Origin: Bacteroidales bacterium Bact_09
GTDB lineage: Bacteria; Bacteroidota; Bacteroidia; Bacteroidales; UBA932
Assembly (NCBI GenBank): GCA_001603455.1
Contig: LUZA01000002.1
Span: 1-63,676, forward strand
Direction: 5' to 3'
DNA: 63,676 nt
Below are positions 1 to 63,676 of the stretch, piece by piece. Below the pieces are notes generated by a model, which was not told the DNA's origin, made no database searches, and worked only from the letters and a program-made list of their open reading frames with translations. The position numbers and the translations under genes were made by a program. Positions within the stretch are counted from its first letter, which is position 1, and each line of letters starts with the position of its first letter.

Positions 1-94
1 CTATCAGAAGTATATTTTCAGCAGTAATTATCATGGTTTATGTTTTAATTTGTAAAATTAAGACTTTTTTATCGAGTAATTTGTAAGCATTCGT

Positions 95-102
95 TATATT
101 TG
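95..102 (+). promoter_or_regulatory. Candidate -7 box upstream of the lysine operon
   Basis: The octamer TATATTTG matches the Bacteroidota -7 consensus TAnnTTTG and lies about 32 bases before the first start codon at 135. I see no clear TTTG -33 element at the usual 19-21 base spacing; the nearest TTTG (80-83) is too close. The rest of 1-134 is AT-rich and carries no recognisable riboswitch or operator. Confidence 0.35.
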
Positions 103-134
103 TAAATTAATTACTTAATAAAAATTCATCCGTT

Positions 135-779
135 ATGAGCAAGCAAATATCATTGCAGGAAGCCGTTTTACATGTAAAAACGGGCATGTCCGTTATGGTC
201 GGCGGATTTTTGGGAGTAGGTAGTCCCCATCGTATGATCGATGCGATCCTGGATACCGGAATCAAAGACCTTACCATCATTACAAATGACACGGCATTTG
301 CTGACAAGGGGGTTGGAAAGTTGATAGCTGCCCGTAGGGTCGTCAAAGTCATTACGAGCCATATTGGGACAAATACCTCTACCGGAGAGCAATACCATGC
401 AGGTGAACTGGAAGTGATATTTGTTCCGCAGGGGACACTTATAGAACAGATCCGCTGTGCCGGGGCCGGACTTGGAGGCATACTCACACCTACGGGATTG
501 GGCACTGTAGTTGAAATTGGAAAGGAAGTGATCCATGTGGATGGAAAGAATTACCTGCTGGAAAAACCGCTTAAAGCCGATGTCGCTCTTTTGGGTGCCA
601 GCATAGCCGATGAGGAAGGTAACCTGTATTTCAAAGGGAATTCCCGCAATTTTAACTCTATAATGGCCATGGCCGCAGACCTGGTGATTGCCGAGGCCAA
701 AGAGATCGTAAAAACGGGAAGTATACTTCCCGAGAACGTACATACACAATCGATTTTTGTGGATTATATAGTAAGATAA
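135..779 (+). CDS. atoD: Acyl-CoA:acetate/acetoacetate CoA-transferase, subunit A
   Basis: Alpha subunit of a two-subunit 3-oxoacid/short-chain CoA-transferase. With subunit B it moves CoA between acetoacetate and acyl-CoA partners in the cytoplasm. The 214-residue length is normal for the family, and the N-terminus shows the GGF-x-GxGSP signature (around residues 23-32). The glutamate that carries the CoA anhydride lies in the B subunit, encoded far downstream at 10035, so the two halves bracket the lysine fermentation genes rather than being adjacent. The likely role is to activate the acetoacetate released by Kce. ATG at 135 is preceded by a candidate promoter. The family is certain; exact CoA donor and acceptor (acetyl-, butyryl- or 3-aminobutyryl-CoA) cannot be told from sequence. 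Confidence 0.9.
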   Translation: MSKQISLQEAVLHVKTGMSVMVGGFLGVGSPHRMIDAILDTGIKDLTIITNDTAFADKGVGKLIAARRVVKVITSHIGTNTSTGEQYHAGELEVIFVPQGTLIEQIRCAGAGLGGILTPTGLGTVVEIGKEVIHVDGKNYLLEKPLKADVALLGASIADEEGNLYFKGNSRNFNSIMAMAADLVIAEAKEIVKTGSILPENVHTQSIFVDYIVR

Positions 780-804
780 CAACAACAATATAAAACAAAT
801 CATT

Positions 805-2049
805 ATGTCACAGAAGCTTAAACTGAAACTCTCCGAAAAAATGTATGAAGATGCCCTGAAAATCATTCCGGGGGCTATTGCAGGTATCCGCCGTCCGTAT
901 AATTTTGTGCCGGGCGAATATCCCATTTATTTTGACCATGCCAAAGGGGGTAGGGTTACCGATGTGGACGGGAACGAATACATTGATATGCTTTGCGCAT
1001 ACGGGCCCATTATCATTGGTCACCGGGAAGAAGAAATAGACGATGCGGTTATTGAACAAATGCGGAACAAAGGTTTTTGTTTCTCCCTGACACAACCTGT
1101 ACAGAACAGACTGGCTGAAAAGCTCATAGAACTTATCCCATCGGCAGAAATGGCCGTTTTTGTCAAAACGGGTTCCGATGCCACCAGCGTTGCCATCAGG
1201 GTTGCCCGTGCCAATACGGAAAGAACAAAGATCATCCGCTGCGGTTACCACGGATGGCATGACTGGTGTGTGGAGGTCAAGGGGGGGATTCCCAAAAAAC
1301 TATGGGAAGATGTGTATGAATTCCATTACAACCAATTGGACGAGCTGGAAGACCTGATGAAGCAGCACGGCGATGACATGGCCGCCATTATCATCACACC
1401 GGTAGGACATCCGCTGGCAGAAAAGGTACAGATGCCTGCACCGGGATTTTTGGAAGGCGTCCGTGCCCTGGCCGACAAATACGGTACCATCCTCATTTTT
1501 GACGAGATCCGCAGCGGTTTCCGTTACGATCTGGGAGGTGCCCAGAAATTGTTTGGTGTGACCCCCGATCTGTCCGTCTTCGGAAAAGCCATGGCCAACG
1601 GCTATCCGATTGGTGCCGTCGTGGGTAAGGAAAGATACATGAAAGTGCTTGCCGATAAGGTATTCCTGTCATCCACCTTTTTTCCAAATAGTCTGGAGCA
1701 GGTAGCAGCCCTTAAAACAATCGAGATCCTGGAGAGGGATAATATATTGGAGAAAGTGAGACAGAAAGGAGAACTTTTTGGAAAAAAACTGAACGAGATC
1801 GTGAAAAACGTCCCCTACGAGGTTGAAGTATCGGGGATTCCTCTGATGCCTTTTATTACCTTTAAAAGAGATCCCGGCAACGTGTACAAAAAATTACGTC
1901 CCGGTTTCTACACAGAATTGATCAGGCGGGGCGTATTCCTGCAACCTTATCATCACGGATATGTTGCCTACCGTCATACTGACAAGGATATTCTCTATGC
2001 TGCCGATATGGTAGAGGAATCATTCAGGGAGTTGAAAAAATACATTTGA
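805..2049 (+). CDS. Class III PLP aminotransferase (GSA-aminomutase-like), putative beta-amino-acyl aminotransferase
   Basis: A 414-residue fold-type I PLP enzyme of class III, resembling glutamate-1-semialdehyde 2,1-aminomutases and the related beta-amino acid aminotransferases. Visible motifs: KTGSDATS (121-128) for phosphate binding, YHGWHDW (148-154), IFDEIRSGFR with the PLP-ring Asp at 233, and FGKAMANG with Schiff-base Lys261. It is not a haem-pathway GSAM by context, because it lies between CoA-transferase A and kce. The window has no Kal ammonia-lyase, so I infer that this enzyme removes the beta-amino group of 3-aminobutyryl-CoA (or 3-aminobutyrate), giving an acetoacetyl product. 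Alternative: a transaminase acting on 5-amino-3-oxohexanoate or an unrelated amine. Family certain, substrate inferred. Confidence 0.85.
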   Translation: MSQKLKLKLSEKMYEDALKIIPGAIAGIRRPYNFVPGEYPIYFDHAKGGRVTDVDGNEYIDMLCAYGPIIIGHREEEIDDAVIEQMRNKGFCFSLTQPVQNRLAEKLIELIPSAEMAVFVKTGSDATSVAIRVARANTERTKIIRCGYHGWHDWCVEVKGGIPKKLWEDVYEFHYNQLDELEDLMKQHGDDMAAIIITPVGHPLAEKVQMPAPGFLEGVRALADKYGTILIFDEIRSGFRYDLGGAQKLFGVTPDLSVFGKAMANGYPIGAVVGKERYMKVLADKVFLSSTFFPNSLEQVAALKTIEILERDNILEKVRQKGELFGKKLNEIVKNVPYEVEVSGIPLMPFITFKRDPGNVYKKLRPGFYTELIRRGVFLQPYHHGYVAYRHTDKDILYAADMVEESFRELKKYI

Positions 2050-2068
2050 TATAAAAAATCAGAGCATC

Positions 2069-2896
2069 ATGGACAAATTGATCATTACTGCTGCCATTTG
2101 TGGCGCTGAAGTACTCAAGGAGCACAACCCTGCGGTCCCTTATACCGTAGAGGAATGCGTACGTGAAGCCCGTTTGGCCTTCGATGCCGGAGCAAGTATC
2201 ATCCATTTACATGTACGTTACGATGACGGTACGCCCACCCAGGACAAGGAACGTTTTCGTGTAATCATGGAAGCCATCGTTAAGGCATGTCCGGGTATTA
2301 TCATACAACCTTCTACCGGTGGGGCCGTTGGCATGACAAACGATGAACGCTTGCAGCCTACCGAGTTGAACCCCGAAATGGCCACCCTGGACTGTGGAAC
2401 GCTCAACTTTGGAGGGGACGAGATATTTGAAAACACAGAGAACACAATCAAATATTTCGGTCAGCGCATGATAGAGCGCGGAATCAAACCCGAGTTGGAA
2501 GTCTTTGACAAAAGTATGATAGAGATGGCCCTGCGTTTACACAAGAAAGGATATATCCTCAAACCCATGCATTTTGACTTTGTTATGGGTGTGAACGGCG
2601 GGATAGGGGGTTCTCTCAGGGATTTTGTGTTTCTGCGCGGCAGCATCCCTCACGATGCCACCTATACAGTGGCCGGACTGGGTCGTTATGAAATGTCTCT
2701 GGCCACAGCCGCTATCATTGACGGAGGACACGTCAGGGTAGGATTCGAGGACAACGTCTATTTATCCAAAGGTGTCCTGGCACAGTCAAACGGGGAACTG
2801 GTAGCCAAAGTGGTGCGTCTGGCACGGGAACTGGGTCGCGATATTGCCACGCCCGACGAAGCACGTCAAATCCTAAACCTGCCCCAAAGGCAATGA
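2069..2896 (+). CDS. kce: 3-keto-5-aminohexanoate cleavage enzyme Kce
   Basis: Kce (BKACE, formerly DUF849) condenses 3-keto-5-aminohexanoate with acetyl-CoA and cleaves it to 3-aminobutyryl-CoA and acetoacetate. It is a zinc TIM-barrel enzyme. The metal-binding HLH motif is at His46 and His48 (IIHLHVR), and a conserved late Glu occurs at 227 in GFEDN; these match the positions known for characterised Kce. The 275-residue length is typical. It is followed 33 bases later by kdd and preceded by the aminotransferase, which fits its place after Kdd in lysine fermentation. DUF849 proteins have several substrates, but the kdd-kam neighbourhood makes the Kce assignment strong. Confidence 0.95.
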   Translation: MDKLIITAAICGAEVLKEHNPAVPYTVEECVREARLAFDAGASIIHLHVRYDDGTPTQDKERFRVIMEAIVKACPGIIIQPSTGGAVGMTNDERLQPTELNPEMATLDCGTLNFGGDEIFENTENTIKYFGQRMIERGIKPELEVFDKSMIEMALRLHKKGYILKPMHFDFVMGVNGGIGGSLRDFVFLRGSIPHDATYTVAGLGRYEMSLATAAIIDGGHVRVGFEDNVYLSKGVLAQSNGELVAKVVRLARELGRDIATPDEARQILNLPQRQ

Positions 2897-2929
2897 AAAT
2901 AATTCAATTATTATTAACACTGATCGCAA

Positions 2930-3973
2930 ATGAAAAAAGGTAACAAATATGGTCTCCACCGCGTCATCGAGCCCAAAGGTGTTCTGCCGCAGCCTGCCAA
3001 TAAACTGGATAACAACATGGACGAAATCTATGATAACGAAATCCTGATAGACGTCAGGACATTGAACATAGACTCGGCCAGTTTCACACAGATAGAAGAA
3101 CAAGCCAGAGGCGACAAAGCCAAAATTGCCGGAATTATGATGGATATCGTTGCAAAACAGGGAAAACACAGGAATCCCGTGACAGGATCAGGAGGTATGT
3201 TGCTGGGGGTCGTAGAGAAGATAGGAGATGCCCTGGCAGGAAAAACAGATCTGAAAGTGGGCGACAAAATAGCCACGCTGGTTTCCCTTTCCCTTACACC
3301 GCTGCGTATTGACAAGATTAAGGATATCCGGCCCGATATTGATCAGGTGGACATAGATGGTAAAGCCATTCTCTTTGAAAGTGGCATATACGCCAAAATA
3401 CCCGATGATATGCCCGAAACGCTGGCACTGTCTACACTGGACGTGGCAGGCGCACCTGCCCAGACAGCCAAGCTGGTAAAACCGGGCGATACAGTGCTGA
3501 TTATCGGAGCCGGAGGAAAATCGGGAATGCTTTGCAGTTATGAGGCAAGGAAAAGGGCAGGCGTCACCGGCAAGGTAATAGGTCTTTGTCATAGCGAGCG
3601 TTCTACTAAACGCATGGTGGACCTGGGATTTTGTGATCACGTTTTCTCTGCAGACGCCACACAGCCTGTAGCCGTGCTTGAAAAAATCGAGGAACTTACA
3701 AACGGGCAGCTGTGTGATATAACTATTAATAATGTGAACATTCCCGATACCGAAATGACTTCCATCCTTTGCACCAAAGACACGGGATTGGTCTATTTTT
3801 TCTCTATGGCCACCAGCTTTACAAAGGCTGCACTGGGCGCAGAAGGTGTGGGTTCCGATGTCACTATGATCGTAGGTAACGGGTATACAAGAGGTCACGC
3901 CGAGATCACCCTTCAATTACTCAGGGAAAGTGAGAAACTCCGCAAGATTTTTACAGAACTGTATGCGTCGTAA
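2930..3973 (+). CDS. kdd: L-erythro-3,5-diaminohexanoate dehydrogenase Kdd
   Basis: Kdd oxidatively deaminates L-erythro-3,5-diaminohexanoate to 3-keto-5-aminohexanoate with NAD(P)+, releasing ammonia. The 347-residue protein has a medium-chain dehydrogenase-like layout with a Rossmann motif GAGGKSG near residues 196-202, and the N-terminus (RVIEPKGVLPQPA) is typical of the family. It follows kce and precedes kamA by 13 bases, giving the pathway block kce-kdd-kamA. No classical zinc-alcohol dehydrogenase ligand set is obvious, as expected for Kdd. Identification rests on recognisable sequence plus operon context. Confidence 0.95.
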   Translation: MKKGNKYGLHRVIEPKGVLPQPANKLDNNMDEIYDNEILIDVRTLNIDSASFTQIEEQARGDKAKIAGIMMDIVAKQGKHRNPVTGSGGMLLGVVEKIGDALAGKTDLKVGDKIATLVSLSLTPLRIDKIKDIRPDIDQVDIDGKAILFESGIYAKIPDDMPETLALSTLDVAGAPAQTAKLVKPGDTVLIIGAGGKSGMLCSYEARKRAGVTGKVIGLCHSERSTKRMVDLGFCDHVFSADATQPVAVLEKIEELTNGQLCDITINNVNIPDTEMTSILCTKDTGLVYFFSMATSFTKAALGAEGVGSDVTMIVGNGYTRGHAEITLQLLRESEKLRKIFTELYAS

Positions 3974-3986
3974 TTAAATCCTATAT

Positions 3987-5234
3987 ATGAAAGAATCAAG
4001 AAGAAAACAATTATTTCCCGGTGTGACGGACCAGGAATGGAATGACTGGAAGTGGCAGATAAGGAACAGAATCGTTAACCTGGAGCAATTGAGAAAGTAC
4101 ATCACGCTGACACCCGAAGAGGAAGAAGGTGTACAACAGTCACTCAAAATGCTCCGCATGGCCATTACCCCGTATTACCTGAGTCTGATAGATCCGGACG
4201 ATCCCGATTGTCCCATCAGGAAACAGGCAATTCCTTCCATTAAGGAAACGTACCGTTCTCCGGCAGACCTGGTGGATCCTCTTCATGAAGACGAGGACTC
4301 CCCGGTACCGGGATTGACACACAGGTATCCCGACCGGGTGCTTTTCCTGATTACGGACCAGTGTTCCATGTATTGCCGTCATTGCACCAGGCGGCGTTTT
4401 GCAGGCCAGAAGGACCATGAAGCCTCGGGAGACAGGATACAGGAAGCCATCAATTACATTGCGCGCACTCCTCAGATAAGGGACGTTCTTTTGTCAGGAG
4501 GGGACCCGCTGACCATGAGCGACTCCCGCCTGGAATCGATCATATCGCGCTTAAGGAAGATTCCCCACATCGAGATCATTCGCATTGGCACACGTACACC
4601 TGTAGTCTGTCCGCAAAGGATCACGCCTGAGCTCATGGAAATGCTTAGAAAATATCATCCTATCTGGATCAACACACATTTCAACCATCCTAACGAAGTG
4701 ACCCCAACGTCAAAAGCTGCCTGCGAAAGGATGGCCGATGCAGGCATACCGGTAGGTAATCAGAGCGTACTGCTGCGTGGTGTGAACGACTGCGTTCACA
4801 TAATGAAAGATCTGGTGCATAAGCTGGTGATGATACGCGTACGTCCTTATTACATATACCAGTGTGACCTTTCTCTTGGACTTGAGCATTTCAGGACTCC
4901 CGTTTCCAAAGGGATAGAGATCATTGAAGGACTGCGCGGACATACCTCGGGATATGCCGTGCCCACCTTTGTGGTAGATGCTCCCGGGGGAGGGGGCAAA
5001 ATTCCTGTAATGCCCACATACGTGATCAGTCATTCACCGGGCCGGATGATTTTGCGTAATTACGAAGGAGTTATCACAACATACACCGAGCCTGCGGATT
5101 ATAAAAATGAATGTCATTGCAAAAATTGCAATGAAAAAGTACCGCTGGAAGGTGTATCCGGCATTTTGCAGGGACAGCAGTTATCTTTGGAACCATCTTA
5201 TCTGCAAAGAAAAGAACGTAATCACAAGAAGTGA
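3987..5234 (+). CDS. kamA: L-lysine 2,3-aminomutase KamA
   Basis: Radical SAM and PLP enzyme that interconverts L-lysine and L-beta-lysine, the first committed step of the L-lysine branch. The [4Fe-4S] cluster motif CxxxCxxC is at Cys126, Cys130 and Cys133 (QCSMYCRHC). PLP-binding Lys338 lies in PGGGGKIP, one residue from the corresponding Lys337 of the clostridial enzyme. The C-terminus has a Cys-rich HCKNCNEK stretch, as in clostridial KamA where such Cys residues bind zinc. The 415-residue length is normal. It is distinguished from EpmB-type homologues by length and by its kam neighbours. kamB starts 4 bases after its stop codon. Confidence 0.97.
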   Translation: MKESRRKQLFPGVTDQEWNDWKWQIRNRIVNLEQLRKYITLTPEEEEGVQQSLKMLRMAITPYYLSLIDPDDPDCPIRKQAIPSIKETYRSPADLVDPLHEDEDSPVPGLTHRYPDRVLFLITDQCSMYCRHCTRRRFAGQKDHEASGDRIQEAINYIARTPQIRDVLLSGGDPLTMSDSRLESIISRLRKIPHIEIIRIGTRTPVVCPQRITPELMEMLRKYHPIWINTHFNHPNEVTPTSKAACERMADAGIPVGNQSVLLRGVNDCVHIMKDLVHKLVMIRVRPYYIYQCDLSLGLEHFRTPVSKGIEIIEGLRGHTSGYAVPTFVVDAPGGGGKIPVMPTYVISHSPGRMILRNYEGVITTYTEPADYKNECHCKNCNEKVPLEGVSGILQGQQLSLEPSYLQRKERNHKK

Positions 5235-5238
5235 CTGA

Positions 5239-6252
5239 ATGCCATTTGTTGATCAGATAGTCCGTTACGGCAGCCTCTCGGTTGTGGGATTGGGAAAGAA
5301 TACCGGGAAGACTGAATGTTTGAGGTATGTGATGGGGCGGTTATTTGATATGCATAAGATCGTGGCAGTTACTTCAATAGGTGTTGACGGTGAAGGTGTT
5401 GACCAGGTGACTTTTACTCCCAAACCCCGAATATACCTGGAAAAGGGGATGTATTTCACCACAGTTTCTTCTTTTTACGAAAAAAAAAGGTTTCTGGCAG
5501 AAATATGTCATATAGAAGATCAGGCGACGGTATTGGGAAAGATGGTTACTGCAAGAGCCCTGGAGCGGGGAAAGATGGTTCTGGCCGGCCCGTCTGAAAC
5601 AGTTTCCCTGCAGCAATGGGTACGACAGATTCCGGAAAGGTTTCCAGTGGACGTATGCCTTGTTGATGGGGCTATATCACGTCTTAGCCCGGCATCGCCG
5701 GTTGTCACCCGGTCCATGATTCTGGCAACAGGAGCGGCCTATTCGGCGAATATGAGAACACTTGTGGAAAGAACGCGTTATGTGTACGATACTGTAAAAT
5801 TGCCGGCTGCATCGCCCGGCTTAACAGAAAAATTGAAAAACGTAACTAAAGGTATACGTGTCATCACGTCACAGGGAAAAATAAATGATCCCGGAGTAGG
5901 TTCGGCGTTGCTTTCGGACCAGGTGAGGCAAGTATTGGAAACATGCGGAAGCAGGCTGTACGTGCCGGGCGTGGTCAGCAATGTACTGCTTAAAGCGCTG
6001 GGGGAAAGAAAAGAAGTAGGGGAAACGGAGCTTTATGTAAGGGATTTTTCGCGTATTTTTGCAGAGCCACGCGTATTTTACACATTCATCAGAAGAGGAG
6101 GCCGCATCTTCCAGCTGTTCACTACCCATTTGCTGGCCATATGCGTAAATCCTGTTTCTCCTGAAGGATTCCGCCTGAATTCGGCTGAACTGGTCGAAAA
6201 TATACAACGCCAGGTGGATGTGCCGGTTTACGACATCAAAAGGATCAGATAA
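5239..6252 (+). CDS. kamB: Lysine 5,6-aminomutase reactivase subunit KamB
   Basis: A 337-residue protein recognisable from its fixed place between kamA and kamC in lysine fermentation operons. A glycine-rich Walker A-like loop, GLGKNTGKTE, is at residues 17-26, suggesting nucleotide binding. No membrane segment or signal peptide is seen. KamB and the MutS-like KamC are annotated in databases as a reactivating system for B12-dependent lysine 5,6-aminomutase, which suffers suicide inactivation during turnover; the direct mechanism is less well established than that of diol dehydratase reactivases. Its stop overlaps the kamC start as TAATG, so the two are probably translated together. Confidence 0.85.
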   Translation: MPFVDQIVRYGSLSVVGLGKNTGKTECLRYVMGRLFDMHKIVAVTSIGVDGEGVDQVTFTPKPRIYLEKGMYFTTVSSFYEKKRFLAEICHIEDQATVLGKMVTARALERGKMVLAGPSETVSLQQWVRQIPERFPVDVCLVDGAISRLSPASPVVTRSMILATGAAYSANMRTLVERTRYVYDTVKLPAASPGLTEKLKNVTKGIRVITSQGKINDPGVGSALLSDQVRQVLETCGSRLYVPGVVSNVLLKALGERKEVGETELYVRDFSRIFAEPRVFYTFIRRGGRIFQLFTTHLLAICVNPVSPEGFRLNSAELVENIQRQVDVPVYDIKRIR

Positions 6253-7652
6253 TGAATTTTACCCGGTTTGCTAAAAAAATTGAAGGACTTCAGTACCTGG
6301 CTGACAAGATGGAACTTTCCGGTTCCCGTGTACGCCGTTATCTGATGCAGAGCACCTTTTGTACCCGCCCGGATATTTTACAGACTGATTTTGATATCCT
6401 GCAAAAGGCCCTGGATATTCTTTCTGTTCCCGGGTCCATGCCCGAGGTCATGCAGCTCAGGCACCTTTTCACGCAGGTACACGATATACAGGGAACGCTC
6501 CATGCGCTTAAGGAACAACACATACTGGATGAAGTAGAATTATTCGAAATTAAATACTTTGCAGCACTTTGCACCGATTTTCACAAAGTGTGCGGCTTAC
6601 TCGGGTTTCATTACGAAAACCTGCATGATCTGCAGGAGGTACAGCGCCTGCTCGACCCACATGGGGCCGGGACCGTATCGTTCTATTTGTACGACTGTTA
6701 CAGTCAGTCTCTGTCCCGGGCCAGGGAGCTGGCTACCAGTATTGATCCTGACCGGGAACCGGAAAAATGGAACAGTATTCAGGACAGGATCCGGGAGGAA
6801 GAACTGGCTGTAAGGGAAATGCTGTCAACCAAGCTCAGCGGCATGTATCCGTTGCTGCGGGACAATTTTGACCGTATAGCACACATAGAGATCTGGTTTG
6901 CCAAGGCAAATCTGGCTAAACGCTACGGAATGGTCCGGCCCTGTATAGCAGTAAATGGACCGGATGATGCCGTACTGTGTATAGAAAATATGATCAATCC
7001 GCAGATCGCAGACACCCTGGGTACAATTAACAAGGAATTTCAGCCTGTATCGGTTACGCTCAAAAACGGACCCTGCCTGCTAACAGGAGCCAACATGAGC
7101 GGCAAGACGGTCGTATTGAAAACACTGGCCCTGATCCAGACCCTGACACAATTTTCTTTTTTTGTTCCTGCCCAAAGTGCCTCGATTCCCCTTGTAAAGG
7201 ACGTTTTTCTGGTCATAGGTGACAAACAGGACCAGTACAGGGGGTTATCCTCGTTTGCGGCCGAAATGCTTCAATTGGACCGGATAATGGCCGATATAAG
7301 GCAGGGTATCCGGTTGCTTCTGCTGGTGGATGAACCGGCCAGAACTACTAATCCTGCCGAAGGGGCGGCCATTTTGTGCGCACTGGTAGAATTTCTGGAG
7401 CATTACAATACCATGTCCCTGATTAGTACGCATTACGGAGATCTGGGATTGTCCTGCCGTAAATTGCGGGTTTCCGGTTTCAATCCAGTCCAGGTGAAGG
7501 GACGTCTGGATCCGCTGATGATGAATGAATATATGGATTACAGCCTGACCGAAGACAAAGAAGGTTCCGTACCCATGGAGGCGTTGCGCATAGCACGTCT
7601 TCTGGGCGTGGACGACGCCTTTATTGAATCGGCACAGAGATACGTGAAATAA
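6252..7652 (+). CDS. kamC: Lysine 5,6-aminomutase reactivase ATPase KamC (MutS-like)
   Basis: A 466-residue ATPase with a MutS-type C-terminal half: Walker A GANMSGKT (279-286) and a Walker B with DEP (LLLVDEPARTTNP, about 355-365) where MutS has DEIGRGT. The N-terminal half is helical, as in the MutS lever/core region, but no mismatch-recognition domain or Phe-x-Glu motif is present, so this is not a DNA repair MutS. Its position between kamB and kamD is the defining feature. The inferred job is ATP-driven exchange of damaged cobalamin from KamDE. The start codon overlaps the kamB stop, and kamD follows after 8 bases. Confidence 0.85.
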   Translation: MNFTRFAKKIEGLQYLADKMELSGSRVRRYLMQSTFCTRPDILQTDFDILQKALDILSVPGSMPEVMQLRHLFTQVHDIQGTLHALKEQHILDEVELFEIKYFAALCTDFHKVCGLLGFHYENLHDLQEVQRLLDPHGAGTVSFYLYDCYSQSLSRARELATSIDPDREPEKWNSIQDRIREEELAVREMLSTKLSGMYPLLRDNFDRIAHIEIWFAKANLAKRYGMVRPCIAVNGPDDAVLCIENMINPQIADTLGTINKEFQPVSVTLKNGPCLLTGANMSGKTVVLKTLALIQTLTQFSFFVPAQSASIPLVKDVFLVIGDKQDQYRGLSSFAAEMLQLDRIMADIRQGIRLLLLVDEPARTTNPAEGAAILCALVEFLEHYNTMSLISTHYGDLGLSCRKLRVSGFNPVQVKGRLDPLMMNEYMDYSLTEDKEGSVPMEALRIARLLGVDDAFIESAQRYVK

Positions 7653-7660
7653 ATGATCAA

Positions 7661-9217
7661 ATGAGTGACTCAAAATTAGGACTTGATTTTAAAAAAGTGG
7701 AAGGTGCCAGGAAAATGGCCGGTGACATTGCCGGACAGGTCCAGCGCTTTGTAGAGAATTACACTACAGTGGCTGTAGAAAGAACGTTATGCAGGCTGAT
7801 GGGGATAGATGGGGTTGACAGTGATGGTATCCCTTTGCCCAACTTGTTGGTGGACAAGCTTAAGGAAAAGGGGATACTGGGCGACGGAGTGCTCTATTTT
7901 TTGGGCAATGCCATTTATCCGGGCGGGAAAAGTCCTCAACAGATAGCAGAAGACATTTCACGGGGAACGTATGATTTTTCGCACCATCAGACCCTTCCCT
8001 CCTCAGATGCCGGAGAAGTACTCCGGCCTTTGATCGAGCAAAGCGTATCCAGGATCAGGGCCAAACGCCTTACCAGGGAGCAAAGCATTGAAAAGCTGGG
8101 GGAAGGTTCCCGGCCGTACCTATACGTGATTGTTGCCACAGGAAATATTTATGAAGATGCGGTGCAGGCTCAGGCTGCCGCCCGCCAGGGAGCAGATATC
8201 ATTGCGGTAATAAGGACTACGGGTCAGTCCCTGCTGGATTACGTTCCTTACGGTGCCACTACCGAAGGGTTCGGTGGAACTTTTGCCACCCAGGAAAATT
8301 TCAGGATCATGCGCAAAGCACTTGACCAGGTAGGGGAGGAAATCGGTCGTTATATCAGGTTGTGTAATTACTGCTCGGGTCTGTGCATGCCCGAGATAGC
8401 CGTCATGGGAGCCTTTGAAGGGCTCGATGTGATGCTGAACGACGCCCTGTACGGGATTCTCTTTCGGGACATCAATATGCAAAGGACCCTGATCGATCAG
8501 TATTTTTCCCGGATGATCAATGGATTTGCCGGCGTGATCATCAATACGGGGGAAGATAATTACCTGACTACAGCCGATGCATACGAAGAAGCCCATACGG
8601 TACTTGCCTCGGATTTCATAAACGAGCAGCTTGCCCTGATTGCGGGGATCCCCGAGGAACAAATGGGTCTGGGACATGCCTTTGAAATGGATCCTGATCT
8701 GGAAAATGCCTTTTTGTACGAACTGGCACAGGCTCAGATGATACGTGAGATATTTCCTAGGGCGCCCCTTAAATACATGCCCCCTACCAAATTCATGACC
8801 GGCAATATATTCAGGGGTCATATCCAGGACGCCCTGTTCAACCTGGCCGGAATCTGGACGGGTCAGGGTATCCAGTTACTGGGAATGCCCACCGAGGCGA
8901 TTCATACGCCATTTATGAGCGACAGATACCTGTCCATAGAAAATGCCAGATATATCTTCACGAGTTTCAGGAATATAGGCCAGGAAGTGGAATTTAAAAA
9001 AGATGGCATGATCCGCAAACGTGCTGCGGAAGTGTTAAACAAGGCTTATGATTTGCTTGAAAAAGTGAAAGAGGAAGGACTTTTCACCGCGCTTGAAAAA
9101 GGTTATTTTGCCAACGTGCGCAGATCCAGACAGGGCGGTAAGGGGCTAGACGGGGTCACCCGGAAATCCTCCTTATATTTAAACCCATATATTGAATTGT
9201 TTAAAGTTAACAGATGA
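7661..9217 (+). CDS. kamD: Lysine 5,6-aminomutase alpha subunit KamD
   Basis: Large subunit of adenosylcobalamin- and PLP-dependent D-lysine/L-beta-lysine 5,6-aminomutase, which moves the terminal amino group to carbon 5, making 3,5-diaminohexanoate from beta-lysine. At 518 residues it has the standard alpha-subunit length and forms the TIM-barrel that binds the PLP phosphate and substrate. The cobalamin-binding part and the PLP lysine are in the partner KamE. kamD and kamE overlap as ATGA (9214-9217), typical for obligate heteromers made in fixed ratio. There is no sign of truncation. Confidence 0.96.
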   Translation: MSDSKLGLDFKKVEGARKMAGDIAGQVQRFVENYTTVAVERTLCRLMGIDGVDSDGIPLPNLLVDKLKEKGILGDGVLYFLGNAIYPGGKSPQQIAEDISRGTYDFSHHQTLPSSDAGEVLRPLIEQSVSRIRAKRLTREQSIEKLGEGSRPYLYVIVATGNIYEDAVQAQAAARQGADIIAVIRTTGQSLLDYVPYGATTEGFGGTFATQENFRIMRKALDQVGEEIGRYIRLCNYCSGLCMPEIAVMGAFEGLDVMLNDALYGILFRDINMQRTLIDQYFSRMINGFAGVIINTGEDNYLTTADAYEEAHTVLASDFINEQLALIAGIPEEQMGLGHAFEMDPDLENAFLYELAQAQMIREIFPRAPLKYMPPTKFMTGNIFRGHIQDALFNLAGIWTGQGIQLLGMPTEAIHTPFMSDRYLSIENARYIFTSFRNIGQEVEFKKDGMIRKRAAEVLNKAYDLLEKVKEEGLFTALEKGYFANVRRSRQGGKGLDGVTRKSSLYLNPYIELFKVNR

Positions 9218-10011
9218 TCATGAGTGGAGGTTTGTATTCTACAGAAGTTCAGGATTTTGACAAAGCACTTGATCTGACCAAGGTGAAACCCTACGGGGAT
9301 ACCATGAACGACGGAAAGGTGCAACTCAGTTTTACCCTGCCGGTACCGGAAGGACCAGAAGCCATTCAGGCCGCAAAACAATTATTGCGAAGCATGGGAA
9401 TGGACAATCCCCAGGTGGTTTTTTCCAGACAACTGACACCTGGTTTCACTTTTTTCAACTGTTATGGAAATTTGCAACATACGGTCAACTTTTCCACCAT
9501 ACATGTCCCGAAGGTGGAAAGCCAGGTAATGGATATGTGCCAGGTGGATGAGTACATAAAGGAACATATAGGAAGAAAACTGGTCATGGTGGGAGCCAGT
9601 ACGGGAACCGACGCCCATACTGTGGGTATAGACGCTATCATGAACATGAAGGGATATGCCGGACATTACGGGCTGGAAAGGTACGAAATGATAGAGGCGC
9701 ATAACCTTGGATCACAGGTTGCCAACGAAGAACTGATAGCCAGAGCTATTGAACTGAAGGCAGATGCTGTTCTTGTTTCGCAAACCGTGACACAAAAAGA
9801 CATACACATAACCAACCTCTCGGAATTAATAGAAATGGCCGAGGCTGAAGGGATCAGAGACCGCATGCTGCTGGTGTGCGGCGGACCCCGGATCTCTCAC
9901 GAACTGGCAAAAGAACTCGGTTATGATGCCGGTTTCGGAGTCAATACCTATGCCTGTGATGTGGCATCATTTGTAGCTCAAGAATATGTTAAAAGAAAAA
10001 TGAAAACGTAA
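9214..10011 (+). CDS. kamE: Lysine 5,6-aminomutase beta subunit KamE
   Basis: B12-binding subunit of lysine 5,6-aminomutase. The base-off/His-on cobalamin motif DxHxxG is Asp133, His135 and Gly138, and the PLP Schiff-base Lys is at 146 (MNMKGYAG). Both are shifted by two residues from clostridial His133 and Lys144, which supports the alignment. The rest is a Rossmann-like cobalamin domain (VMVGASTGTDAH onward) with an N-terminal dimerisation arm, 265 residues in all. An alternative ATG at 9220 would remove two residues. It is translationally coupled to kamD and followed 23 bases later by the CoA-transferase B gene. Confidence 0.96.
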   Translation: MIMSGGLYSTEVQDFDKALDLTKVKPYGDTMNDGKVQLSFTLPVPEGPEAIQAAKQLLRSMGMDNPQVVFSRQLTPGFTFFNCYGNLQHTVNFSTIHVPKVESQVMDMCQVDEYIKEHIGRKLVMVGASTGTDAHTVGIDAIMNMKGYAGHYGLERYEMIEAHNLGSQVANEELIARAIELKADAVLVSQTVTQKDIHITNLSELIEMAEAEGIRDRMLLVCGGPRISHELAKELGYDAGFGVNTYACDVASFVAQEYVKRKMKT

Positions 10012-10034
10012 CAAATTAAAAAAAAACAGCAATC

Positions 10035-10691
10035 ATGGACAAGAATCAGATCAGGGAAGTCATAGCACGTCGTGCGGCTATGGAGTTGAAAGACGGAAAC
10101 GTCGTTAATCTGGGCATCGGACTGCCTACGCAGGTTTTGAAATACCTGCCAGAAAACGTAAAAGTAATTACGCAATCCGAAAACGGATGCCTGGGTATGG
10201 GAAATCCGCCTGCACCCGGTCAGGAAGATCCAGACCTGATAGATGCCGGCGGAGGGCACATAACCCTGAAACCCGGAGCTTCCTGTTTTGATTCGGCTGT
10301 TTCTTTTGCTATCATACGGGGTGGTCACGTGGACGTTACCATATTAGGTTCCCTTCAGGTATGCGAAAAAGGGAACATTGCCAACTGGTCCATTCCTGGA
10401 ATAAAGACACCGGGCATAGGAGGGGCCATGGACCTGCTGATAGGTGCAAAAAAGGTTATTGTTACCATGGAGCATACGGCTAAAGGAGAACATAAGATCC
10501 TGAAAAAATGTACGTTGCCTTTGACTGCTGCCGGTCAGGTTGACCGTATTATTACAGAAATGGGGGTCATGGACGTAACTCCGGAAGGTATCCTGCTTAA
10601 GGAAATCAACACAAAATTTACTTTTGAGCAGGTACAGGAGGCTACCGGGTGTAGGCTGATAGTGACGGAAGATGTAAAACCAATGTATTAA
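10035..10691 (+). CDS. atoA: Acyl-CoA:acetate/acetoacetate CoA-transferase, subunit B
   Basis: Beta subunit of the CoA-transferase whose alpha subunit starts the operon at 135. The catalytic Glu49 is in the family motif SENGCLGMG, and the glycine-rich GIGLPTQV (27-34) binds CoA. The 218-residue length is normal. With subunit A it would convert the acetoacetate released by Kce to acetoacetyl-CoA, using an acyl-CoA donor. The thiolase that splits acetoacetyl-CoA follows 18 bases downstream. Having the two subunits about 9 kb apart in one transcription unit is unusual for an enzyme that assembles as a heteromer. Confidence 0.92.
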   Translation: MDKNQIREVIARRAAMELKDGNVVNLGIGLPTQVLKYLPENVKVITQSENGCLGMGNPPAPGQEDPDLIDAGGGHITLKPGASCFDSAVSFAIIRGGHVDVTILGSLQVCEKGNIANWSIPGIKTPGIGGAMDLLIGAKKVIVTMEHTAKGEHKILKKCTLPLTAAGQVDRIITEMGVMDVTPEGILLKEINTKFTFEQVQEATGCRLIVTEDVKPMY

Positions 10692-10709
10692 TCATAAAAT
10701 CAATTTATT

Positions 10710-11912
10710 ATGGAAAAAGTGTATATCATTGCAGCCAAACGTACAGCCATCGGGAAAATGATGGGATCATTGACAAACGTCAGTCCGGCCGATATGGCGG
10801 CTACCGTGATCCGGAACATCCTGGAGGAGACAAAACTGGATCCTTCCCTGATAGACGAAGTGATTGTCGGTAACATACTCATGGCAGGACAAAAGCAGGG
10901 AATTGCACGTCAGGCGTCGATCAATGCCGGAATTCCCCATCACGTTCCCGCTTACGGGGTCAATATGATTTGCGGGAGTGGTATGAAATCCATAATGAAC
11001 GGATATCAGTCCATACTTAGCGGAAATGCCTCGATTGTGCTGGCAGGTGGTGTGGAGAATATGTCCGGGGCCGGATTTGTTATGCAAGGAATCAGGGAAG
11101 GGATCAAAATGGGCGATTTCAAGGCTGTAGATCACATGGTCTGTGACGGACTGACAGATGCCTTTGGCAATTATCACATGGGCATAACAGCCGAAAACGT
11201 TGCCGAAAAATATCATATTTCACGGGAACAACAGGATGATTTCGCTTACCGTTCCCAGCAGAAAGCCATACAGGCGATCGATTCGGGAAAGTTCAAAGAT
11301 GAGATCGTTCCGGTGACCATAACCCGCAAAAAGGAATCTTTTGTATTCGAAACAGATGAATTCCCCAACAGGACTACTACGCTGGAAAAAATGGCAACAC
11401 TGCGCCCTGCATTTAAAAAAGACGGAACAGTTACAGCAGCTAATGCTTCGGGGATCAATGACGGAGCTTCCTTTGTCCTGATCGCCTCCGAAAAGGCTGT
11501 CAGGGACCTGGGTTTTACTCCCATGGCAGAGATCATAGCCACTGCTCAGGCTGGTGTTGACCCGGCTTACATGGGTATGGGGCCCGTTCCTGCCATCGAC
11601 AAGGTGCTTAAAAAAGCCGGTATGACACTCGGACAGATGGATCTTTTGGAACTCAACGAAGCTTTTGCGGCACAGTCTCTAAGTGTCATTTATGAACTGC
11701 AGCAACAACAGAAAGTTGATCGCAGCTGGTTTGATGAACATTGCAACGTAAACGGAGGGGCTATAGCATTGGGCCATCCCATAGGAGCTTCCGGAAACCG
11801 CATAACCGTTACACTTGTTCATGAAATGAAACGCAGGAAGGCCCGGCTGGGACTTGCATCGCTCTGTATCGGAGGAGGCATGGGTACAGCGCTGATCCTC
11901 AGGCGTCTATGA
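10710..11912 (+). CDS. atoB: Acetyl-CoA acetyltransferase (thiolase)
   Basis: Degradative thiolase of 400 residues, thought here to split acetoacetyl-CoA into two acetyl-CoA and so close the lysine pathway. The nucleophilic Cys lies in [10 protein letters not shown] (about residue 88), the catalytic His in [14 protein letters not shown], and the second catalytic Cys in LCIGGGMG near the C-terminus. It is the last gene of the tightly spaced lysine operon; a 74-base gap follows. No crotonase, 3-hydroxybutyryl-CoA dehydrogenase or butyryl-CoA dehydrogenase gene accompanies it, which favours the cleavage direction over butyrate synthesis at this locus. Confidence 0.95.
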
Positions 11913-11913
11913 T

Positions 11914-11965
11914 CTGGCTAACGCCTCAAGGGGTTTATATCAAAAAAAATGCATATTTTAGCCAG
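11914..11965 (+). repeat. Imperfect long-loop inverted repeat in the thiolase/ligase gap
   Basis: An 8-base inverted repeat, CTGGCTAA (11914-11921) and TTAGCCAG (11958-11965), flanks a 36-base loop in the gap between the thiolase and the acyl-CoA synthetase. There is no T-run after it, so it is not a convincing intrinsic terminator. It could be a weak attenuation structure or chance. Confidence 0.2.
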
Positions 11966-11986
11966 CCAATCAAATTATAACTGGTT

Positions 11987-13633
11987 ATGAGAACGCATTA
12001 TTTGGAATATATCGGAAACAGTATAGTCAAGGCATGGGATATGCCTGCCATGACCAATTACAAAAAGAATTCCTTCACATATGGTGAAATTGCTGAACAT
12101 GTGGCGCGCTACCATATCCTGTTTGAAAAAATAGGATTAAAAAAAGGGGACAAAGTGGCCCTTTGCGGTCCCAACAGCGCTGAATGGGGAATAGCTTTCC
12201 TTGCTGTAACAACTTATGAGGCAGTAGCCGTTCCGTTACTGAATGATTTTTTGTCTGACAGCGTAATGACCTTGACCGATCATTCCGAATCCCGCATATT
12301 TTTTGTTAGCCGGGAGATATGGGAAAAGGTTGATATTGCCAGGATGCCCCTTTTGGAAGTTGTCATCTGTCTGGAAGACAGTAGTATCTTGTTTGCTAAA
12401 TATCCCGCGGTTACAGAAGTCCGTACCAGGCTGGATGACCTGTTCAAAGAAAAATACCCCGCCGGATTTGGTCCCGGCCAGGTGCATTATCCTACCGATA
12501 ACTTGGATGACCTGGCGCTGATTAATTACACTTCGGGTACAACAAGCGCTCCCAAGGGAGTGATGTTGACCTACAGGAACATCAGTTCCAACATCCAGTT
12601 TGGTCAGAGTGAAATCCCCAATGGCCCCGGAGATACCCTGGTTTCTATGTTACCCATGGCGCATATGTACGGAATGGCCTTTGAGTTCCTGTATCAGCTG
12701 GCTGGTGGCACCCAGGTATTTTTTCTGGGCAAGGTCCCGTCTCCCAAGGTATTGCTCGATGCGCTGGCAACCGTCAAACCCTACATGATGATTACCGTCC
12801 CGCTGGTAGTGGAGAAGATATTCAAGAGCTCCGTGTTCCCTACAATCCGCAAACCTATTATCCGTTCAATCATGAAGGTTCCCGGTCTGGCTTCCATTAT
12901 TCACAAGCAGATACGCCAGAAGCTCCTGTATGCCTTTGGAGGAAAGATGCGCAACCTGATCATCGGTGGGGCGGCCATCAACCAGGAAGTTGAAGACCTG
13001 ATGAAAGCCATCAAACTGCCTTATACGATAGGGTACGGAATGACAGAATGCGGACCGCTCCTTGCCTACGAGGATGCCTCCCGCTTTGTGAAGGGGTCCT
13101 GCGGAAAGCCGGTACACCGTATGTCCCTGCGGGTAGATTCGGATAATCCCTGTGCCATTGTTGGCGAATTGCAGGCCCGTGGTGACAATGTCATGATGGG
13201 GTATTACAAAAGTCCCGAGACGACTGCTGCTGCCTTTACCAAAGACGGTTGGTTGCGTACCGGAGATCTGGGACTTATAGACAAGGATAACAACGTATTC
13301 ATAAAAGGCCGCAGTAAAAACCTGATCATAGGGGCAAACGGTCAGAATATTTATCCCGAGGAAATTGAGGACAAACTGAACAACCAGCCGTATGTAGTTG
13401 AATCGATTGTTGTGGAACGGGACAAAAAACTGGTGGCACTGGTCTTTCCCGATTATAACCGTGTTTCCCAGGAATCGCTTGATTCCATGAATCTGGCTCA
13501 GCTGATGGAAGAAAACCGCATGCGATTGAATATGTTGCTACCGATTTTCAGCCGGATCCACAAAATCGAACTACAGCCGGAAGCCTTTGAAAAGACACCT
13601 AAGCGAAGCATCAAACGTTTTCTTTATAAGTAG
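11987..13633 (+). CDS. AMP-forming acyl-CoA synthetase (long-chain fatty-acid CoA ligase type)
   Basis: A 548-residue ANL-superfamily ligase that forms an acyl-adenylate and then an acyl-CoA thioester. The P-loop-like A3 motif NYTSGTTSAPKG is near residue 180, GYGMTECGP is the aromatic-pocket motif around 345, and TGDLG plus the hinge and C-terminal GRSKNLI are present, so the enzyme looks complete. Chain-length specificity cannot be read with confidence; overall similarity is to long-chain synthetases. It follows the lysine operon by 74 bases on the same strand and ends at a clear terminator, so it may be read through from that operon. It could supply or recycle acyl-CoA, or be an unrelated lipid gene. 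Confidence 0.88.
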   Translation: MRTHYLEYIGNSIVKAWDMPAMTNYKKNSFTYGEIAEHVARYHILFEKIGLKKGDKVALCGPNSAEWGIAFLAVTTYEAVAVPLLNDFLSDSVMTLTDHSESRIFFVSREIWEKVDIARMPLLEVVICLEDSSILFAKYPAVTEVRTRLDDLFKEKYPAGFGPGQVHYPTDNLDDLALINYTSGTTSAPKGVMLTYRNISSNIQFGQSEIPNGPGDTLVSMLPMAHMYGMAFEFLYQLAGGTQVFFLGKVPSPKVLLDALATVKPYMMITVPLVVEKIFKSSVFPTIRKPIIRSIMKVPGLASIIHKQIRQKLLYAFGGKMRNLIIGGAAINQEVEDLMKAIKLPYTIGYGMTECGPLLAYEDASRFVKGSCGKPVHRMSLRVDSDNPCAIVGELQARGDNVMMGYYKSPETTAAAFTKDGWLRTGDLGLIDKDNNVFIKGRSKNLIIGANGQNIYPEEIEDKLNNQPYVVESIVVERDKKLVALVFPDYNRVSQESLDSMNLAQLMEENRMRLNMLLPIFSRIHKIELQPEAFEKTPKRSIKRFLYK

Positions 13634-13656
13634 CAGGGATTGTAATTGGACTGCTT

Positions 13657-13690
13657 AACCGCATTGGCTGTAATGCCGTGCGGTTTTTTT
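13657..13690 (+). terminator. Intrinsic terminator after the acyl-CoA synthetase
   Basis: AACCGCA pairs with TGCGGTT, with a further inner GGC/GCC pairing, followed by a run of seven T. It lies 23 bases past the stop codon at 13633 and reaches the last codon of the convergent queH gene. The complementary strand lacks a T-run, so it should act on + strand transcripts only. Confidence 0.8.
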
Positions 13691-14261
13691 ATTGCAGATG
13701 CACGGAATGTTCCATGGAAAATACGCATCCGCAATATTTCTGTCTGTAGAGTCCGTTCTCTTTAGAGATTTCTACTGACCGGCAAAATCCGTTTTGTTTC
13801 TTGAAATCGGACGGAAGGTAAGAAATAGAACCCATTTTTTCAGCTGCTTCCTCTCCAATACGATTGATCAACATCGCATCTTTGTGGGGGCTGACAGTCA
13901 GGGTGGTGCAAAAAAGATCAAATTGGTTTTCTTGGGCATAACGGGCGGTTTCCTCTAACCTGAGACGGAAGCATGCCTGGCATCTGCGTCCTCCTTCCGG
14001 TTCTTTTTCCAGCCCTCTGGCAATATGATAGAACAAGCCGGGATCCGGGTTCCCTTCAATGAATTTCACGTCAGGGCCGTATGCCTGTTCAATAAATCTT
14101 TTGGATTCATCTCTTCGGAGCTCGTATTCTTCTGCCGGACCAATATTGGGATTGAAGAAAAAAACGGTGATGTCATAGTTATGGAACAGCCGTTCCAGCA
14201 CTGTTGTGGAACATGGGCCACAACAGACGTGAAGTAATAATTTCAGGTGTGTGTTTTTCAT
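13689..14261 (-). CDS. queH: Epoxyqueuosine reductase QueH
   Basis: QueH (formerly DUF208) reduces epoxyqueuosine to queuosine in tRNA anticodons; it is the non-B12 alternative to QueG. The 190-residue protein has the family Cys/Asp pattern: CCGPC at residues 13-17, a CxxC in RRCQACF, and a CGC near the C-terminus, which bind an iron-sulfur cluster and second metal. I set the start at the ATG at 14261. An in-frame open extension to 14645 exists, but it overlaps the divergent adaptor gene and has low-complexity sequence unlike QueH. A TATATTTG box (14274-14281, - strand) stands 13 bases before this start and supports it. Confidence 0.93.
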   Translation of the reverse strand: MKNTHLKLLLHVCCGPCSTTVLERLFHNYDITVFFFNPNIGPAEEYELRRDESKRFIEQAYGPDVKFIEGNPDPGLFYHIARGLEKEPEGGRRCQACFRLRLEETARYAQENQFDLFCTTLTVSPHKDAMLINRIGEEAAEKMGSISYLPSDFKKQNGFCRSVEISKENGLYRQKYCGCVFSMEHSVHLQ

Positions 14262-14273
14262 AGATATTCGTGG

Positions 14274-14281
14274 CAAATATA
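14274..14281 (-). promoter_or_regulatory. Candidate -7 box for queH
   Basis: Read on the - strand this is TATATTTG, a full match to TAnnTTTG, 13 bases before the chosen queH start. No good -33 element is visible at the expected distance, so this is a motif match only. Confidence 0.35.
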
Positions 14282-14302
14282 ATGGTTTTGATTGATTTTG
14301 AT

Positions 14303-14310
14303 TACTTTTG
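14303..14310 (+). promoter_or_regulatory. Candidate -7 box for the RND efflux operon
   Basis: TACTTTTG matches TAnnTTTG and lies 22 bases before the adaptor start at 14332. TTTG copies upstream (14287-14290 and 14297-14300) are closer than the usual 19-21 base spacing. The divergent queH box lies within 30 bases. Confidence 0.4.
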
Positions 14311-14331
14311 TACCTATTAATCAATTTTGTT

Positions 14332-15381
14332 ATGAAATCGTTTAAATATACAGGTATTCTGATCGTTCTCGCTCTGTCGGCCTTTATGACATCCTGCAGG
14401 TCCAATCCGTCAAGGTACCGGCCAGTGGCGGGAGAAGTGAAAGTCACTGTGCACACTGTTTCGGAAACCAACATGCGATCAGAGCGCGAGTATGTGGGTG
14501 TGGTTGAAGAATCTAACAATGTGATGTTGAGTTTCCCTGCGCCCGGAAAGATCAAAAAAGTGTATATTTCGGAAGGAGAGGCGGTAAGTGAAGGGCAGTT
14601 GCTTGCAGAAACAGATTCCGAAACCCTGGAGAATATGCATGCCACGGCTGCGGCAACGCTCAGACAGGCCGAAGATGCCTGGCAGAGAATGACACTTCTT
14701 TATGAATCAAAAAGCCTTCCCGAGATACAATATATAGAGATACAGACGAAACTGGAACAGGCTAGGGCATCTGAGCGGATTGCAGCCAGGGCCCTGGCAG
14801 AAACAAAACTCCTGGCTCCACAACGCGGAGTGGTAGGCAAACGCATGATGGAGCCCGGGATGAACGTTTTACCGGACCAGCCCGTTATGACTTTGTTGAA
14901 TACCCACCGGCCCGTAGTGAGGGTGTTCGTTCCGGAAAACGAAATATTCGATACCCGTACAGGTCAGAATGCGCGCATGCGGGTTGGAGCACTCCGGGAT
15001 GTGGAAGTAACCGGGAAGGTCATTGAAAAAGGAGTAGAGGCACATCCCTATACCCATGGCTACATTGCGAGGATAACACTTGACAGGGAGATTACGGGTC
15101 TGTTACCAGGTATGGTCTGTAAGGTGTATCTGAGCAATTTGCCTGCTGACAGCGTATTGGTGCTGCCTTCCCGCGCCGTACTACCCATAGAATTTGGAAA
15201 AGGTCATTTTGTATGGGTTCTGGATCAGGATGATATGGTGCACAGGAAAACGGTCAGCATTGGTGAGATCGTGCAGGGCGGGATTACTGTAAGGGCGGGA
15301 TTATCACTGGGTGACAGGGTAGTGGTGGAAGGATTTCAGAGATTGAGCGAGAACATTAAGGTAGTCGTAACCAATGAATAG
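14332..15381 (+). CDS. RND efflux periplasmic adaptor (membrane fusion) lipoprotein
   Basis: HlyD/AcrA-type adaptor that links an inner-membrane RND pump to an outer-membrane channel. The chosen ATG gives a lipoprotein signal, MKSFKYTG to lipobox MTSC, and avoids an upstream in-frame start at 14308 that would place residues before the signal peptide. A biotinyl-lipoyl-like beta domain (APGKIKKVYISEGEAVSEGQ), a short helical hairpin, then beta-barrel and membrane-proximal domains follow in the normal order, 349 residues. The pump gene begins inside its last codons (8-base overlap) and a TolC-like gene completes the set. Substrate unknown; no regulator is adjacent. Confidence 0.92.
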   Translation: MKSFKYTGILIVLALSAFMTSCRSNPSRYRPVAGEVKVTVHTVSETNMRSEREYVGVVEESNNVMLSFPAPGKIKKVYISEGEAVSEGQLLAETDSETLENMHATAAATLRQAEDAWQRMTLLYESKSLPEIQYIEIQTKLEQARASERIAARALAETKLLAPQRGVVGKRMMEPGMNVLPDQPVMTLLNTHRPVVRVFVPENEIFDTRTGQNARMRVGALRDVEVTGKVIEKGVEAHPYTHGYIARITLDREITGLLPGMVCKVYLSNLPADSVLVLPSRAVLPIEFGKGHFVWVLDQDDMVHRKTVSIGEIVQGGITVRAGLSLGDRVVVEGFQRLSENIKVVVTNE

Positions 15382-18300
15382 GAAACGAAGAGGCGTCGTC
15401 GAATGGACGATGCATAACCATAAAATCGTACTCCTGATAGTGGCGTTTCTGGTCGGACTGGGAATATTTGCTTTGTCCAACATGCCCAAAAAGGAGTATC
15501 CAGACTTTACCATTCGCAATGCTCTTGTCCTGGGGATCTACCCGGGTGCTTCATCTCAGCAAGTGGAAGAACAGCTCACCATTCCCTTGGAAAAGCATAT
15601 TCTTAGCTACAAAGAGATAGACCGTGAGAAAACGTACTCCCTGACCCGGGATGGCATGGTTTATTTTGTACTGGATCTGACCGAAAGCGAGAAATCACCC
15701 CGAAATTTCTATGCAAACCTGCGTCTTGACCTGAAAGAGATCAGGACCCAGTTGCCTCCGGGTGTATTGCCTCTGATGGTAATCAGTGAATTTGGCGAGA
15801 CTTCTGCCATTCTTATAACACTGGAAAGTCAATCGCTCACCTACGATCAGCTGGAAGGCCTTCTTGACAGGCTGGAAGCGCGCCTGCGTCCGTTACCCAT
15901 CGTGACCAATCTGAAACGTTACGGACAACAACAGGAACAGATAAACATATATCTGGACAAAGAAAAACTTGCCGTCTATTCCTTGAACACGCAACAGATC
16001 ATGATGCAGCTTTTTGCAGGAGGCTTTGTTACATCATCGGGGATGCTCAATTCGGTGAGCGGGATCATTCCAATTCACATGAACAATGCTTATCTGAGCG
16101 AAAAAGAGATACTGGAACAACCTGTTTATTTTGATCCGTCCGGAAATATATTGCGGGTCAAGGATATAGGTTATGTAGTGCGTGAATATCCCCAACCTTC
16201 CAGTTACATTACCAACAATGGGAGAAAATGTCTGCTCCTGTCCATGGAAATGAGCAAGGGATTCAATATGGTGGAACTGGGCAAACAGGTTGACAAGATT
16301 CTGAAGGAATTTGAATCGGAGCTGCCGCCCGACGTGAGTGTGTTCCGCATAGCAGACCAGCCCAAAGTGGTGGAGGATTCTGTCTATTCCTTCCTTAAGG
16401 AGATGCTCACAGCCATCCTGACCGTTATCGCCGTCATGATCGTGATGCTTCCCCTGAGGGTGGCATCTGTGGCTGCCACTGCCATACCCATTACCATATT
16501 CATTTCCTTGGGGATTATGTACGTAATTGGATTTGAGATCAATACGGTTACACTTGCCTCGCTGTTGGTAGTACTGGGAATGGTGGTCGATGACAGTATA
16601 GTGGTCATAGACAATTATATGAATCTTTTGGACCAGGGAATGAGCCGGTGGAAAGCCTCCATAACGGCTACAAATTCCTATTTCCGCTCCGTATTTTCGG
16701 CCACATTGGCAATAAGTATTACCTTTTTTCCGTTTTACTTTACGTTCCCCGAAAATTTTGTTGAATTCATTTTCATGGCTCCCTGGGCCATATCCATCTC
16801 GCTGATGGTATCTCTGGCTATAGCCATGTTGTTCATTCCTTACTTCCAGTACTTCACAATCCGTAAAGGTTTGAAACAGGTTGTGGAGAAACAGCGGCAA
16901 AAAAGTAAAAGAGGGATATCCGTCCTGGAGTTGTTCGGAATATTTTATGAGAAGACCTTACGGAAAGCTTTTGCGCATCCTGTGTGGGTGATTGTGGTGA
17001 TTGTACTTTTCCTTGTTCTGCCCTATTTCGTTTATATGCAGTTGCCCAAACGACTGATGCCCATGGCAGACAGGAATCAGTTTGTAGTAGAAATATACCT
17101 GCCTTTCGGATCTTCTTTAAGTGAAACGGAGAAGATCACCGATTCCCTTCGCAGGTTGATGCAACAAGACGATCGCGTGATAGCCATTACCTCGTTTGTA
17201 GGTACGAGTGCCCCCAGGTTCCAGGCATCCTACACGCCGCAGATCCCGGGACCCCATTTTGGACAGTTCATTGTCAATACACCTTCCTACAAGGCTACAG
17301 AGCATCTGGTGGCAGAATTCCAGAAAAAATACATCCACTATTTTCCGGGAACGTACGTGCGGGTAAGACAGCTGGATTATTCTATGATCGCAGCCAACGA
17401 GGTAGAAGTGCGGCTTAAGGGGGAGGACAAGCAGGTCATGATGAGACTGGCCGATTCTTTGGCCATGGAATTTCGCAAGATACCTTATATTGCCAATGTG
17501 CGTTCCGATTTTGGGGGCATGCAATATGGAGTGGGGGTCCGGGTGGATCCCGTGGCAGCTGCCCGCGTAGGAATTAATCCGGGATACCTGTCACTCAACC
17601 TGGCTTCTCGGTATTCGGGCGTTCCGGTGACTTCCATATGGCAGAACGGCAAGACCACACCGGTACTGATCCGTACCGATAGGCAGGATAAGACACCATC
17701 TCCCGATGCCCTGGGTAATGAATACGTTCAGGGGATCATCCCGGGTGTCAGTGTCCCGTTGCGTCAGATCGCAACCCTGGAACCTGAGTGGAGCATTTCC
17801 CAGATCGTTCGCAGGAACGGTTATCCTACACTCACCCTGATGATGGATCTGGATTACGGGAAGATATCTACCGATGTGTTTGACAAAGTGGTTGATATTA
17901 TGCATAATACCCATATGCCTGACGGCATATGGTACGAATACGGAGGTACTTATCAGGCCGACAAATCTATGATGCCCGGGATTCTGCAGGGCGTGGGCAT
18001 AGCTGTTTTCCTGATACTCCTGATCCTTCTCTTCCATTTTAAAAAGGTATCTCTGGCCTTTTTGGTGATGGGCTCGACCACGCTGAGCATCCTGGGAGCA
18101 CTCGTTGGCACCTGGATACTGGGGCTTCCCGTAAGTTTGACCACCTTCCTTGGATTGGTGACACTTATTGGTCTTGTAGTCCGTAACGGCATCATTATGT
18201 TTGATTATGCCGAGTTGCTCCGCAGTCAGGGTCATTCTGTCAAGGAAGCCGCATTTATAGCCGGATGCAGGCGTATCAGGCCCATTTTCCAGACTTCTTC

Positions 18301-18499
18301 CTCTACTGCCGTTGCTGTCGTTCCCATGTTAATCGTGAACGATTCACTGTGGGCGCCTATGGCTGCAACCATTTGTTTTGGCATTCTTACTTCCATGTTC
18401 TTCGTTTCTGTTTTCATGCCGGTGATCTATTGGCTTTTTTACAGAAATCAAGATAGGAACAAGTCAATTCGCGAACCAGAAAAACTGATCTTACAATGA
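15374..18499 (+). CDS. RND-family efflux pump, inner-membrane transporter
   Basis: A 1041-residue AcrB-type (HAE-1-like) proton-driven exporter with the expected 12 membrane helices and two large periplasmic loops. The conserved helix-4 motif LGMVVDDSIVVIDN (near residues 400-413) carries the proton-relay Asp pair. The C-terminal half repeats the fold with a GLVVRNGI segment. Length and motifs indicate an intact pump. It sits between the adaptor and channel genes with overlaps of 8 and 4 bases, so the three should be expressed together. Whether it exports drugs, dyes or endogenous metabolites is not visible from sequence. Confidence 0.95.
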   Translation: MNRKRRGVVEWTMHNHKIVLLIVAFLVGLGIFALSNMPKKEYPDFTIRNALVLGIYPGASSQQVEEQLTIPLEKHILSYKEIDREKTYSLTRDGMVYFVLDLTESEKSPRNFYANLRLDLKEIRTQLPPGVLPLMVISEFGETSAILITLESQSLTYDQLEGLLDRLEARLRPLPIVTNLKRYGQQQEQINIYLDKEKLAVYSLNTQQIMMQLFAGGFVTSSGMLNSVSGIIPIHMNNAYLSEKEILEQPVYFDPSGNILRVKDIGYVVREYPQPSSYITNNGRKCLLLSMEMSKGFNMVELGKQVDKILKEFESELPPDVSVFRIADQPKVVEDSVYSFLKEMLTAILTVIAVMIVMLPLRVASVAATAIPITIFISLGIMYVIGFEINTVTLASLLVVLGMVVDDSIVVIDNYMNLLDQGMSRWKASITATNSYFRSVFSATLAISITFFPFYFTFPENFVEFIFMAPWAISISLMVSLAIAMLFIPYFQYFTIRKGLKQVVEKQRQKSKRGISVLELFGIFYEKTLRKAFAHPVWVIVVIVLFLVLPYFVYMQLPKRLMPMADRNQFVVEIYLPFGSSLSETEKITDSLRRLMQQDDRVIAITSFVGTSAPRFQASYTPQIPGPHFGQFIVNTPSYKATEHLVAEFQKKYIHYFPGTYVRVRQLDYSMIAANEVEVRLKGEDKQVMMRLADSLAMEFRKIPYIANVRSDFGGMQYGVGVRVDPVAAARVGINPGYLSLNLASRYSGVPVTSIWQNGKTTPVLIRTDRQDKTPSPDALGNEYVQGIIPGVSVPLRQIATLEPEWSISQIVRRNGYPTLTLMMDLDYGKISTDVFDKVVDIMHNTHMPDGIWYEYGGTYQADKSMMPGILQGVGIAVFLILLILLFHFKKVSLAFLVMGSTTLSILGALVGTWILGLPVSLTTFLGLVTLIGLVVRNGIIMFDYAELLRSQGHSVKEAAFIAGCRRIRPIFQTSSSTAVAVVPMLIVNDSLWAPMAATICFGILTSMFFVSVFMPVIYWLFYRNQDRNKSIREPEKLILQ

Positions 18500-19779
18500 G
18501 GAAAACGCTCTGTCTGATTATTATCTTCTGTATCTCTGCCGCTCTTCGGCCGTTGGCAGCTCAGCCTTATACCCTGGATGACTGCCGCCGTATAGCTCTG
18601 GAAAAGAATGCCCAGCTGCAGGAAATGAAGATCGGGGAACAGACATCCCGCCATATGAAGAAACAAGCTCTGACCTACTTTTTTCCGAACATATCTGCCT
18701 TTGGGATGGGTTTTAAGGCTACTGACCCTATGGTATCGATTGATCTGGGAATGCTTGGCAGCATGGCAATGCTCCAGGATGGTGTCCTGATCAGCGCCAT
18801 GGCCGTGCAGCCTGTTTTTATGGGAGGCAAGGTGTTTTATTCCACCAAACTTGCCGATATTGGTATCCGTGCCAGTGAACTTTTTACTGTGCAGAAAAAG
18901 GAAGAGATACTGGTCCAAACCGGGGAGTATTTTTGGCTCCTTTATTCATTGTACGAAAAAAGAAACACTGTATCTGCCATGCAACAGGCACTCGATTCCC
19001 TTTACAAGGATGTGCAGCAGGCTCAAAAAGCTGGGATCCTGGGACAAAACGAAGTGCTGAAGGTGAAATTGCAAAAAAACACCCTTAGTACCCGGAATGT
19101 GGAACTGGAGAACGGGATCTATCTGGCGACCATGGCACTTGCCCGCCAGATGGGCTTACCCGTGGATTCACTGGAAGGTTTTGTCATTGACCCGCCGGCA
19201 GAACTGCACATATCAGACCCAGGGGAATATTATGTTGAACCGGCTTCGGTGCTTTCCGGAAGGACTGAGTACCAGCTGCTGGAGATAGGAGTCCGTGCTG
19301 CAGAACTGGAAAAGAAGATTGAAACAGCCTCCTACATGCCTCAGGTTGGAGTGGGAGCCTTGTATTATTACGAGAACCTGCTGGACAAAAATAACTGGAA
19401 CGGAGCCCTGATGGCTACATTTCGTGTGCCCATATCTGATTGGTTCAGAGGTTCTTTTGCTATTCGTCAGAAAAAACTTGAGGAAACAAAAGCACAGATC
19501 CGAAAAGAAGACGGAAGGCAGCAATTACTTATGCAGATACGCCAGGCCTGGGGTTCATTTGTGGAGTCATATCAGAAATACCTCCTGGCAGAACTATCTG
19601 TGGAAGAATCACTGGAAAATACCAGACTGAATGAGGAGTATTTCCGCGCCGGGACTGTCAGTCTTACCGAATTGCTTGCCGCCAGGGGATTTTTGCAGGA
19701 AAGCTATGATAAAAAGACAGACGCCATCAGGGATTATCAGTTGGCCAGAAGTCTTTATCTGCAGGTTACGGGACGTTGA
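18496..19779 (+). CDS. TolC-family outer-membrane efflux channel
   Basis: A 427-residue outer-membrane factor with a Sec signal peptide (MRKTLCLIIIFCISAALRPLAAQ) and two tandem helical repeats of TolC type: YTLDDCRRIALEKN at the start, and a C-terminal repeat containing EEYFRAGTVSLTELLAARG. It forms the trimeric channel for the adjacent RND pump. The gene overlaps the pump by ATGA. Its stop lies three bases from the stop of a convergent gene, leaving no room for a separate terminator. Confidence 0.93.
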   Translation: MRKTLCLIIIFCISAALRPLAAQPYTLDDCRRIALEKNAQLQEMKIGEQTSRHMKKQALTYFFPNISAFGMGFKATDPMVSIDLGMLGSMAMLQDGVLISAMAVQPVFMGGKVFYSTKLADIGIRASELFTVQKKEEILVQTGEYFWLLYSLYEKRNTVSAMQQALDSLYKDVQQAQKAGILGQNEVLKVKLQKNTLSTRNVELENGIYLATMALARQMGLPVDSLEGFVIDPPAELHISDPGEYYVEPASVLSGRTEYQLLEIGVRAAELEKKIETASYMPQVGVGALYYYENLLDKNNWNGALMATFRVPISDWFRGSFAIRQKKLEETKAQIRKEDGRQQLLMQIRQAWGSFVESYQKYLLAELSVEESLENTRLNEEYFRAGTVSLTELLAARGFLQESYDKKTDAIRDYQLARSLYLQVTGR

Positions 19780-19782
19780 GGA

Positions 19783-21474
19783 TTACCTTACTACAAACTC
19801 TATAGAGGTTCTGAACGGTTTACCTTTCCGGCTCATACCTTCTGCTACAACTATAAAAGCACCTTTGGTTTCGGATGTTATTACCCTGAGTGTGACTGAA
19901 TCATTACTTTTCAGATCAACGCGGGGATTCCAGTACAAGGTGTGGCGCAGATCCGGAAGCCGGATCCCGTCGGGTACAATTCCAAAAGAACGGGGATTCT
20001 GTACACCGTGAAATTCCTGTATGCGCATGGATTCTTCAAGCTCCAGTTCAGGAAAGTCACCCCGGTAGGTTTTCAAAAACAGTATCCCGTTGTAATATAT
20101 GGGGCCGAATGCGTATCTGTTTGGATATATGACTATCTCCCTGACCAAGTTTGGATCGTAAAAAAAGACCTTATTATGATCCTGTATAGGGATACCGTCA
20201 AGCAGCACCAGGGGCGGTGTAGGATCGTCCACATAATAAGCAATGCCGCTGGCATCCCTAAGACGTAACTGGAGGCTGCGGACCCCGTTGATAGTCCGGA
20301 AACGGGCTTCCCTGATGAATTCCACCATGACTTCACCCATTGTCGGGAAACGCGTGTATTCATCCAGTTTGTAAATCACCCCTGAGTTTTCAAACAAAAG
20401 ATTTGTTTCGGGCCTTTCTTCCCGGAGCAAAGTATCCAGCCGGAACGCCTGATCTAATTGAATTGCCAGGCTTCTTTCCTTCAGCACATGATGTTGCTTT
20501 CTATCAAGGATCAGTACGGGAAGTTCTTTGACCGCCGGATTTATGTAAACTGAATCCAGCATCAGGTAATATTTTTTGTCGTTGAAAGAAGGGACATAGC
20601 TGATCAGTGTTCCGTCTCCATAAAGGTTGGTCGTGAAAAACCTGACTTTTCCGTTGTCTTTTATTTCACCGGTAAAATATTGTATATCACTGCCTGCGAT
20701 GGAAATATATGAGCCAAAACCCTCCACGCCGTTAACCACCGGATTGTTATTCTCATCCACAATATGTCCACTGATGACTTCTCCCGGGTAATCGACCCTC
20801 TTAAGGGGAAATGCAACAGGATCCTGATCCATGGTGCTGTCGACCACTTTTGTTATGGAGGGGTTCCTGAAATAGTTCAGATCGTCTTTTCTGAAAACAG
20901 ATATGGTAAGGGAAACATCACCGGGTGTGGAATTGCGGAGTGTAACCCTGACCTCTTCGCGGGAATGATATATTTTCCTGTCTGTCATAACAGCCAAACC
21001 TTCGCTGGTCTCTCGCATCTCTTCTACAGGTTCAGATGTCTCTGTTCCAGAAGCTATCTTTACATTGTCTGAACGCAGCGATGTCAGGGGATTATATACT
21101 GTTACGAACCTGGAAAAATAATTCTGTTCGCTTTCCGAATACATATAGCGGGTATAGGCTATCAGACGGTAGATCCCGGTAGGTAATGACAAGGGCAGGG
21201 CAATCAAACCACTGCCACGGCCTGCTATAAGGGCGATTTTTGCCTGTACCACGGCTCCTGAAAGGTTCTGGAGTTCCAGGAAGGCGACTGCACTTACAGG
21301 TGACGGAATTCCCGTAATTGCATCGTAACAGAAGGCAGATATCCAGACAGGTTCGCCGGCAAGATAACATTCTTTGTCCGTGCTCAGATAAAGACGTTCA
21401 TGCAGCATATCCGGCTGAGCGGACAGGAAAAAGGCCGGGACCGATAAAAAAAGTGCAGTCAGGATTGCTTTCAT
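19783..21474 (-). CDS. Secreted MG2-like protein with C-terminal TonB-plug-like domain
   Basis: A 563-residue exported protein with signal peptide (MKAILTALFLSVPAFFLSAQ). The N-terminal part (LYLSTDKECYLAGEPVWI) resembles the MG2 domain of alpha-2-macroglobulin-like proteins found in Bacteroidota. The C-terminal part (PPLVLLDGIPIQDHN, then REIVIYPNRYAFGP and YNGILFLKTY) resembles a TonB-receptor plug, yet no beta-barrel follows. The start chosen at 21474 is the Met directly before the signal peptide, 11 bases after the DUF4249 gene's stop. It is the last gene of a four-gene outer-membrane operon. I infer an accessory surface or periplasmic role with the neighbouring receptor; function unknown. 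Confidence 0.75.
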   Translation of the reverse strand: MKAILTALFLSVPAFFLSAQPDMLHERLYLSTDKECYLAGEPVWISAFCYDAITGIPSPVSAVAFLELQNLSGAVVQAKIALIAGRGSGLIALPLSLPTGIYRLIAYTRYMYSESEQNYFSRFVTVYNPLTSLRSDNVKIASGTETSEPVEEMRETSEGLAVMTDRKIYHSREEVRVTLRNSTPGDVSLTISVFRKDDLNYFRNPSITKVVDSTMDQDPVAFPLKRVDYPGEVISGHIVDENNNPVVNGVEGFGSYISIAGSDIQYFTGEIKDNGKVRFFTTNLYGDGTLISYVPSFNDKKYYLMLDSVYINPAVKELPVLILDRKQHHVLKERSLAIQLDQAFRLDTLLREERPETNLLFENSGVIYKLDEYTRFPTMGEVMVEFIREARFRTINGVRSLQLRLRDASGIAYYVDDPTPPLVLLDGIPIQDHNKVFFYDPNLVREIVIYPNRYAFGPIYYNGILFLKTYRGDFPELELEESMRIQEFHGVQNPRSFGIVPDGIRLPDLRHTLYWNPRVDLKSNDSVTLRVITSETKGAFIVVAEGMSRKGKPFRTSIEFVVR

Positions 21475-21485
21475 AGTAACAAGTT

Positions 21486-22673
21486 TCAAAACCAGGGCCA
21501 CTCAACGGGCCAGAACGGGGGAACCACGGGCTTTCCGCCTTTGCTCCTGCAGTCGATGCATCTTGTCAGATTCCAGTAGCTGACCTTTTCGATGGGATCT
21601 ATCGTATGCGGGGTATATCCTTGCTGGATAAGAGATAACATGGTGGTTAACTTTGCATCCAGTGGTACAAGTGTGTCTTCTGGCATAGGTTCGCGGATAT
21701 AGCCCGGAAGTCCAATACAATTAATGTACAATCTTTTCCTTATAGAATTGCATACAGATACAAATCCAATGGCACGGACAGACGGGTCTGTTATACAACG
21801 GATATTCCCGCTGATCTCATTGGGTTGGGGAGAAAAGAGATCGCCAATGTCATATGAATTCTTTCGCATATTTTCCATATAGCGGTAAGCATCGTTGTCC
21901 AGAACTGTCTGGATCACTTCAATGGTATAGTGCTGGGTGATGCGTATGTCCCGGAAATTTATAGTATGAATTTCCAGATCCCGAATCCTGTCTTCAGCAA
22001 GTGATGAAGTCTCTATCAGAAGTATTTCGGAAGATTCGTGGCTGTCCCAGCAGCGATACATCCAGGGTCTTGAATGCGGAGTTTCCTTAATCCCGGAAAC
22101 ATCAAAATAACAGTACGCCGGCATCTGCGATACGTAATCCCAGGTTTCCGAATACTGCCAGTAGTAGTACTTTGACTTGCCATCTACATCATGTGAATTG
22201 ACATATATGCTTACTTTTTCGGCAAGTGTGTCAATTTTATAGTGCAACTCCATATTGCTGCTGTGACGGGACTTCCTGAAATCCGTTTCGTAGGTACGCC
22301 CGTCCTGAGACTCAACAATAAGTTGGTACTCTTCCCGTTGGTCGGGGTACTGTTCGGAAAAATCAAATAAGTACTCTCCTTCAGCAGTAACGGAATCCGG
22401 ACTGTATGTCCGTCCCTGTTTGTCGCGGACGTAAACATGGGCATTCCTTTCACACTTAATGGTCTTTTGTCCGTACTGATAGGAACTTATGGGTGCGCTG
22501 CGTGAGATCCGGATACTAAAGGGACCCGTCAGAGAGATGTTCCCTTCCACCACTATGATATCATTCAGGTCCACTAATTCTTCCGGTTCATAAGGAACGA
22601 TACAGGATACCCATATCAGTGCCGGAAATACGAAACCCAGTATTTTGATGATGTGTTTCATAGGCATTGGCAT
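21486..22673 (-). CDS. DUF4249 family lipoprotein
   Basis: A 395-residue lipoprotein (hydrophobic signal followed by a VSC lipobox, then VPYEPEELVDLNDIIVVEG) of the DUF4249 family, which accompanies a particular class of TonB-dependent receptors in Bacteroidota in the way SusD accompanies SusC, but is unrelated to SusD. The start at 22673 overlaps the receptor stop as TAATG and so is favoured; later in-frame ATGs at 22667 and 22661 would shorten the leader by 2 or 4 residues. The ligand is unknown, and no carbohydrate enzyme genes adjoin it. Confidence 0.87.
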   Translation of the reverse strand: MPMPMKHIIKILGFVFPALIWVSCIVPYEPEELVDLNDIIVVEGNISLTGPFSIRISRSAPISSYQYGQKTIKCERNAHVYVRDKQGRTYSPDSVTAEGEYLFDFSEQYPDQREEYQLIVESQDGRTYETDFRKSRHSSNMELHYKIDTLAEKVSIYVNSHDVDGKSKYYYWQYSETWDYVSQMPAYCYFDVSGIKETPHSRPWMYRCWDSHESSEILLIETSSLAEDRIRDLEIHTINFRDIRITQHYTIEVIQTVLDNDAYRYMENMRKNSYDIGDLFSPQPNEISGNIRCITDPSVRAIGFVSVCNSIRKRLYINCIGLPGYIREPMPEDTLVPLDAKLTTMLSLIQQGYTPHTIDPIEKVSYWNLTRCIDCRSKGGKPVVPPFWPVEWPWF

Positions 22674-25435
22674 TAAAATCTGATATTGTAGGTAATGTAG
22701 GGAATGGGGCATCCAAAGATAGAAAGCATGTAAGAATTCACTGTTTTGCCTTCGGTCCGGAAAAATACGGAATAAGGATTCTTTCTTCCGGTGACGTTAT
22801 ATACACCTATTGTGAAGGAGCTGTGGGTCAACAACGTAAGTTTGTGTGACGGTTCAATATTGAACGAAATGTCAAGACGGAAATAATCGGGTATGCGGTG
22901 TGCGTTCCTGTCACCATACAACAGCCGCCAGCCTCCTGCATAGTAATAAGTGCCTACGGGCATGGTAATGGGTCTTCCTGTACTATAGTCTAGATTCATG
23001 GAAAAACTGAAACGGTGCGTGAGTTTGAAATTCCCCACAAATTTCAGGTCATGAGGTTTGTCGTAGGGAGCCGGATACCATTCTCCTCTGTTGACAGGAT
23101 CACTTACCCTGGGATCATCCTGCCTTAATTTTGTACGCGAATAGGTATAGGAAAGCCATCCATTGAGCCTTCCCAGGGAGCGTTTGAGCATGATCTCCAC
23201 TCCGTATGCCCTGCCGCGTGTCTCAATGGCATCGGTTTCTATGTGGTGATTCATCAGCAAACGGGCAAGTGAGGCATAGTCAAGATAACGGTCCGTATGT
23301 TTGTAGTATCCTTCCACAGAAAGCTCCAGGGTGTTGTTCATCAGGTTTTTATAAAAACCCAAAGCAGTTTGCCAGCCTTTTTGCGGCCTGATGTTGGCAT
23401 CGGAGAGTTTCCAGATATCAGTAGGAGATATGACCGTCGTGTTGGAAAGCATGTGGATGTTCTGGCGCATGCTGTTAAATCCCGCCTTTACAGAGAAATC
23501 ATTCGTAAAGGCATAACGTATGGAAAGCCTGATTTCAGGGGCATGATACGGTGCGACCATTTTTCCTGCTGCGACTGTAACACTGTCAGTTATGGTTTCT
23601 GCCGATCTGGGCTTTTCAGGGTCGTAAAGATAATGATCGTTGGGTCCCAGGGCTGAATAGAAACCGTAACGTATTCCCATTTCCATGGAAAAGTCCGGGG
23701 TGATATCCCAGGTGTCACTAAGGTAAAGAGCTGTTTCTATAGCCTGCTCCCTTTGCAACCTGTCGGGAACGACAAGTGACCTCTTATCGAATGGAAGATA
23801 GATACCGGGATCCAGAAAATAGTAAAAAGCGTTGAATCCGTAGTCCAGTTTGTGTTTCCCGTTCATATGCGTGGTAAAATCGGCTTTCAGGCTTGTCTGT
23901 TGCAGGGTAAAGGTCATATCGTAACTCGTCGCGGCATTGGTCGTATCCTGCATATGGTAATTGTATTTATCATATGCTGCCAATAGGACCATGTCGGTAC
24001 GGTCTGTCAGAATGCTCCGGTAACGGATAGAAACGTTTATGTTCTGGTAACGGTAAGAGGTATTGGAATCAAAAGAAAACCTGTCCCTGGAGAAATACCC
24101 ATTCACGAACAGATGGTTGTTCTTGTTGAAACGGTGCGAGATTCCTGCATTCAGATCATAAAAATTGGCCGAGCCGTCATTATAACCGCTTTCCTTAGGA
24201 ATGAGCCGCATAAGCCAATCCGAGTAGGTTGTACGGCCGGCGACCAGTATAGATGTTCTGTCCTTAATTATGGGTCCTTCCAGGGTGAGCTTCGTGGTAA
24301 GCAATCCTATTCCTGCCGATCCGGTAAACCGGTTTTTGTTGCCTTCCCTTGCATTAACTTCCAGGATGGAAGATATTCTGCCTCCGTAACGGGCTGGGAC
24401 AGAACTCTTGTACAATTCCAGGTTGCTGATCACATCGTTGTTAAACAGGGAAAAGAGCCCGAACAGGTGCGATGAATTGTATATAGTCCCCTGATTGTAT
24501 AAGATCAGGTTCTGATCCGTGGCTCCACCCCTGACGTTGAACCCTCCGGCTGCTTCACCCACGGATTTAACACCCGGCAGCGTCAGAATGGCCTTTATTA
24601 CGTCTGCTTCTCCAAAAGCCATAGGGATGTGCCGGATCCGGTCAGCTCTTACGCGTTCCAGGCCAAGCCTCACATTACGGATGTTTTCCATTTTCTCGGC
24701 AGAAATCACGATTCCCTGCAGTGAAAAAACCTCTTCTGCAATTTGCATATCCAGGGAGCTGTCAGAAAAAATGCGCACGTACCGGTGAGAATCCTTATAT
24801 CCGAATCCCTGTATCATCAGGGTGTTGTATCCCCTGGGCAGTGTAAGGGAGTAGAATCCGTATGTGTCCGACATGGCGTAATATTTCTTGTTCCCGGTCA
24901 TAACCGTTATACCCGATACAGGTTCTCCACTCAGATGATCACGAATATATCCTGTCAGACGTATGTTCCCTCCAAGGTCGGAAAGTTGGGGATCTCCCAG
25001 TGTGTACAGCCGGTTCTCGGAATCGGCTATTAAATTTTCGGAATCAGCAAAAAGTGACAATTCTTCCTGATTGTGCCTGCCATTCTCCAGAGAATCGGAG
25101 TAAAAAGCCTGGTGGATATCGCTAATCGATGTTCCCTTTATAATAGCCCACTTGTTCTTGCTCATCGGGTTGAGCGAAAAACCGTTTTTCTGTAATTCGG
25201 TATGGAGTACTTTCAGGACTGTTTCCTCATTTGCCTGTATAGTAAGTAATAATGTATCTGTTTGTTCAGGAGCATAATAGAATCGTTCAGGTGTGCGGTG
25301 TTCCAGTGTACGTACAACAGAATCCAGGGTGACAAAACGCATATAGTAGGATTCCTGTGCAAGTGCCGGCAAACCCGTAAACAGGGCAAAGATCAGCAAT
25401 GATGCATGACGAAAGATACAAGCCTGTCTTATCAT
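22673..25435 (-). CDS. TonB-dependent outer-membrane receptor with STN-like and carboxypeptidase-like N-terminal domains
   Basis: A 920-residue receptor. After the signal peptide comes an STN-like segment (about 35-105), then a CarboxypepD-like beta-sandwich (IRLTGYIRDHLSGEPVSGITV), a plug (SLQGIVISAEKMENIRNVRLG, GGFNVRGGATDQNLILYNQGTIYN) and a 22-strand-type barrel ending in the aromatic residue expected for outer-membrane insertion. It takes up an unknown ligand using TonB energy. STN domains often signal to an anti-sigma factor, but no sigma/anti-sigma pair lies in the window. The gene overlaps the preceding secreted-protein gene by 4 bases and the DUF4249 gene by TAATG. Confidence 0.93.
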   Translation of the reverse strand: MIRQACIFRHASLLIFALFTGLPALAQESYYMRFVTLDSVVRTLEHRTPERFYYAPEQTDTLLLTIQANEETVLKVLHTELQKNGFSLNPMSKNKWAIIKGTSISDIHQAFYSDSLENGRHNQEELSLFADSENLIADSENRLYTLGDPQLSDLGGNIRLTGYIRDHLSGEPVSGITVMTGNKKYYAMSDTYGFYSLTLPRGYNTLMIQGFGYKDSHRYVRIFSDSSLDMQIAEEVFSLQGIVISAEKMENIRNVRLGLERVRADRIRHIPMAFGEADVIKAILTLPGVKSVGEAAGGFNVRGGATDQNLILYNQGTIYNSSHLFGLFSLFNNDVISNLELYKSSVPARYGGRISSILEVNAREGNKNRFTGSAGIGLLTTKLTLEGPIIKDRTSILVAGRTTYSDWLMRLIPKESGYNDGSANFYDLNAGISHRFNKNNHLFVNGYFSRDRFSFDSNTSYRYQNINVSIRYRSILTDRTDMVLLAAYDKYNYHMQDTTNAATSYDMTFTLQQTSLKADFTTHMNGKHKLDYGFNAFYYFLDPGIYLPFDKRSLVVPDRLQREQAIETALYLSDTWDITPDFSMEMGIRYGFYSALGPNDHYLYDPEKPRSAETITDSVTVAAGKMVAPYHAPEIRLSIRYAFTNDFSVKAGFNSMRQNIHMLSNTTVISPTDIWKLSDANIRPQKGWQTALGFYKNLMNNTLELSVEGYYKHTDRYLDYASLARLLMNHHIETDAIETRGRAYGVEIMLKRSLGRLNGWLSYTYSRTKLRQDDPRVSDPVNRGEWYPAPYDKPHDLKFVGNFKLTHRFSFSMNLDYSTGRPITMPVGTYYYAGGWRLLYGDRNAHRIPDYFRLDISFNIEPSHKLTLLTHSSFTIGVYNVTGRKNPYSVFFRTEGKTVNSYMLSIFGCPIPYITYNIRF

Positions 25436-26154
25436 TTTATCTCCTTTTGGTACATGGCTGCACAGGAGACAAGAGATGCATCCCTTTCCTCCTTTCTAAA
25501 CCCGAGTTTTTCTTTCCTTATATGGTGGCTCAGCTCTTTACGCCTGTCGCGCAGTGCCCTTAAAACGGAAGATCTTCCCCTGACCGGATGAAAGTACCCG
25601 TTCCGGAGAATATAGTACGATGTGCTCTCTTCAAAAACATGCGTTACTTTCGTGTTATTTACAGCAGAAGAGCTGTTCATTCTCTTAACAGTTCTTTTCA
25701 GTACACTGATATCTTCCCCTTCATAAAGAATGCGGTAATATCCCTCTTCCGGTGCACCGGGCCATTCCTGTTTCATAATATTGGTGAATTGCCTGCCGTC
25801 CATAGTGAATGATTCCACATGGGCTTTTAACAGGGAGGACCAGGAATTATACTGTGGTATCTTGATGTACAATTCATCCAAATGGGCATTCAGATTCAGG
25901 TGAACGTCAACATATAATTTCCCATTGTACACAACGGTCCCTTCGCAATATTCTTCAGATTCCAAAAAATACGTGCCTTCATGCAGCATGTTATACTGGG
26001 GAGGTATCTTTCCGTTGTACAACGGTGAATAGCCACCGCTCTGTTCCATGTAATATTTCGCAACAGAGGTGTGAATCTGGGCAGACAGCGTTTCATGTTT
26101 AGGAAGTATAATAAGGAAGAAAAGGGCGGTGGGTGCGAAGACGGTTCGGATCAT
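25432..26154 (-). CDS. Secreted protein of unknown function, first gene of the TonB/DUF4249 operon
   Basis: A 240-residue protein with a likely Sec signal peptide (hydrophobic FAPTALFFLIILP). The mature part has short Tyr/Trp-rich beta-type segments (YYMEQSGGYSPLYNGKI, YNSWSSLLKAH) and a basic C-terminus rich in Arg and Lys (RRKELSHHIRKEKLGFRKEE). I do not recognise a family. It overlaps the TonB receptor start by ATGA and shares its promoter, so it probably acts with the receptor at the cell envelope. A TATTTTTG box (26175-26182, - strand) precedes it. Confidence 0.65.
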   Translation of the reverse strand: MIRTVFAPTALFFLIILPKHETLSAQIHTSVAKYYMEQSGGYSPLYNGKIPPQYNMLHEGTYFLESEEYCEGTVVYNGKLYVDVHLNLNAHLDELYIKIPQYNSWSSLLKAHVESFTMDGRQFTNIMKQEWPGAPEEGYYRILYEGEDISVLKRTVKRMNSSSAVNNTKVTHVFEESTSYYILRNGYFHPVRGRSSVLRALRDRRKELSHHIRKEKLGFRKEERDASLVSCAAMYQKEIK

Positions 26155-26174
26155 TATTACTTTTCTTTAGTCGA

Positions 26175-26182
26175 CAAAAATA
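26175..26182 (-). promoter_or_regulatory. Candidate -7 box for the TonB receptor operon
   Basis: Read on the - strand the octamer is TATTTTTG (TAnnTTTG), 20 bases upstream of the start at 26154. It lies 12 bases from the divergent + strand box of the glycosyltransferase gene. No clear -33 box is seen. Confidence 0.45.
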
Positions 26183-26194
26183 GCAAAAAGATTG

Positions 26195-26202
26195 TACCTT
26201 TG
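26195..26202 (+). promoter_or_regulatory. Candidate -7 box for the glycosyltransferase/SpoIID operon
   Basis: TACCTTTG matches TAnnTTTG, 32 bases before the ATG at 26235. The divergent arrangement with the - strand box at 26175-26182 makes a compact bidirectional promoter region; no -33 TTTG is obvious. Confidence 0.45.
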
Positions 26203-26234
26203 CTGGCAATCCAAGGTAAACTAACAGATTTTTT

Positions 26235-27689
26235 ATGAAAAGGATAGATTGCTTTATACCTGCTGCAGATCCTGACCAGGTGGCGGCCACTTTGTCGCAT
26301 CTGAAAACACTGCCCGCGATTAACAAGATTTTTCTTCTGTGCACACGGAAAGATGCCGGTTTTTCACAAACAGGTCTTCCCGTGATTCTTACCGGCAACC
26401 TGACATCTTCTGAAACTGTAAAAAAGATTGCAGAAGCTGCTTCTGTCGATTATTCACTGATCTATACAAAATACACTACCCTGGAACCTGGTTTTTTAGC
26501 CCTGGAACGTTTCCTTTGTCTGGGAGACGATACTGGTGCAGGCATGCTATATGCCGATCATTACCAGATCATTGGGGAACAACGCAGGAAAATGCCGCTG
26601 ATAGAATGTCAGGAAGGATCACTGCGCGATGATTTCAATTTTGGATCGGTTCTTTTCTACAACACACAGATCTTGAAAAAAGCAGTTGCACAGACAACGC
26701 TCGATTACCCTCATGCCGGAATGTATAACCTCAGGCTCACGGTCAGCCGGCTGGCTTCACTGGTCCACATTAATGAGGTTTTGTATACCGAGATTGAAAC
26801 GGATACCCGTAAATCGGGAGAAAAACTCTTTGATTATGTTGACCCAAAGAACCGTGAGGTCCAGATTGATATGGAAAAAGCCTGCACGGAACACCTGAAG
26901 GCCATAGGAGCCTATCTTCCTCCCGTATTTACTTCAGTAGACCTGGACAGGGAGGTTTTTGAATATGAAGCTACGGTCATGATACCCGTATTTAACCGGG
27001 AAAGGACCATAGAAGATGCCGTTCGCTCGGCACTGGAACAGAAAACCGACTTCAAATTCAACGTAATCGTGGTGAATCACCACAGTACGGACAAAACAGT
27101 ATCCATAGTTGAAAAATTCAGTGACGATCCCCGTCTGATCCTCATAACCCCTGAACGAAAAGATCTGTTCGTGGGCGGTTTGTGGAACACGGCGCTACAT
27201 CATCCAAAATGCGGAAAATTTATTGTACAGCTGGACAGCGATGATGTCTATTCGGGACCCGGTTCGCTGGAAAAGATCGTAAAGGCTTTTTACGAACAAC
27301 AGTGTGGAATGATCATAGGTACATACAGGATGACCGATTTCAAATTGAACACACTCCCTCCGGGGATCATCGACCACCGGGAATGGACTCCCGAGAATGG
27401 CAGAAACAATGCCCTGCGTATCAACGGACTGGGTGCCCCAAGGGCTTTCTTCACACCCATCTTGCGCGAAATACTTTTACCCAACACCAATTACGGTGAA
27501 GATTACGGCCTGGGATTGAATTTTTCAAGAAAATACCAGATAGGGCGGATATACGAGGTAGTTTACAATTGCCGCCGCTGGGAGGGCAATTCCGATGCAG
27601 CCCTGGAGCCGGAAAAAGTGAATGCCAACAACCTTTATAAAGACAAATTGCGCACATGGGAAATTCAGGCCAGAAAACAATTGAAGTAG
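26235..27689 (+). CDS. Two-domain family 2 glycosyltransferase
   Basis: A 484-residue cytoplasmic protein with two GT-A-like halves. The second (about 245-484) is a clear GT2 domain: [13 protein letters not shown] strand-loop, a metal-binding DSDD (334-337) in [10 protein letters not shown], and GEDYGLGL in the acceptor region. The first half (1-235) has a similar but weaker layout (MLYADHYQI near 104, [11 protein letters not shown] near 133) and may be a second or decayed domain. No membrane segment is seen. Its 3' end overlaps the SpoIID-like gene by 34 bases, suggesting coupled expression with cell-wall genes. Sugar donor and acceptor are unknown. Confidence 0.85.
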
Positions 27690-28963
27690 GTATACTGCTG
27701 GCCCCCTCCGTAACTTTTCAGCTGGATGGGGATTTTGGCGGATATTCGGGAAATTATACGGTTGCTGCAGAAGACGGTCAGATCCGTTTTCAGAACAGGA
27801 AGGCAGACCGGTTTGTATTTGAACCCGCGGACGGAAATGCATCTTTTCTTTTGAAAGATGTGGTCATAGGGATCGACTTTCATTGGGAACGAAAGGAAGA
27901 TCAGCGTTTCCGGGGTTCCCTGGTCCTGATTCCGGAAAACAACATGGTCCGTGCTGTCAATATACTGCCCGTTGAGGATTATCTGATCAGTGTCATCGCG
28001 TCCGAGATGAGCGCCACCAGCTCCCTGGAATATCTGAAGGCACATGCTGTGATCTCGCGCAGTTGGCTGCTTTCCCAGATAGAAAAAAGACAGGGGATAG
28101 AACAACGTCAGACCGGGATCTTTCCCAGCGAGATCCGGACCGAAAAGGAATGGATCAAATGGTGGGACCGGGAAGACCACACGTTGTTCGATGTTTGTGC
28201 CGACGATCATTGTCAGCGATACCAGGGCATCACCCGGCCTTCACAATCGCTGGACAATGTGACCAGGGCCGTGACTGAAACCGCAGGAGAAGTGCTGACC
28301 CATGAAGGAAAAATTTGTGATGCACGCTTTTCCAAATGTTGTGGAGGCATCATGGAGCGGTTCTCAACGTCGTGGGAACCCATTGATCCCCCTTACCTGC
28401 AGGGTAGATATGATGGGGCTTCACTCCCCGAAGAAATCCCTTTTCCCGACCTGAGCGATCCTGTACAGGCCGAGATATGGATCCGCAGCACGCCTCCTGC
28501 CTTTTGCAATACCTCTGACCAGGAGGTCCTTTCCCAGGTCCTGAACGAATACGATCAGGAGACGAAAGGTTTTTACCGCTGGGAGGTCTTTTATACTTTC
28601 GAGGAGATTTCCGACCTTATAAAAAGGCGCACTGGCGTTGATTTTGGCCAGGTACAGGAACTTATCCCGCTCGAAAGGGGAACCTCGGGCCGCATTGTTC
28701 GCCTGGAAATCAAAGGAACCCTCCGGACGCTGATCATTGGCAAGGACCTGCTGATCCGCAAGGCCTTATCAGAATCCCACCTGTATTCCTCGGCATTCAT
28801 TCCGGTCAAACGATCCGATGGCTTTGTCCTTTACGGCGCCGGATGGGGACATGGCGTGGGATTATGCCAGATTGGCGGTGCCGTTATGGCTTCCCACGGA
28901 TATTCCTATAAACAGATCCTGCAACATTATTACCCGGGTTCCCGGGCCCAAAAGATTTATTGA
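27656..28963 (+). CDS. SpoIID/LytB domain protein
   Basis: A 435-residue member of the SpoIID/LytB family, whose sporulation members are lytic transglycosylases acting on denuded glycan strands. Family features include [17 protein letters not shown] (the catalytic Glu lies in this segment), [11 protein letters not shown], and a C-terminal [15 protein letters not shown]. No signal peptide is visible at the ATG at 27656, so export is uncertain; the start overlaps the upstream glycosyltransferase by 34 bases and could be misjudged. Downstream are an AmpG-like permease and NamZ, so a role in peptidoglycan turnover is likely. This organism type does not sporulate. Confidence 0.88.
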
Positions 28964-30267
28964 TGGACGCATCTTCAGTTGCCAAAAGAAAGAACGCCTG
29001 GTCATGGATCCCCACCTTGTATTTTGCTCAGGGATTGCCTTACGTGGCGGTGATGACCATAGCGGTGATCATGTATAAACGCCTGGGACTGTCAAACACC
29101 GAGATCGCCCTTTATACAAGTTGGCTGTACCTTCCCTGGGTCATTAAGCCCCTGTGGAGCCCGTTCGTGGATCTTATCAAAACCAAAAGGTTGTGGGTTG
29201 TCCTTATGCAAGGTTTTGTGGCCGTCGGTTTTGCCGGGGTCGCCTTTTTTATTCCGGCAACTTTTTTTGTCCAGGCTACACTGGCCTTTTTCTGGCTCAT
29301 AGCCTTCAGTTCTGCTACACATGATATAGCAGCAGACGGATTCTACATGCTGGCCCTGTCGGAAGGCGAACAGTCCTTCTTTGTAGGGATCAGAAATACC
29401 TTTTACCGTTTTGCCACCATATTCGGACAGGGGATCCTGGTCATGCTTGCAGGATTGCTGGAGGAGGGGAAGCTTTTTCCCCGGACGGCAGGGAACATCC
29501 CCCTGGCCTGGAGTCTTTCCTTTTACCTGTTGGCTGCCATTTTTCTGGTACTTACCCTGTACCACAGGTTTGTTTTGCCCAGGCCCGTAAGTGATGTCTC
29601 CCGGGAAAACATCACTCCCCTGGGATTGCTCAAGGACTTCTTCCTCACCTTTGGCTCGTTCTTCAAAAAGAAAGATCTGGGACTTGTCTTCTTTTTCATC
29701 CTGACCTATCGGCTGGGAGAATCGCAACTGGTCAAGATCGCCTCTCCTTTTTTGCTGGATAAAGGCGATGCGGGAGGCTTGGGATTACCGACAGCGACTG
29801 TGGGCATGGTCTATGGGACCATTGGCGTGATCGCATTGCTTTTAGGCGGTATCATAGGGGGTATTGCCGTTTCACGGGGAGGGTTGAAAAAATGGATCCT
29901 GCCTATGGCACTGGCCATCAATCTGCCGGACCTGTTGTATGTCTATATGGCCTCTGCACTCCCCGAAAACCTTTGGGTAGTGATTTTTTCAGTGGCATTT
30001 GAACAACTGGGCTATGGATTTGGATTTACTGCCTATATGTTGTACCTGATATATGTGGCTAATGGAGAACACAAAACATCCCATTATGCCATAGGTACAG
30101 GTTTTATGGCTCTTGGCATGATGTTGCCCGGCATGGCGGCGGGAGCCATCCAGGAAGCGCTCGGATACGAACGTTTCTTCTGGTTCGTTTGTCTTTGCAC
30201 GCTTCCCGGGATCTTTGCATCTATTCTGGTAAGCAGGAAAATGCCTGCAGAATTTGGTAAAAAATAA
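28963..30267 (+). CDS. ampG: MFS transporter, AmpG-like muropeptide permease
   Basis: A 434-residue major facilitator with about 12 membrane helices, close to AmpG-type permeases that import anhydro-muropeptides or amino sugars from the periplasm. Typical segments are PTLYFAQGLPYVAV at the start, SSATHDIAADGF, and GTGFMALGMMLPGM late. The ATG at 28963 overlaps the SpoIID stop (TGATG); a TTG three bases earlier is a weaker choice. It directly precedes namZ, supporting import of cell-wall fragments for recycling. Substrate specificity within the AmpG-like group is inferred from context only. Confidence 0.85.
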   Translation: MDASSVAKRKNAWSWIPTLYFAQGLPYVAVMTIAVIMYKRLGLSNTEIALYTSWLYLPWVIKPLWSPFVDLIKTKRLWVVLMQGFVAVGFAGVAFFIPATFFVQATLAFFWLIAFSSATHDIAADGFYMLALSEGEQSFFVGIRNTFYRFATIFGQGILVMLAGLLEEGKLFPRTAGNIPLAWSLSFYLLAAIFLVLTLYHRFVLPRPVSDVSRENITPLGLLKDFFLTFGSFFKKKDLGLVFFFILTYRLGESQLVKIASPFLLDKGDAGGLGLPTATVGMVYGTIGVIALLLGGIIGGIAVSRGGLKKWILPMALAINLPDLLYVYMASALPENLWVVIFSVAFEQLGYGFGFTAYMLYLIYVANGEHKTSHYAIGTGFMALGMMLPGMAAGAIQEALGYERFFWFVCLCTLPGIFASILVSRKMPAEFGKK

Positions 30268-30280
30268 AATACCAACAGCT

Positions 30281-31528
30281 ATGAAAAATCTTTTCAAGGG
30301 CTCCTTGTTTCTGGTTTTACTTCTGATTTCCGTTTCCTGCAAATCACAGGAAACGATGGTGAAAACAGGTATAGAAGTACTTAGAGAATCCGGTTTTGCC
30401 TGCTTGGAAGGCAAACGGGTGGGATTGATAACAAATCCTACCGGAGTGGACAGAGAACTCCGGTCCACCATTGATATTCTGTTTCAGGCCCCCCATGTCA
30501 ACCTGGTTGCGCTGTACGGGCCTGAGCACGGGGTACGTGGCGATGTGCATGCAGGGGATCATATATCCACTCAAAATGATCCGGCCACCGGACTTCCTGT
30601 GTACTCACTATACGGCAGTACCCGTAAACCCACTCCCGAAATGCTTCAGAACATAGATGTGCTGGTTTACGATATCCAAGATATCGGTTCCCGTTCCTTC
30701 ACTTACATTTCCACCATGGGACTGGCCATGGAAGCATGTGCCGAACTCGGGATCGAATTTGTAGTTCTGGACAGGCCCAATCCCATCGGCGGACTGAAAG
30801 TGGAAGGCTGCTACGTGGAAGACGGTTGTTTTACTTTCGTAAGCCAGTATCGCATTCCATATGTTTATGGTCTGACATGCGGGGAGCTGGCCCTGTTGCT
30901 TAACGGGGAACGCATGCTGGGATCAGGTGCCCGTCCCGGAGAAAGTGCTCAGTGCAAACTTCATGTAGTACGTATGGAAGGATGGACACGGAACATGTTC
31001 TATGACCAGACCGGATTGCAATGGATCGCCTCTTCGCCGCACATCCCGCAAGCAATCACATCGTTCTTTTATCCCATGAGCGGTATCGCCGGAGATCTTG
31101 GGGTCCTGTCCATTGGTGTAGGATATACGCTGCCTTTCCAATTGTTCGCTCCGGTGGACAGCAACATAGATCCGGTAGACCTTGCCCACAACCTGAATGA
31201 TCTGAAACTGCCCGGTCTGATTTTCAGGCCCATATATTTCAGACCGTTCTACAGCAGGGGACAGGGAACGACACTTGCAGGCGTTCAAGTGCACATTATG
31301 GATCCGGTTGCGGCACCTCTGACCGATGTCAATTTTTACGTTATACAGGAAATTCACAAACTGGATCCTGCAGTGGTATTTGACCTGGACAGGATCACCA
31401 GGGTTGTGGGAAGTCCTTTCATTACCTCAAAATTCGCTGAAAGATACCTTTTTGAAGATATCAGGGATTACTGGCACAAAGATGTGGAGACCTTCCGTGA
31501 AATTTCACGGCGGTATTACCTGTATTGA
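30281..31528 (+). CDS. namZ: Exo-beta-N-acetylmuramidase NamZ (DUF1343) lipoprotein
   Basis: NamZ cleaves MurNAc from the non-reducing end of peptidoglycan fragments in the periplasm. The ATG at 30281 gives a lipoprotein signal (MKNLFKGSLF to lipobox SVSC with Cys20); an upstream in-frame start at 30254 would mask it. The family motif YGPEHGVRG includes the presumed catalytic Glu82, and the DUF1343 core (VYDIQDIGSRSFTYISTM, DRPNPIGG) is complete over 415 residues. It is followed with TGATG overlap by a GH18-like lipoprotein and then the cytosolic MurNAc kinase and uridylyltransferase, making a salvage route. Confidence 0.93.
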   Translation: MKNLFKGSLFLVLLLISVSCKSQETMVKTGIEVLRESGFACLEGKRVGLITNPTGVDRELRSTIDILFQAPHVNLVALYGPEHGVRGDVHAGDHISTQNDPATGLPVYSLYGSTRKPTPEMLQNIDVLVYDIQDIGSRSFTYISTMGLAMEACAELGIEFVVLDRPNPIGGLKVEGCYVEDGCFTFVSQYRIPYVYGLTCGELALLLNGERMLGSGARPGESAQCKLHVVRMEGWTRNMFYDQTGLQWIASSPHIPQAITSFFYPMSGIAGDLGVLSIGVGYTLPFQLFAPVDSNIDPVDLAHNLNDLKLPGLIFRPIYFRPFYSRGQGTTLAGVQVHIMDPVAAPLTDVNFYVIQEIHKLDPAVVFDLDRITRVVGSPFITSKFAERYLFEDIRDYWHKDVETFREISRRYYLY

Positions 31529-32667
31529 TGTATCGGGCCATGAAAAAGTTTTGTTATCTCCTGTTCTTTCTGCTGGTTATGTCCTGCAGCCGGGAAAAAG
31601 TAGAACCGGAACCCGGTCCGGATGATGAACCGGAAGTTTTCGTTCCGGCCGAACGCGTTGAGGGGCGAGTGGCATTATCCTATGTGACCTATTACAGCCA
31701 GGGAATCCCCGATCCCACATTGCTTACCCATATTTGTTATGCATTTGCCGAACTTTACGTAGTTAACGGGCAATACAGGGAATTTCGCCTGCAGGGGGAT
31801 ATGTCGCGGTTTGCTGCTGTTGCTGACCTGAAAAAAGACCATCCCGGGCTGAAAGTCCTGCTGGCCTTCACCCATACAGTCGTTAACAAAGACAATGCCC
31901 AGGGAGGCGGTTTTTCTGTACTCAGCCGTACGGATGAAGGAAGGAAGGCGTTCGCATCGGATTGTCTGGATTTTATTCAGGAATGGGGAATTGACGGGGT
32001 TGATATCGGCTGGGAATTCCCAGGTATATCCTGGAGTGGCCATGCCTGTGATCCTGCTTCCGATACGCAGAACCACGTTCTGCTCATGAAGCAGCTGCGT
32101 GAAACACTTGGGCCGGATTATCTGCTTACCTTTCCCGGATATGTGATGGATGTCCGGAAGAACGAAAAAGGTAGCCGTTATATAGACCTGAAGGCTGTGG
32201 AACCGTATGTGGATTTTGTGAATGTAATGACCTACGACATGGATCAGGCTCCGCATCATCATTCGGCACTGGAAGATTCCCGGGCTTACTGGGATTGTGT
32301 AAGGACATTGCTGGCTTATAGGACAGCGGGATTCCCTCCTGAAAAGATGGTGCTAGGCGTCCCTTTCTATGGCAGGATCTCTTTCTCGTCAAGCCCATCT
32401 GCGTTGACATACAGACAAATACAAAATCTTGATCCTTCCATGTACACAATAGGTAACTGGGATCCCACAGCCAGGGTGCCATACGTTACCAAAAAAAGTT
32501 CGGGAGCGTTTTATTGCGGGTATGATAATGCAGCAAGCATTGCAATGAAGGGTTCCTGGCTCCATGCCCAGGGTATGAAGGGGATGATGTGCTGGATGTA
32601 CAACGGGGATGATGAGGCGGGCACATTAAGAAAAGCTATGTGGAATGCCGTGATGAAACCACAGTAA
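31528..32667 (+). CDS. GH18-like (chitinase/endoglycosidase fold) lipoprotein with altered active site
   Basis: A 379-residue lipoprotein (LLFFLLVMSC lipobox) with a glycoside hydrolase family 18 TIM barrel. The catalytic signature DxxDxDxE appears as DGVDIGWE (156-163): the general acid Glu163 is kept, but the Asp two residues before it, which stabilises the oxazolinium intermediate, is Gly161 (codon GGC at 32008-32010). The usual SxGG strand is also replaced by AFTHT. It may be a binding protein, have changed chemistry, or be inactive. Start 31528 overlaps the namZ stop (TGATG); the ATG at 31540 gives a tidier signal peptide and may be the true start. Context implies a role on peptidoglycan sugars. 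Confidence 0.85.
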   Translation: MYRAMKKFCYLLFFLLVMSCSREKVEPEPGPDDEPEVFVPAERVEGRVALSYVTYYSQGIPDPTLLTHICYAFAELYVVNGQYREFRLQGDMSRFAAVADLKKDHPGLKVLLAFTHTVVNKDNAQGGGFSVLSRTDEGRKAFASDCLDFIQEWGIDGVDIGWEFPGISWSGHACDPASDTQNHVLLMKQLRETLGPDYLLTFPGYVMDVRKNEKGSRYIDLKAVEPYVDFVNVMTYDMDQAPHHHSALEDSRAYWDCVRTLLAYRTAGFPPEKMVLGVPFYGRISFSSSPSALTYRQIQNLDPSMYTIGNWDPTARVPYVTKKSSGAFYCGYDNAASIAMKGSWLHAQGMKGMMCWMYNGDDEAGTLRKAMWNAVMKPQ

Positions 32668-32694
32668 TTCCTTCATTGTTTAAAATTATTTCTC

Positions 32695-32702
32695 TACTTT
32701 TG
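32695..32702 (+). promoter_or_regulatory. Candidate -7 box directly before the AmgK-RapZ gene
   Basis: TACTTTTG matches TAnnTTTG and ends only 7 bases before the ATG at 32710, so a transcript from it would have almost no 5' leader. An ATTG at 32675-32678 could act as a -33 element, but the 16-base spacing is short. Confidence 0.4.
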
Positions 32703-32709
32703 CAATCTT

Positions 32710-34125
32710 ATGAAGCAACTTGAATCACTCTTCAGATCCTATACTGGTTTTCCTGCGCTCAGCATCATCGAATTGCCCTCGTCAGGGAGTAACAGAAGGT
32801 ATTTCAGAATGGAGGGTGAAAAGAGCACCCTTATTGGCACCTTAGGGACCTGCAAGGAGGAAAACAAAGCTTTTATCGCTATTGCAGATCATTTTCGCAA
32901 ACAGGGTTTACCTGTTCCCAAAGTATATTGCCATAGTAAAGACGAGTCCTGTTATCTGCAGCAGGATCTGGGTGATGTCACACTGTACAATGCCGTTGAA
33001 AGCGGCAGGTCGAGGGGAAATTACAGTCCTTCCGAAAAACAACTCCTGCACAAAGTGATGGAAGCTTTACCGGCACTGCAGTTCAGGGGAGCCGAAGGGT
33101 TGGATTTCAGGGTATGTTATCCCCAGCCCGAGTTTGACGAGCGTATGATTTCTTTTGATCTGAATTATTTCAAGTATTGTTTTTTAAAAGCGACCGGTCT
33201 GGAATTCAGCGAGATAAAACTGGAAAACGATTTCAGGGAAATGTCCGGAGTTTTATTGCGCGATGCTTCGGAAACATTCCTGTACAGGGATTTTCAGGCA
33301 AGGAACGTGATGCTCGTCAAAGAAGAACCTTATTTCATAGATTTCCAGGGAGGCCGGAAAGGTCCCATTTATTACGACGTGGCCTCTTTCGTCTGGCAGG
33401 CGAAAGCCAATTATTCAGAAGAACTTAAAGATGAACTGCTCGCAACGTACTTGAAGGCGCTCAGGCAGTATTTCCCGGTTGATGAAAAATTATTTTATAA
33501 GCAACTCCGTCACTTTGTCCTGTTCCGTACACTGCAGGTCTTGGGAGCATACGGTTTCCGCGGCTATTTTGAGAAAAAACCGCACTTCCTGCAAAGTGTA
33601 CCCTATGCTGTAGACAACCTGCGTAAGTTGCTCAAAGAACCTTTTACCGAGTATCCGTACCTTTCCTCTTTGTTGGTAGAACTGACCAAAATGCGTCAGT
33701 ACTCAGAAATGGAGAGAGAACGGAAGCTTCAGGTTACTGTATGCAGTTTCGCTTACAAGAAGGGTATCCCCAACGATCTGAGCGGGAACGGAGGGGGGTA
33801 TGTATTTGATTGTCGCGGTCTGGAGAACCCGGGAAAATTTGAGCATTACAAGCACTTTACAGGAGAAGATCCGGAAGTGATCCGTTTCATGGAAGACGAC
33901 GGGGGTGTGAAAGGATTCCTGGATCACACCTATGCACTCATGGATACACACGTACAACGCTATATTGAAAGAAAATTTACTCATCTGATGTGCTCCTTCG
34001 GCTGTACCGGGGGACAGCACCGTTCTGTCTATTGTGCACGTCATATGGCCGAGTACCTTGCCAAAAAATACGATGTCAGGGTGCGTTTATACCATCGTGA
34101 GTTGGAATTGGAAACAGATTTCTAG
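32710..34125 (+). CDS. amgK: Amino-sugar anomeric kinase AmgK fused to a RapZ C-terminal domain
   Basis: The N-terminal 330 residues are a phosphotransferase of the AmgK/aminoglycoside kinase fold, which phosphorylates MurNAc (and GlcNAc) at the anomeric position: ATP loop SGSNRRYF (25-32), catalytic YRDFQARN with Asp194 and Asn199, and metal-binding Asp211 in DFQGG. Residues about 340-471 are a RapZ C-terminal domain with GCTGGQHRS (431-439); in E. coli this domain binds glucosamine-6-phosphate. The next gene encodes MurU, which uses the AmgK product. The fusion suggests sugar-phosphate sensing tied to salvage, but the N-terminal ATPase half of RapZ is absent. Confidence 0.88.
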   Translation: MKQLESLFRSYTGFPALSIIELPSSGSNRRYFRMEGEKSTLIGTLGTCKEENKAFIAIADHFRKQGLPVPKVYCHSKDESCYLQQDLGDVTLYNAVESGRSRGNYSPSEKQLLHKVMEALPALQFRGAEGLDFRVCYPQPEFDERMISFDLNYFKYCFLKATGLEFSEIKLENDFREMSGVLLRDASETFLYRDFQARNVMLVKEEPYFIDFQGGRKGPIYYDVASFVWQAKANYSEELKDELLATYLKALRQYFPVDEKLFYKQLRHFVLFRTLQVLGAYGFRGYFEKKPHFLQSVPYAVDNLRKLLKEPFTEYPYLSSLLVELTKMRQYSEMERERKLQVTVCSFAYKKGIPNDLSGNGGGYVFDCRGLENPGKFEHYKHFTGEDPEVIRFMEDDGGVKGFLDHTYALMDTHVQRYIERKFTHLMCSFGCTGGQHRSVYCARHMAEYLAKKYDVRVRLYHRELELETDF

Positions 34126-34134
34126 GATTAAATT

Positions 34135-34875
34135 ATGCAGGCAATGATTCTCGCCGCGGGTCTTGGAACCCGCCTGAAGCCCATTACCGATAAAGTTCCA
34201 AAGGCACTGATTCCGGTAAGGACCGAAGACGGTAGCAAGAAACCTTTGCTGGAGATCTTGCTGGACAAAATGTCAGAACAGGGCGTTACCTCCGTGGTGA
34301 TCAATGTGCATCATCTGGCAGAACAGATACGGAACTTTATTGGCGATTACCTGCAGATAAAAAACAAGTCTTTACAGGTCATGATTTCCGACGAGAGCGA
34401 TCTCCTGCTCGATACCGGGGGAGCTATACGCAATGCCAGGTCATTGCTCATTCCCGGCCAACCTTTTTTGGTGCATAATGTGGATATACTGTCGGATCTT
34501 GACTTGAATGATCTTTTTAACAGGCACATCCATGCAGATATGGCTACTTTACTGGTAAGTCAAAGGGATACATCCAGGCAGTTGATTTTTGACAGTCAAT
34601 GGCATCTTGTGGGATGGACAAATAAAAAAACGGGAGAAGTACGTCGTGTCAGGGGCATTTGCTCCAGTCAGGAATGTTTTATGAGGGCTTTTTCCGGGAT
34701 CCATGTTATGTCCCCGGATGTTTTACCGATTATGGAAAACTGGCCGTCTGTCTTTTCGATAATTGATTTTTACCTGGATCAGGCCGAAACGCACGTGATC
34801 CGCGGAACAGAGATACCCGGACTAAAGATAACAGATATCGGGAAACCAGAAGTGCTGAGAAATATTATGCTATGA
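34135..34875 (+). CDS. murU: MurNAc-alpha-1-phosphate uridylyltransferase MurU-like nucleotidyltransferase
   Basis: A 246-residue nucleotidyltransferase that would convert MurNAc-1-phosphate and UTP to UDP-MurNAc, re-entering peptidoglycan synthesis without the fosfomycin-sensitive MurA step. The signature LAAGLGTRLKPITDKVPKAL is at residues 6-25, with Mg-binding Asp in VHNVDILSD and the sugar-binding GVTSVVINVHH region present. Lying 9 bases after amgK identifies it as MurU rather than a hexose-1-phosphate enzyme. It overlaps the next aminotransferase gene by ATGA. Confidence 0.88.
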   Translation: MQAMILAAGLGTRLKPITDKVPKALIPVRTEDGSKKPLLEILLDKMSEQGVTSVVINVHHLAEQIRNFIGDYLQIKNKSLQVMISDESDLLLDTGGAIRNARSLLIPGQPFLVHNVDILSDLDLNDLFNRHIHADMATLLVSQRDTSRQLIFDSQWHLVGWTNKKTGEVRRVRGICSSQECFMRAFSGIHVMSPDVLPIMENWPSVFSIIDFYLDQAETHVIRGTEIPGLKITDIGKPEVLRNIML

Positions 34876-36053
34876 GATACGATTTTGATACTATTATTGA
34901 CAGAAAGGGAACGGATACGGTTAAACTTGGTTGTTTAAAAAATCTTTATGGCAGGGAAGATTTGATCCCCTTGTGGATTGCCGACATGGATTTTGAAACT
35001 CCCGATTTTATCCGTGAAGCTTTCGAAAACAGATTGAAACATCCTGTTTACGGGTATTCTTTATCACCGGAAAGCTACTGGCAGTCGATTATTGACTGGC
35101 AACAATATATGCATGGATGGGAGATTAGCCGGGAATGGCTTACCTTCATACCAGGCATAGTGAAGGGCATTGGTATGGCCATGTTGCATTTTACCGGCAA
35201 AGGTGATTCAGTGATTATCCAGCCGCCGGTATACCATCCCTTCCGGCTTGTAACCGAAAGGAATGGAAGGGTGGTGGTGAACAATCCGCTTGTATGGGAC
35301 GGTTCCCGTTACCATATGGATTTTGATCACCTGGAAAGTATCCTTAAACGCCGCAGATGCCCGCTTTTCATCCTCTCCAATCCGCACAACCCGGGTGGTT
35401 GTATGTGGAACAGGGATACGCTTGCCACATTGGCGCAGATCTGTCAAAAATACAATGTGACGGTCATCTCGGACGAGATACATGCAGATATGCCCCTTTA
35501 CGGTAAAATACACGTGCCTTTTACGACTGTTTCCCAGGAAGCCCGGCAGGTGGGGATCGTTTTCGGAGCACCCTCCAAGACGTTTAACATGGCAGGTCTG
35601 GTAAGCTCTTTCGCTGTCATTCCAAATCCTCTTCTAAGAAAAAGTTTCTATGATTTTCTGGAAGCCAACGAATTGAACAATGCCACATTCATAGCCACCA
35701 TTGCCACCAGGGCCGCTTACACCCAGGGCAAAGAATGGCACAGGCAAATGCTGCACTATTTGCAGGATAATATCGATTATATGGTGGAACAAATGCCCCG
35801 CCTTATACCAGGTATCAAAATTGCACGGCCGGACGCTTCATTCCTTCTATGGCTGGATTGTACAGAATTGAAAAATGAAGGGATTGCAGACATTCCCGGA
35901 TTCTTCATCGGAGCGGGACTTGCCCTTAACGATGGGGCCATGTTTGGTCCCGGAGGGGAAGGGTTTATGCGGATGAACGTTGCCTGTCCCAGAGCCATTC
36001 TGCAAAAAGCCCTGGATCAACTATATGCCCATTACAGGAACATTATTTCCTGA
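34872..36053 (+). CDS. patB: PatB/MalY-type PLP-dependent C-S lyase (cystathionine beta-lyase-like)
   Basis: A 393-residue class I/II PLP enzyme of the MalY/PatB group, cleaving cysteine-S conjugates such as cystathionine to pyruvate, ammonia and a thiol. Typical sequence: PLWIADMDFETPDFI (33-47), NPHNPGGCMW (170-179), SDEIHADM with Asp201 contacting the PLP ring, and GAPSKTFNMAG with Schiff-base Lys236. The protein is full length. It overlaps murU by 4 bases, so it is likely co-transcribed with cell-wall salvage genes, though no functional link is obvious. Its 3' end overlaps a convergent gene by 11 bases. Confidence 0.9.
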   Translation: MRYDFDTIIDRKGTDTVKLGCLKNLYGREDLIPLWIADMDFETPDFIREAFENRLKHPVYGYSLSPESYWQSIIDWQQYMHGWEISREWLTFIPGIVKGIGMAMLHFTGKGDSVIIQPPVYHPFRLVTERNGRVVVNNPLVWDGSRYHMDFDHLESILKRRRCPLFILSNPHNPGGCMWNRDTLATLAQICQKYNVTVISDEIHADMPLYGKIHVPFTTVSQEARQVGIVFGAPSKTFNMAGLVSSFAVIPNPLLRKSFYDFLEANELNNATFIATIATRAAYTQGKEWHRQMLHYLQDNIDYMVEQMPRLIPGIKIARPDASFLLWLDCTELKNEGIADIPGFFIGAGLALNDGAMFGPGGEGFMRMNVACPRAILQKALDQLYAHYRNIIS

Positions 36054-36777
36054 CAAACCGTTCTAGATTTATATGTTCCCATAACCGCCCGGGTATCAGG
36101 TGCCAGACGAACACTACTATGCGGTAGCGCCAGTCTATGACAATACAACGGCGGCCTTTCATCAGACCTTTGACGATTTTTCCGGCAACATAAGACGTTT
36201 TCAGGCGCAGGGGGTAGGAGTGGCTCAAAAAAGCGGTGTTTACAAAACCCGGTTGTATGTCAGATATGCGGATGTTGTATCTGTAGTTATTTGAAAGCTG
36301 CGCCAAAGCAGTCAGGTATGTCATCTGAAAACGTTTTGTAGAAGAATAAGCGGCATTCAGGCCCAAACCACGTCTTCCGGCTACTGAGGTGATAGCGGCT
36401 ATATACCCGTGTTTTTGTTGCCTGAAATAATTGAAAGCACAATCGATCATCGTTACAAAACCGAATACATTTGTTTTGATTGTTTTCATTTCCAGCTCAG
36501 GATCAAGGCCGGGATTGATCCTGCCGTATCCTGCACTGTGCAGGTACAGGTCCATGCCTCCCAGTTTGGATATCAATTGCCCAAGAAGCTGGGGAGCCTC
36601 CTGCCGGGTAATGTCAATCACTTCATATTCAACGGATTCTGGAGCTTCAGATTGCATCTGTATGAGCAAATCCTCCCTTCTGCCCGATATGCCTACTTTC
36701 CAACCTTCAGAAAGAAGAATCCGCGCCACTTCTTTTCCGATGCCTGATGTTGCTCCGATGATGACAGCACGTTTCAT
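36043..36777 (-). CDS. Short-chain dehydrogenase/reductase (classical SDR)
   Basis: A 244-residue classical SDR with cofactor motif GATSGIGKEVARIL (8-21), where SGRREDLL suggests NADP(H) preference, a NAG-like HSAGYG, and the catalytic YSSTK (Tyr and Lys of YxxxK) after SVAGRRG. The C-terminus has a hydrophobic stretch (RIVVFVWHLIPGRLW) that could associate with membrane. The substrate is unknown. It is the last gene of a three-gene - strand group (DUF2461, Gfo/Idh/MocA, SDR) and ends convergently against patB. Confidence 0.88.
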   Translation of the reverse strand: MKRAVIIGATSGIGKEVARILLSEGWKVGISGRREDLLIQMQSEAPESVEYEVIDITRQEAPQLLGQLISKLGGMDLYLHSAGYGRINPGLDPELEMKTIKTNVFGFVTMIDCAFNYFRQQKHGYIAAITSVAGRRGLGLNAAYSSTKRFQMTYLTALAQLSNNYRYNIRISDIQPGFVNTAFLSHSYPLRLKTSYVAGKIVKGLMKGRRCIVIDWRYRIVVFVWHLIPGRLWEHINLERFVRK

Positions 36778-36783
36778 TTCCTG

Positions 36784-37878
36784 TTACCTTATCTTTTTTC
36801 TTTTTCTAAGCAGGCCATAGCCTATGCGTTTGTCATTCCTCCTTTCCCTGATCTCGCGTAGAGTCTGTAGATCACCCCTGACGGGCATATCATGCCTTGC
36901 CGCATCTTCCAGGAATTTCCAGGCATATTCAGATGCAATTACAGCATCACGTACCGCAGGTAGGGACGGATCCAGGATGCCACAGGCAAGAGACCGGGCA
37001 AAGAGGTCGCACAGTACATCCAGGTTTTTGTCACCAAAAGGTTTTCTGATCAGGTGAGTCTTTGTCATCCCGTGCAATTCTACTGTAGCTGTCACAAAGT
37101 CGTGTGACATCCGGGCTATACCCTTTGTCCCGATCAAATCAACGTATCCGTTGTGTGTAAGATCCTTTGCCAATTGCCCGTAAACATGGCCCTGTGTCAC
37201 ATCAAATACAATACCGTTTTCAAAGGTTCCGTGAGCCTGGAGCCACCAAGGCTCTTCATAATTCCACATACGTATGGCCTGCGCGTTCCAGGTTCTGAAT
37301 TCACTTTGGGCATACCAGCGGGCAATATCCACATAATGCATCCCGCAATCGTGGAAAAGAGGACCTTCCGCCCAGTGTCCTTCTCCAGGTGCCATACCGG
37401 GTGTCATGTGGCATACCCTGATAATGGCCAAGTCACCAATCTCGCCGGTTGCGATGAACTCCTTGATGGTCTTGTGATACCAGGCATTGCGCAAAGGCAG
37501 GTTGACAGTGGCCATGATATTGCTGTGTTGCAGCTTATCCAGAACGGCATACTCTTCTTCAATGGACGAGCCAAGAGGTTTTTCTGTGATCACATGCTTG
37601 TGATGTTCCACTGCTTTGAAAAGATGCCTTTTTCGCGAATCGGCCAGAGTGGACAGTACCAAAACGCTGATCCCGGGATCAGCAAAAACAACTTGTTCAT
37701 CGGTAGTCAGGATGGTGTCGGAAGAGACAAGATTCGCGGCTATGGCCAGAGCATCGGGATCTGTATCGCATATGGCCAGAATCTCCCACTGGTGGCTTTT
37801 GAGCATCTGCCGGAGGTACATTTCGCCCATGCGGCCGAACCCTATGATACCTGCTTTAATTTTGGGATGTGTTGGCAT
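36784..37878 (-). CDS. Gfo/Idh/MocA family oxidoreductase
   Basis: A 364-residue NAD(P)-dependent sugar-type dehydrogenase: N-terminal Rossmann motif GIIGFGRMGEMYL (10-22), the family EKPLG motif (in HVITEKPLGSS), and a C-terminal alpha/beta domain with the HDCGMHYVDIARW segment. It probably oxidises a cyclitol, sugar or sugar derivative in the cytoplasm; the substrate cannot be named. It overlaps the DUF2461 gene by 23 bases and precedes the SDR by 6 bases. Confidence 0.9.
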   Translation of the reverse strand: MPTHPKIKAGIIGFGRMGEMYLRQMLKSHQWEILAICDTDPDALAIAANLVSSDTILTTDEQVVFADPGISVLVLSTLADSRKRHLFKAVEHHKHVITEKPLGSSIEEEYAVLDKLQHSNIMATVNLPLRNAWYHKTIKEFIATGEIGDLAIIRVCHMTPGMAPGEGHWAEGPLFHDCGMHYVDIARWYAQSEFRTWNAQAIRMWNYEEPWWLQAHGTFENGIVFDVTQGHVYGQLAKDLTHNGYVDLIGTKGIARMSHDFVTATVELHGMTKTHLIRKPFGDKNLDVLCDLFARSLACGILDPSLPAVRDAVIASEYAWKFLEDAARHDMPVRGDLQTLREIRERRNDKRIGYGLLRKRKKIR

Positions 37879-38536
37879 AAGAAACAGATCGGTTCATCAA
37901 ATCTACAAAGATATGAGTCTTTTTAAATTCGGACAAGACGTTTTTTAACAAATTCTTATCAAGAACGTATTTATTGTCCATATATCGTGTTAGAAGGAAA
38001 TCCTTCAGTCTGAAAAACTTTTCATAAGGCGAACCGGCGGGATATCCAAACGGAACCCGTTTAAGGCATCCCTCGTCGTCAATTTTGAATCCGTCTGCCA
38101 GGGCGATGGCCCTGAGGTAGGGGGCTGTATCGTAAAGTATGTCGTCCCGCACACTTTTCAGGACACCCGGCAAAGGCCGATACAGTCCGCTGCTCAGGAA
38201 ATGATGGCCTGACCAGTCACCGGCAGGCGCCCCCACGTGAAAGTAATAACCGGCATATCCCGACTTTTTGCCACCCGGACATATATATGTGCCCATGTAT
38301 GTTTTATAGGGTGATTTGTCCGGAGAAAACCTCAGGTCCCTGTAGATCCGGAATGTGCATTCCTTCACAGTAAGCCCTGTTACATTTTTGTCAAAAGCGG
38401 CAATGCCCTCGATCAGTCGGCCTGTAAAATCGTGGAAATCCTTTAAAGTTGCCAGGTATTGTTCTTTATGCGCATCAAACCAGGGCTTGTTGTTATTTTG
38501 ACTTAAAACGGAAAGAAAGTCAAGGACACGTTTCAT
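37856..38536 (-). CDS. DUF2461 family protein
   Basis: A 226-residue protein of the DUF2461 family (FLSVLSQNNNKPWFDAHKEQY near the N-terminus, FRIYRDLRFSPDKSPYKTY, then GYYFHV and SSGLYRP), which has no assigned function. No signal peptide or membrane segment is visible. It is the promoter-proximal member of the group with the Gfo/Idh/MocA and SDR genes; a TATATTTG box lies 16 bases upstream. Confidence 0.88.
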   Translation of the reverse strand: MKRVLDFLSVLSQNNNKPWFDAHKEQYLATLKDFHDFTGRLIEGIAAFDKNVTGLTVKECTFRIYRDLRFSPDKSPYKTYMGTYICPGGKKSGYAGYYFHVGAPAGDWSGHHFLSSGLYRPLPGVLKSVRDDILYDTAPYLRAIALADGFKIDDEGCLKRVPFGYPAGSPYEKFFRLKDFLLTRYMDNKYVLDKNLLKNVLSEFKKTHIFVDLMNRSVSYANTSQN

Positions 38537-38552
38537 TTTTTTATATTTTTAA

Positions 38553-38560
38553 CAAATATA
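38553..38560 (-). promoter_or_regulatory. Candidate -7 box for the DUF2461 gene group
   Basis: Read on the - strand this is TATATTTG, 16 bases upstream of the start at 38536, in the short divergent gap with the phosphodiester glycosidase gene. No convincing -33 element. Confidence 0.4.
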
Positions 38561-38572
38561 AAAATTTGCATA

Positions 38573-39490
38573 ATGAACAGGCGCATCATTTTGTTATTGT
38601 TTTTCGGAATTATCTTATTACAAACTACTGTTTGGCAATTACCCGGCCAGACTGTCAGCTCATATACAGAATCTGATTCATTGACTTTTGTAAAGGCAGA
38701 CTGGGACACCCGTATTATGCACCTTGGAGGAATCATACTCAGGCAATGCGCTTTTATTGACAGTTCTCTGTTCAATTCGAATCAGTATGTATCTGTCCTG
38801 GAAGTCAGCAGTTCTTTCCGGTTTGATATCGTGGCAGATACTACCCTGGTACTGACAACGGATTTTGCAGAATTTGTAGAGGCTTATGCCGCTGTAAACG
38901 GATCTTTTTTTGCATGGGATGCTCCGTGGAATTCTGTCAATTACTTACGGATAGACGGCCGTGAACTGGCTCCAAACAAAGTACCTGAAAACGGAATCCG
39001 TACGTTTCGTCAATCAGGTTGTGTGGTCATATCCCAGAAAGGCAAGCTGTCCATCCGGAAAATTCCCGATCACGTAATGGCGGTAAGTGATCATGATCAA
39101 TGGGAAAGAGAATTGAAAGCGGAAGATGTACTCTCTTCAGGCCCCATATTGCGTATAGAAGGAAAAGATGAACCGGTTCTTGAAAACGCCTTCAATCAGG
39201 TACGGCATCCCAGGACGGCACTTGGTGTCAGAAGAGGAGGGAGGGTGCTGATGGTTGTGGTTGACGGCCGGGCAGAGGAAGCGGCCGGAATGACTATGGA
39301 CGAGCTGCAGCACATCATGCGCTGGCTCAGATCATGGGACGCCATCAATCTGGATGGGGGAGGTTCCTCAACGCTTTGCGTACGCAGGAACCTGCGAAGA
39401 CCACTACAAGTGGTTAATCATCCGTCAGATAACAGGAAGTTTGACCACCAGGGGGAAAGGCGTGTGGCCAACGCCATTGTGGTCAAGTGA
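38573..39490 (+). CDS. Secreted phosphodiester glycosidase family protein (NAGPA domain)
   Basis: A 305-residue exported protein (signal peptide MNRRIILLLFFGIILLQTTV) with the phosphodiester glycosidase domain related to human uncovering enzyme, which removes GlcNAc from a GlcNAc-1-phosphodiester. Family hallmarks are AAVNGSFFAWD mid-protein, HPRTALGV, and INLDGGGSSTLCV near the C-terminus. The bacterial substrates may be glycosyl-phosphodiesters of envelope polymers. It stands alone on the + strand and its stop abuts the stop of the convergent DUF2147-like gene with no spacing. Confidence 0.9.
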   Translation: MNRRIILLLFFGIILLQTTVWQLPGQTVSSYTESDSLTFVKADWDTRIMHLGGIILRQCAFIDSSLFNSNQYVSVLEVSSSFRFDIVADTTLVLTTDFAEFVEAYAAVNGSFFAWDAPWNSVNYLRIDGRELAPNKVPENGIRTFRQSGCVVISQKGKLSIRKIPDHVMAVSDHDQWERELKAEDVLSSGPILRIEGKDEPVLENAFNQVRHPRTALGVRRGGRVLMVVVDGRAEEAAGMTMDELQHIMRWLRSWDAINLDGGGSSTLCVRRNLRRPLQVVNHPSDNRKFDHQGERRVANAIVVK

Positions 39491-40102
39491 TCAGGGGATG
39501 ACTCTCACCAGTTTGTAGCATTCGGTAGAGGAAAAGCCCCATTTGTACCCGCGGACGATCAGTTCCCCGTCTTTATTAAAGAAAAAAACGCCTTTATTGG
39601 CCGTTATACCAAAGTTGGGATGGTACATGTACGGGGCATACCATTTTCCATCCCGGTACTCTATTCCACTGCTGTAGATCATACCCACAAGAGGTCTTTC
39701 CCGCAGGGTTTTGTCCGGATTCCTGAAATCCTTCGGGACCTCATCGGAAGTACTTTCAGGCACCCAGACTATACGGGCCAGATACTTCCCGTCCTCTTGC
39801 TTTTCAAAGCGTGTTCTTCCGGCTTCCCGCTGGGATTCCCATATGTAACCAAGGAGCTTGTCCTGTGGTGCTACCGCAGGATTTCCACCGGCTGTGTCCA
39901 GCGGTAGTATGATCTGGTCGGGATGGACCGGGTCTTTTGAATAATTAACCGATTGTGAAAAAAAATGAATGATGTTGCCCATGCCGCTCCGCTCTGTAGG
40001 GGATTTTTGTTGTCCCTGAGCACGGGCATGTCCGGCAAGCAAACAGACGATCAGAGCGATGTTTGCTGCAAGGAGCAGTGCTCGTACCCGGATATGGTTC
40101 AT
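39491..40102 (-). CDS. Secreted DUF2147-like protein
   Basis: A 203-residue exported protein (signal peptide ending near ARAQG) whose second half matches the DUF2147 pattern: LLGYIWESQ, GKYLARIVWVPE, KDFRNPDKTLRERPLVGM and a C-terminal RGYKWG. The function is unknown; members are small lipid- or ligand-binding-like beta proteins. It overlaps the upstream acyltransferase gene by ATGA, so it is probably the last gene of the long pigment operon, although that may be accidental to pigment function. Confidence 0.75.
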   Translation of the reverse strand: MNHIRVRALLLAANIALIVCLLAGHARAQGQQKSPTERSGMGNIIHFFSQSVNYSKDPVHPDQIILPLDTAGGNPAVAPQDKLLGYIWESQREAGRTRFEKQEDGKYLARIVWVPESTSDEVPKDFRNPDKTLRERPLVGMIYSSGIEYRDGKWYAPYMYHPNFGITANKGVFFFNKDGELIVRGYKWGFSSTECYKLVRVIP

Positions 40103-41241
40103 AACCCTTCTTTTTTCTTGTTTAAAACGGGACCGGCATATATCTGCCTGAGCATTTGTTTCATTATTTCACGCGAAACCGATTCCTGGTCTGCCAATAA
40201 AATCTCCCTTTGTTCAAGGAGTTTCAGGTCTTCGTCTGTGTAATATTCGCTAAATTCCTGTTTTCCCGACAGCAGGTCACATGCTGCATAATTAATGCCG
40301 TACAATTTATATCCCTCATAGATCCGGCGGTTGATCAGGGCAGCAACCTCCCTGAAAAATGCACCCTGCGGCATAGATGCAATCGGTTCCATATCCTCTG
40401 CTGTTACCGGAGGACATAGTGTCATATGCACCCTGCCTTTGAATTGTGTAATTCCTGTTATAATGCTGACCAGGTCTTCGCCGGGAGCCTTGGTGTACGA
40501 TTCATGTAATGTTCTCTGATACAGTTCTTTTACTTTTAATATATCACAAGGCTCGATCTCGTATGATACCGATACAGGTAAGATATTCAGCGATGCAAGG
40601 TTACCGGTTGCATTGCTTTTCCCGCTCAGGGATAGCATTTTTAAAAGACCGGGATCAGTGACATCATTTCCGTCCTTGCATCTGCCTTCATGCTGGGCTA
40701 TCCAGATTGAGATTCCCCGCCCGGTACGATCCCTGATATAGTCGGAAAGAAGTCTTGAATGTCTTATCAATTCACGCATATTCCCCGACTTTCTGAACAC
40801 TTTGAACATCTTATTGGATTTTCCCATGTCCACCAACAGAGGTGACTGCATCAGATTGCTCCCAAAAGAGATTTCGGTTGTGGATAGTCCGCTCTGGTAA
40901 AGTACCAATTGCAGCAGGGTGGCGTCCAGGACAATATCCCTGTGGTTTGAAATATACAGGATACCTTTATCTTTTTTTGCATATTTCTGACCCGAGAATG
41001 TCATACTGCTCATCGTCTTTTCAATGATGCTCAGTATGATGGGATGCATCACATTGATCTGGAGCTCTTCATTGTTTTTAACTGTCAGCAAAAGATCCCG
41101 GAATTCACCAACAGGTCTTTCGGGAAACAACCAGGAGAAGACCTGATCCAGGAGGGGTTCCCTAGCTAGGCGCTGCATGGCCGCCGGGATCTCCTGGTCG
41201 TTGTACGGCCTGATATCGTCAAACCTGCTATCCGGTGACAT
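40099..41241 (-). CDS. PlsC-like (1-acylglycerol-3-phosphate) acyltransferase
   Basis: A 380-residue glycerolipid acyltransferase-like protein. The active-site block is LYISNHRDIVLDATLL; counting from its His, the Asp is six residues on (His-x5-Asp) rather than the usual His-x4-Asp, which may be a subfamily trait. A later IWIAQHEGRCKD occupies the place of the FPEGTRS block. No membrane helix is strong. It overlaps the PaaK-like ligase gene by 14 bases, so it belongs to the pigment operon and may esterify the polyene acid onto a lipid or supply acyl lipid. The family is also found outside pigment clusters. Confidence 0.78.
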   Translation of the reverse strand: MSPDSRFDDIRPYNDQEIPAAMQRLAREPLLDQVFSWLFPERPVGEFRDLLLTVKNNEELQINVMHPIILSIIEKTMSSMTFSGQKYAKKDKGILYISNHRDIVLDATLLQLVLYQSGLSTTEISFGSNLMQSPLLVDMGKSNKMFKVFRKSGNMRELIRHSRLLSDYIRDRTGRGISIWIAQHEGRCKDGNDVTDPGLLKMLSLSGKSNATGNLASLNILPVSVSYEIEPCDILKVKELYQRTLHESYTKAPGEDLVSIITGITQFKGRVHMTLCPPVTAEDMEPIASMPQGAFFREVAALINRRIYEGYKLYGINYAACDLLSGKQEFSEYYTDEDLKLLEQREILLADQESVSREIMKQMLRQIYAGPVLNKKKEGL

Positions 41242-42535
41242 GGGTCCTCTTATCTATCAATTTAACTGCTTTGCGCATTTTATCGTTATTAACCTCGGCT
41301 TTCAGTTCCCTGTTGGGCACGACCTCTACTTCGGGCGCAACGCGAACTTTGGCGCGGAATTTATCCTTGACGGCTTTACAGATATCTTCAGGGATGTTTT
41401 TCAACCCTTCCTTCAATGATACTTTTACCCGAACATCGTCCGTACCCAGTTCATTGCTCAGAAGTATCACCTGATAGCAACTAATAAACCAAATATCTTC
41501 CAGTACATCAAACAGGGATGGCGGGTAAAGGGTTGTCCCTTTGAATTTGATCATTTGATTCTTACGTCCCAACAACGGGCTGATTCGCATTGTTTTACGT
41601 CCGCATTCACAAGGTTCGTAATGGAACCGGGCAAGGTCACCGGTACGGAAACGCAACAGGGGCATTCCTTCCAGTCCCAGGTTCGTAATCACCAGTTCAC
41701 CCGTTTCTCCCTGGGGAACAACGCGGTCATTATCATCAACCAATTCGCAGATGACAAGCTCCGGCAGGTGGTGTCCCCCTTTTCCGTAAGGACATTCACA
41801 GAAAGTGGCTCCGAGTTCTGTGGAAGCATATGTAGATATAAGGCTGATATCCCATTTTTCCCGTATGTGACTGCCCAGAATATTGAGCGAAAAGTCCTGG
41901 TTACGCAGGTTCTCGCCAATACAAACGGCTTTCTTAATACTCGAGTTCCTGTAATCGATGTTGTTCTCTTCTGCAAATTCTATTAGTTTAAGAATGAAGG
42001 AGGGCACACATATGATCGTGTTGGGTCTCATTCTGGTTATGGTATCCCATTGCAATTCAGGGATCCCGTTTCCAACACGGATAATACCGGCTCCCAGGTT
42101 CCTGATACCCAGATAGTAAGCCAATCCTGCAACGAATCGCTTGTCCATTGTTGTCATCAGCTGGACCAGGTCTCCGGGTTTTGTTCCAGCACATTCAAAG
42201 GAAACTTTTTCGTTGTAAGCCAGCCTGTCCAGATCCCTGTCTGTCAGGGCATAGGTGGCCGGATCACTTAATGTCCCCGAAGTCGTAACATAATCTATGA
42301 GATGTTCCTTGGGGACACAGATGAAATCTTCATTGAATTGCTGAAGATCACTTTTTTTAGTGAATGGCATGTATTGAAGATCTTCCAGTGTTCTAATCTT
42401 CCTGATATCAATACCTTCACGCTGAAACATCCTTTTGTAAAAAGGAGATCTTTCACTGATGTAGGATAATTCCCGCCGGAGCAGTTTTTCCTGGAACAGT
42501 TTGATCTCACCGGTGGAAGTATATTTGATATCCAT
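41228..42535 (-). CDS. Phenylacetate-CoA ligase (PaaK)-like adenylating enzyme
   Basis: A 435-residue AMP-binding enzyme of the PaaK type, which activates aryl acids as adenylates. Motifs: DYVTTSGTLSDPATYAL (A3-like loop, near 103-120), STYASTELGATFCECPYG, and FRTGDLARFHYEPCECGR with paired Cys. Aryl-polyene pathways need a ligase to load the starter acid, so I infer activation of 4-coumarate made by the ammonia-lyase at the other end of the operon and transfer to CoA or an acyl carrier protein. It could instead activate the finished polyene for esterification. It overlaps the downstream acyltransferase by 14 bases. Confidence 0.85.
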   Translation of the reverse strand: MDIKYTSTGEIKLFQEKLLRRELSYISERSPFYKRMFQREGIDIRKIRTLEDLQYMPFTKKSDLQQFNEDFICVPKEHLIDYVTTSGTLSDPATYALTDRDLDRLAYNEKVSFECAGTKPGDLVQLMTTMDKRFVAGLAYYLGIRNLGAGIIRVGNGIPELQWDTITRMRPNTIICVPSFILKLIEFAEENNIDYRNSSIKKAVCIGENLRNQDFSLNILGSHIREKWDISLISTYASTELGATFCECPYGKGGHHLPELVICELVDDNDRVVPQGETGELVITNLGLEGMPLLRFRTGDLARFHYEPCECGRKTMRISPLLGRKNQMIKFKGTTLYPPSLFDVLEDIWFISCYQVILLSNELGTDDVRVKVSLKEGLKNIPEDICKAVKDKFRAKVRVAPEVEVVPNRELKAEVNNDKMRKAVKLIDKRTHVTG

Positions 42536-42546
42536 TATTATGTTTT

Positions 42547-43404
42547 TTATTGGTTAATTTCATTATTGAGCCAGAGCAGGAATTCCCGCATCCACAGCGC
42601 AGCTGTTTCATGGCTGGCTTCCGGATCATATCCGAACCCATGGCCTCCTTTTCGGTAAAGCAACAGACGATGGGGAACATGCTTATCTTCAAGAATGGCA
42701 CTGTATCTAAGTGTGTTTTGAGGATCAACAACCGGGTCATCCATACAGGTCATCAGGAAAACCGGTGGCATATCTTCCCGTACGTTTTCCTCCAGGGACA
42801 GTGTTTTTCGTAAACTTACAGGATGGTTGGCAGCAAGCAGATTCCGGCGTGATCTTACATGTGTTATGCCATCTGCCATCGAAACCACGGGATAGATCAT
42901 GGCCACAAATGCCGGCTTAAGGGTCACAGAAGGATTCAGCCCGTAACGTGCCAGGAAATTGGTATCGTAATAGGTCCCCATCCATCCGGCCAAGTGTCCT
43001 CCTGCCGAAAAACCCAGCAATCCTACTTTATCCGCGTTAATGCCATATGCAGATGCATTTTCCTTAACCAACATGACAGCCCTCTGGATGTCTTCCATCA
43101 TAGTGGGGTAGCTGTATCCGTACATTCCTGTACTGTAGCGTAATACAAATGCCGAATACCCTTCATGTGCCAGTGCTTTAGCAACCCGGTGTCCTTCGTT
43201 ATTTATTCCAAGGTGGTGGTAACTGCCTCCGGGAAGAATGATGATCGCCGTTTTCAGGGATTGATCGTTCTGCGGTGCATAATGCCACATGCGTACCCGG
43301 CTTTTTTCCCGTATTCCTTCCCATGGACGGAAAACTTCCTGTGCCTGTATGGAAAGGCTAAGGGTAATAAAAAATAATAAGATTAAAGAACGTTTATTCT
43401 TCAT
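42547..43404 (-). CDS. Secreted alpha/beta-hydrolase, acetyl-esterase-like
   Basis: A 285-residue hydrolase with a Sec signal (MKNKRSLILLFFITLSLSIQAQ). The nucleophile elbow is GFSAGGH, an ILPGGSY oxyanion segment precedes it, and the acid/base residues fit DDPVVDPQNT and KGGHGFG. It resembles xylan/acetyl esterases, but no polysaccharide genes are nearby. The start at 43404 is chosen to place the signal peptide at the N-terminus; it overlaps the upstream small gene by 11 bases. Its inclusion in the pigment operon suggests deacylation or transesterification in the periplasm; this is inference. Confidence 0.85.
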   Translation of the reverse strand: MKNKRSLILLFFITLSLSIQAQEVFRPWEGIREKSRVRMWHYAPQNDQSLKTAIIILPGGSYHHLGINNEGHRVAKALAHEGYSAFVLRYSTGMYGYSYPTMMEDIQRAVMLVKENASAYGINADKVGLLGFSAGGHLAGWMGTYYDTNFLARYGLNPSVTLKPAFVAMIYPVVSMADGITHVRSRRNLLAANHPVSLRKTLSLEENVREDMPPVFLMTCMDDPVVDPQNTLRYSAILEDKHVPHRLLLYRKGGHGFGYDPEASHETAALWMREFLLWLNNEINQ

Positions 43405-43774
43405 TAAAAATGAGCTCATTTATTTCTTCATCCGATAATTGTTTATATGTCGGGTTGATGAATTGCCCGTTTTCCCGGGAAAAATCTACCCGGTAGTACT
43501 CTTCTGCATAGAAAGAAAGCCGTGATTTTGTATCGGGATTGCATTCAATGTATATCACATTGTCAGGGTCCAGTCCCTTGGCACTGCATATTTGTTCCAA
43601 CAGCAAACCTCCGGCATAAGTAACGGATGAACCAGGATTGTACTGATAAATTTCAGTTACAATGACTACGGATTTTCCATTACGATCCAGGATCCTCAGC
43701 CCACATTTTGAAGGAACATCCCATTTGCCTTTAAAATCAAAAACCTCATCAAAATGTTTACTCTGAACTTCCAT
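43394..43774 (-). CDS. Uncharacterised small cytoplasmic protein
   Basis: A 126-residue acidic protein that I do not recognise. It has no signal peptide or membrane segment; predicted strands (GLRILDRNGKSVVIVTEIY, DNVIYIECNPD) alternate with short helices, and it ends in an acidic tail (DEEINELIFNEE). The gene is real by its tight fit: three bases after the radical SAM stop and 11-base overlap with the hydrolase gene. A partner or regulator of the neighbouring radical SAM enzyme is possible but unproven. Confidence 0.65.
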   Translation of the reverse strand: MEVQSKHFDEVFDFKGKWDVPSKCGLRILDRNGKSVVIVTEIYQYNPGSSVTYAGGLLLEQICSAKGLDPDNVIYIECNPDTKSRLSFYAEEYYRVDFSRENGQFINPTYKQLSDEEINELIFNEE

Positions 43775-43777
43775 AAT

Positions 43778-45070
43778 CTAATTGTTTCCTATTGGACGTT
43801 TGACTTCTTTTCCGAACGATTTATTAATCAGTTTTCTATTGCGGGGTTTCCATGTCCCGTCTTCCATTTCACGTTTCATGACCCGGGTAAAGAGTTTTGT
43901 CATTTTCAATTCCTGGGATTCTTCCTTGTAGAAGGAACTCCAGGCATAGTCGTAAAGTTCCTGTAATTTTTCGGGGGTGACCTGGGCGGGTTTATAGACC
44001 ACCTGGCCAGCATTGTAGTGATCCCAGTTGTAATCGGTGATCCTGCCTCTGCGCATCATATCGTCAAAAGCTTTGGTATGCGGGAAAGGCGTGAGGATGG
44101 TAAATTCGGCAAGGTCCAGATCTATTTCCAAAAGGAAATCTATCAGGCGGCGCATGTCGTCCTCGGATTGATTGTCAAGTCCTAAAAGAATGGTTCCCTC
44201 CACGCCAATGCCGTAATCGTGATAACGTTTGATCCTTTCCTTGATGTAACTGGAGGTGTCAAAAACGGCCTGATAGACGTACCAGGCTCCGGCCTGAGCT
44301 GCCAGATCCAATATTTTGGGATCGTCTTCTATGGTATGGCTGACCCATTTTTTCTTTAAGGGGATCATTTCTTTAAAAAGCTGTATTTCCCATTCCTTGT
44401 TCTGTGCCAGGGAATTGTCCACAATAAACAGGCGGTTGTTTTCAATATTGGCGAGTTCTTCAACTACTTTGTCAAAAGGACGGGCACGAAACTGACGGCC
44501 GCCCAGGTATGCTACGGCACAGGGATAACAGTTGAAACGGCATCCGCGCGATGCGTGGAAGAGGTCCACCATTTGTACTCCTTTGTGGTTATAAAGTTCT
44601 TTCTTGTAAAGATCTCTTCTGGCGGGACCTACCAGCTCTATAGGAGGCAGCTGGCCCATATAATTATACACTTTTTTGAGACAACCGTTTTCCCAGTCTC
44701 TGATAAGCTCTTCCATCCGTCCTTCTGCTTCGCCCAGAAAAATGGCATCGCCGTGCTCTATGGTTTCTTCTGCATGAAGCATAGTGGAGATGCCTCCAAA
44801 AATCACTTTTTTACCTCTTTTCCTAAATTCTGCGGCAATGGCCCAACCGCGTCTGACCTGCGTAGACAACATCATGGAGATAGCTACCAGTTCACAGGAT
44901 TCCTCAAAATCTACCGGCTCAACGTTCTCATCTGTAAAGGAAACTTCTACACGCTCGGGCAGGGCAGCCGCAAATACAACGGGGCCGTGTGGCGGCAGAT
45001 TGAAGGTAGTCTGTCCCTTTAATTTTTCCCACCGAGGATATATGAGTTTCATTTTGATTTTTTTTGCCAT
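43778..45070 (-). CDS. B12-binding-type radical SAM enzyme
   Basis: A 430-residue radical SAM protein. The cluster motif CxxxCxxC is at Cys177, Cys181 and Cys184 (GCRFNCYPC). An N-terminal cobalamin-binding-like Rossmann segment precedes it (VAISMMLSTQVRRGW, KKVIFGGISTMLHAEET, GDAIFLGEAEGRMEEL), the arrangement of BchE-type methyltransferases and cyclases, which usually lack the DxHxxG motif, as here. In the pigment operon it may methylate the aryl ring or polyene chain, since no classical SAM methyltransferase is present in the operon. Domain family firm, reaction inferred. Confidence 0.87.
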   Translation of the reverse strand: MAKKIKMKLIYPRWEKLKGQTTFNLPPHGPVVFAAALPERVEVSFTDENVEPVDFEESCELVAISMMLSTQVRRGWAIAAEFRKRGKKVIFGGISTMLHAEETIEHGDAIFLGEAEGRMEELIRDWENGCLKKVYNYMGQLPPIELVGPARRDLYKKELYNHKGVQMVDLFHASRGCRFNCYPCAVAYLGGRQFRARPFDKVVEELANIENNRLFIVDNSLAQNKEWEIQLFKEMIPLKKKWVSHTIEDDPKILDLAAQAGAWYVYQAVFDTSSYIKERIKRYHDYGIGVEGTILLGLDNQSEDDMRRLIDFLLEIDLDLAEFTILTPFPHTKAFDDMMRRGRITDYNWDHYNAGQVVYKPAQVTPEKLQELYDYAWSSFYKEESQELKMTKLFTRVMKREMEDGTWKPRNRKLINKSFGKEVKRPIGNN

Positions 45071-45084
45071 AAAGTATGGTGTTG

Positions 45085-46551
45085 TTAAGCTTTCTTAATT
45101 TGGTTTGTCAGGTTATCGATATCTATTATCTCTCCGCAAGTGAGTACCGATCCTATAATAACACCCATTATGCCGTGCGCGTTGATATTCTGTCCTGCAA
45201 GAAAGAGGTTGGGGACCTTGGTACGGTGAGATATGAACGTCTGGGTGTGATCGTTTTTATCCCTGAGGATGCCGTACATGGATCCTTCAACCGTTCCTGT
45301 GTAATCGCTGTAGGTAAGAGGAGTGGATGTCCAGAAATCCTCAATATGACTGATGGTGCCAGGAAATTGCTTTTCAAGGTTCAGAAGCATCTGGTGTGCT
45401 TTTTTTGCCTTGAAATCTTCGTATTCTGCACCGCGGTTTCCAAGAGGCAGGTCTTTCCACCGTTCCACTTCGTTCCAGGACATACTCTCGAACAAGACAG
45501 CACTCCGGACGTATTGCTGGTGGGGTTGATCACACATGTGCATGTAAAAGAAATGACCTTCCCATACAGAATTACGGGGATAGTGATAGAAGTTGTAATT
45601 CAGGTATGGAACGATTTTTTCCCTGAATTTGATGTAAACCGTAAAATTCGACAGTGTTTGTCGTATACGCCGAATCCTTTGCTTGTATGCCTTGCGGATC
45701 AGGGGCGTGTCTGTCATGTCCATCAGAATGCCAGGATGAATGTCGGAAATAACGTTACCAGCTTCTATGAACTCGTTATTGAGTAATGTAACGCCGGTAG
45801 CCTTTGTATCATCAAAATTCACCTTGGTCACAGGCTGGCCTGTTATAATACTGCCTCCGAAACTGCGTATGGAATCGCAAAGCAACTGCACCACTATGTC
45901 GCTTCCACCTACAAAACGGAAGGCGCTTTTATTATAGAAATCGGTGATCAGGGCATGGTAATACAACGGTGTTTTTTCTGCAACTCCGCCGTAAAGCGGC
46001 ATAATGCCGGCCAGCACATTCTGTAATTTATAATCTCCTGTCAGAGAATGTATATATTCGGCCACACCTATCTGCATGTTAGAACTGTCCAGCCAATAAG
46101 GATTTTCCATATTTCTGAACGAGTAAAGCGGGGAACGTTCTGCTATCGCCTCCATCCGGTGGATGTACATTTTTATGGCGTTCTTTTCCCTGGGAAAATG
46201 CCGGGCAAGTGTTTCTGTAAAGGGCTCCTGGCCGTTGGCATAGGCGTAACGTTCTCCCTGATAGGAAACCATATCGTATCCGGCCTGGTCCAGTCTGCTG
46301 AGCTGTACTTTTTGGTCCAGAGAAAGGTATTTAAAATAACGATGCAGTGGTTGTCCTTCATCCATGCTGCCTATGTAGTGCATCCCGGTCTCGAATTTAA
46401 CATCTTTGCGGATAAAAGTCTGCAGGCATCCACCCGGAAGGCTGTTCTTTTCTATCAAAGCCACCTTCAGACCGTTTTTGGACAGGATGTATCCGCATAC
46501 CAGGCCTCCGAGTCCGGTCCCAATTATAATCACATCGTATTTACCGCTCAT
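45085..46551 (-). CDS. CrtI/CrtO-like FAD-dependent oxidoreductase
   Basis: A 488-residue flavoprotein of the phytoene desaturase / retinol saturase type: dinucleotide motif IIGTGLGGLVCGY (10-22) followed by IEKNSLPGG, and a C-terminal NLFLAGQNINAHGIMGVIIG FAD segment. Such enzymes desaturate, isomerise or saturate conjugated chains. In an aryl-polyene operon it may adjust double bonds of the polyene or isomerise the chain, since the ketosynthase cycle alone should already give a conjugated product. It overlaps the exporter gene by 11 bases. Confidence 0.88.
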   Translation of the reverse strand: MSGKYDVIIIGTGLGGLVCGYILSKNGLKVALIEKNSLPGGCLQTFIRKDVKFETGMHYIGSMDEGQPLHRYFKYLSLDQKVQLSRLDQAGYDMVSYQGERYAYANGQEPFTETLARHFPREKNAIKMYIHRMEAIAERSPLYSFRNMENPYWLDSSNMQIGVAEYIHSLTGDYKLQNVLAGIMPLYGGVAEKTPLYYHALITDFYNKSAFRFVGGSDIVVQLLCDSIRSFGGSIITGQPVTKVNFDDTKATGVTLLNNEFIEAGNVISDIHPGILMDMTDTPLIRKAYKQRIRRIRQTLSNFTVYIKFREKIVPYLNYNFYHYPRNSVWEGHFFYMHMCDQPHQQYVRSAVLFESMSWNEVERWKDLPLGNRGAEYEDFKAKKAHQMLLNLEKQFPGTISHIEDFWTSTPLTYSDYTGTVEGSMYGILRDKNDHTQTFISHRTKVPNLFLAGQNINAHGIMGVIIGSVLTCGEIIDIDNLTNQIKKA

Positions 46552-49500
46552 CGGTTTCAGGTTTATCTGTGTATGTTAAGTTAACCGGAACTGAAACACA
46601 ATGGGCTGCCAGTTCTCTTTTTCCCGGATCTGCAATATACGCTTTAATCTTCAGATCCCTGCGCACGAGGGAGGCTGTCAGTGCGAATTCCCCGCAGTTA
46701 TGGTCTTCCAGGTAGTAATCACCGCTCAATGGCATTGCTTCTATCCGGTCTGCAAAATTACTGTTTTTTCTCATTGAATGGCGCACCGAGGCATAAACAT
46801 CCCTCCCTTTATAAAGGTAATTATGCAATACCTTGGGAGCGTGGTAATAAGCGTTTTCAATCCTGGCCGAGATTATCGCGTATTCCCTTACAAACAGCCT
46901 GCGTACTGATTTTGCCCGTTCCTGGTATGATTCTCCGTACGAAGTGTCATCGCAGGCTATCCGGGGCAGTATCCTGACAGTCATTTTACCTTTGCGCAAC
47001 AAGAAGTCTTTCTTGGGAAGTACATGTCCGAATCCATGCAGCAATACCGGTGTGATATCCAGATTCATGTCCGATGCCAGGTGGAATGCTCCTTTGTGAA
47101 AACGTAAAATGGAGCAATCGACTGAGCGCGTTCCTTCGGGGAAGATCATCACCGAATACCCCCTATCTATCCTTTCCCGCACCAATTCCCGGTGCGTGGT
47201 CAGATATTCAATGGGCAAAAAATCGGCAAAACGCAGGATCACTTTGTAGAACGGGGAATTCCACTCCCGGTTGTTTGTCATGACGATGATCTGGGGATGG
47301 AGCATAATAATGGCCATCAGGTCCAGGTGTGACTGGTGATTGGCAACAATAACAGAAGGCCGTGAAAGGTCCAGGTTTTCCCAGCCGGTAAGTTCCATTG
47401 AAGTTCCGGGTACACGGTATATGACAAACCGGCACATGTCTTGCAATATCTTGTGAAAACGGACTTTGTTTTTCTCACTCCGGCCCCCGAATATCAGAAG
47501 CAGTGTACCGGCAAGAGTCAGGTAAAAGACTCCAAGCAGGAAGAATGAAAAAGCAACCGCTGAATATGTCATATTCATTATGGTCAGAGGTTCTTCGCGC
47601 CGGTGCCCGCGTTTTGTTACCAGTTTCCTGTACAGGTAAGGCGGTATGATGTAAGCAGAGATCACTACCGAGATCATGCCTATGATGGTGATCTGGGCCA
47701 GCGAACGCATGGCCGGGTGTCTGGCAACGATCAGGGACCCTATGCCTGCAAGCATGATCAACGCCGATAAGGCTACGGTATTTTTGTAAGTGCTGAGCAT
47801 CTTTTTGCCGAAGGCATGTTCGTATATCATGCCTTCGGTGATAAATATGGTATAATCGTCCCCCAGACCGAAAATAAACGTGGCAAGGATAATATTTACT
47901 ATGTTAAACTCCAGGTTCAGCAGGCTCATGATGCCCAGGATCCAGATCCAACTGATGGCAAGAGGCAGGAAAGCGATCACGCTCAGCTCAAACCGGCCGA
48001 AGGATACTGTTAGGAAAAGGAAAACAATAAAACTGCATATAAAAAGCACATAGTCAAAATCGGAAGATAGCGACGAAATCATCATCCGCGTGACAGATCC
48101 CAGATCAAAAGCGAAAGTATTGGGCCCCAGTTTGTTAAGTTCTTTTTCCAGTTCGGGGGCATCCTGGGCTTCTATGTGGAGCAAAGTATAGATCAGGCTT
48201 TTTTCGGGGCTTTGGGATATGTAGTTGGCGGCCAGATCTTCCGGTAATGGCCCGGAAAGAGAAGTCTCTGCTGTTTGGAAGGATTGCATAAGGATCTCTT
48301 CAAACCGGGTAAAAGAACCTTCCCGGAAACCGTTTTCCAGTGCAACGGCCCTGAATAGTTTTAGGAAAGGATCCCTGCGTATCTGCCAGAAATCATTCCA
48401 CCGGTTTATTCTTTTTTCACGCATGGACCGGGATGGCATAAAGGTTCCAATGCCCGACATACGGTATTTATTTATATGGGGCAGGGACGTTTCATAATGC
48501 TCCAGCGCCTGGTCCAGGGTGGGGCCTTCTGCCACAAAATACATCACGTGTTGCGAACCTTGCGTCCTGTTCAAAAGTTTTTCCATACCCTCCTTTTGCT
48601 GTGGAGTCATATAGTTGATCGACTGCATATTGGCGTTGAATACAACACCCTTGTTACTAATCCAGAGAAAAACGGTCACTAAAAATAACGCAAGTATTAT
48701 CCAACGGTTCCTTTCCGGGGAAGAATCAGCTAACTTGCCAAAATTCAGCGATTTGGGAACCATCTGAGATCTGCCCGTCATGTGTGGCAGGAAAATAAGC
48801 ACAAAGAGTATAGTTCCCAGCAGCAGGAGCGAAGCGAACAGCCCAAAACTCTTCATGGCAGGCGAACTGATGAATAAAAGGCTTAGGAAGGCACCTATTG
48901 TTGTTATATTGCCCGTGGTAAGCGGAGGGACAATATCGGCGATGGTCTGACGCGGCGAATAACCTTCCTTTATGTGGGACAGGAAATGTAACGGATAATT
49001 CACAGCGATCCCCACGATCACAGATCCAGCTCCTATGGCGATCAGGGACAGGGAAGATGTCAACATTCCTGCCATAGAGAAAGCAAAAAGGGAACCAGCA
49101 AGGATCGAAAGTCCAATAAGCAGAATATGTTTTATGTTCCTGAAAAAAAGCGATAAAAGAATGGCTATGACAACCATGGCAATAGCTACCGACAACCAGG
49201 TGTCTTTCCTGATCTGGGTGGCATTTGTCAGGGCAATGTAAGCGGCACCGAAAGGTATGGCAGACACTTTGTGATCCAGATCTGCCTCTGTTTTTTCAAG
49301 TGCCTGGTCTATGGCTTTTATGAGTTTTTTGTTGTTTCCCGTATCGCCGGTGGAATAGCGTGAATCGATGGTCAGAACCGCTTCTTTTCCGTCTTTAGAG
49401 AAAATATAATCTTCATAAAGATTAAAGTGGTCACCCAGACGAAATCCTTCCAGCCTTTCCAGCAGAGGTCCCGAAAACAGCAGTGGATCTGTTAGTAATG

Positions 49501-50017
49501 TGTTTTTGAGCATCATCCCGGCAGGGGATAGGAGCAATTCCTTCACCTGGCGTATTCTCTGTTCCACTACCTGGGGTTGCAACAGAGAATCAATTCTGGC
49601 ATAATCCTCCTCTTGCAGGTAGTAGGGCATGTTGGAGGTGACATGTGTGCTGACTTCCATCATCAGGGAAGGATCTATACGGCAGGTGATCTTTTGGATA
49701 TGTTCCCCTGCAGGACCCTGTTCCAGCAGAACAGCAAGGCGGTTAGCCGCATTGGCCAGCAGGTCACGGTCAACAGTAACCTGGTCATCTGCCATAGAGA
49801 TATTGATGATGATTTTGCTGGTACCGCCAATATTCTGGTATGCATAGCCTATACGTTCGTGGTCCTTCCCCGTGGTTAGGAATCCCGAAACATCTTCGTT
49901 AACGTGCACCAGAAAAAGGCCTCCGGCAGTAACTACTGCACACAAGGTAAGCAGAACATACAGAGACCTGGTGTTCTTTCGAAAATGATCGTATATTTTC
50001 AGGAACGCTTGACCCAT
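46541..50017 (-). CDS. MMPL/RND-type lipid exporter fused to a PlsC-like acyltransferase
   Basis: A 1158-residue fusion. Residues 1 to about 840 form an MMPL/RND-type exporter with two sets of membrane helices (VAIAMVVIAILLSLFF, GAGSVIVGIAVNYPLHFL; later FGLGDDYTIFITEG) and two periplasmic loops. Residues about 880-1090 are a glycerolipid acyltransferase: HX4D at His894-Asp899 (NHQSHLDLM) and FPEGTRS. MMPL-type exporters are common in aryl-polyene clusters; here the acyltransferase is on the same chain, suggesting lipidation coupled to transport across the inner membrane. The catalytic motifs are intact, so both halves may work. Confidence 0.9.
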   Translation of the reverse strand: MGQAFLKIYDHFRKNTRSLYVLLTLCAVVTAGGLFLVHVNEDVSGFLTTGKDHERIGYAYQNIGGTSKIIINISMADDQVTVDRDLLANAANRLAVLLEQGPAGEHIQKITCRIDPSLMMEVSTHVTSNMPYYLQEEDYARIDSLLQPQVVEQRIRQVKELLLSPAGMMLKNTLLTDPLLFSGPLLERLEGFRLGDHFNLYEDYIFSKDGKEAVLTIDSRYSTGDTGNNKKLIKAIDQALEKTEADLDHKVSAIPFGAAYIALTNATQIRKDTWLSVAIAMVVIAILLSLFFRNIKHILLIGLSILAGSLFAFSMAGMLTSSLSLIAIGAGSVIVGIAVNYPLHFLSHIKEGYSPRQTIADIVPPLTTGNITTIGAFLSLLFISSPAMKSFGLFASLLLLGTILFVLIFLPHMTGRSQMVPKSLNFGKLADSSPERNRWIILALFLVTVFLWISNKGVVFNANMQSINYMTPQQKEGMEKLLNRTQGSQHVMYFVAEGPTLDQALEHYETSLPHINKYRMSGIGTFMPSRSMREKRINRWNDFWQIRRDPFLKLFRAVALENGFREGSFTRFEEILMQSFQTAETSLSGPLPEDLAANYISQSPEKSLIYTLLHIEAQDAPELEKELNKLGPNTFAFDLGSVTRMMISSLSSDFDYVLFICSFIVFLFLTVSFGRFELSVIAFLPLAISWIWILGIMSLLNLEFNIVNIILATFIFGLGDDYTIFITEGMIYEHAFGKKMLSTYKNTVALSALIMLAGIGSLIVARHPAMRSLAQITIIGMISVVISAYIIPPYLYRKLVTKRGHRREEPLTIMNMTYSAVAFSFFLLGVFYLTLAGTLLLIFGGRSEKNKVRFHKILQDMCRFVIYRVPGTSMELTGWENLDLSRPSVIVANHQSHLDLMAIIMLHPQIIVMTNNREWNSPFYKVILRFADFLPIEYLTTHRELVRERIDRGYSVMIFPEGTRSVDCSILRFHKGAFHLASDMNLDITPVLLHGFGHVLPKKDFLLRKGKMTVRILPRIACDDTSYGESYQERAKSVRRLFVREYAIISARIENAYYHAPKVLHNYLYKGRDVYASVRHSMRKNSNFADRIEAMPLSGDYYLEDHNCGEFALTASLVRRDLKIKAYIADPGKRELAAHCVSVPVNLTYTDKPETDER

Positions 50018-50742
50018 TTTCGCAGGAGCATTGATGGATAACCATATATGAACGCAGATACGGTCAGAATCGTGTTTAACAGGCTTATACGCAGGAAATC
50101 ACGTCCTTTCCTGAAATGCGTAACACGTTGGCCGGCAGGGGCATAGAATACTTTTATAGACAATGGAACAATGGGGATCCTTTTCCAGGCAAGCCTTACC
50201 AGTATCTCCAGTTCTGTTTCATAACGAGTTGTCAGTAGCCGCATTTTGTTCATCCTGTAAATGGGATACAGGCGGAATCCGGTCTGTGTGTCGGGAAGCC
50301 GCCTGAATGTCTGCAGAGTAAACCAGAAATTAGAAAACTTATTGGCAAAGGTGTTTTTTCTGGGCATGTTTTCCTGCCTGAAGGTACGGCTTCCTACAAT
50401 GACTGCTCCAGGATGTTCTTCAATGGCTTTGATAAACCGGGGGATCTCTGAAGGATAATGCTGTCCATCGCCATCGAGTGTTATGGCATAGCGGTAACCT
50501 CTTACGTGAGCAAAGGCAAAGGCACGTGACAGGGCGTATCCTTTACCCCTGTTCTTCCTGTACGATATGATCTCCGGTTCTAAGGAAAGTGTCCTCAGCT
50601 GGTCCAATGTATTGTCGATGGACCCGTCATTAACTACAATAAGATGATTGCAATACGCCATGGTCTCCTCTATGACGCAGAGGATCGTGGACGCATTGTT
50701 ATACGTCGGAATAATTACACAGATATCGTCTCTTGCAGGCAT
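49999..50742 (-). CDS. DPM1/ArnC-like family 2 glycosyltransferase
   Basis: A 247-residue GT2 resembling dolichyl/polyprenyl-phosphate sugar transferases: VIIPTYNNASTI at the N-terminus, DGSIDNT, a metal-binding DGDGQH (LDGDGQHYP), and DTQTGFRLYP. A single hydrophobic stretch near the C-terminus (LNTILTVSAFIYGYPSMLL) may anchor it. The ATG at 50742 is preferred to an in-frame start at 50799, which would overlap most of the dehydratase tail; even so it overlaps that gene by 28 bases. It may make a polyprenyl-phosphate sugar or glycosylate the pigment. An ArnE-like gene lies three genes upstream. Confidence 0.83.
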   Translation of the reverse strand: MPARDDICVIIPTYNNASTILCVIEETMAYCNHLIVVNDGSIDNTLDQLRTLSLEPEIISYRKNRGKGYALSRAFAFAHVRGYRYAITLDGDGQHYPSEIPRFIKAIEEHPGAVIVGSRTFRQENMPRKNTFANKFSNFWFTLQTFRRLPDTQTGFRLYPIYRMNKMRLLTTRYETELEILVRLAWKRIPIVPLSIKVFYAPAGQRVTHFRKGRDFLRISLLNTILTVSAFIYGYPSMLLRKWVKRS

Positions 50743-51092
50743 AAAGTCATTTTGGTCATGATGTTGTCCCCGTCCAGGACTTCGGTACGTATCTTCCACT
50801 TTTTCTCTTCCAGTTGATCGATTTGCATACGGAATACAACAAGTGGAGTTTCCCCCGGATAAATACCTCTTAGAAATTTTATATTGTCCGCCTTTTCCAG
50901 CATAAACTCCTTTTCCAGCACCACAGAAACAAGTTCTCTTGCCATTTCCACCAGGCAGGCTCCCGGCGTTATGGGATTGCCGGGGAAATGGGCACGGTAT
51001 ATCTGGTGGTCCTCCATCAACCGGACGGTTATCAGAAATCCTCCCGGACTGCTGGTCTTGTTAACGATCTTGTAGAGGCTGTTGAGAAACAT
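50715..51092 (-). CDS. Hot-dog 3-hydroxyacyl-ACP dehydratase (ApeI-like)
   Basis: A 125-residue hot-dog protein with the FabA/FabZ-type active-site block HFPGNPITPGACLVEMA, carrying the catalytic His and the Glu on the facing helix. In E. coli aryl-polyene synthesis, ApeI pairs with ApeP to dehydrate chain intermediates; the second dehydratase here is at 56567. The start at 51092 (MFLNSL) is chosen because the longer open frame would lie inside the LolA gene; an ATG at 51098 is also possible. It overlaps LolA by 32 bases and the glycosyltransferase by 28. Confidence 0.82.
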   Translation of the reverse strand: MFLNSLYKIVNKTSSPGGFLITVRLMEDHQIYRAHFPGNPITPGACLVEMARELVSVVLEKEFMLEKADNIKFLRGIYPGETPLVVFRMQIDQLEEKKWKIRTEVLDGDNIMTKMTLCLQETISV

Positions 51093-51696
51093 AAGCATCA
51101 AATATTTTATCGTCAATGGGCAGGTTAAACCGGATATTGCCCAGCCTGACCGTTGTCTTATCACCCGATACTTCGTAAATGACAATGGTCTGTATCATAT
51201 GGTCTTCTTTTCGGAAGAAGAGTTCCATATGTGTGAACATGCGTTTCATGTCCTTTTGTGCCGGAAAGAGCCTGACTTGTATGAAATCCCCGGAAGAAAC
51301 GAACTCAGAGGTGAAATTGCCGCTGTCTTCCAGTATTTCACCGCTCATTCCCAGTAGAATGATCTTGCCGATATGTCTGAAAAAACCTCCGGCACCGGGA
51401 TCAGGCACGGGGTTGCCCGATCTGTCGAGTATAGTGATGTCATTCCCTCTGAGCAGGAACCCGGACCGGTCCGGATTGTTGTATTGCCACAAGAGGCCAC
51501 CGTCTTTTTTATAGACGAGCCTTCCCCTTGAAATCCCTTTTTCGGTCAATACAGATACTTCTCTTTCCTGTTGAAATTCACATGAGAGGGTTTGTACATT
51601 TTGCAGTGCGTTCTTCATGCCGGCAGGATAATCCTGTGTACCGGGCACGCTCATACCGGCACATATCAGCAATGGCAAAATAAGGAACCTTTTCAT
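51061..51696 (-). CDS. LolA-like periplasmic lipoprotein/lipid carrier
   Basis: A 211-residue exported protein of the LolA fold (signal MKRFLILPLLICAGMSVPG; QNVQTLSCEFQQEREVSVL, SRGRLVYKKDGGLLWQY, LRGNDITILD). LolA-like proteins are standard parts of aryl-polyene clusters, where they probably carry the lipid-like pigment across the periplasm rather than lipoproteins. Its 3' end overlaps the ApeI-like gene by 32 bases, and it starts 2 bases after the ArnE-like gene's stop. Confidence 0.85.
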   Translation of the reverse strand: MKRFLILPLLICAGMSVPGTQDYPAGMKNALQNVQTLSCEFQQEREVSVLTEKGISRGRLVYKKDGGLLWQYNNPDRSGFLLRGNDITILDRSGNPVPDPGAGGFFRHIGKIILLGMSGEILEDSGNFTSEFVSSGDFIQVRLFPAQKDMKRMFTHMELFFRKEDHMIQTIVIYEVSGDKTTVRLGNIRFNLPIDDKIFDAYVSQQPLQDR

Positions 51697-51698
51697 GG

Positions 51699-52055
51699 CT
51701 ATTGTTTAAGGAGAAAAAATATACCAGTAACGATCAGAAAAACGCCAATCCAACGGGTAGGGGGGATGGCTTCCCTGAAAATGAAAAAAGCGGCAAGCAT
51801 CCCAAAAACATAGGCAAAGCTGGTTATGGGATAGGCAATTGAAAAAGGATAATGTTTAAGGATATACATCCAAAGCACAGTGGCCGATAAAAATAACACT
51901 CCTGCCAGGGCAAAATACCAGTTGGTTAACAGTTGTTTGAAATATACCCAGGTAAAACTGAACTTGTCCATACGTTCCATGGATACTTTGAGGCATACCT
52001 GACCGGATGCCAGCAAAATGGTCTGTAAAAGAGATAACAGTATGAATTTCAGCAT
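51699..52055 (-). CDS. ArnE/ArnF-like four-helix transporter (SMR/EamA superfamily)
   Basis: A 118-residue membrane protein with four predicted helices. It looks more like the ArnE/ArnF undecaprenyl-phosphate-aminosugar flippase subunits than like drug-exporting SMR proteins: the first helix reads LLASGQVCLKV where EmrE would carry its essential Glu14, and SIAYPITSFAYVFGMLAAFFI plus REAIPPTRWIGV follow the ArnE layout. This suggests flipping of a lipid-linked sugar, fitting the polyprenyl-phosphate-type glycosyltransferase in the same operon. It overlaps the ketosynthase-like gene by 7 bases. Confidence 0.75.
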   Translation of the reverse strand: MLKFILLSLLQTILLASGQVCLKVSMERMDKFSFTWVYFKQLLTNWYFALAGVLFLSATVLWMYILKHYPFSIAYPITSFAYVFGMLAAFFIFREAIPPTRWIGVFLIVTGIFFLLKQ

Positions 52056-52942
52056 TTTGATAAAAATATCAGTGAAGTTTCGGTTCTCCTGTAGTTATTT
52101 ATCAGCAATATGTTATCTGGTAATAAACCGCGTTGCATTTTGACGGCAGCTGCATACAGTTCATAGGCATGGTTGGTGAAAGATTCCCCAAATAAAGGCT
52201 TAACGGAAAGAGGCGTGATCCAGTCCTCCCGGGATTTGCCAAGGCGTAAGCACGTTTCCCGGATGGCTTTTTCTATTCTTTCTTCCGTGGGATTGTGCAA
52301 CAGTATCACTTCGCTGATACAGGCCATAGGGTTTTTTCCCGGGGTATCGGCCAGCATGAAACTGACAGCCGTTTCCCCGGCCATTTTCCCTTCCCAGAAT
52401 CCAACTTTATCTAATATATAGAAGTAATTGGGAATCATCTCGTCAAAACCTCCCACCAGGGCACTCCGGATCCTTCCCAACTGGAACTGCATAAAAGCAT
52501 CCAGCAAGGCGCTTTCAAAAGAAATCCCCAAATGTACGTAAGTACTGTTGTAGCCTGTACATTTCAGATGAACTGCAATGTGTGAGCTGATGGTATTGTG
52601 CGTGGAATTGATAAAATTGGTGGGTTGCAGGAATTCTTCCCCCTCCTGCAGCATGGCCAGCAGAAATTTTTCCGTGGTTTCCAGGCATCCCAGACCCGTA
52701 CCCACAATGATGGCATCGGGATCGTTGATCCCGGTGGCTTCAACAACAGTCGCGGAGGTAGCTATGGCTCTTTTCAAAATTTTTCCCATTCTTCTGGAAG
52801 ATACGGGATCCAGGAAACGTTTGTAATCGGCTTCAATAGAACGCTGGAATGGAACGTCGTAAGAAACCGGATTTTCCAGCCAATCATCACAGAGCGGATT
52901 TTGTACTGATATTTGTGCTGCTGCCTGTATGTATACACCCAT
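52049..52942 (-). CDS. Chain-length-factor-like ketosynthase homologue lacking the active-site Cys
   Basis: A 297-residue thiolase-fold protein, shorter than a normal ketosynthase (about 400). Where a ketosynthase has the nucleophilic Cys, it reads VHLGISFESALLDA with no Cys, and no catalytic His pair remains; FGESFTNHAYEL replaces the GHT-x-GAAG segment. It thus resembles chain-length factors (ApeC-like), which pair with an active ketosynthase, here probably the one at 52948 immediately upstream (5 bases away). It likely sets polyene length or stabilises the partner. Confidence 0.82.
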   Translation of the reverse strand: MGVYIQAAAQISVQNPLCDDWLENPVSYDVPFQRSIEADYKRFLDPVSSRRMGKILKRAIATSATVVEATGINDPDAIIVGTGLGCLETTEKFLLAMLQEGEEFLQPTNFINSTHNTISSHIAVHLKCTGYNSTYVHLGISFESALLDAFMQFQLGRIRSALVGGFDEMIPNYFYILDKVGFWEGKMAGETAVSFMLADTPGKNPMACISEVILLHNPTEERIEKAIRETCLRLGKSREDWITPLSVKPLFGESFTNHAYELYAAAVKMQRGLLPDNILLINNYRRTETSLIFLSKC

Positions 52943-52947
52943 AATGG

Positions 52948-54147
52948 TTAAATTTTTGAAAAAATGCAGGTAGTATCGTTTCCTCCGAACCCGAAAGAAT
53001 TGGTCATGACATTACGAATAGGCCTTAGAGGTTTTTCATCGGTTACCGGACGGAAGGAAAGCATTTTCATGGGATTTTTGTAATTCAGGTTAACCGGCAA
53101 AAAATCGTTAAGCATTGCCAGTATGGAAATCACCGATTCCACACTGCCGGCAGCACTGGTTGTATGACCCGTATAGGATTTGGTAGATGATACCGGCGGA
53201 ACCGAATCAGCCCCGAAGACACGCATCAGGGCTTTACCTTCACTTTCATCGTTGTTGGGAGTACCCGTTCCGTGTGCGTTCACATAATCGATCTGGCCCG
53301 GCTTAAGACCTGCTTCCTTCAAGGCTTTGATCATGGAGAGTACAGCTCCGTCACCTTCCGGCGAAGATGCCGTTTGGTGGTAAGCGTCACAGGCATTCCC
53401 GTATCCCGCAACCAGGCACAGAGGTTTAATGCCCCTGGCTTTAACGGATGCTTCCGATTCCAGTACCAGGTATGCGGCCCCTTCTCCCAGGTTCAGACCG
53501 GCACGTGTATCGTCAAAAGGCCTGCAGGGATCCTTATCCAGGATCTTGAGTGTATTGAATCCGTTCAGATGGAATTTTGAGAGGCATTCACTGCCTCCCG
53601 CAATCGCAATGGAAGTCCTTCCGGTACGGATCATGTCGGCACCCATGATCAATGCATTGGCTGCCGAAGAACAAGCCGTAGACAAGGTGGAGAGCATGTC
53701 AAATCCGCCGTAATGATCTGCGATCATTTGTGTGCAGACTCCGCAATCGTGTGACAGGATGTAATCATCACGGGTTTTATCGGGCGTAAGCATCTCCAGA
53801 AAAAATTTCTCGGTATTTTCCATTCCTCCGACGGTCGTTCCCGATATCAACACCGGATTCAGGGAGTTTTTTCCCCTGATCCCCGCCACGTCCATGGCTT
53901 CTCCCAGAGCGATGATACCCATCAGGGCGGTCCGTGTTGTCATCTGTTTCTTTGGTATACCTGCCATACGCCGTAATTCATCCGTACTGAAAGGTACCTC
54001 GGCACAGGGGAGGTGAGAATGCATGGATTCCAGCCAGCGCAAAGGACCTATGCCGCTTTTACGATAGTGCATGGATTCCAGGGTTGCAGCCGTGCCGGCA
54101 CCCAGGGATGTTATGATTCCGAGTCCCGTAACGTATATTTTTTCCAT
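52948..54147 (-). CDS. Beta-ketoacyl-ACP synthase (FabF-type) of the pigment pathway
   Basis: A 399-residue ketosynthase with the complete Cys-His-His triad: Cys159 in STACSSAANA, His292 in NAHGTGTPNND and His328 in SYTGHTTSAAG, plus a C-terminal NSFGFGGND. It condenses malonyl-ACP with the growing aryl-polyene chain. It lies between an acyl carrier protein gene (8 bases away) and the Cys-less partner, the layout of a KS/chain-length-factor pair in type II polyketide systems. One of three complete ketosynthases in the operon; exact division of labour is unknown. Confidence 0.93.
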   Translation of the reverse strand: MEKIYVTGLGIITSLGAGTAATLESMHYRKSGIGPLRWLESMHSHLPCAEVPFSTDELRRMAGIPKKQMTTRTALMGIIALGEAMDVAGIRGKNSLNPVLISGTTVGGMENTEKFFLEMLTPDKTRDDYILSHDCGVCTQMIADHYGGFDMLSTLSTACSSAANALIMGADMIRTGRTSIAIAGGSECLSKFHLNGFNTLKILDKDPCRPFDDTRAGLNLGEGAAYLVLESEASVKARGIKPLCLVAGYGNACDAYHQTASSPEGDGAVLSMIKALKEAGLKPGQIDYVNAHGTGTPNNDESEGKALMRVFGADSVPPVSSTKSYTGHTTSAAGSVESVISILAMLNDFLPVNLNYKNPMKMLSFRPVTDEKPLRPIRNVMTNSFGFGGNDTTCIFSKI

Positions 54148-54155
54148 CCGGAGAA

Positions 54156-54413
54156 TTATTTTGTGCGGTACTTTTGAATATAATCGGCCATAGTGGCAAC
54201 AGATTTGAAGATTTCTTTGCTTTTGCCAGGATCCTCCAGCTTGATGCCATACTGTTTTTCCATAAGTACTATCAGTTCCAGTGCATCTATCGAGTCCAGT
54301 CCCAGTCCTTCAACAAAAAGGGGTGCATTGGTATCTATATCATCGGGGGTAATATCTTCCAGGTTCAACGCGTTGATGATCTGTTTTTTCAGGTCTAAAA
54401 TCAATGTTTCCAT
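54156..54413 (-). CDS. Acyl carrier protein (second of two)
   Basis: An 85-residue acidic helical protein with the phosphopantetheine attachment site at Ser41 in GLGLDSIDALELI. It carries the growing chain for the adjacent ketosynthases. It differs from the other carrier protein of the operon (57909), so the two may be used for starter and extension or by different synthases. Spacing to both neighbours is 6-8 bases. Confidence 0.93.
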   Translation of the reverse strand: METLILDLKKQIINALNLEDITPDDIDTNAPLFVEGLGLDSIDALELIVLMEKQYGIKLEDPGKSKEIFKSVATMADYIQKYRTK

Positions 54414-54419
54414 GTTTGA

Positions 54420-55034
54420 TCAAAAATAAAGTTTATTAATGTTTTCCGTATTGAAATCCAATCCGTTGTCACCGTCTTTTTCCACCATCATTACCAATAC
54501 GTCGCAATGATCGTCCAGGTATTCAGCCCAGCCGCACAGAACGCGTTGAATATCAGTATAAGAAAAAGCCCATTGTGCAAATATCTGCATTTTTTCGGCA
54601 TCAAAAGACTCCAAAATGAAAAAAGATGTTTCTCCCAGAAATTTATTCCTGATAGCAATTTCTCCCGTAACTATGTTGGGCAGTGTATAAACGAACACAG
54701 CGGGACTGGGAAAATAATTGTCCTTCTCTATGGTCTTCTGGAAACGTTTGTCATTATCCAGGGAAGAGGTGCTGTTGGCAAATACCAGCGAAGTGGAACC
54801 GTCGGGCGTTTCCCTGTCGTATCCGAGATCACAGAGAACCATTTCCGATGCCAGAAAACCGGATTTGGAAAGGTTATCCATTTTATGGAATTTCGGATAA
54901 GACATCTGCAGGGAGCGGTAGATCTCAGTAAGGCGGACCGGGCCTGATTCCCCGGAGAAAAGTATTTGCGGGCATTTCCCGTTGAGGATTACAGCGGTGT
55001 CTGTAATGCGGCAGTACGAGGCGATCTTTTTCAT
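54420..55034 (-). CDS. Half-length ketosynthase-like protein without catalytic residues
   Basis: A 204-residue protein matching only the N-terminal half of a ketosynthase. Around residues 110-140 it has TLPNIVTGEIAIRNKFLGETSFF, the segment that in ketosynthases leads to the active-site Cys; here the following residues are ILESFDAE with no Cys. No His motifs remain. The start at 55034 overlaps the upstream ketosynthase by ATGA; a longer open frame to 55130 is rejected for that reason. It may act as a structural partner of the ketosynthase encoded just upstream. Confidence 0.75.
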   Translation of the reverse strand: MKKIASYCRITDTAVILNGKCPQILFSGESGPVRLTEIYRSLQMSYPKFHKMDNLSKSGFLASEMVLCDLGYDRETPDGSTSLVFANSTSSLDNDKRFQKTIEKDNYFPSPAVFVYTLPNIVTGEIAIRNKFLGETSFFILESFDAEKMQIFAQWAFSYTDIQRVLCGWAEYLDDHCDVLVMMVEKDGDNGLDFNTENINKLYF

Positions 55035-56155
55035 AATTGTTTTCCAAACAGCAATGCGGCATTTCCGCCGCCAAAGCCCGATAAAGTCTTGATAATATAT
55101 CTTTCGTCTGTTTTTTCTGTCTTTTGGCATACGTTCAGGTTTCCTTCCACACCCGGCTCTTCATATCCTAAAGAGGGTAGAATTATTCCCTCTTCCAGAG
55201 CATGTTTGGCAATGATGCTTTCCAGCACACCGGCAGCTCCCAGGGTATGTCCAAAATGAGCTTTCAGGCTGAATACCGGAGTCTGTTCCAAACCTGACCG
55301 TGAAAAAGCTATGGCTTCCATCTGGTCGTTGTAGATGGTGGCCGTTCCGTGAGCACTGATAAAGGCGATTTCTTTCGGAACCAGATCCTGCATTACACTG
55401 GTTATCGCCCGGTACAATCCTTCTCCGGTGCGCGAGGGTCCCGATATATGGTTGGCATCGTTGCGTATGCTCCCTCTCATAAGGTATATCCCGCTCCCGT
55501 TGTTTTTCCCGTAAACTATGGTGGCCGCGGCTTCCCCCAGGTTTAGTCCTGCCCTGCGGGCATCAAAGGGACGGCATCGCCCGGCATCCAGCGATTTAAA
55601 CGACTGAAAGCCAGAAACAATAAAATCCGAAATCATGTCTACTCCTGTTACCACGACATGGTCGTAAAGACCGTATTCCAGCATCTTTTGGGCTGCTATC
55701 TGGGCACATGCTCCCGAAATGCAGGCATTGGAAACAGTCAGGGGAGCACCGGGGTTCTTGAAAAAACCGGACAGCAATCCGGACGTATGCCATAAATGGA
55801 TGCGGTCTTTTCCAAAGCCATGACTGGGATCTGCCAGCAGATGAATATTGCCTTTGGTGGTTGACAGAACAAAACCCGTTCGGGGCGAGGAGGCATCGAT
55901 CCCGGCTTCTTCCACGGCAAGGGATGCTGAAAGCAGCATAGTCTTTTCCACCATGGTGTATTCTCCATGGGGATGGCAAACCTTTTGAAAGTCTCTGTCC
56001 AGCTTATTCATGTCAAGACATGAAACAGAAATTGGTGCACCGGCGGGATCTTTCCACGGGACAATACCGCTTTCACCCCTGCACACCGCCCTGTAATTCT
56101 CGCCGGAGGTGTGTCCCAGGGGGGAAATGATATTGTCTGCCAGCCATTTTATCAT
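55031..56155 (-). CDS. Beta-ketoacyl-ACP synthase of the pigment pathway
   Basis: A 374-residue ketosynthase with Cys145 (SNACISGACA), His269 (SAHGTATIYND) and His303 (KAHFGHTLGAAG) all present, so it should be active. It is shorter at the N-terminus than FabF. The ATG at 56155 is preferred over one at 56179 because it forms an ATGA overlap with the thioesterase gene. It is coupled to the half-ketosynthase downstream, hinting at a heteromeric pair, and may act as the ApeR-like synthase for early elongation. Confidence 0.9.
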   Translation of the reverse strand: MIKWLADNIISPLGHTSGENYRAVCRGESGIVPWKDPAGAPISVSCLDMNKLDRDFQKVCHPHGEYTMVEKTMLLSASLAVEEAGIDASSPRTGFVLSTTKGNIHLLADPSHGFGKDRIHLWHTSGLLSGFFKNPGAPLTVSNACISGACAQIAAQKMLEYGLYDHVVVTGVDMISDFIVSGFQSFKSLDAGRCRPFDARRAGLNLGEAAATIVYGKNNGSGIYLMRGSIRNDANHISGPSRTGEGLYRAITSVMQDLVPKEIAFISAHGTATIYNDQMEAIAFSRSGLEQTPVFSLKAHFGHTLGAAGVLESIIAKHALEEGIILPSLGYEEPGVEGNLNVCQKTEKTDERYIIKTLSGFGGGNAALLFGKQL

Positions 56156-56598
56156 AACACGTTGTTTTTTCTTTTCCATTCAGTATAAAACTCCGGATTG
56201 TACAACACCAGCCTGTACCGGCTGTCTAGAAAAACCTGTGTTGTATTTCCTGTAGCTACCAGCATGTTGTCCTTTTCTCTGTATATCTTGTAGTTAAAAA
56301 TGACCTTGGCTGCTTGCACGGGAACGTATTCGATCTCTATCCTGGCTGTATCACCGTGCACAAGCGGGTGTTTGAACTCAAAATGCATGTCTACCAGCGG
56401 GGCATAGAACCCGTTGTCAAAATAGGTCTGGTAAGTCAATCCGTATTTTTTTCCGAAAGCTTCCCTGGCATCTTCAAAATACAGCACATACGAACCGTGC
56501 CAGACTATGCTCATGGAATCCACCTCACTAAAGCGGACCAGAATCTGTTTGCTCTCTTTCAATACATCATGCTTTATCATAAGGCTGGCTTTCGACAT
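56152..56598 (-). CDS. 4HBT-type acyl thioesterase (ApeK-like)
   Basis: A 148-residue hot-dog thioesterase of the 4-hydroxybenzoyl-CoA/YbgC type, with the catalytic Asp in EVDSMSIVWHGSYVLYFEDA. It may release the finished aryl-polyene acid from its carrier or clear stalled intermediates, as ApeK is thought to do. It overlaps the dehydratase gene upstream by 32 bases and the ketosynthase downstream by 4, so it is deep within the operon. Confidence 0.87.
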   Translation of the reverse strand: MSKASLMIKHDVLKESKQILVRFSEVDSMSIVWHGSYVLYFEDAREAFGKKYGLTYQTYFDNGFYAPLVDMHFEFKHPLVHGDTARIEIEYVPVQAAKVIFNYKIYREKDNMLVATGNTTQVFLDSRYRLVLYNPEFYTEWKRKNNVL

Positions 56599-57010
56599 TT
56601 GTTAAAAACAATTTCATATAACCTGTTGCCGCTGTTTTGCCGTTGCAGCGGATTTCGGCACTTAGCAGGATGGCGTTAAATACTTCGTGTTCTATAAGAA
56701 TGGAAGTTTCTAAAAAATTTCCCGCCATGGGGAGGAAGAATACGTGAAAATCCCTCACAGCTCCAATTATTCCCAGTTTTACAGTCATTTGGTTCATCAG
56801 GCTTTTGTATCCCAACCGGGCGGCACACGTCTGTGCCATATTTTCCATCATACCTGCTTCACCAAAGAACCCATTCCGGCAGAAAATATTGTCCTCCTTG
56901 ATCAGTGTTCGGGTAGCGGTGTAATACCCATTGCATTCAATCAGTTCATCTACCATTACAAACGGATGCCGGTGGGGAAGAAGTTCCAGAATATCAATTT
57001 TTTTAATCAT
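56567..57010 (-). CDS. Hot-dog dehydratase (ApeP-like)
   Basis: A 147-residue FabZ/ApeP-like hot-dog protein: LLPHRHPFVMVDELIECNG near the start and EAGMMENMAQTCAARLGY with the helix Glu. The standard FabZ HFPGxP active His is replaced by RNGFFGE, as seen in ApeP-type partners, so activity may depend on pairing with the ApeI-like protein at 50715. It overlaps the thioesterase gene by 32 bases and the upstream acyltransferase gene by 4. Confidence 0.82.
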   Translation of the reverse strand: MIKKIDILELLPHRHPFVMVDELIECNGYYTATRTLIKEDNIFCRNGFFGEAGMMENMAQTCAARLGYKSLMNQMTVKLGIIGAVRDFHVFFLPMAGNFLETSILIEHEVFNAILLSAEIRCNGKTAATGYMKLFLTNVESQPYDKA

Positions 57011-57909
57011 AAGGTTTGATTGTCCCAGAATTTATAAAAATTGAACCATTGATGCGGATATTCCTCCAGAACTTCTTCCAATTGTCTGACGTATGTGCGA
57101 CATAGCGCTTCGGCAATGCTTCGTGAATTTTTGTATTGTGAACGGTTCACTTCCACAGGTCTGCATATGGTATGGTATTGCATGCCGGGTTCACGCATGA
57201 CGTAAAGCGAAATCATGGGAACTTCAAGCTGGGCGGCCAGCAGGAATGCCCCTATGGGAAATTGTGCCGGAGTGCCCAGAAAAGGCACGGTAAAGAATTT
57301 CCTGCTTCCGAACAGCCGGTCGCACGGCATGCTAACTATATCTCCATGCTCCAGTGCTGCCTTGATGGTAAAGAGGTGTGACATGTCCGGTGCTACAGTG
57401 ATCAGTTCAGCCATGTTCCCCGACAGCGCCCTGGCCCGGTTGGTCTGAATGAATGCCGATTCTCCTCCAAAAACTACTGCGTACAGTTTCTTGAGGTCCT
57501 GTTGCGTAAAATACCCGCAGATCTCGAAATTTCCCATATGAGATCCCGAGATCATAAAACCTACCCGGCTGTTCAACAAACGGGTAAAAGAATCCCAGTT
57601 AGTGATCCTGGAACGGAAAATATTTTTGTTGCGTGCAAAACAATAGAACTTATCCATCATCACTTGACCAAACAGGTAGTGGTTCCTGTATATATGACGG
57701 TTTATATGCCGGGTAACGCCTCTGTGCCTGAAATAATCCCTAATTCCCAGATAGCCCTTTCTGTTGAATAACATATAAAAGGGTATGACAAATGCAAGAA
57801 TCGCATAACCTACCCTGATGTCAACAAAACGGAATAAAAAAAATATGGCCTTTTGTCCAAAATTTCCTCCGCCTGTAGTCCCCTTCCATGCCGGCTTTAC
57901 CTCTGACAT
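57007..57909 (-). CDS. LpxL/HtrB-like lysophospholipid acyltransferase
   Basis: A 300-residue membrane-associated acyltransferase of the LpxL family, with HX4E in SGSHMGNFEICGYF and an N-terminal hydrophobic segment (VGYAILAFVIPFYMLF). It would transfer an acyl chain, perhaps the polyene acid, to a lipid. ATG at 57909 overlaps the carrier-protein stop as TGATG; the TTG at 57912 is less likely. The gene lies amid the polyketide genes, whereas lipid A LpxL genes are normally elsewhere, so pigment lipidation is the better reading. Confidence 0.85.
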   Translation of the reverse strand: MSEVKPAWKGTTGGGNFGQKAIFFLFRFVDIRVGYAILAFVIPFYMLFNRKGYLGIRDYFRHRGVTRHINRHIYRNHYLFGQVMMDKFYCFARNKNIFRSRITNWDSFTRLLNSRVGFMISGSHMGNFEICGYFTQQDLKKLYAVVFGGESAFIQTNRARALSGNMAELITVAPDMSHLFTIKAALEHGDIVSMPCDRLFGSRKFFTVPFLGTPAQFPIGAFLLAAQLEVPMISLYVMREPGMQYHTICRPVEVNRSQYKNSRSIAEALCRTYVRQLEEVLEEYPHQWFNFYKFWDNQTL

Positions 57910-58157
57910 CAACTTGCTTTAAGTTTTCCTTCAATATAATCGTAAAATTGCGATAATGTCTTCACTTTTGACATTTCTTCGGGTTTGATCTTAAATCCAA
58001 AGTTCTGTTCCACCACCACTACAATGTCAACAAAATCAAGGCTATCTATTCCCAGGTTTTCTTTTAAAAAAGCTTCTTCTTTAAGTGCCTGGGGATCTAC
58101 TTCAATGTCTTCTATCAAAAATTTGTTGACTATCTCTATGATTTCCTTCCTGTTCAT
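57909..58157 (-). CDS. Acyl carrier protein (first of two)
   Basis: An 82-residue carrier protein with the phosphopantetheine site at Ser39 in NLGIDSLDFVDIVV. The low identity to the second carrier protein (54156) suggests distinct partners. It follows a ketosynthase gene by 19 bases and overlaps the acyltransferase start as TGATG. Confidence 0.94.
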   Translation of the reverse strand: MNRKEIIEIVNKFLIEDIEVDPQALKEEAFLKENLGIDSLDFVDIVVVVEQNFGFKIKPEEMSKVKTLSQFYDYIEGKLKAS

Positions 58158-58176
58158 GTTTTTTTTGTTGTACGTA

Positions 58177-59394
58177 CTATAATTTTTTTAGTATGAGTGC
58201 GCTGTTGGTACCTCCAAATCCAAACGAATTTGAAAGGCAAATATCAAGTTTTCTGTCTAAAGTTTTGGCAATTATATTCAAATTTTTTGAAATTTCATCG
58301 GGCTCTTCCAGGTTGATATTAGGCGCGATAAATGAATCCTGCATCATCAAAAGGGTATAGACGATCTCGCTGGCTCCAGACATCCAACATTCGTGTCCGG
58401 TCATTCCCTTGGTAGAGCTTACCGGCGTTTTTTCCCGGCCAAAGATCCTGTTGATAGCCATCGCCTCGTACGTGTCTCCAATAACTGTCGAGGTGGCATG
58501 TGCGTTAATATAATCTATATCCGAAGGTTGCATGCGTGCATCTTCCAGTGCCCGTATCATGGCCAGAGCAGAACCTTCGTCGCTGGGCTGGGAAATATGT
58601 ACCCCATTGGAAGAAAAACCGTAACCGGCAACTTCGGCGTAAATATGCACCCCTCGCTTTACGGCATGTTCGTATTCTTCCAAAATGATCGTGGCAGCTC
58701 CACCACTGGGGATCAAACCGTCCCGTCCTTTATCAAAGGGGCGCGAAGCTTTCTTTGGATCGTCTGTCCGTATGGAAAAGGCGCTCAACCCGTCAAAGCT
58801 TGCCATGCTCAGATAGCTCGTTTCCTGGGCTCCACCACAAACGATCATGTCCTGCAGTCCCAGCCGGATGAACATGGCCCCCAGTCCAATGGTATGGGAC
58901 CCGCTGGCGCAGGCTGCGCTTATGGTCATGTTGATACCACGCAGCCTGTAAATAGTGGACAAATTCATGGTTACTGTGGAATTCATGGACTGGAATATGG
59001 CCCCCGATCCAAGCAGGGTTGTGTCTTTCTTTTCCACACAAATCTCGTGGGATTCTATGACTGCCTTGCTGGATGAATCATTCCCGTAAAGAATACCTGT
59101 CTCGTTCTTTTCCAGATAATCCATGTCAACACCGGCATCTTTCAATGCTTCTTCCGTCGCCATGTAAGCGTATTCACCTTCTTCCGGAAGACATATCCGC
59201 TGTCTGCGGTTGAGTGCTCCTTTTAGATCAGGCTTTGGCACGATGCCTGTGAGCGGAGAGCGGTATCCGTATTCCGTTCTCCGGGGATCAATACCTATTC
59301 CGCATTTTCCGTTGTATAATCCGTCCCTTGCTTCTTCCTTATTGTTCCCTATGCACGAGTAAACTCCGATCCCTGTTATTACAACTCTCTTCAT
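58177..59394 (-). CDS. Beta-ketoacyl-ACP synthase (FabF-type) of the pigment pathway
   Basis: A 405-residue ketosynthase with Cys162 (SAACASGSHTIG), His299 (NAHATSTVIGD) and His334 (KGMTGHECWMSG), therefore complete. The Gly-Ala-Ala segment after the second His is altered (HECWMSGA), a feature often seen in aryl-polyene ketosynthases. It lies 9 bases after the ketoreductase gene and before the first carrier protein. It probably runs chain extension on the coumaroyl starter with the ketoreductase and dehydratases. Confidence 0.93.
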   Translation of the reverse strand: MKRVVITGIGVYSCIGNNKEEARDGLYNGKCGIGIDPRRTEYGYRSPLTGIVPKPDLKGALNRRQRICLPEEGEYAYMATEEALKDAGVDMDYLEKNETGILYGNDSSSKAVIESHEICVEKKDTTLLGSGAIFQSMNSTVTMNLSTIYRLRGINMTISAACASGSHTIGLGAMFIRLGLQDMIVCGGAQETSYLSMASFDGLSAFSIRTDDPKKASRPFDKGRDGLIPSGGAATIILEEYEHAVKRGVHIYAEVAGYGFSSNGVHISQPSDEGSALAMIRALEDARMQPSDIDYINAHATSTVIGDTYEAMAINRIFGREKTPVSSTKGMTGHECWMSGASEIVYTLLMMQDSFIAPNINLEEPDEISKNLNIIAKTLDRKLDICLSNSFGFGGTNSALILKKL

Positions 59395-59403
59395 AGTGTA
59401 ATC

Positions 59404-60132
59404 CTAAGTATGTAAGCCCCCGTTAACAGACAACACCTGTCCCGTTATGTACGAGGCACTGTCACTGGCAAAGAACGACACGGCAGCTGCCACTTCCCAG
59501 GGTTTTCCAAAGCGGCCGGCAGGGATCCTTCCCTTATGTTCTTCCTGATTGATATCACGGGTCATGTCGGTTTCTATAAACCCTGGAGCTACGCAATTGA
59601 CAGTCACTTTTCTGGGTGCGACTTCTATGGCAAGCGAACGCGTAGCGCCTATCAGGCCTGCCTTGGAAGCAGAATAATTTGTCTGTCCCGGCATTCCGGT
59701 AAGACCAGAGAGCGACGTGATATTGATGATCCTTCCGTTGCGTTTGGTAAGCATGTTCTTCAGGATCCTGCGGGTTACGTAGAAAAATCCGAACAAATTG
59801 GTCCCCAATACCTTATCCCATTGTTCGTCTTGCATAAAAATCATCAGATTATCTTCCCTTATGCCTGCGTTGTTTACCAGGACACTTATGTATTCTCCCG
59901 AATGTTCCGATTCCCAGAGATCCAAGGCTTTATCCACTTCTTCCTTGCAGGCAACGTTGAAAGGCAGCAACATGGCGTTTCCTCCTTCAGAGACAATCAT
60001 ATTCCTGGTCTCTTCAGCTGCCTGGCTATTCTTTGCGTAATTAATAATCACAGCATACCCGTCTCTTGCCAGGGCTATGCATACGGCATGTCCTATTCCC
60101 CGGGATCCCCCGGTTACCAGTGCGAATTTCAT
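59404..60132 (-). CDS. 3-oxoacyl-ACP reductase (FabG-type, ApeQ-like)
   Basis: A 242-residue SDR ketoreductase with VTGGSRGIGHAV (cofactor), VNNAGIREDN, and catalytic YSASKAG, then APGFIETDMT as in FabG. It reduces the beta-keto group after each condensation of the polyene chain. The ATG at 60132 is chosen because the longer open frame would run into the ammonia-lyase gene, whose stop is 4 bases upstream. It is the second gene of the operon. Confidence 0.93.
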   Translation of the reverse strand: MKFALVTGGSRGIGHAVCIALARDGYAVIINYAKNSQAAEETRNMIVSEGGNAMLLPFNVACKEEVDKALDLWESEHSGEYISVLVNNAGIREDNLMIFMQDEQWDKVLGTNLFGFFYVTRRILKNMLTKRNGRIINITSLSGLTGMPGQTNYSASKAGLIGATRSLAIEVAPRKVTVNCVAPGFIETDMTRDINQEEHKGRIPAGRFGKPWEVAAAVSFFASDSASYITGQVLSVNGGLHT

Positions 60133-60136
60133 AATA

Positions 60137-61666
60137 TTATGGTTTATTATGGGTAATGTAGTCAATAGTCTTGCCTATATAAGGGGACAGAACCACGTCT
60201 TCCCTGATTGCAGGAAAAAATGAACGTATCTTGTCATAAACAGAGGCCGTTGAGGGAGCCAGACGGTCCCTTATTTCCAGGTACGATACGGCCTGCATCA
60301 AGGCCATCAAATGGATGGCAGTTACTTGGAACGCATTTTCAATGACCTTTGCCGTGATCAGTGCCGAGTTGGTTCCCATGCTCACCACATCCTGGTTATC
60401 ATTGTTATTGGGGATGGAATGGATGCAATTGGGCATGCAGAGTGTCTGGCATTCCGCCGTGGTGGAAGTAGCCGTAAACTGGGCGGCCTGCATTCCGTAA
60501 TTCAGTCCCGGAACGCCCAGGTTGACGAAAGCAGGTAATATTTGGTTCACCTTATCGTGGCAAATATAATTCAGTTGCCTTTCCATGAGCATGGTCAGTT
60601 TGGTTACCGCGATTTTCATCTTGTCCATTTCCAGGGAAACGTAGTCCCCGTGGAAGTTTCCGCCGTGATATACATTTTTAGTCTCAGGATCCACGACCGG
60701 GTTGTCACACGATGAATTTAATTCATCCAAAAGCACTTTCATGGACTGCTCTAGGGTGTCGGATACAGGCCCCAGTATTTGCGGCACGCAGCGCAGTGAG
60801 TAAAATGGCTGTACCTTATCCCGGAATACTTTGTCGCCGTTAACCTCTTTGTTATATAAGTATGACTGCCTTCTTTTCAGACATTGGCTCCCGGACAGTA
60901 TTCCGGACATTTTTTCGGCAATGAGGATCTGCCCTTTGTGGCGTTTTTTCCGGTTTAATTCAGGGGCCAAAAAATCATCGTAGGACCCTGCAATTTCATT
61001 GACCAATGCCGAGGCGGTTATCGCCCATGCAAGTAAATTTTCGGTATAAAGCTGATTGATGAGCCCGATGCCCGTCATGACCGAGGTGCCATTTGTAATG
61101 GCCAGTCCTTCCCTTATATAGATACGCAGAGGCTTTAGCCCATTTTCATTCAGCACATCAGCGGCATCCCTGATCTGACCTTTATAACGTACTTTCCCTT
61201 CCCCAATCAGCGCCAGGGCCATGTGTGCCAGCTGCACCAGATCCCCGCTGGCACCTACACTGCCGTGTTGCGGGATCAATGGAAAGATCCCGCGGTTGAT
61301 ACATTCCAGAATTAACTCCGGCAGAGAAGGATGGATACCTGAACAACCCTGCACAAAAGTTGCCAGGCGTACAATCATGGCCGCCTTGACCTGAATATCG
61401 TCAAGGATTTCTCCCGTACCGGAAGCGTGAGAACGTATGAGGTTAAGCTGCAGTTGGAGCAAGTCCTTGTCTTCAATCTTGAATTGAGACATAGGGCCGA
61501 ACCCTGTATTGATGCCATAGATAACTTTTTCCTTAGAAAATTCTTTCAGAAAATCAAAAGAGTGGGCGATCCTGTCTGCAGCTTCCTTTCCCAGTGTGAT
61601 CTTTTCTTCTCCGAAAAGAAGATCCTTTATGTTTTTCAGGGATAATTCCTTGTTGTAAAAAATCAT
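60137..61666 (-). CDS. tal: Aromatic amino acid (tyrosine) ammonia-lyase
   Basis: A 509-residue MIO-type ammonia-lyase. The MIO prosthetic group would form from Ala139-Ser140-Gly141 in GSVGASGDLVQL; catalytic Tyr50 lies in VIYGINTGFG and the substrate-selectivity His80 in LIRSHASGTG. The sequence is strikingly like the tyrosine ammonia-lyase of the Flavobacterium flexirubin cluster (for example YHGGNFHGDY and SIPNNNDNQD), rather than histidine ammonia-lyase HutH, and there are no other hut genes. It would make 4-coumarate, the starter for the 4-hydroxyphenyl polyene. First gene of the roughly 22-kb operon. Confidence 0.9.
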   Translation of the reverse strand: MIFYNKELSLKNIKDLLFGEEKITLGKEAADRIAHSFDFLKEFSKEKVIYGINTGFGPMSQFKIEDKDLLQLQLNLIRSHASGTGEILDDIQVKAAMIVRLATFVQGCSGIHPSLPELILECINRGIFPLIPQHGSVGASGDLVQLAHMALALIGEGKVRYKGQIRDAADVLNENGLKPLRIYIREGLAITNGTSVMTGIGLINQLYTENLLAWAITASALVNEIAGSYDDFLAPELNRKKRHKGQILIAEKMSGILSGSQCLKRRQSYLYNKEVNGDKVFRDKVQPFYSLRCVPQILGPVSDTLEQSMKVLLDELNSSCDNPVVDPETKNVYHGGNFHGDYVSLEMDKMKIAVTKLTMLMERQLNYICHDKVNQILPAFVNLGVPGLNYGMQAAQFTATSTTAECQTLCMPNCIHSIPNNNDNQDVVSMGTNSALITAKVIENAFQVTAIHLMALMQAVSYLEIRDRLAPSTASVYDKIRSFFPAIREDVVLSPYIGKTIDYITHNKP

Positions 61667-61692
61667 AAGTTTGTATGTGGTATATAAAGCGA

Positions 61693-61700
61693 CAAAGATA
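61693..61700 (-). promoter_or_regulatory. Candidate -7 box of the aryl-polyene operon
   Basis: Read on the - strand this is TATCTTTG, a full match to TAnnTTTG, 26 bases upstream of the ammonia-lyase start. No strong TTTG lies 19-21 bases further up. As gaps in the operon are tiny, this may drive most of 61666-39491. The rest of 61667-61809 shows nothing else recognisable. Confidence 0.45.
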
Positions 61701-61809
61701 CATTTTTTTACAATACGCGAATGTTCCCTATGGGCTTAATATTCACAAAAGAACTCCCCGCAGGCAGCAATGGACGGAGGTTCCCGGAAAGAATCCTGCA
61801 CTACTGATC

Positions 61810-62886
61810 CTATAATGCCAGTATGCAGACAGGCTGGCTGATGGCAATGCGTTTCCCCGTATCCTCCGGCAGCCCGGTCTGCGTATTACGGCGGTAGATT
61901 TCTATATGGTTCTCATTCTTGCATGAGACAAGGATCCATCGGTCATCCGGGGTGATCAGAAAATGCCTGGGGTGGTTTCCTGTGGGTTGGAATCCTGTCC
62001 TTGCCAGTTTGCCTTCCGTCGGATCTACACTATAAGTGACTATTCCGTCACCTTTCAGGCGAGTGGAAACGTAAAGGAATTTCCCGTCGGCGGACAAGGC
62101 AATATGCGCACTTCCGCGGGCCAGGCAGGTATCTGCCAGAACAGATTGGATCGGTGAGAGTTGTCCTTCTTTGTGCGAGAATACAGTAACCTTTCCGGAA
62201 AGTTCACTTATCAGGTATGCCCGGTCACCGGACCTGTTGAATATCAATTGTCGGGGCCCGCTGCCCGGTTCCAGGGACACTGTATTTGTAAGTACCGGGG
62301 CTGCCAATGTGGTGTTTTGCATGACATAGATCCGGTCAGAGCCCAGATCGGTAGCGAAAAGATGTGTCCCTGAAGGTGAAAAAACCACACAATGGATATG
62401 GGGTGAACGTTGTCTTAAGCTGTCGGGTCCCGATCCGGAAAAAGACAATTGACGCTTCACGTCACGGTTCTCCGCAGAATAGACAGTGACTGTTCCGGAA
62501 GAATAATCTGCTGTGACCACATAGCGGCCGGCAGGTTCCACAGCAATATGACAGGGATCTGATCCGGGGTTGTCAATACAGCCGAGCAGCTGCATAGTAC
62601 CATTTTTCCTATCCGCAGCAAAAGCGGAGAGCCCTGATCTTGCTCCGCTTTCATTAACGGCATATACTATGTCAGTACCCGGGGCAGCTGCCAGAAAAGA
62701 CGGATTGTCAGCCTTGGCACTGTCCAAAAACTTATATTCTGCATTTTTTGTGTTAAACCGGCAGGAATATATGCCATGACCTTTCCCTGTAGTATATGTA
62801 CCCACAATAAGCCTCAGGTACTGAGATCCGGTACTACATGCAGATATCACGACAATGGCAACGAATACAATGATCAGATGTTTCAT
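61810..62886 (-). CDS. Lactonase-family seven-bladed beta-propeller lipoprotein
   Basis: A 358-residue lipoprotein (signal ending in lipobox VISAC) of the 6-phosphogluconolactonase (Pgl, YbhE-like) beta-propeller family. Blade-type repeats include LIVGTYTTGKGHGIYSC, NPSFLAAAPGTDIVYAVNE, DPCHIAVEPAGRYVVTADY and GNHPRHFLITPDDRWILVSC. The lipoprotein signal puts it in the periplasm or outer membrane, so it is unlikely to be the pentose-pathway enzyme; it may act on an extracellular lactone or bind ligand. A short 5' leader with a TATTTTTG box lies upstream. Confidence 0.88.
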   Translation of the reverse strand: MKHLIIVFVAIVVISACSTGSQYLRLIVGTYTTGKGHGIYSCRFNTKNAEYKFLDSAKADNPSFLAAAPGTDIVYAVNESGARSGLSAFAADRKNGTMQLLGCIDNPGSDPCHIAVEPAGRYVVTADYSSGTVTVYSAENRDVKRQLSFSGSGPDSLRQRSPHIHCVVFSPSGTHLFATDLGSDRIYVMQNTTLAAPVLTNTVSLEPGSGPRQLIFNRSGDRAYLISELSGKVTVFSHKEGQLSPIQSVLADTCLARGSAHIALSADGKFLYVSTRLKGDGIVTYSVDPTEGKLARTGFQPTGNHPRHFLITPDDRWILVSCKNENHIEIYRRNTQTGLPEDTGKRIAISQPVCILAL

Positions 62887-62896
62887 AAATTTTCCG

Positions 62897-62904
62897 CAAA
62901 AATA
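62897..62904 (-). promoter_or_regulatory. Candidate -7 box for the lactonase-like gene
   Basis: Read on the - strand this is TATTTTTG, 10 bases upstream of the start codon at 62886. It lies at the foot of the preceding terminator hairpin, whose T-rich tail it shares, so the match may be partly fortuitous. Confidence 0.3.
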
Positions 62905-62907
62905 ATA

Positions 62908-62940
62908 AGAAGCCGACTAAAAATCACTTTTTAGTCGGCC
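62908..62940 (-). terminator. Perfect 12-bp intrinsic terminator after the NigD-like gene
   Basis: GCCGACTAAAAA (62912-62923) and TTTTTAGTCGGC (62928-62939) form a perfect 12-base-pair stem with the 4-base loop TCAC. On the - strand it is followed by a T-rich stretch (TTCTTATTATTTTT) and lies about 33 bases after the stop of the NigD-like gene. It separates that gene from the lactonase-like gene. Confidence 0.85.
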
Positions 62941-62972
62941 TTGGGCAAAAATTCATTTAACCGTAATGCAAA

Positions 62973-63676
62973 TTAATAATCGAGCTTATAGACCTTTAAA
63001 CCCTCATTGATGGTATTTACTTTGATCTTCAAGCCCTTTACACCGTTCTCTATGCATTCTCCCACCAGCGGATAAGACATCACGGTAGTGAAAGTGGTGT
63101 ACTGGGGATCGCTTTTGGCTTCATGACGCAGTTCCAGACAGTAATAGCCATCTTCAAGTGGCGTTTCCCTGTTCAGGTCGTAGATCATTTTAAAACTATG
63201 CTTATTTGGATTTGTAGCCTGGATGGTTACCTGCAGATTCAGGTAACGATTGGTCCCCAGTCCTCCTCCGGCAATCCAGATATACCGCGGTTCAACCCTG
63301 TCGCTGCCCAGAGTGTCTGGCTCCGAAGTATAAAGGAATTCTTCGGTATCTACCAGATTCATTTGCACAATATCAATATACTTGATTACCGGATCCGCCT
63401 GGGATAATTCCTTTTCCTGAGGAGTACTTCCGTGGAACTGGTAATACAATATGAGCCGTTGTCCGTTTATAGGTTCTAATTCTTTGATAGAGGCATGGTT
63501 CTTTGGACAAAACAGCAGGGTGTCATCGGTAATGAAGTAATAAGGATACTTGTCGCCTGCCGGCAATTCGTAATCGGTCGATATGGTTGCCCAGGTAATA
63601 TGGGTTTCATCTCCGGAATTCAACCAGCCTTTGCAGGAAGAGGTGAAAATGAACAGGGCTGCCGCAGTAAATAAAT
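62973..63676 (-). CDS. NigD-like lipoprotein (5' end beyond the window)
   Basis: The C-terminal part of a lipoprotein, open to the window edge. The visible N-terminal part reads a hydrophobic signal end and lipobox TSSC, followed by KGWLNSGDETHI, so only the first few residues are missing. The mature part fits NigD-like proteins of Bacteroidota: an N-terminal beta barrel (PYYFITDDTLLFCP, NGQRLILYYQF) and a C-terminal beta sandwich (RYLNLQVTIQATNPN, YYCLELRHEAKSD). No function is established for most members. The nominal start at 63623 is an internal TTG and was not used. Confidence 0.78.
   Translation of the reverse strand, partial: LFTAAALFIFTSSCKGWLNSGDETHITWATISTDYELPAGDKYPYYFITDDTLLFCPKNHASIKELEPINGQRLILYYQFHGSTPQEKELSQADPVIKYIDIVQMNLVDTEEFLYTSEPDTLGSDRVEPRYIWIAGGGLGTNRYLNLQVTIQATNPNKHSFKMIYDLNRETPLEDGYYCLELRHEAKSDPQYTTFTTVMSYPLVGECIENGVKGLKIKVNTINEGLKVYKLDY

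Follow-up and report, generated by a model that had tools for sequence, protein, structure and literature searches.

The window, by which we mean the whole analysed stretch of 63,676 nucleotides from Bacteroidales bacterium Bact_09, carries a gene for a cobalamin-type radical SAM protein directly beside one for a carotenoid-desaturase-like flavoprotein, both within an aryl-polyene-type operon. Do these two enzymes modify the pigment, and is the radical SAM protein a replacement for the missing ring methyltransferase? A sequence-only reading of the locus had proposed them as a tailoring pair and stated that known aryl polyenes and flexirubins bear a ring methyl group, which agrees with the parts of the literature consulted (PMC3992019, PMC8253772). 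Both open reading frames were found on the minus strand exactly where that reading had placed them.

The operon runs on the minus strand from 61666 to 39491 and comprises 24 genes, with intergenic gaps of -125 to +19 in the window sequence (Table 1). FlxA, FlxB and FlxY passed the curated NCBIfam cut-offs, and type II ketosynthases with acyl carrier proteins were also present. By this gene content the operon is a flexirubin-lineage aryl-polyene cluster. DH1 (labelled dehydratase-like from the sequence) and KSlike3 (a working label for the 236-aa protein) had no Pfam match. In the loci compared below, genes were called as stop-to-stop open reading frames matched by BLAST to the window proteins.

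Table 1. Genes of the operon in order of transcription, with coordinates in the window
Feature	Coordinates	Strand	Details
FlxA, tyrosine ammonia-lyase; first gene of the operon	60137..61666	-	NF053541, 802.5 bits (cut-off 700)
FlxB, ketoreductase	59404..60165	-	NF053542, 366.8 bits (cut-off 340)
KS1, ketosynthase	58177..59394	-	
Acyl carrier protein 1 (ACP1)	57909..58157	-	
Lipid A-type acyltransferase	57007..57912	-	
DH1 and 4HBT thioesterase	56152..57010	-	
KS2, KSlike3 (236 aa) and acyl carrier protein 2	54156..56179	-	
KS3 and ketosynthase-like KSlike4	52049..54147	-	
EamA/SMR-like membrane protein, LolA-like protein, FabA/ApeI-like dehydratase and family 2 glycosyltransferase	49999..52055	-	
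MMPL-type exporter with fused acyltransferase domain	46541..50017	-	
CrtI/CrtD-like FAD flavoprotein, 488 aa	45085..46551	-	
B12-fold radical SAM protein, 430 aa	43778..45070	-	CxxxCxxC at C177/C181/C184
orf126, 126 aa, partner of the radical SAM gene	43394..43774	-	No Pfam family
Alpha/beta-hydrolase, esterase-like (BD-FAE)	42547..43419	-	
FlxY, 4-coumarate-CoA-ligase-type enzyme	41228..42535	-	NF053551, 665 bits (cut-off 520)
Glycerolipid-type acyltransferase	40099..41241	-	
DUF2147 protein; last gene of the operon	39491..40102	-	

The radical SAM protein scored just below the Pfam gathering thresholds for both the B12-binding domain (30.6 bits against 32.1) and the Radical_SAM domain (27.1 bits against 29.5). 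Its class assignment is nevertheless safe, because the cysteine motif is conserved and the fold is predicted: C177, C181 and C184 were invariant in 11 orthologs from the genus and family and in 32 orthologs (alignment A6, which omits rows L086, L111, L134 and L149), and the AlphaFold2 model, with a mean pLDDT of 76 and a poorly predicted cluster loop at residues 177-191, has a predicted TIM-barrel fold. The best fold match of the model was AprD4 (Z 22.8, rmsd 4.1, 367 residues aligned), followed by MgmA (Z 20.1, rmsd 3.7, 326 aligned), CysS (Z 18.8, rmsd 4.4, 372 aligned), TsrM (Z 18.4, rmsd 4.2, 360 aligned) and OxsB (Z 17.7, rmsd 4.7, 359 aligned). These five proteins share the predicted two-domain fold with the window protein over most of the chain, at 12-17% identity in the structural alignments. 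A profile search of the PDB with the radical SAM alignment returned AprD4 as its sole match (E 0.0008). The assignment as a radical SAM protein with a B12-type fold was borne out, but a named subfamily was not found. Against BchE, HpnJ, HpnR, TIGR04013, TIGR04072 and TIGR04014 the window protein reached at most 55.9 bits, with cut-offs of at least 251, and over the 32 orthologs the best NCBIfam matches (TIGR04013, TIGR04072, HpnJ, BchE and HpnR) were all weak. Since none of the NCBIfam equivalog models was reached, the protein represents an unnamed subfamily.

AprD4 shares the B12-type fold yet functions without cobalamin, and cobalamin use and methyl transfer are candidate properties of the window protein. 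In the source genome, all matches to the BtuB model lay below the cut-off, an uninformative result. The fold neighbours include both a non-methylating enzyme (AprD4) and methylating ones (MgmA, CysS and TsrM), so the reaction cannot be read off the fold. It is a serious possibility, although we would bet against it, that the module acts on the chain or its conjugate by non-methylating radical chemistry of the kind known from BchE, HpnJ and AprD4, be it a dehydrogenation, a dehydration, an isomerisation or a ring closure. The rank of AprD4, the small size of the enzyme and the presence of HpnJ and BchE among the top sub-threshold families in all 32 orthologs point in this direction. However, the second structural match, MgmA (417 aa), is a methylase, as are the next two; the methylase HpnR also scores in 27 of the 32 orthologs, and all of these family scores are far below the cut-offs.

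Among the operon products compared, the radical SAM protein was the best conserved, with a median of 77% over 19 loci. FlxA reached 57% (3 loci), orf126 55% (19 loci) and the flavoprotein 49% (14 loci). We read this as a strong constraint on a conserved reaction, although recent spread by gene transfer may also be a source of the high identity. Its divergence tracked that of FlxY (rho 0.50) and orf126 (rho 0.55).

We then assessed whether the enzyme travels with the pathway, using KSlike4 as the genomic marker for the aryl-polyene cluster. In a sample of 393 Bacteroidales genomes, 37 had a radical SAM ortholog, and the scores separated orthologs (at least 582 bits) cleanly from paralogs (at most 232 bits). 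KSlike4 was present in 109 of the 393 and in 36 of the 37 genomes with the ortholog (Fisher p 2e-21, uncorrected for kinship). The other 73 genomes with KSlike4 lacked the radical SAM ortholog, so the module is optional. At the level of loci (80 of 373 relatives from a named genome collection, almost entirely Bacteroidales apart from a few spirochaetes), 67 of 80 showed the enzyme linked to flx, dar or orf126 genes, as did 36 of the 39 loci of at least 16 kb. The records carry source labels from guts, rumen and faeces, and also Tannerella forsythia. Caecibacteroides pullorum (L153) and an Odoribacter isolate (L148) are examples of culturable organisms that carry the cluster. These results support a functional tie between the radical SAM enzyme and the aryl-polyene pathway.

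An alternative is that the module is a passenger that modifies something else, for example an envelope lipid that is not bound to the pigment. In thirteen of the 80 loci, mostly short contigs, the surroundings of the enzyme contained neither flx or dar genes nor orf126, and Tannerella-type genomes hold the radical SAM gene away from KSlike4 and the other ketosynthase genes (35 hand-chosen loci were compared). Yet even there the marker is retained: KSlike4 was carried by all nine further genomes found through the loci, several of them Tannerella, and some Tannerella loci (T. forsythia) place the enzyme near the dialkylresorcinol/flexirubin genes DarA, DarB and DarG. We therefore consider a passenger role unlikely. 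Coupling of the enzyme to the resorcinol part of the pigment was also considered and rejected: 12 of the 37 enzyme-bearing genomes had DarB, as did 21 of the 43 that lack the enzyme (p 0.17), in a survey of 80 of the 110 chosen genomes from which 30 enzyme-less genomes were left out by list order, with G453 kept.

The gene that does follow the radical SAM enzyme is orf126. It lay within 55 of the 80 radical SAM loci. In a survey of 56 hand-chosen genomes, 23 of the 27 that carry the enzyme had orf126 and none of the 29 others did; 22 of these 29 had been searched genome-wide for the enzyme. When the comparison was confined to the 22 Bacteroidales that had tested negative for the enzyme, the contrast was 23/27 to 0/22 (p 4e-10). 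In all seven genomes where orf126 was absent from the stretch fetched around the enzyme it was kept elsewhere; it was missed in four of the 27 enzyme genomes (G554, G455, G566 and G475). These results indicate that orf126 is the real partner of the radical SAM enzyme, even at unlinked loci. In a spirochaete locus (L121), the pair sits inside an aryl-polyene-type cluster together with a FlxJ-like methyltransferase. The pair tracks the aryl-polyene genes, independently of FlxJ and darB.

Eight polar residues of orf126 are invariant (C24, E41, Y43, N46, S50, Q61, E77 and E91). The protein matched no Pfam family and gave only a weak match in NCBIfam, and its structure model (mean pLDDT 80) had no Foldseek match at E <= 0.001 and no confident fold match, the best Z being 5.5. 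A PDB profile match to a repeat protein was short and was judged an artefact. An apparent fusion of orf126 in L145 proved to be a reading frame that simply continues into a GTPase, recognised by eye as Era-like, and was excluded.

The flavoprotein presented a different picture. Its description as carotenoid-desaturase-like was upheld: it had an FAD-binding amine-oxidase-type domain (Pfam Amino_oxidase 80.9 bits, cut-off 19.8; NAD_binding_8 56.5 bits, cut-off 21.9), and the nearest solved chain by sequence was the gamma-carotene desaturase 4rep. All carotenoid models of NCBIfam stayed below their cut-offs, the best being CrtD (117.7 bits, cut-off 549.7), followed by the isomerase (80.9 bits, cut-off 586.9) and crtI_fam (57.6 bits, cut-off 238.1). 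What did not survive comparison was the notion of an unusual tailoring gene. Among 17 fetched genomes whose retrieved stretch lacks a radical SAM gene, 10 carry CrtI-like genes in their flx clusters, six of them outside Bacteroidales; the flavoprotein is therefore not unusual but an ordinary gene found generally in the flx clusters of Bacteroidota. Outside the order, the CrtI-like gene often follows the exporter gene, and from this position the window flavoprotein is probably the published FlxV, which the consulted part of PMC3992019 names among possible reductases. Nor was the idea of the two window genes as a coupled pair supported. Several clusters (L106, L108, L139, L140 and L144) have the radical SAM enzyme and no CrtI gene, and the divergence of the two proteins was uncorrelated (rho 0.17, against 0.55 with orf126), a crude measure as the CrtI set mixes two paralogs. 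Coupling was rejected on these grounds.

We next considered whether the radical SAM enzyme stands in for FlxJ as the ring C-methylase. The absence of a classical methyltransferase held up under a family scan of all 24 operon proteins, which found no methyltransferase family. No FlxJ-family enzyme was found in the source genome (E <= 1e-30) or in 12 further genomes of the genus (E <= 1e-10). Many relatives carry a classical FlxJ-family methyltransferase inside the cluster (for example L176, NF053543 591.8 bits, cut-off 560). In G453, G609 and G528 it sits between KS1 and ACP1, the same spot that in the window operon is a gap of 19 bases. Within the genus of the window, FlxJ was found in 0 of 13 genomes while the enzyme was kept in 10 of 13, and there is a precedent in TsrM, a B12 radical SAM enzyme that methylates an sp2 aromatic carbon according to the part of PMC9692996 consulted. 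Across Bacteroidales, FlxJ was slightly depleted among genomes with both enzyme and KSlike4 (17 of 36, compared with 49 of 73 with KSlike4 only; p 0.06). However, those same 17 genomes contain both enzymes, and with a stricter FlxJ score the difference disappeared (13/36 with the enzyme, 23/73 without; p 0.67). Both were also present in five of the eight enzyme-carrying family genomes outside the genus, and the carbon beside the phenol hydroxyl is already reactive enough for an ordinary methyltransferase. Mutual exclusion as proof of replacement was accordingly rejected. The idea of a plain replacement of the ring methyltransferase FlxJ by the radical SAM enzyme is thus too simple, and a role as the ring C-methylase is improbable. 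The simplest reading is that FlxJ was lost in the genus of the window while the module's own reaction stayed unchanged; replacement within this genus alone is possible.

Taken together, the explanation that we favour, with somewhat better than even confidence, is a flexirubin-lineage aryl-polyene operon carrying a radical SAM-orf126 tailoring module that makes a change other than that of FlxJ, with the flavoprotein separate. We infer the substrate, order and reaction of the pathway as follows. FlxA would convert tyrosine to 4-coumarate, FlxY would activate it with CoA, and the type II ketosynthases and acyl carrier proteins would extend the chain; the aryl polyene would then be attached to an envelope lipid and exported. 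The radical SAM protein and orf126 would act as one tailoring module on the carrier-bound or lipid-conjugated polyene, and the flavoprotein would belong to the pathway as an ordinary component apart from the module. The module's change would differ from FlxJ ring methylation because both enzymes are present in many genomes. With FlxJ absent from the genus, the pigment is expected to lack the FlxJ ring methyl and to bear the mark of the module.

As to the reaction itself, we know of no product for any of these clusters. Narrowly the likeliest chemistry, though it falls short of an even chance, is a SAM/B12-dependent radical C-methylation of a non-aromatic carbon. According to the consulted part of PMC9692996, radical SAM methylases that work through the 5'-deoxyadenosyl radical abstract hydrogen from sp3 carbons. 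Since such carbons are scarce in the completed aryl polyene, a carrier-bound chain still being processed, or the lipid or sugar anchor, would be the more probable site of a radical reaction.

The starter of the E. coli aryl polyene is made differently. The E. coli ape cluster shares type II ketosynthase logic and lipid attachment with the window operon, and its known product is ring-methylated; unlike the window operon it has a classical methyltransferase, ApeB (PMC8253772, in the part consulted), and the part of its gene table consulted lists no radical SAM gene. The flexirubin clusters (flx, dar) of Chitinophaga pinensis and Flavobacterium johnsoniae share FlxA, FlxB, FlxY, ketosynthases, acyl carrier proteins, LolA, glycosyltransferase and exporter with the window, and the consulted part of their description names no radical SAM enzyme (PMC3992019). 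The CrtI-like flavoprotein is also common to flexirubin-type clusters, judging by synteny in relatives. A complete flexirubin cluster would include DarB for dialkylresorcinol esterification and FlxJ. The source genome, which is 96.7% complete, differs in having neither, with no DarB at E <= 1e-30 and only a 31% partial match, and in having the radical SAM-orf126 pair.

The closest published precedent, likened by gene descriptions rather than sequences, lies in the candidate ladderane clusters of Kuenenia stuttgartiensis. As far as the consulted parts of PMC2649909 and PMC4790861 describe them, they place radical SAM enzymes, including one with a B12 domain, beside type II fatty-acid genes, and also encode SAM methylases, phytoene-desaturase-like flavoproteins, a phenylacetyl-CoA ligase and a glycosyltransferase, but no FlxA-type start. 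A polysaccharide deacetylase-like protein is listed for them as well; like the phenylacetyl-CoA ligase, it is of a type that also occurs in flx clusters. For ladderanes, ring closure by a radical cascade has been proposed and is unproven (PMC2649909, PMC4790861 and PMC9821293, in part). The window protein falls outside the NCBIfam family rSAM_ladder_B12 (46.4 bits, cut-off 360). This precedent makes the pairing less unheard of, yet it makes finding its role here more interesting. It is a long shot that the module, alone or together with the flavoprotein, uses a radical cascade to form rings in the aryl-polyene chain or to rearrange it; if true, the product of these anaerobes would be a cyclised or otherwise rearranged aryl-polyene lipid and not a simple pigment, and the kind of chemistry proposed for ladderanes would be found in hosts more tractable than anammox bacteria.

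In what was consulted of the open-licence aryl-polyene and flexirubin literature, we found no description of a radical SAM-orf126 module in aryl-polyene clusters. Our results demonstrate that this conserved module of aryl-polyene clusters is real and common to many anaerobes, with a putative tailoring role. It offers a testable system for the role of B12-type radical SAM enzymes inside type II fatty-acid clusters, a question also raised by the ladderanes, and the conservation of the enzyme together with a dedicated partner predicts an as yet undescribed structural change in the aryl-polyene class.

The window contains a single CrtI-like gene, whereas many Bacteroidales flexirubin-type (flx) clusters carry two in tandem, which belong to two paralog types (loci L157, L160, L167, L180, L152 and L153 from related genomes). 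The radical SAM gene was not found in three of the 13 genus genomes, G002, G005 and G009, whose completeness is 79, 82 and 92%, respectively. Some flx clusters have, either within them or at most ~10 kb away, a second radical SAM paralog of the B12 type that is distantly related, and the L148 copy shares 26% identity with the window protein.

The Tannerella-type records L091, L092, L100, L114, L115, L123 and L138 have DarA/DarB/DarG/BtrH and ABC-transporter genes close to the radical SAM gene, and their ketosynthase genes are distant from it. At L183, a separate small gene set adjoins the flx cluster. At L145, no stop codon separates orf126, the constant 126-aa partner, from an Era-like GTPase, and this run-on probably represents an overlap of adjoining genes.

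Positions of features in related genomes (G, genome; C, contig)
Locus	Position	Feature
L145	11361-12623	orf126 and Era-like GTPase, one continuous frame
L183	G705:C9	BtrH, ACP, sulfotransferase, radical SAM, orf126, ACP, acyltransferase
L148		second radical SAM paralog
	G527:C15:66538	second radical SAM paralog
	G769:C11:351911	second radical SAM paralog
	G467:C247:15032	second radical SAM paralog

The radical SAM-orf126 pair was also observed in L121 (Spirochaetia) and in the spirochaete-labelled records L111, L127 and L151. In L121, it lies within an aryl-polyene-type cluster that also encodes an AMP-ligase/ApeI fusion. The presence of the pair in these records may reflect cross-phylum transfer or misbinning.
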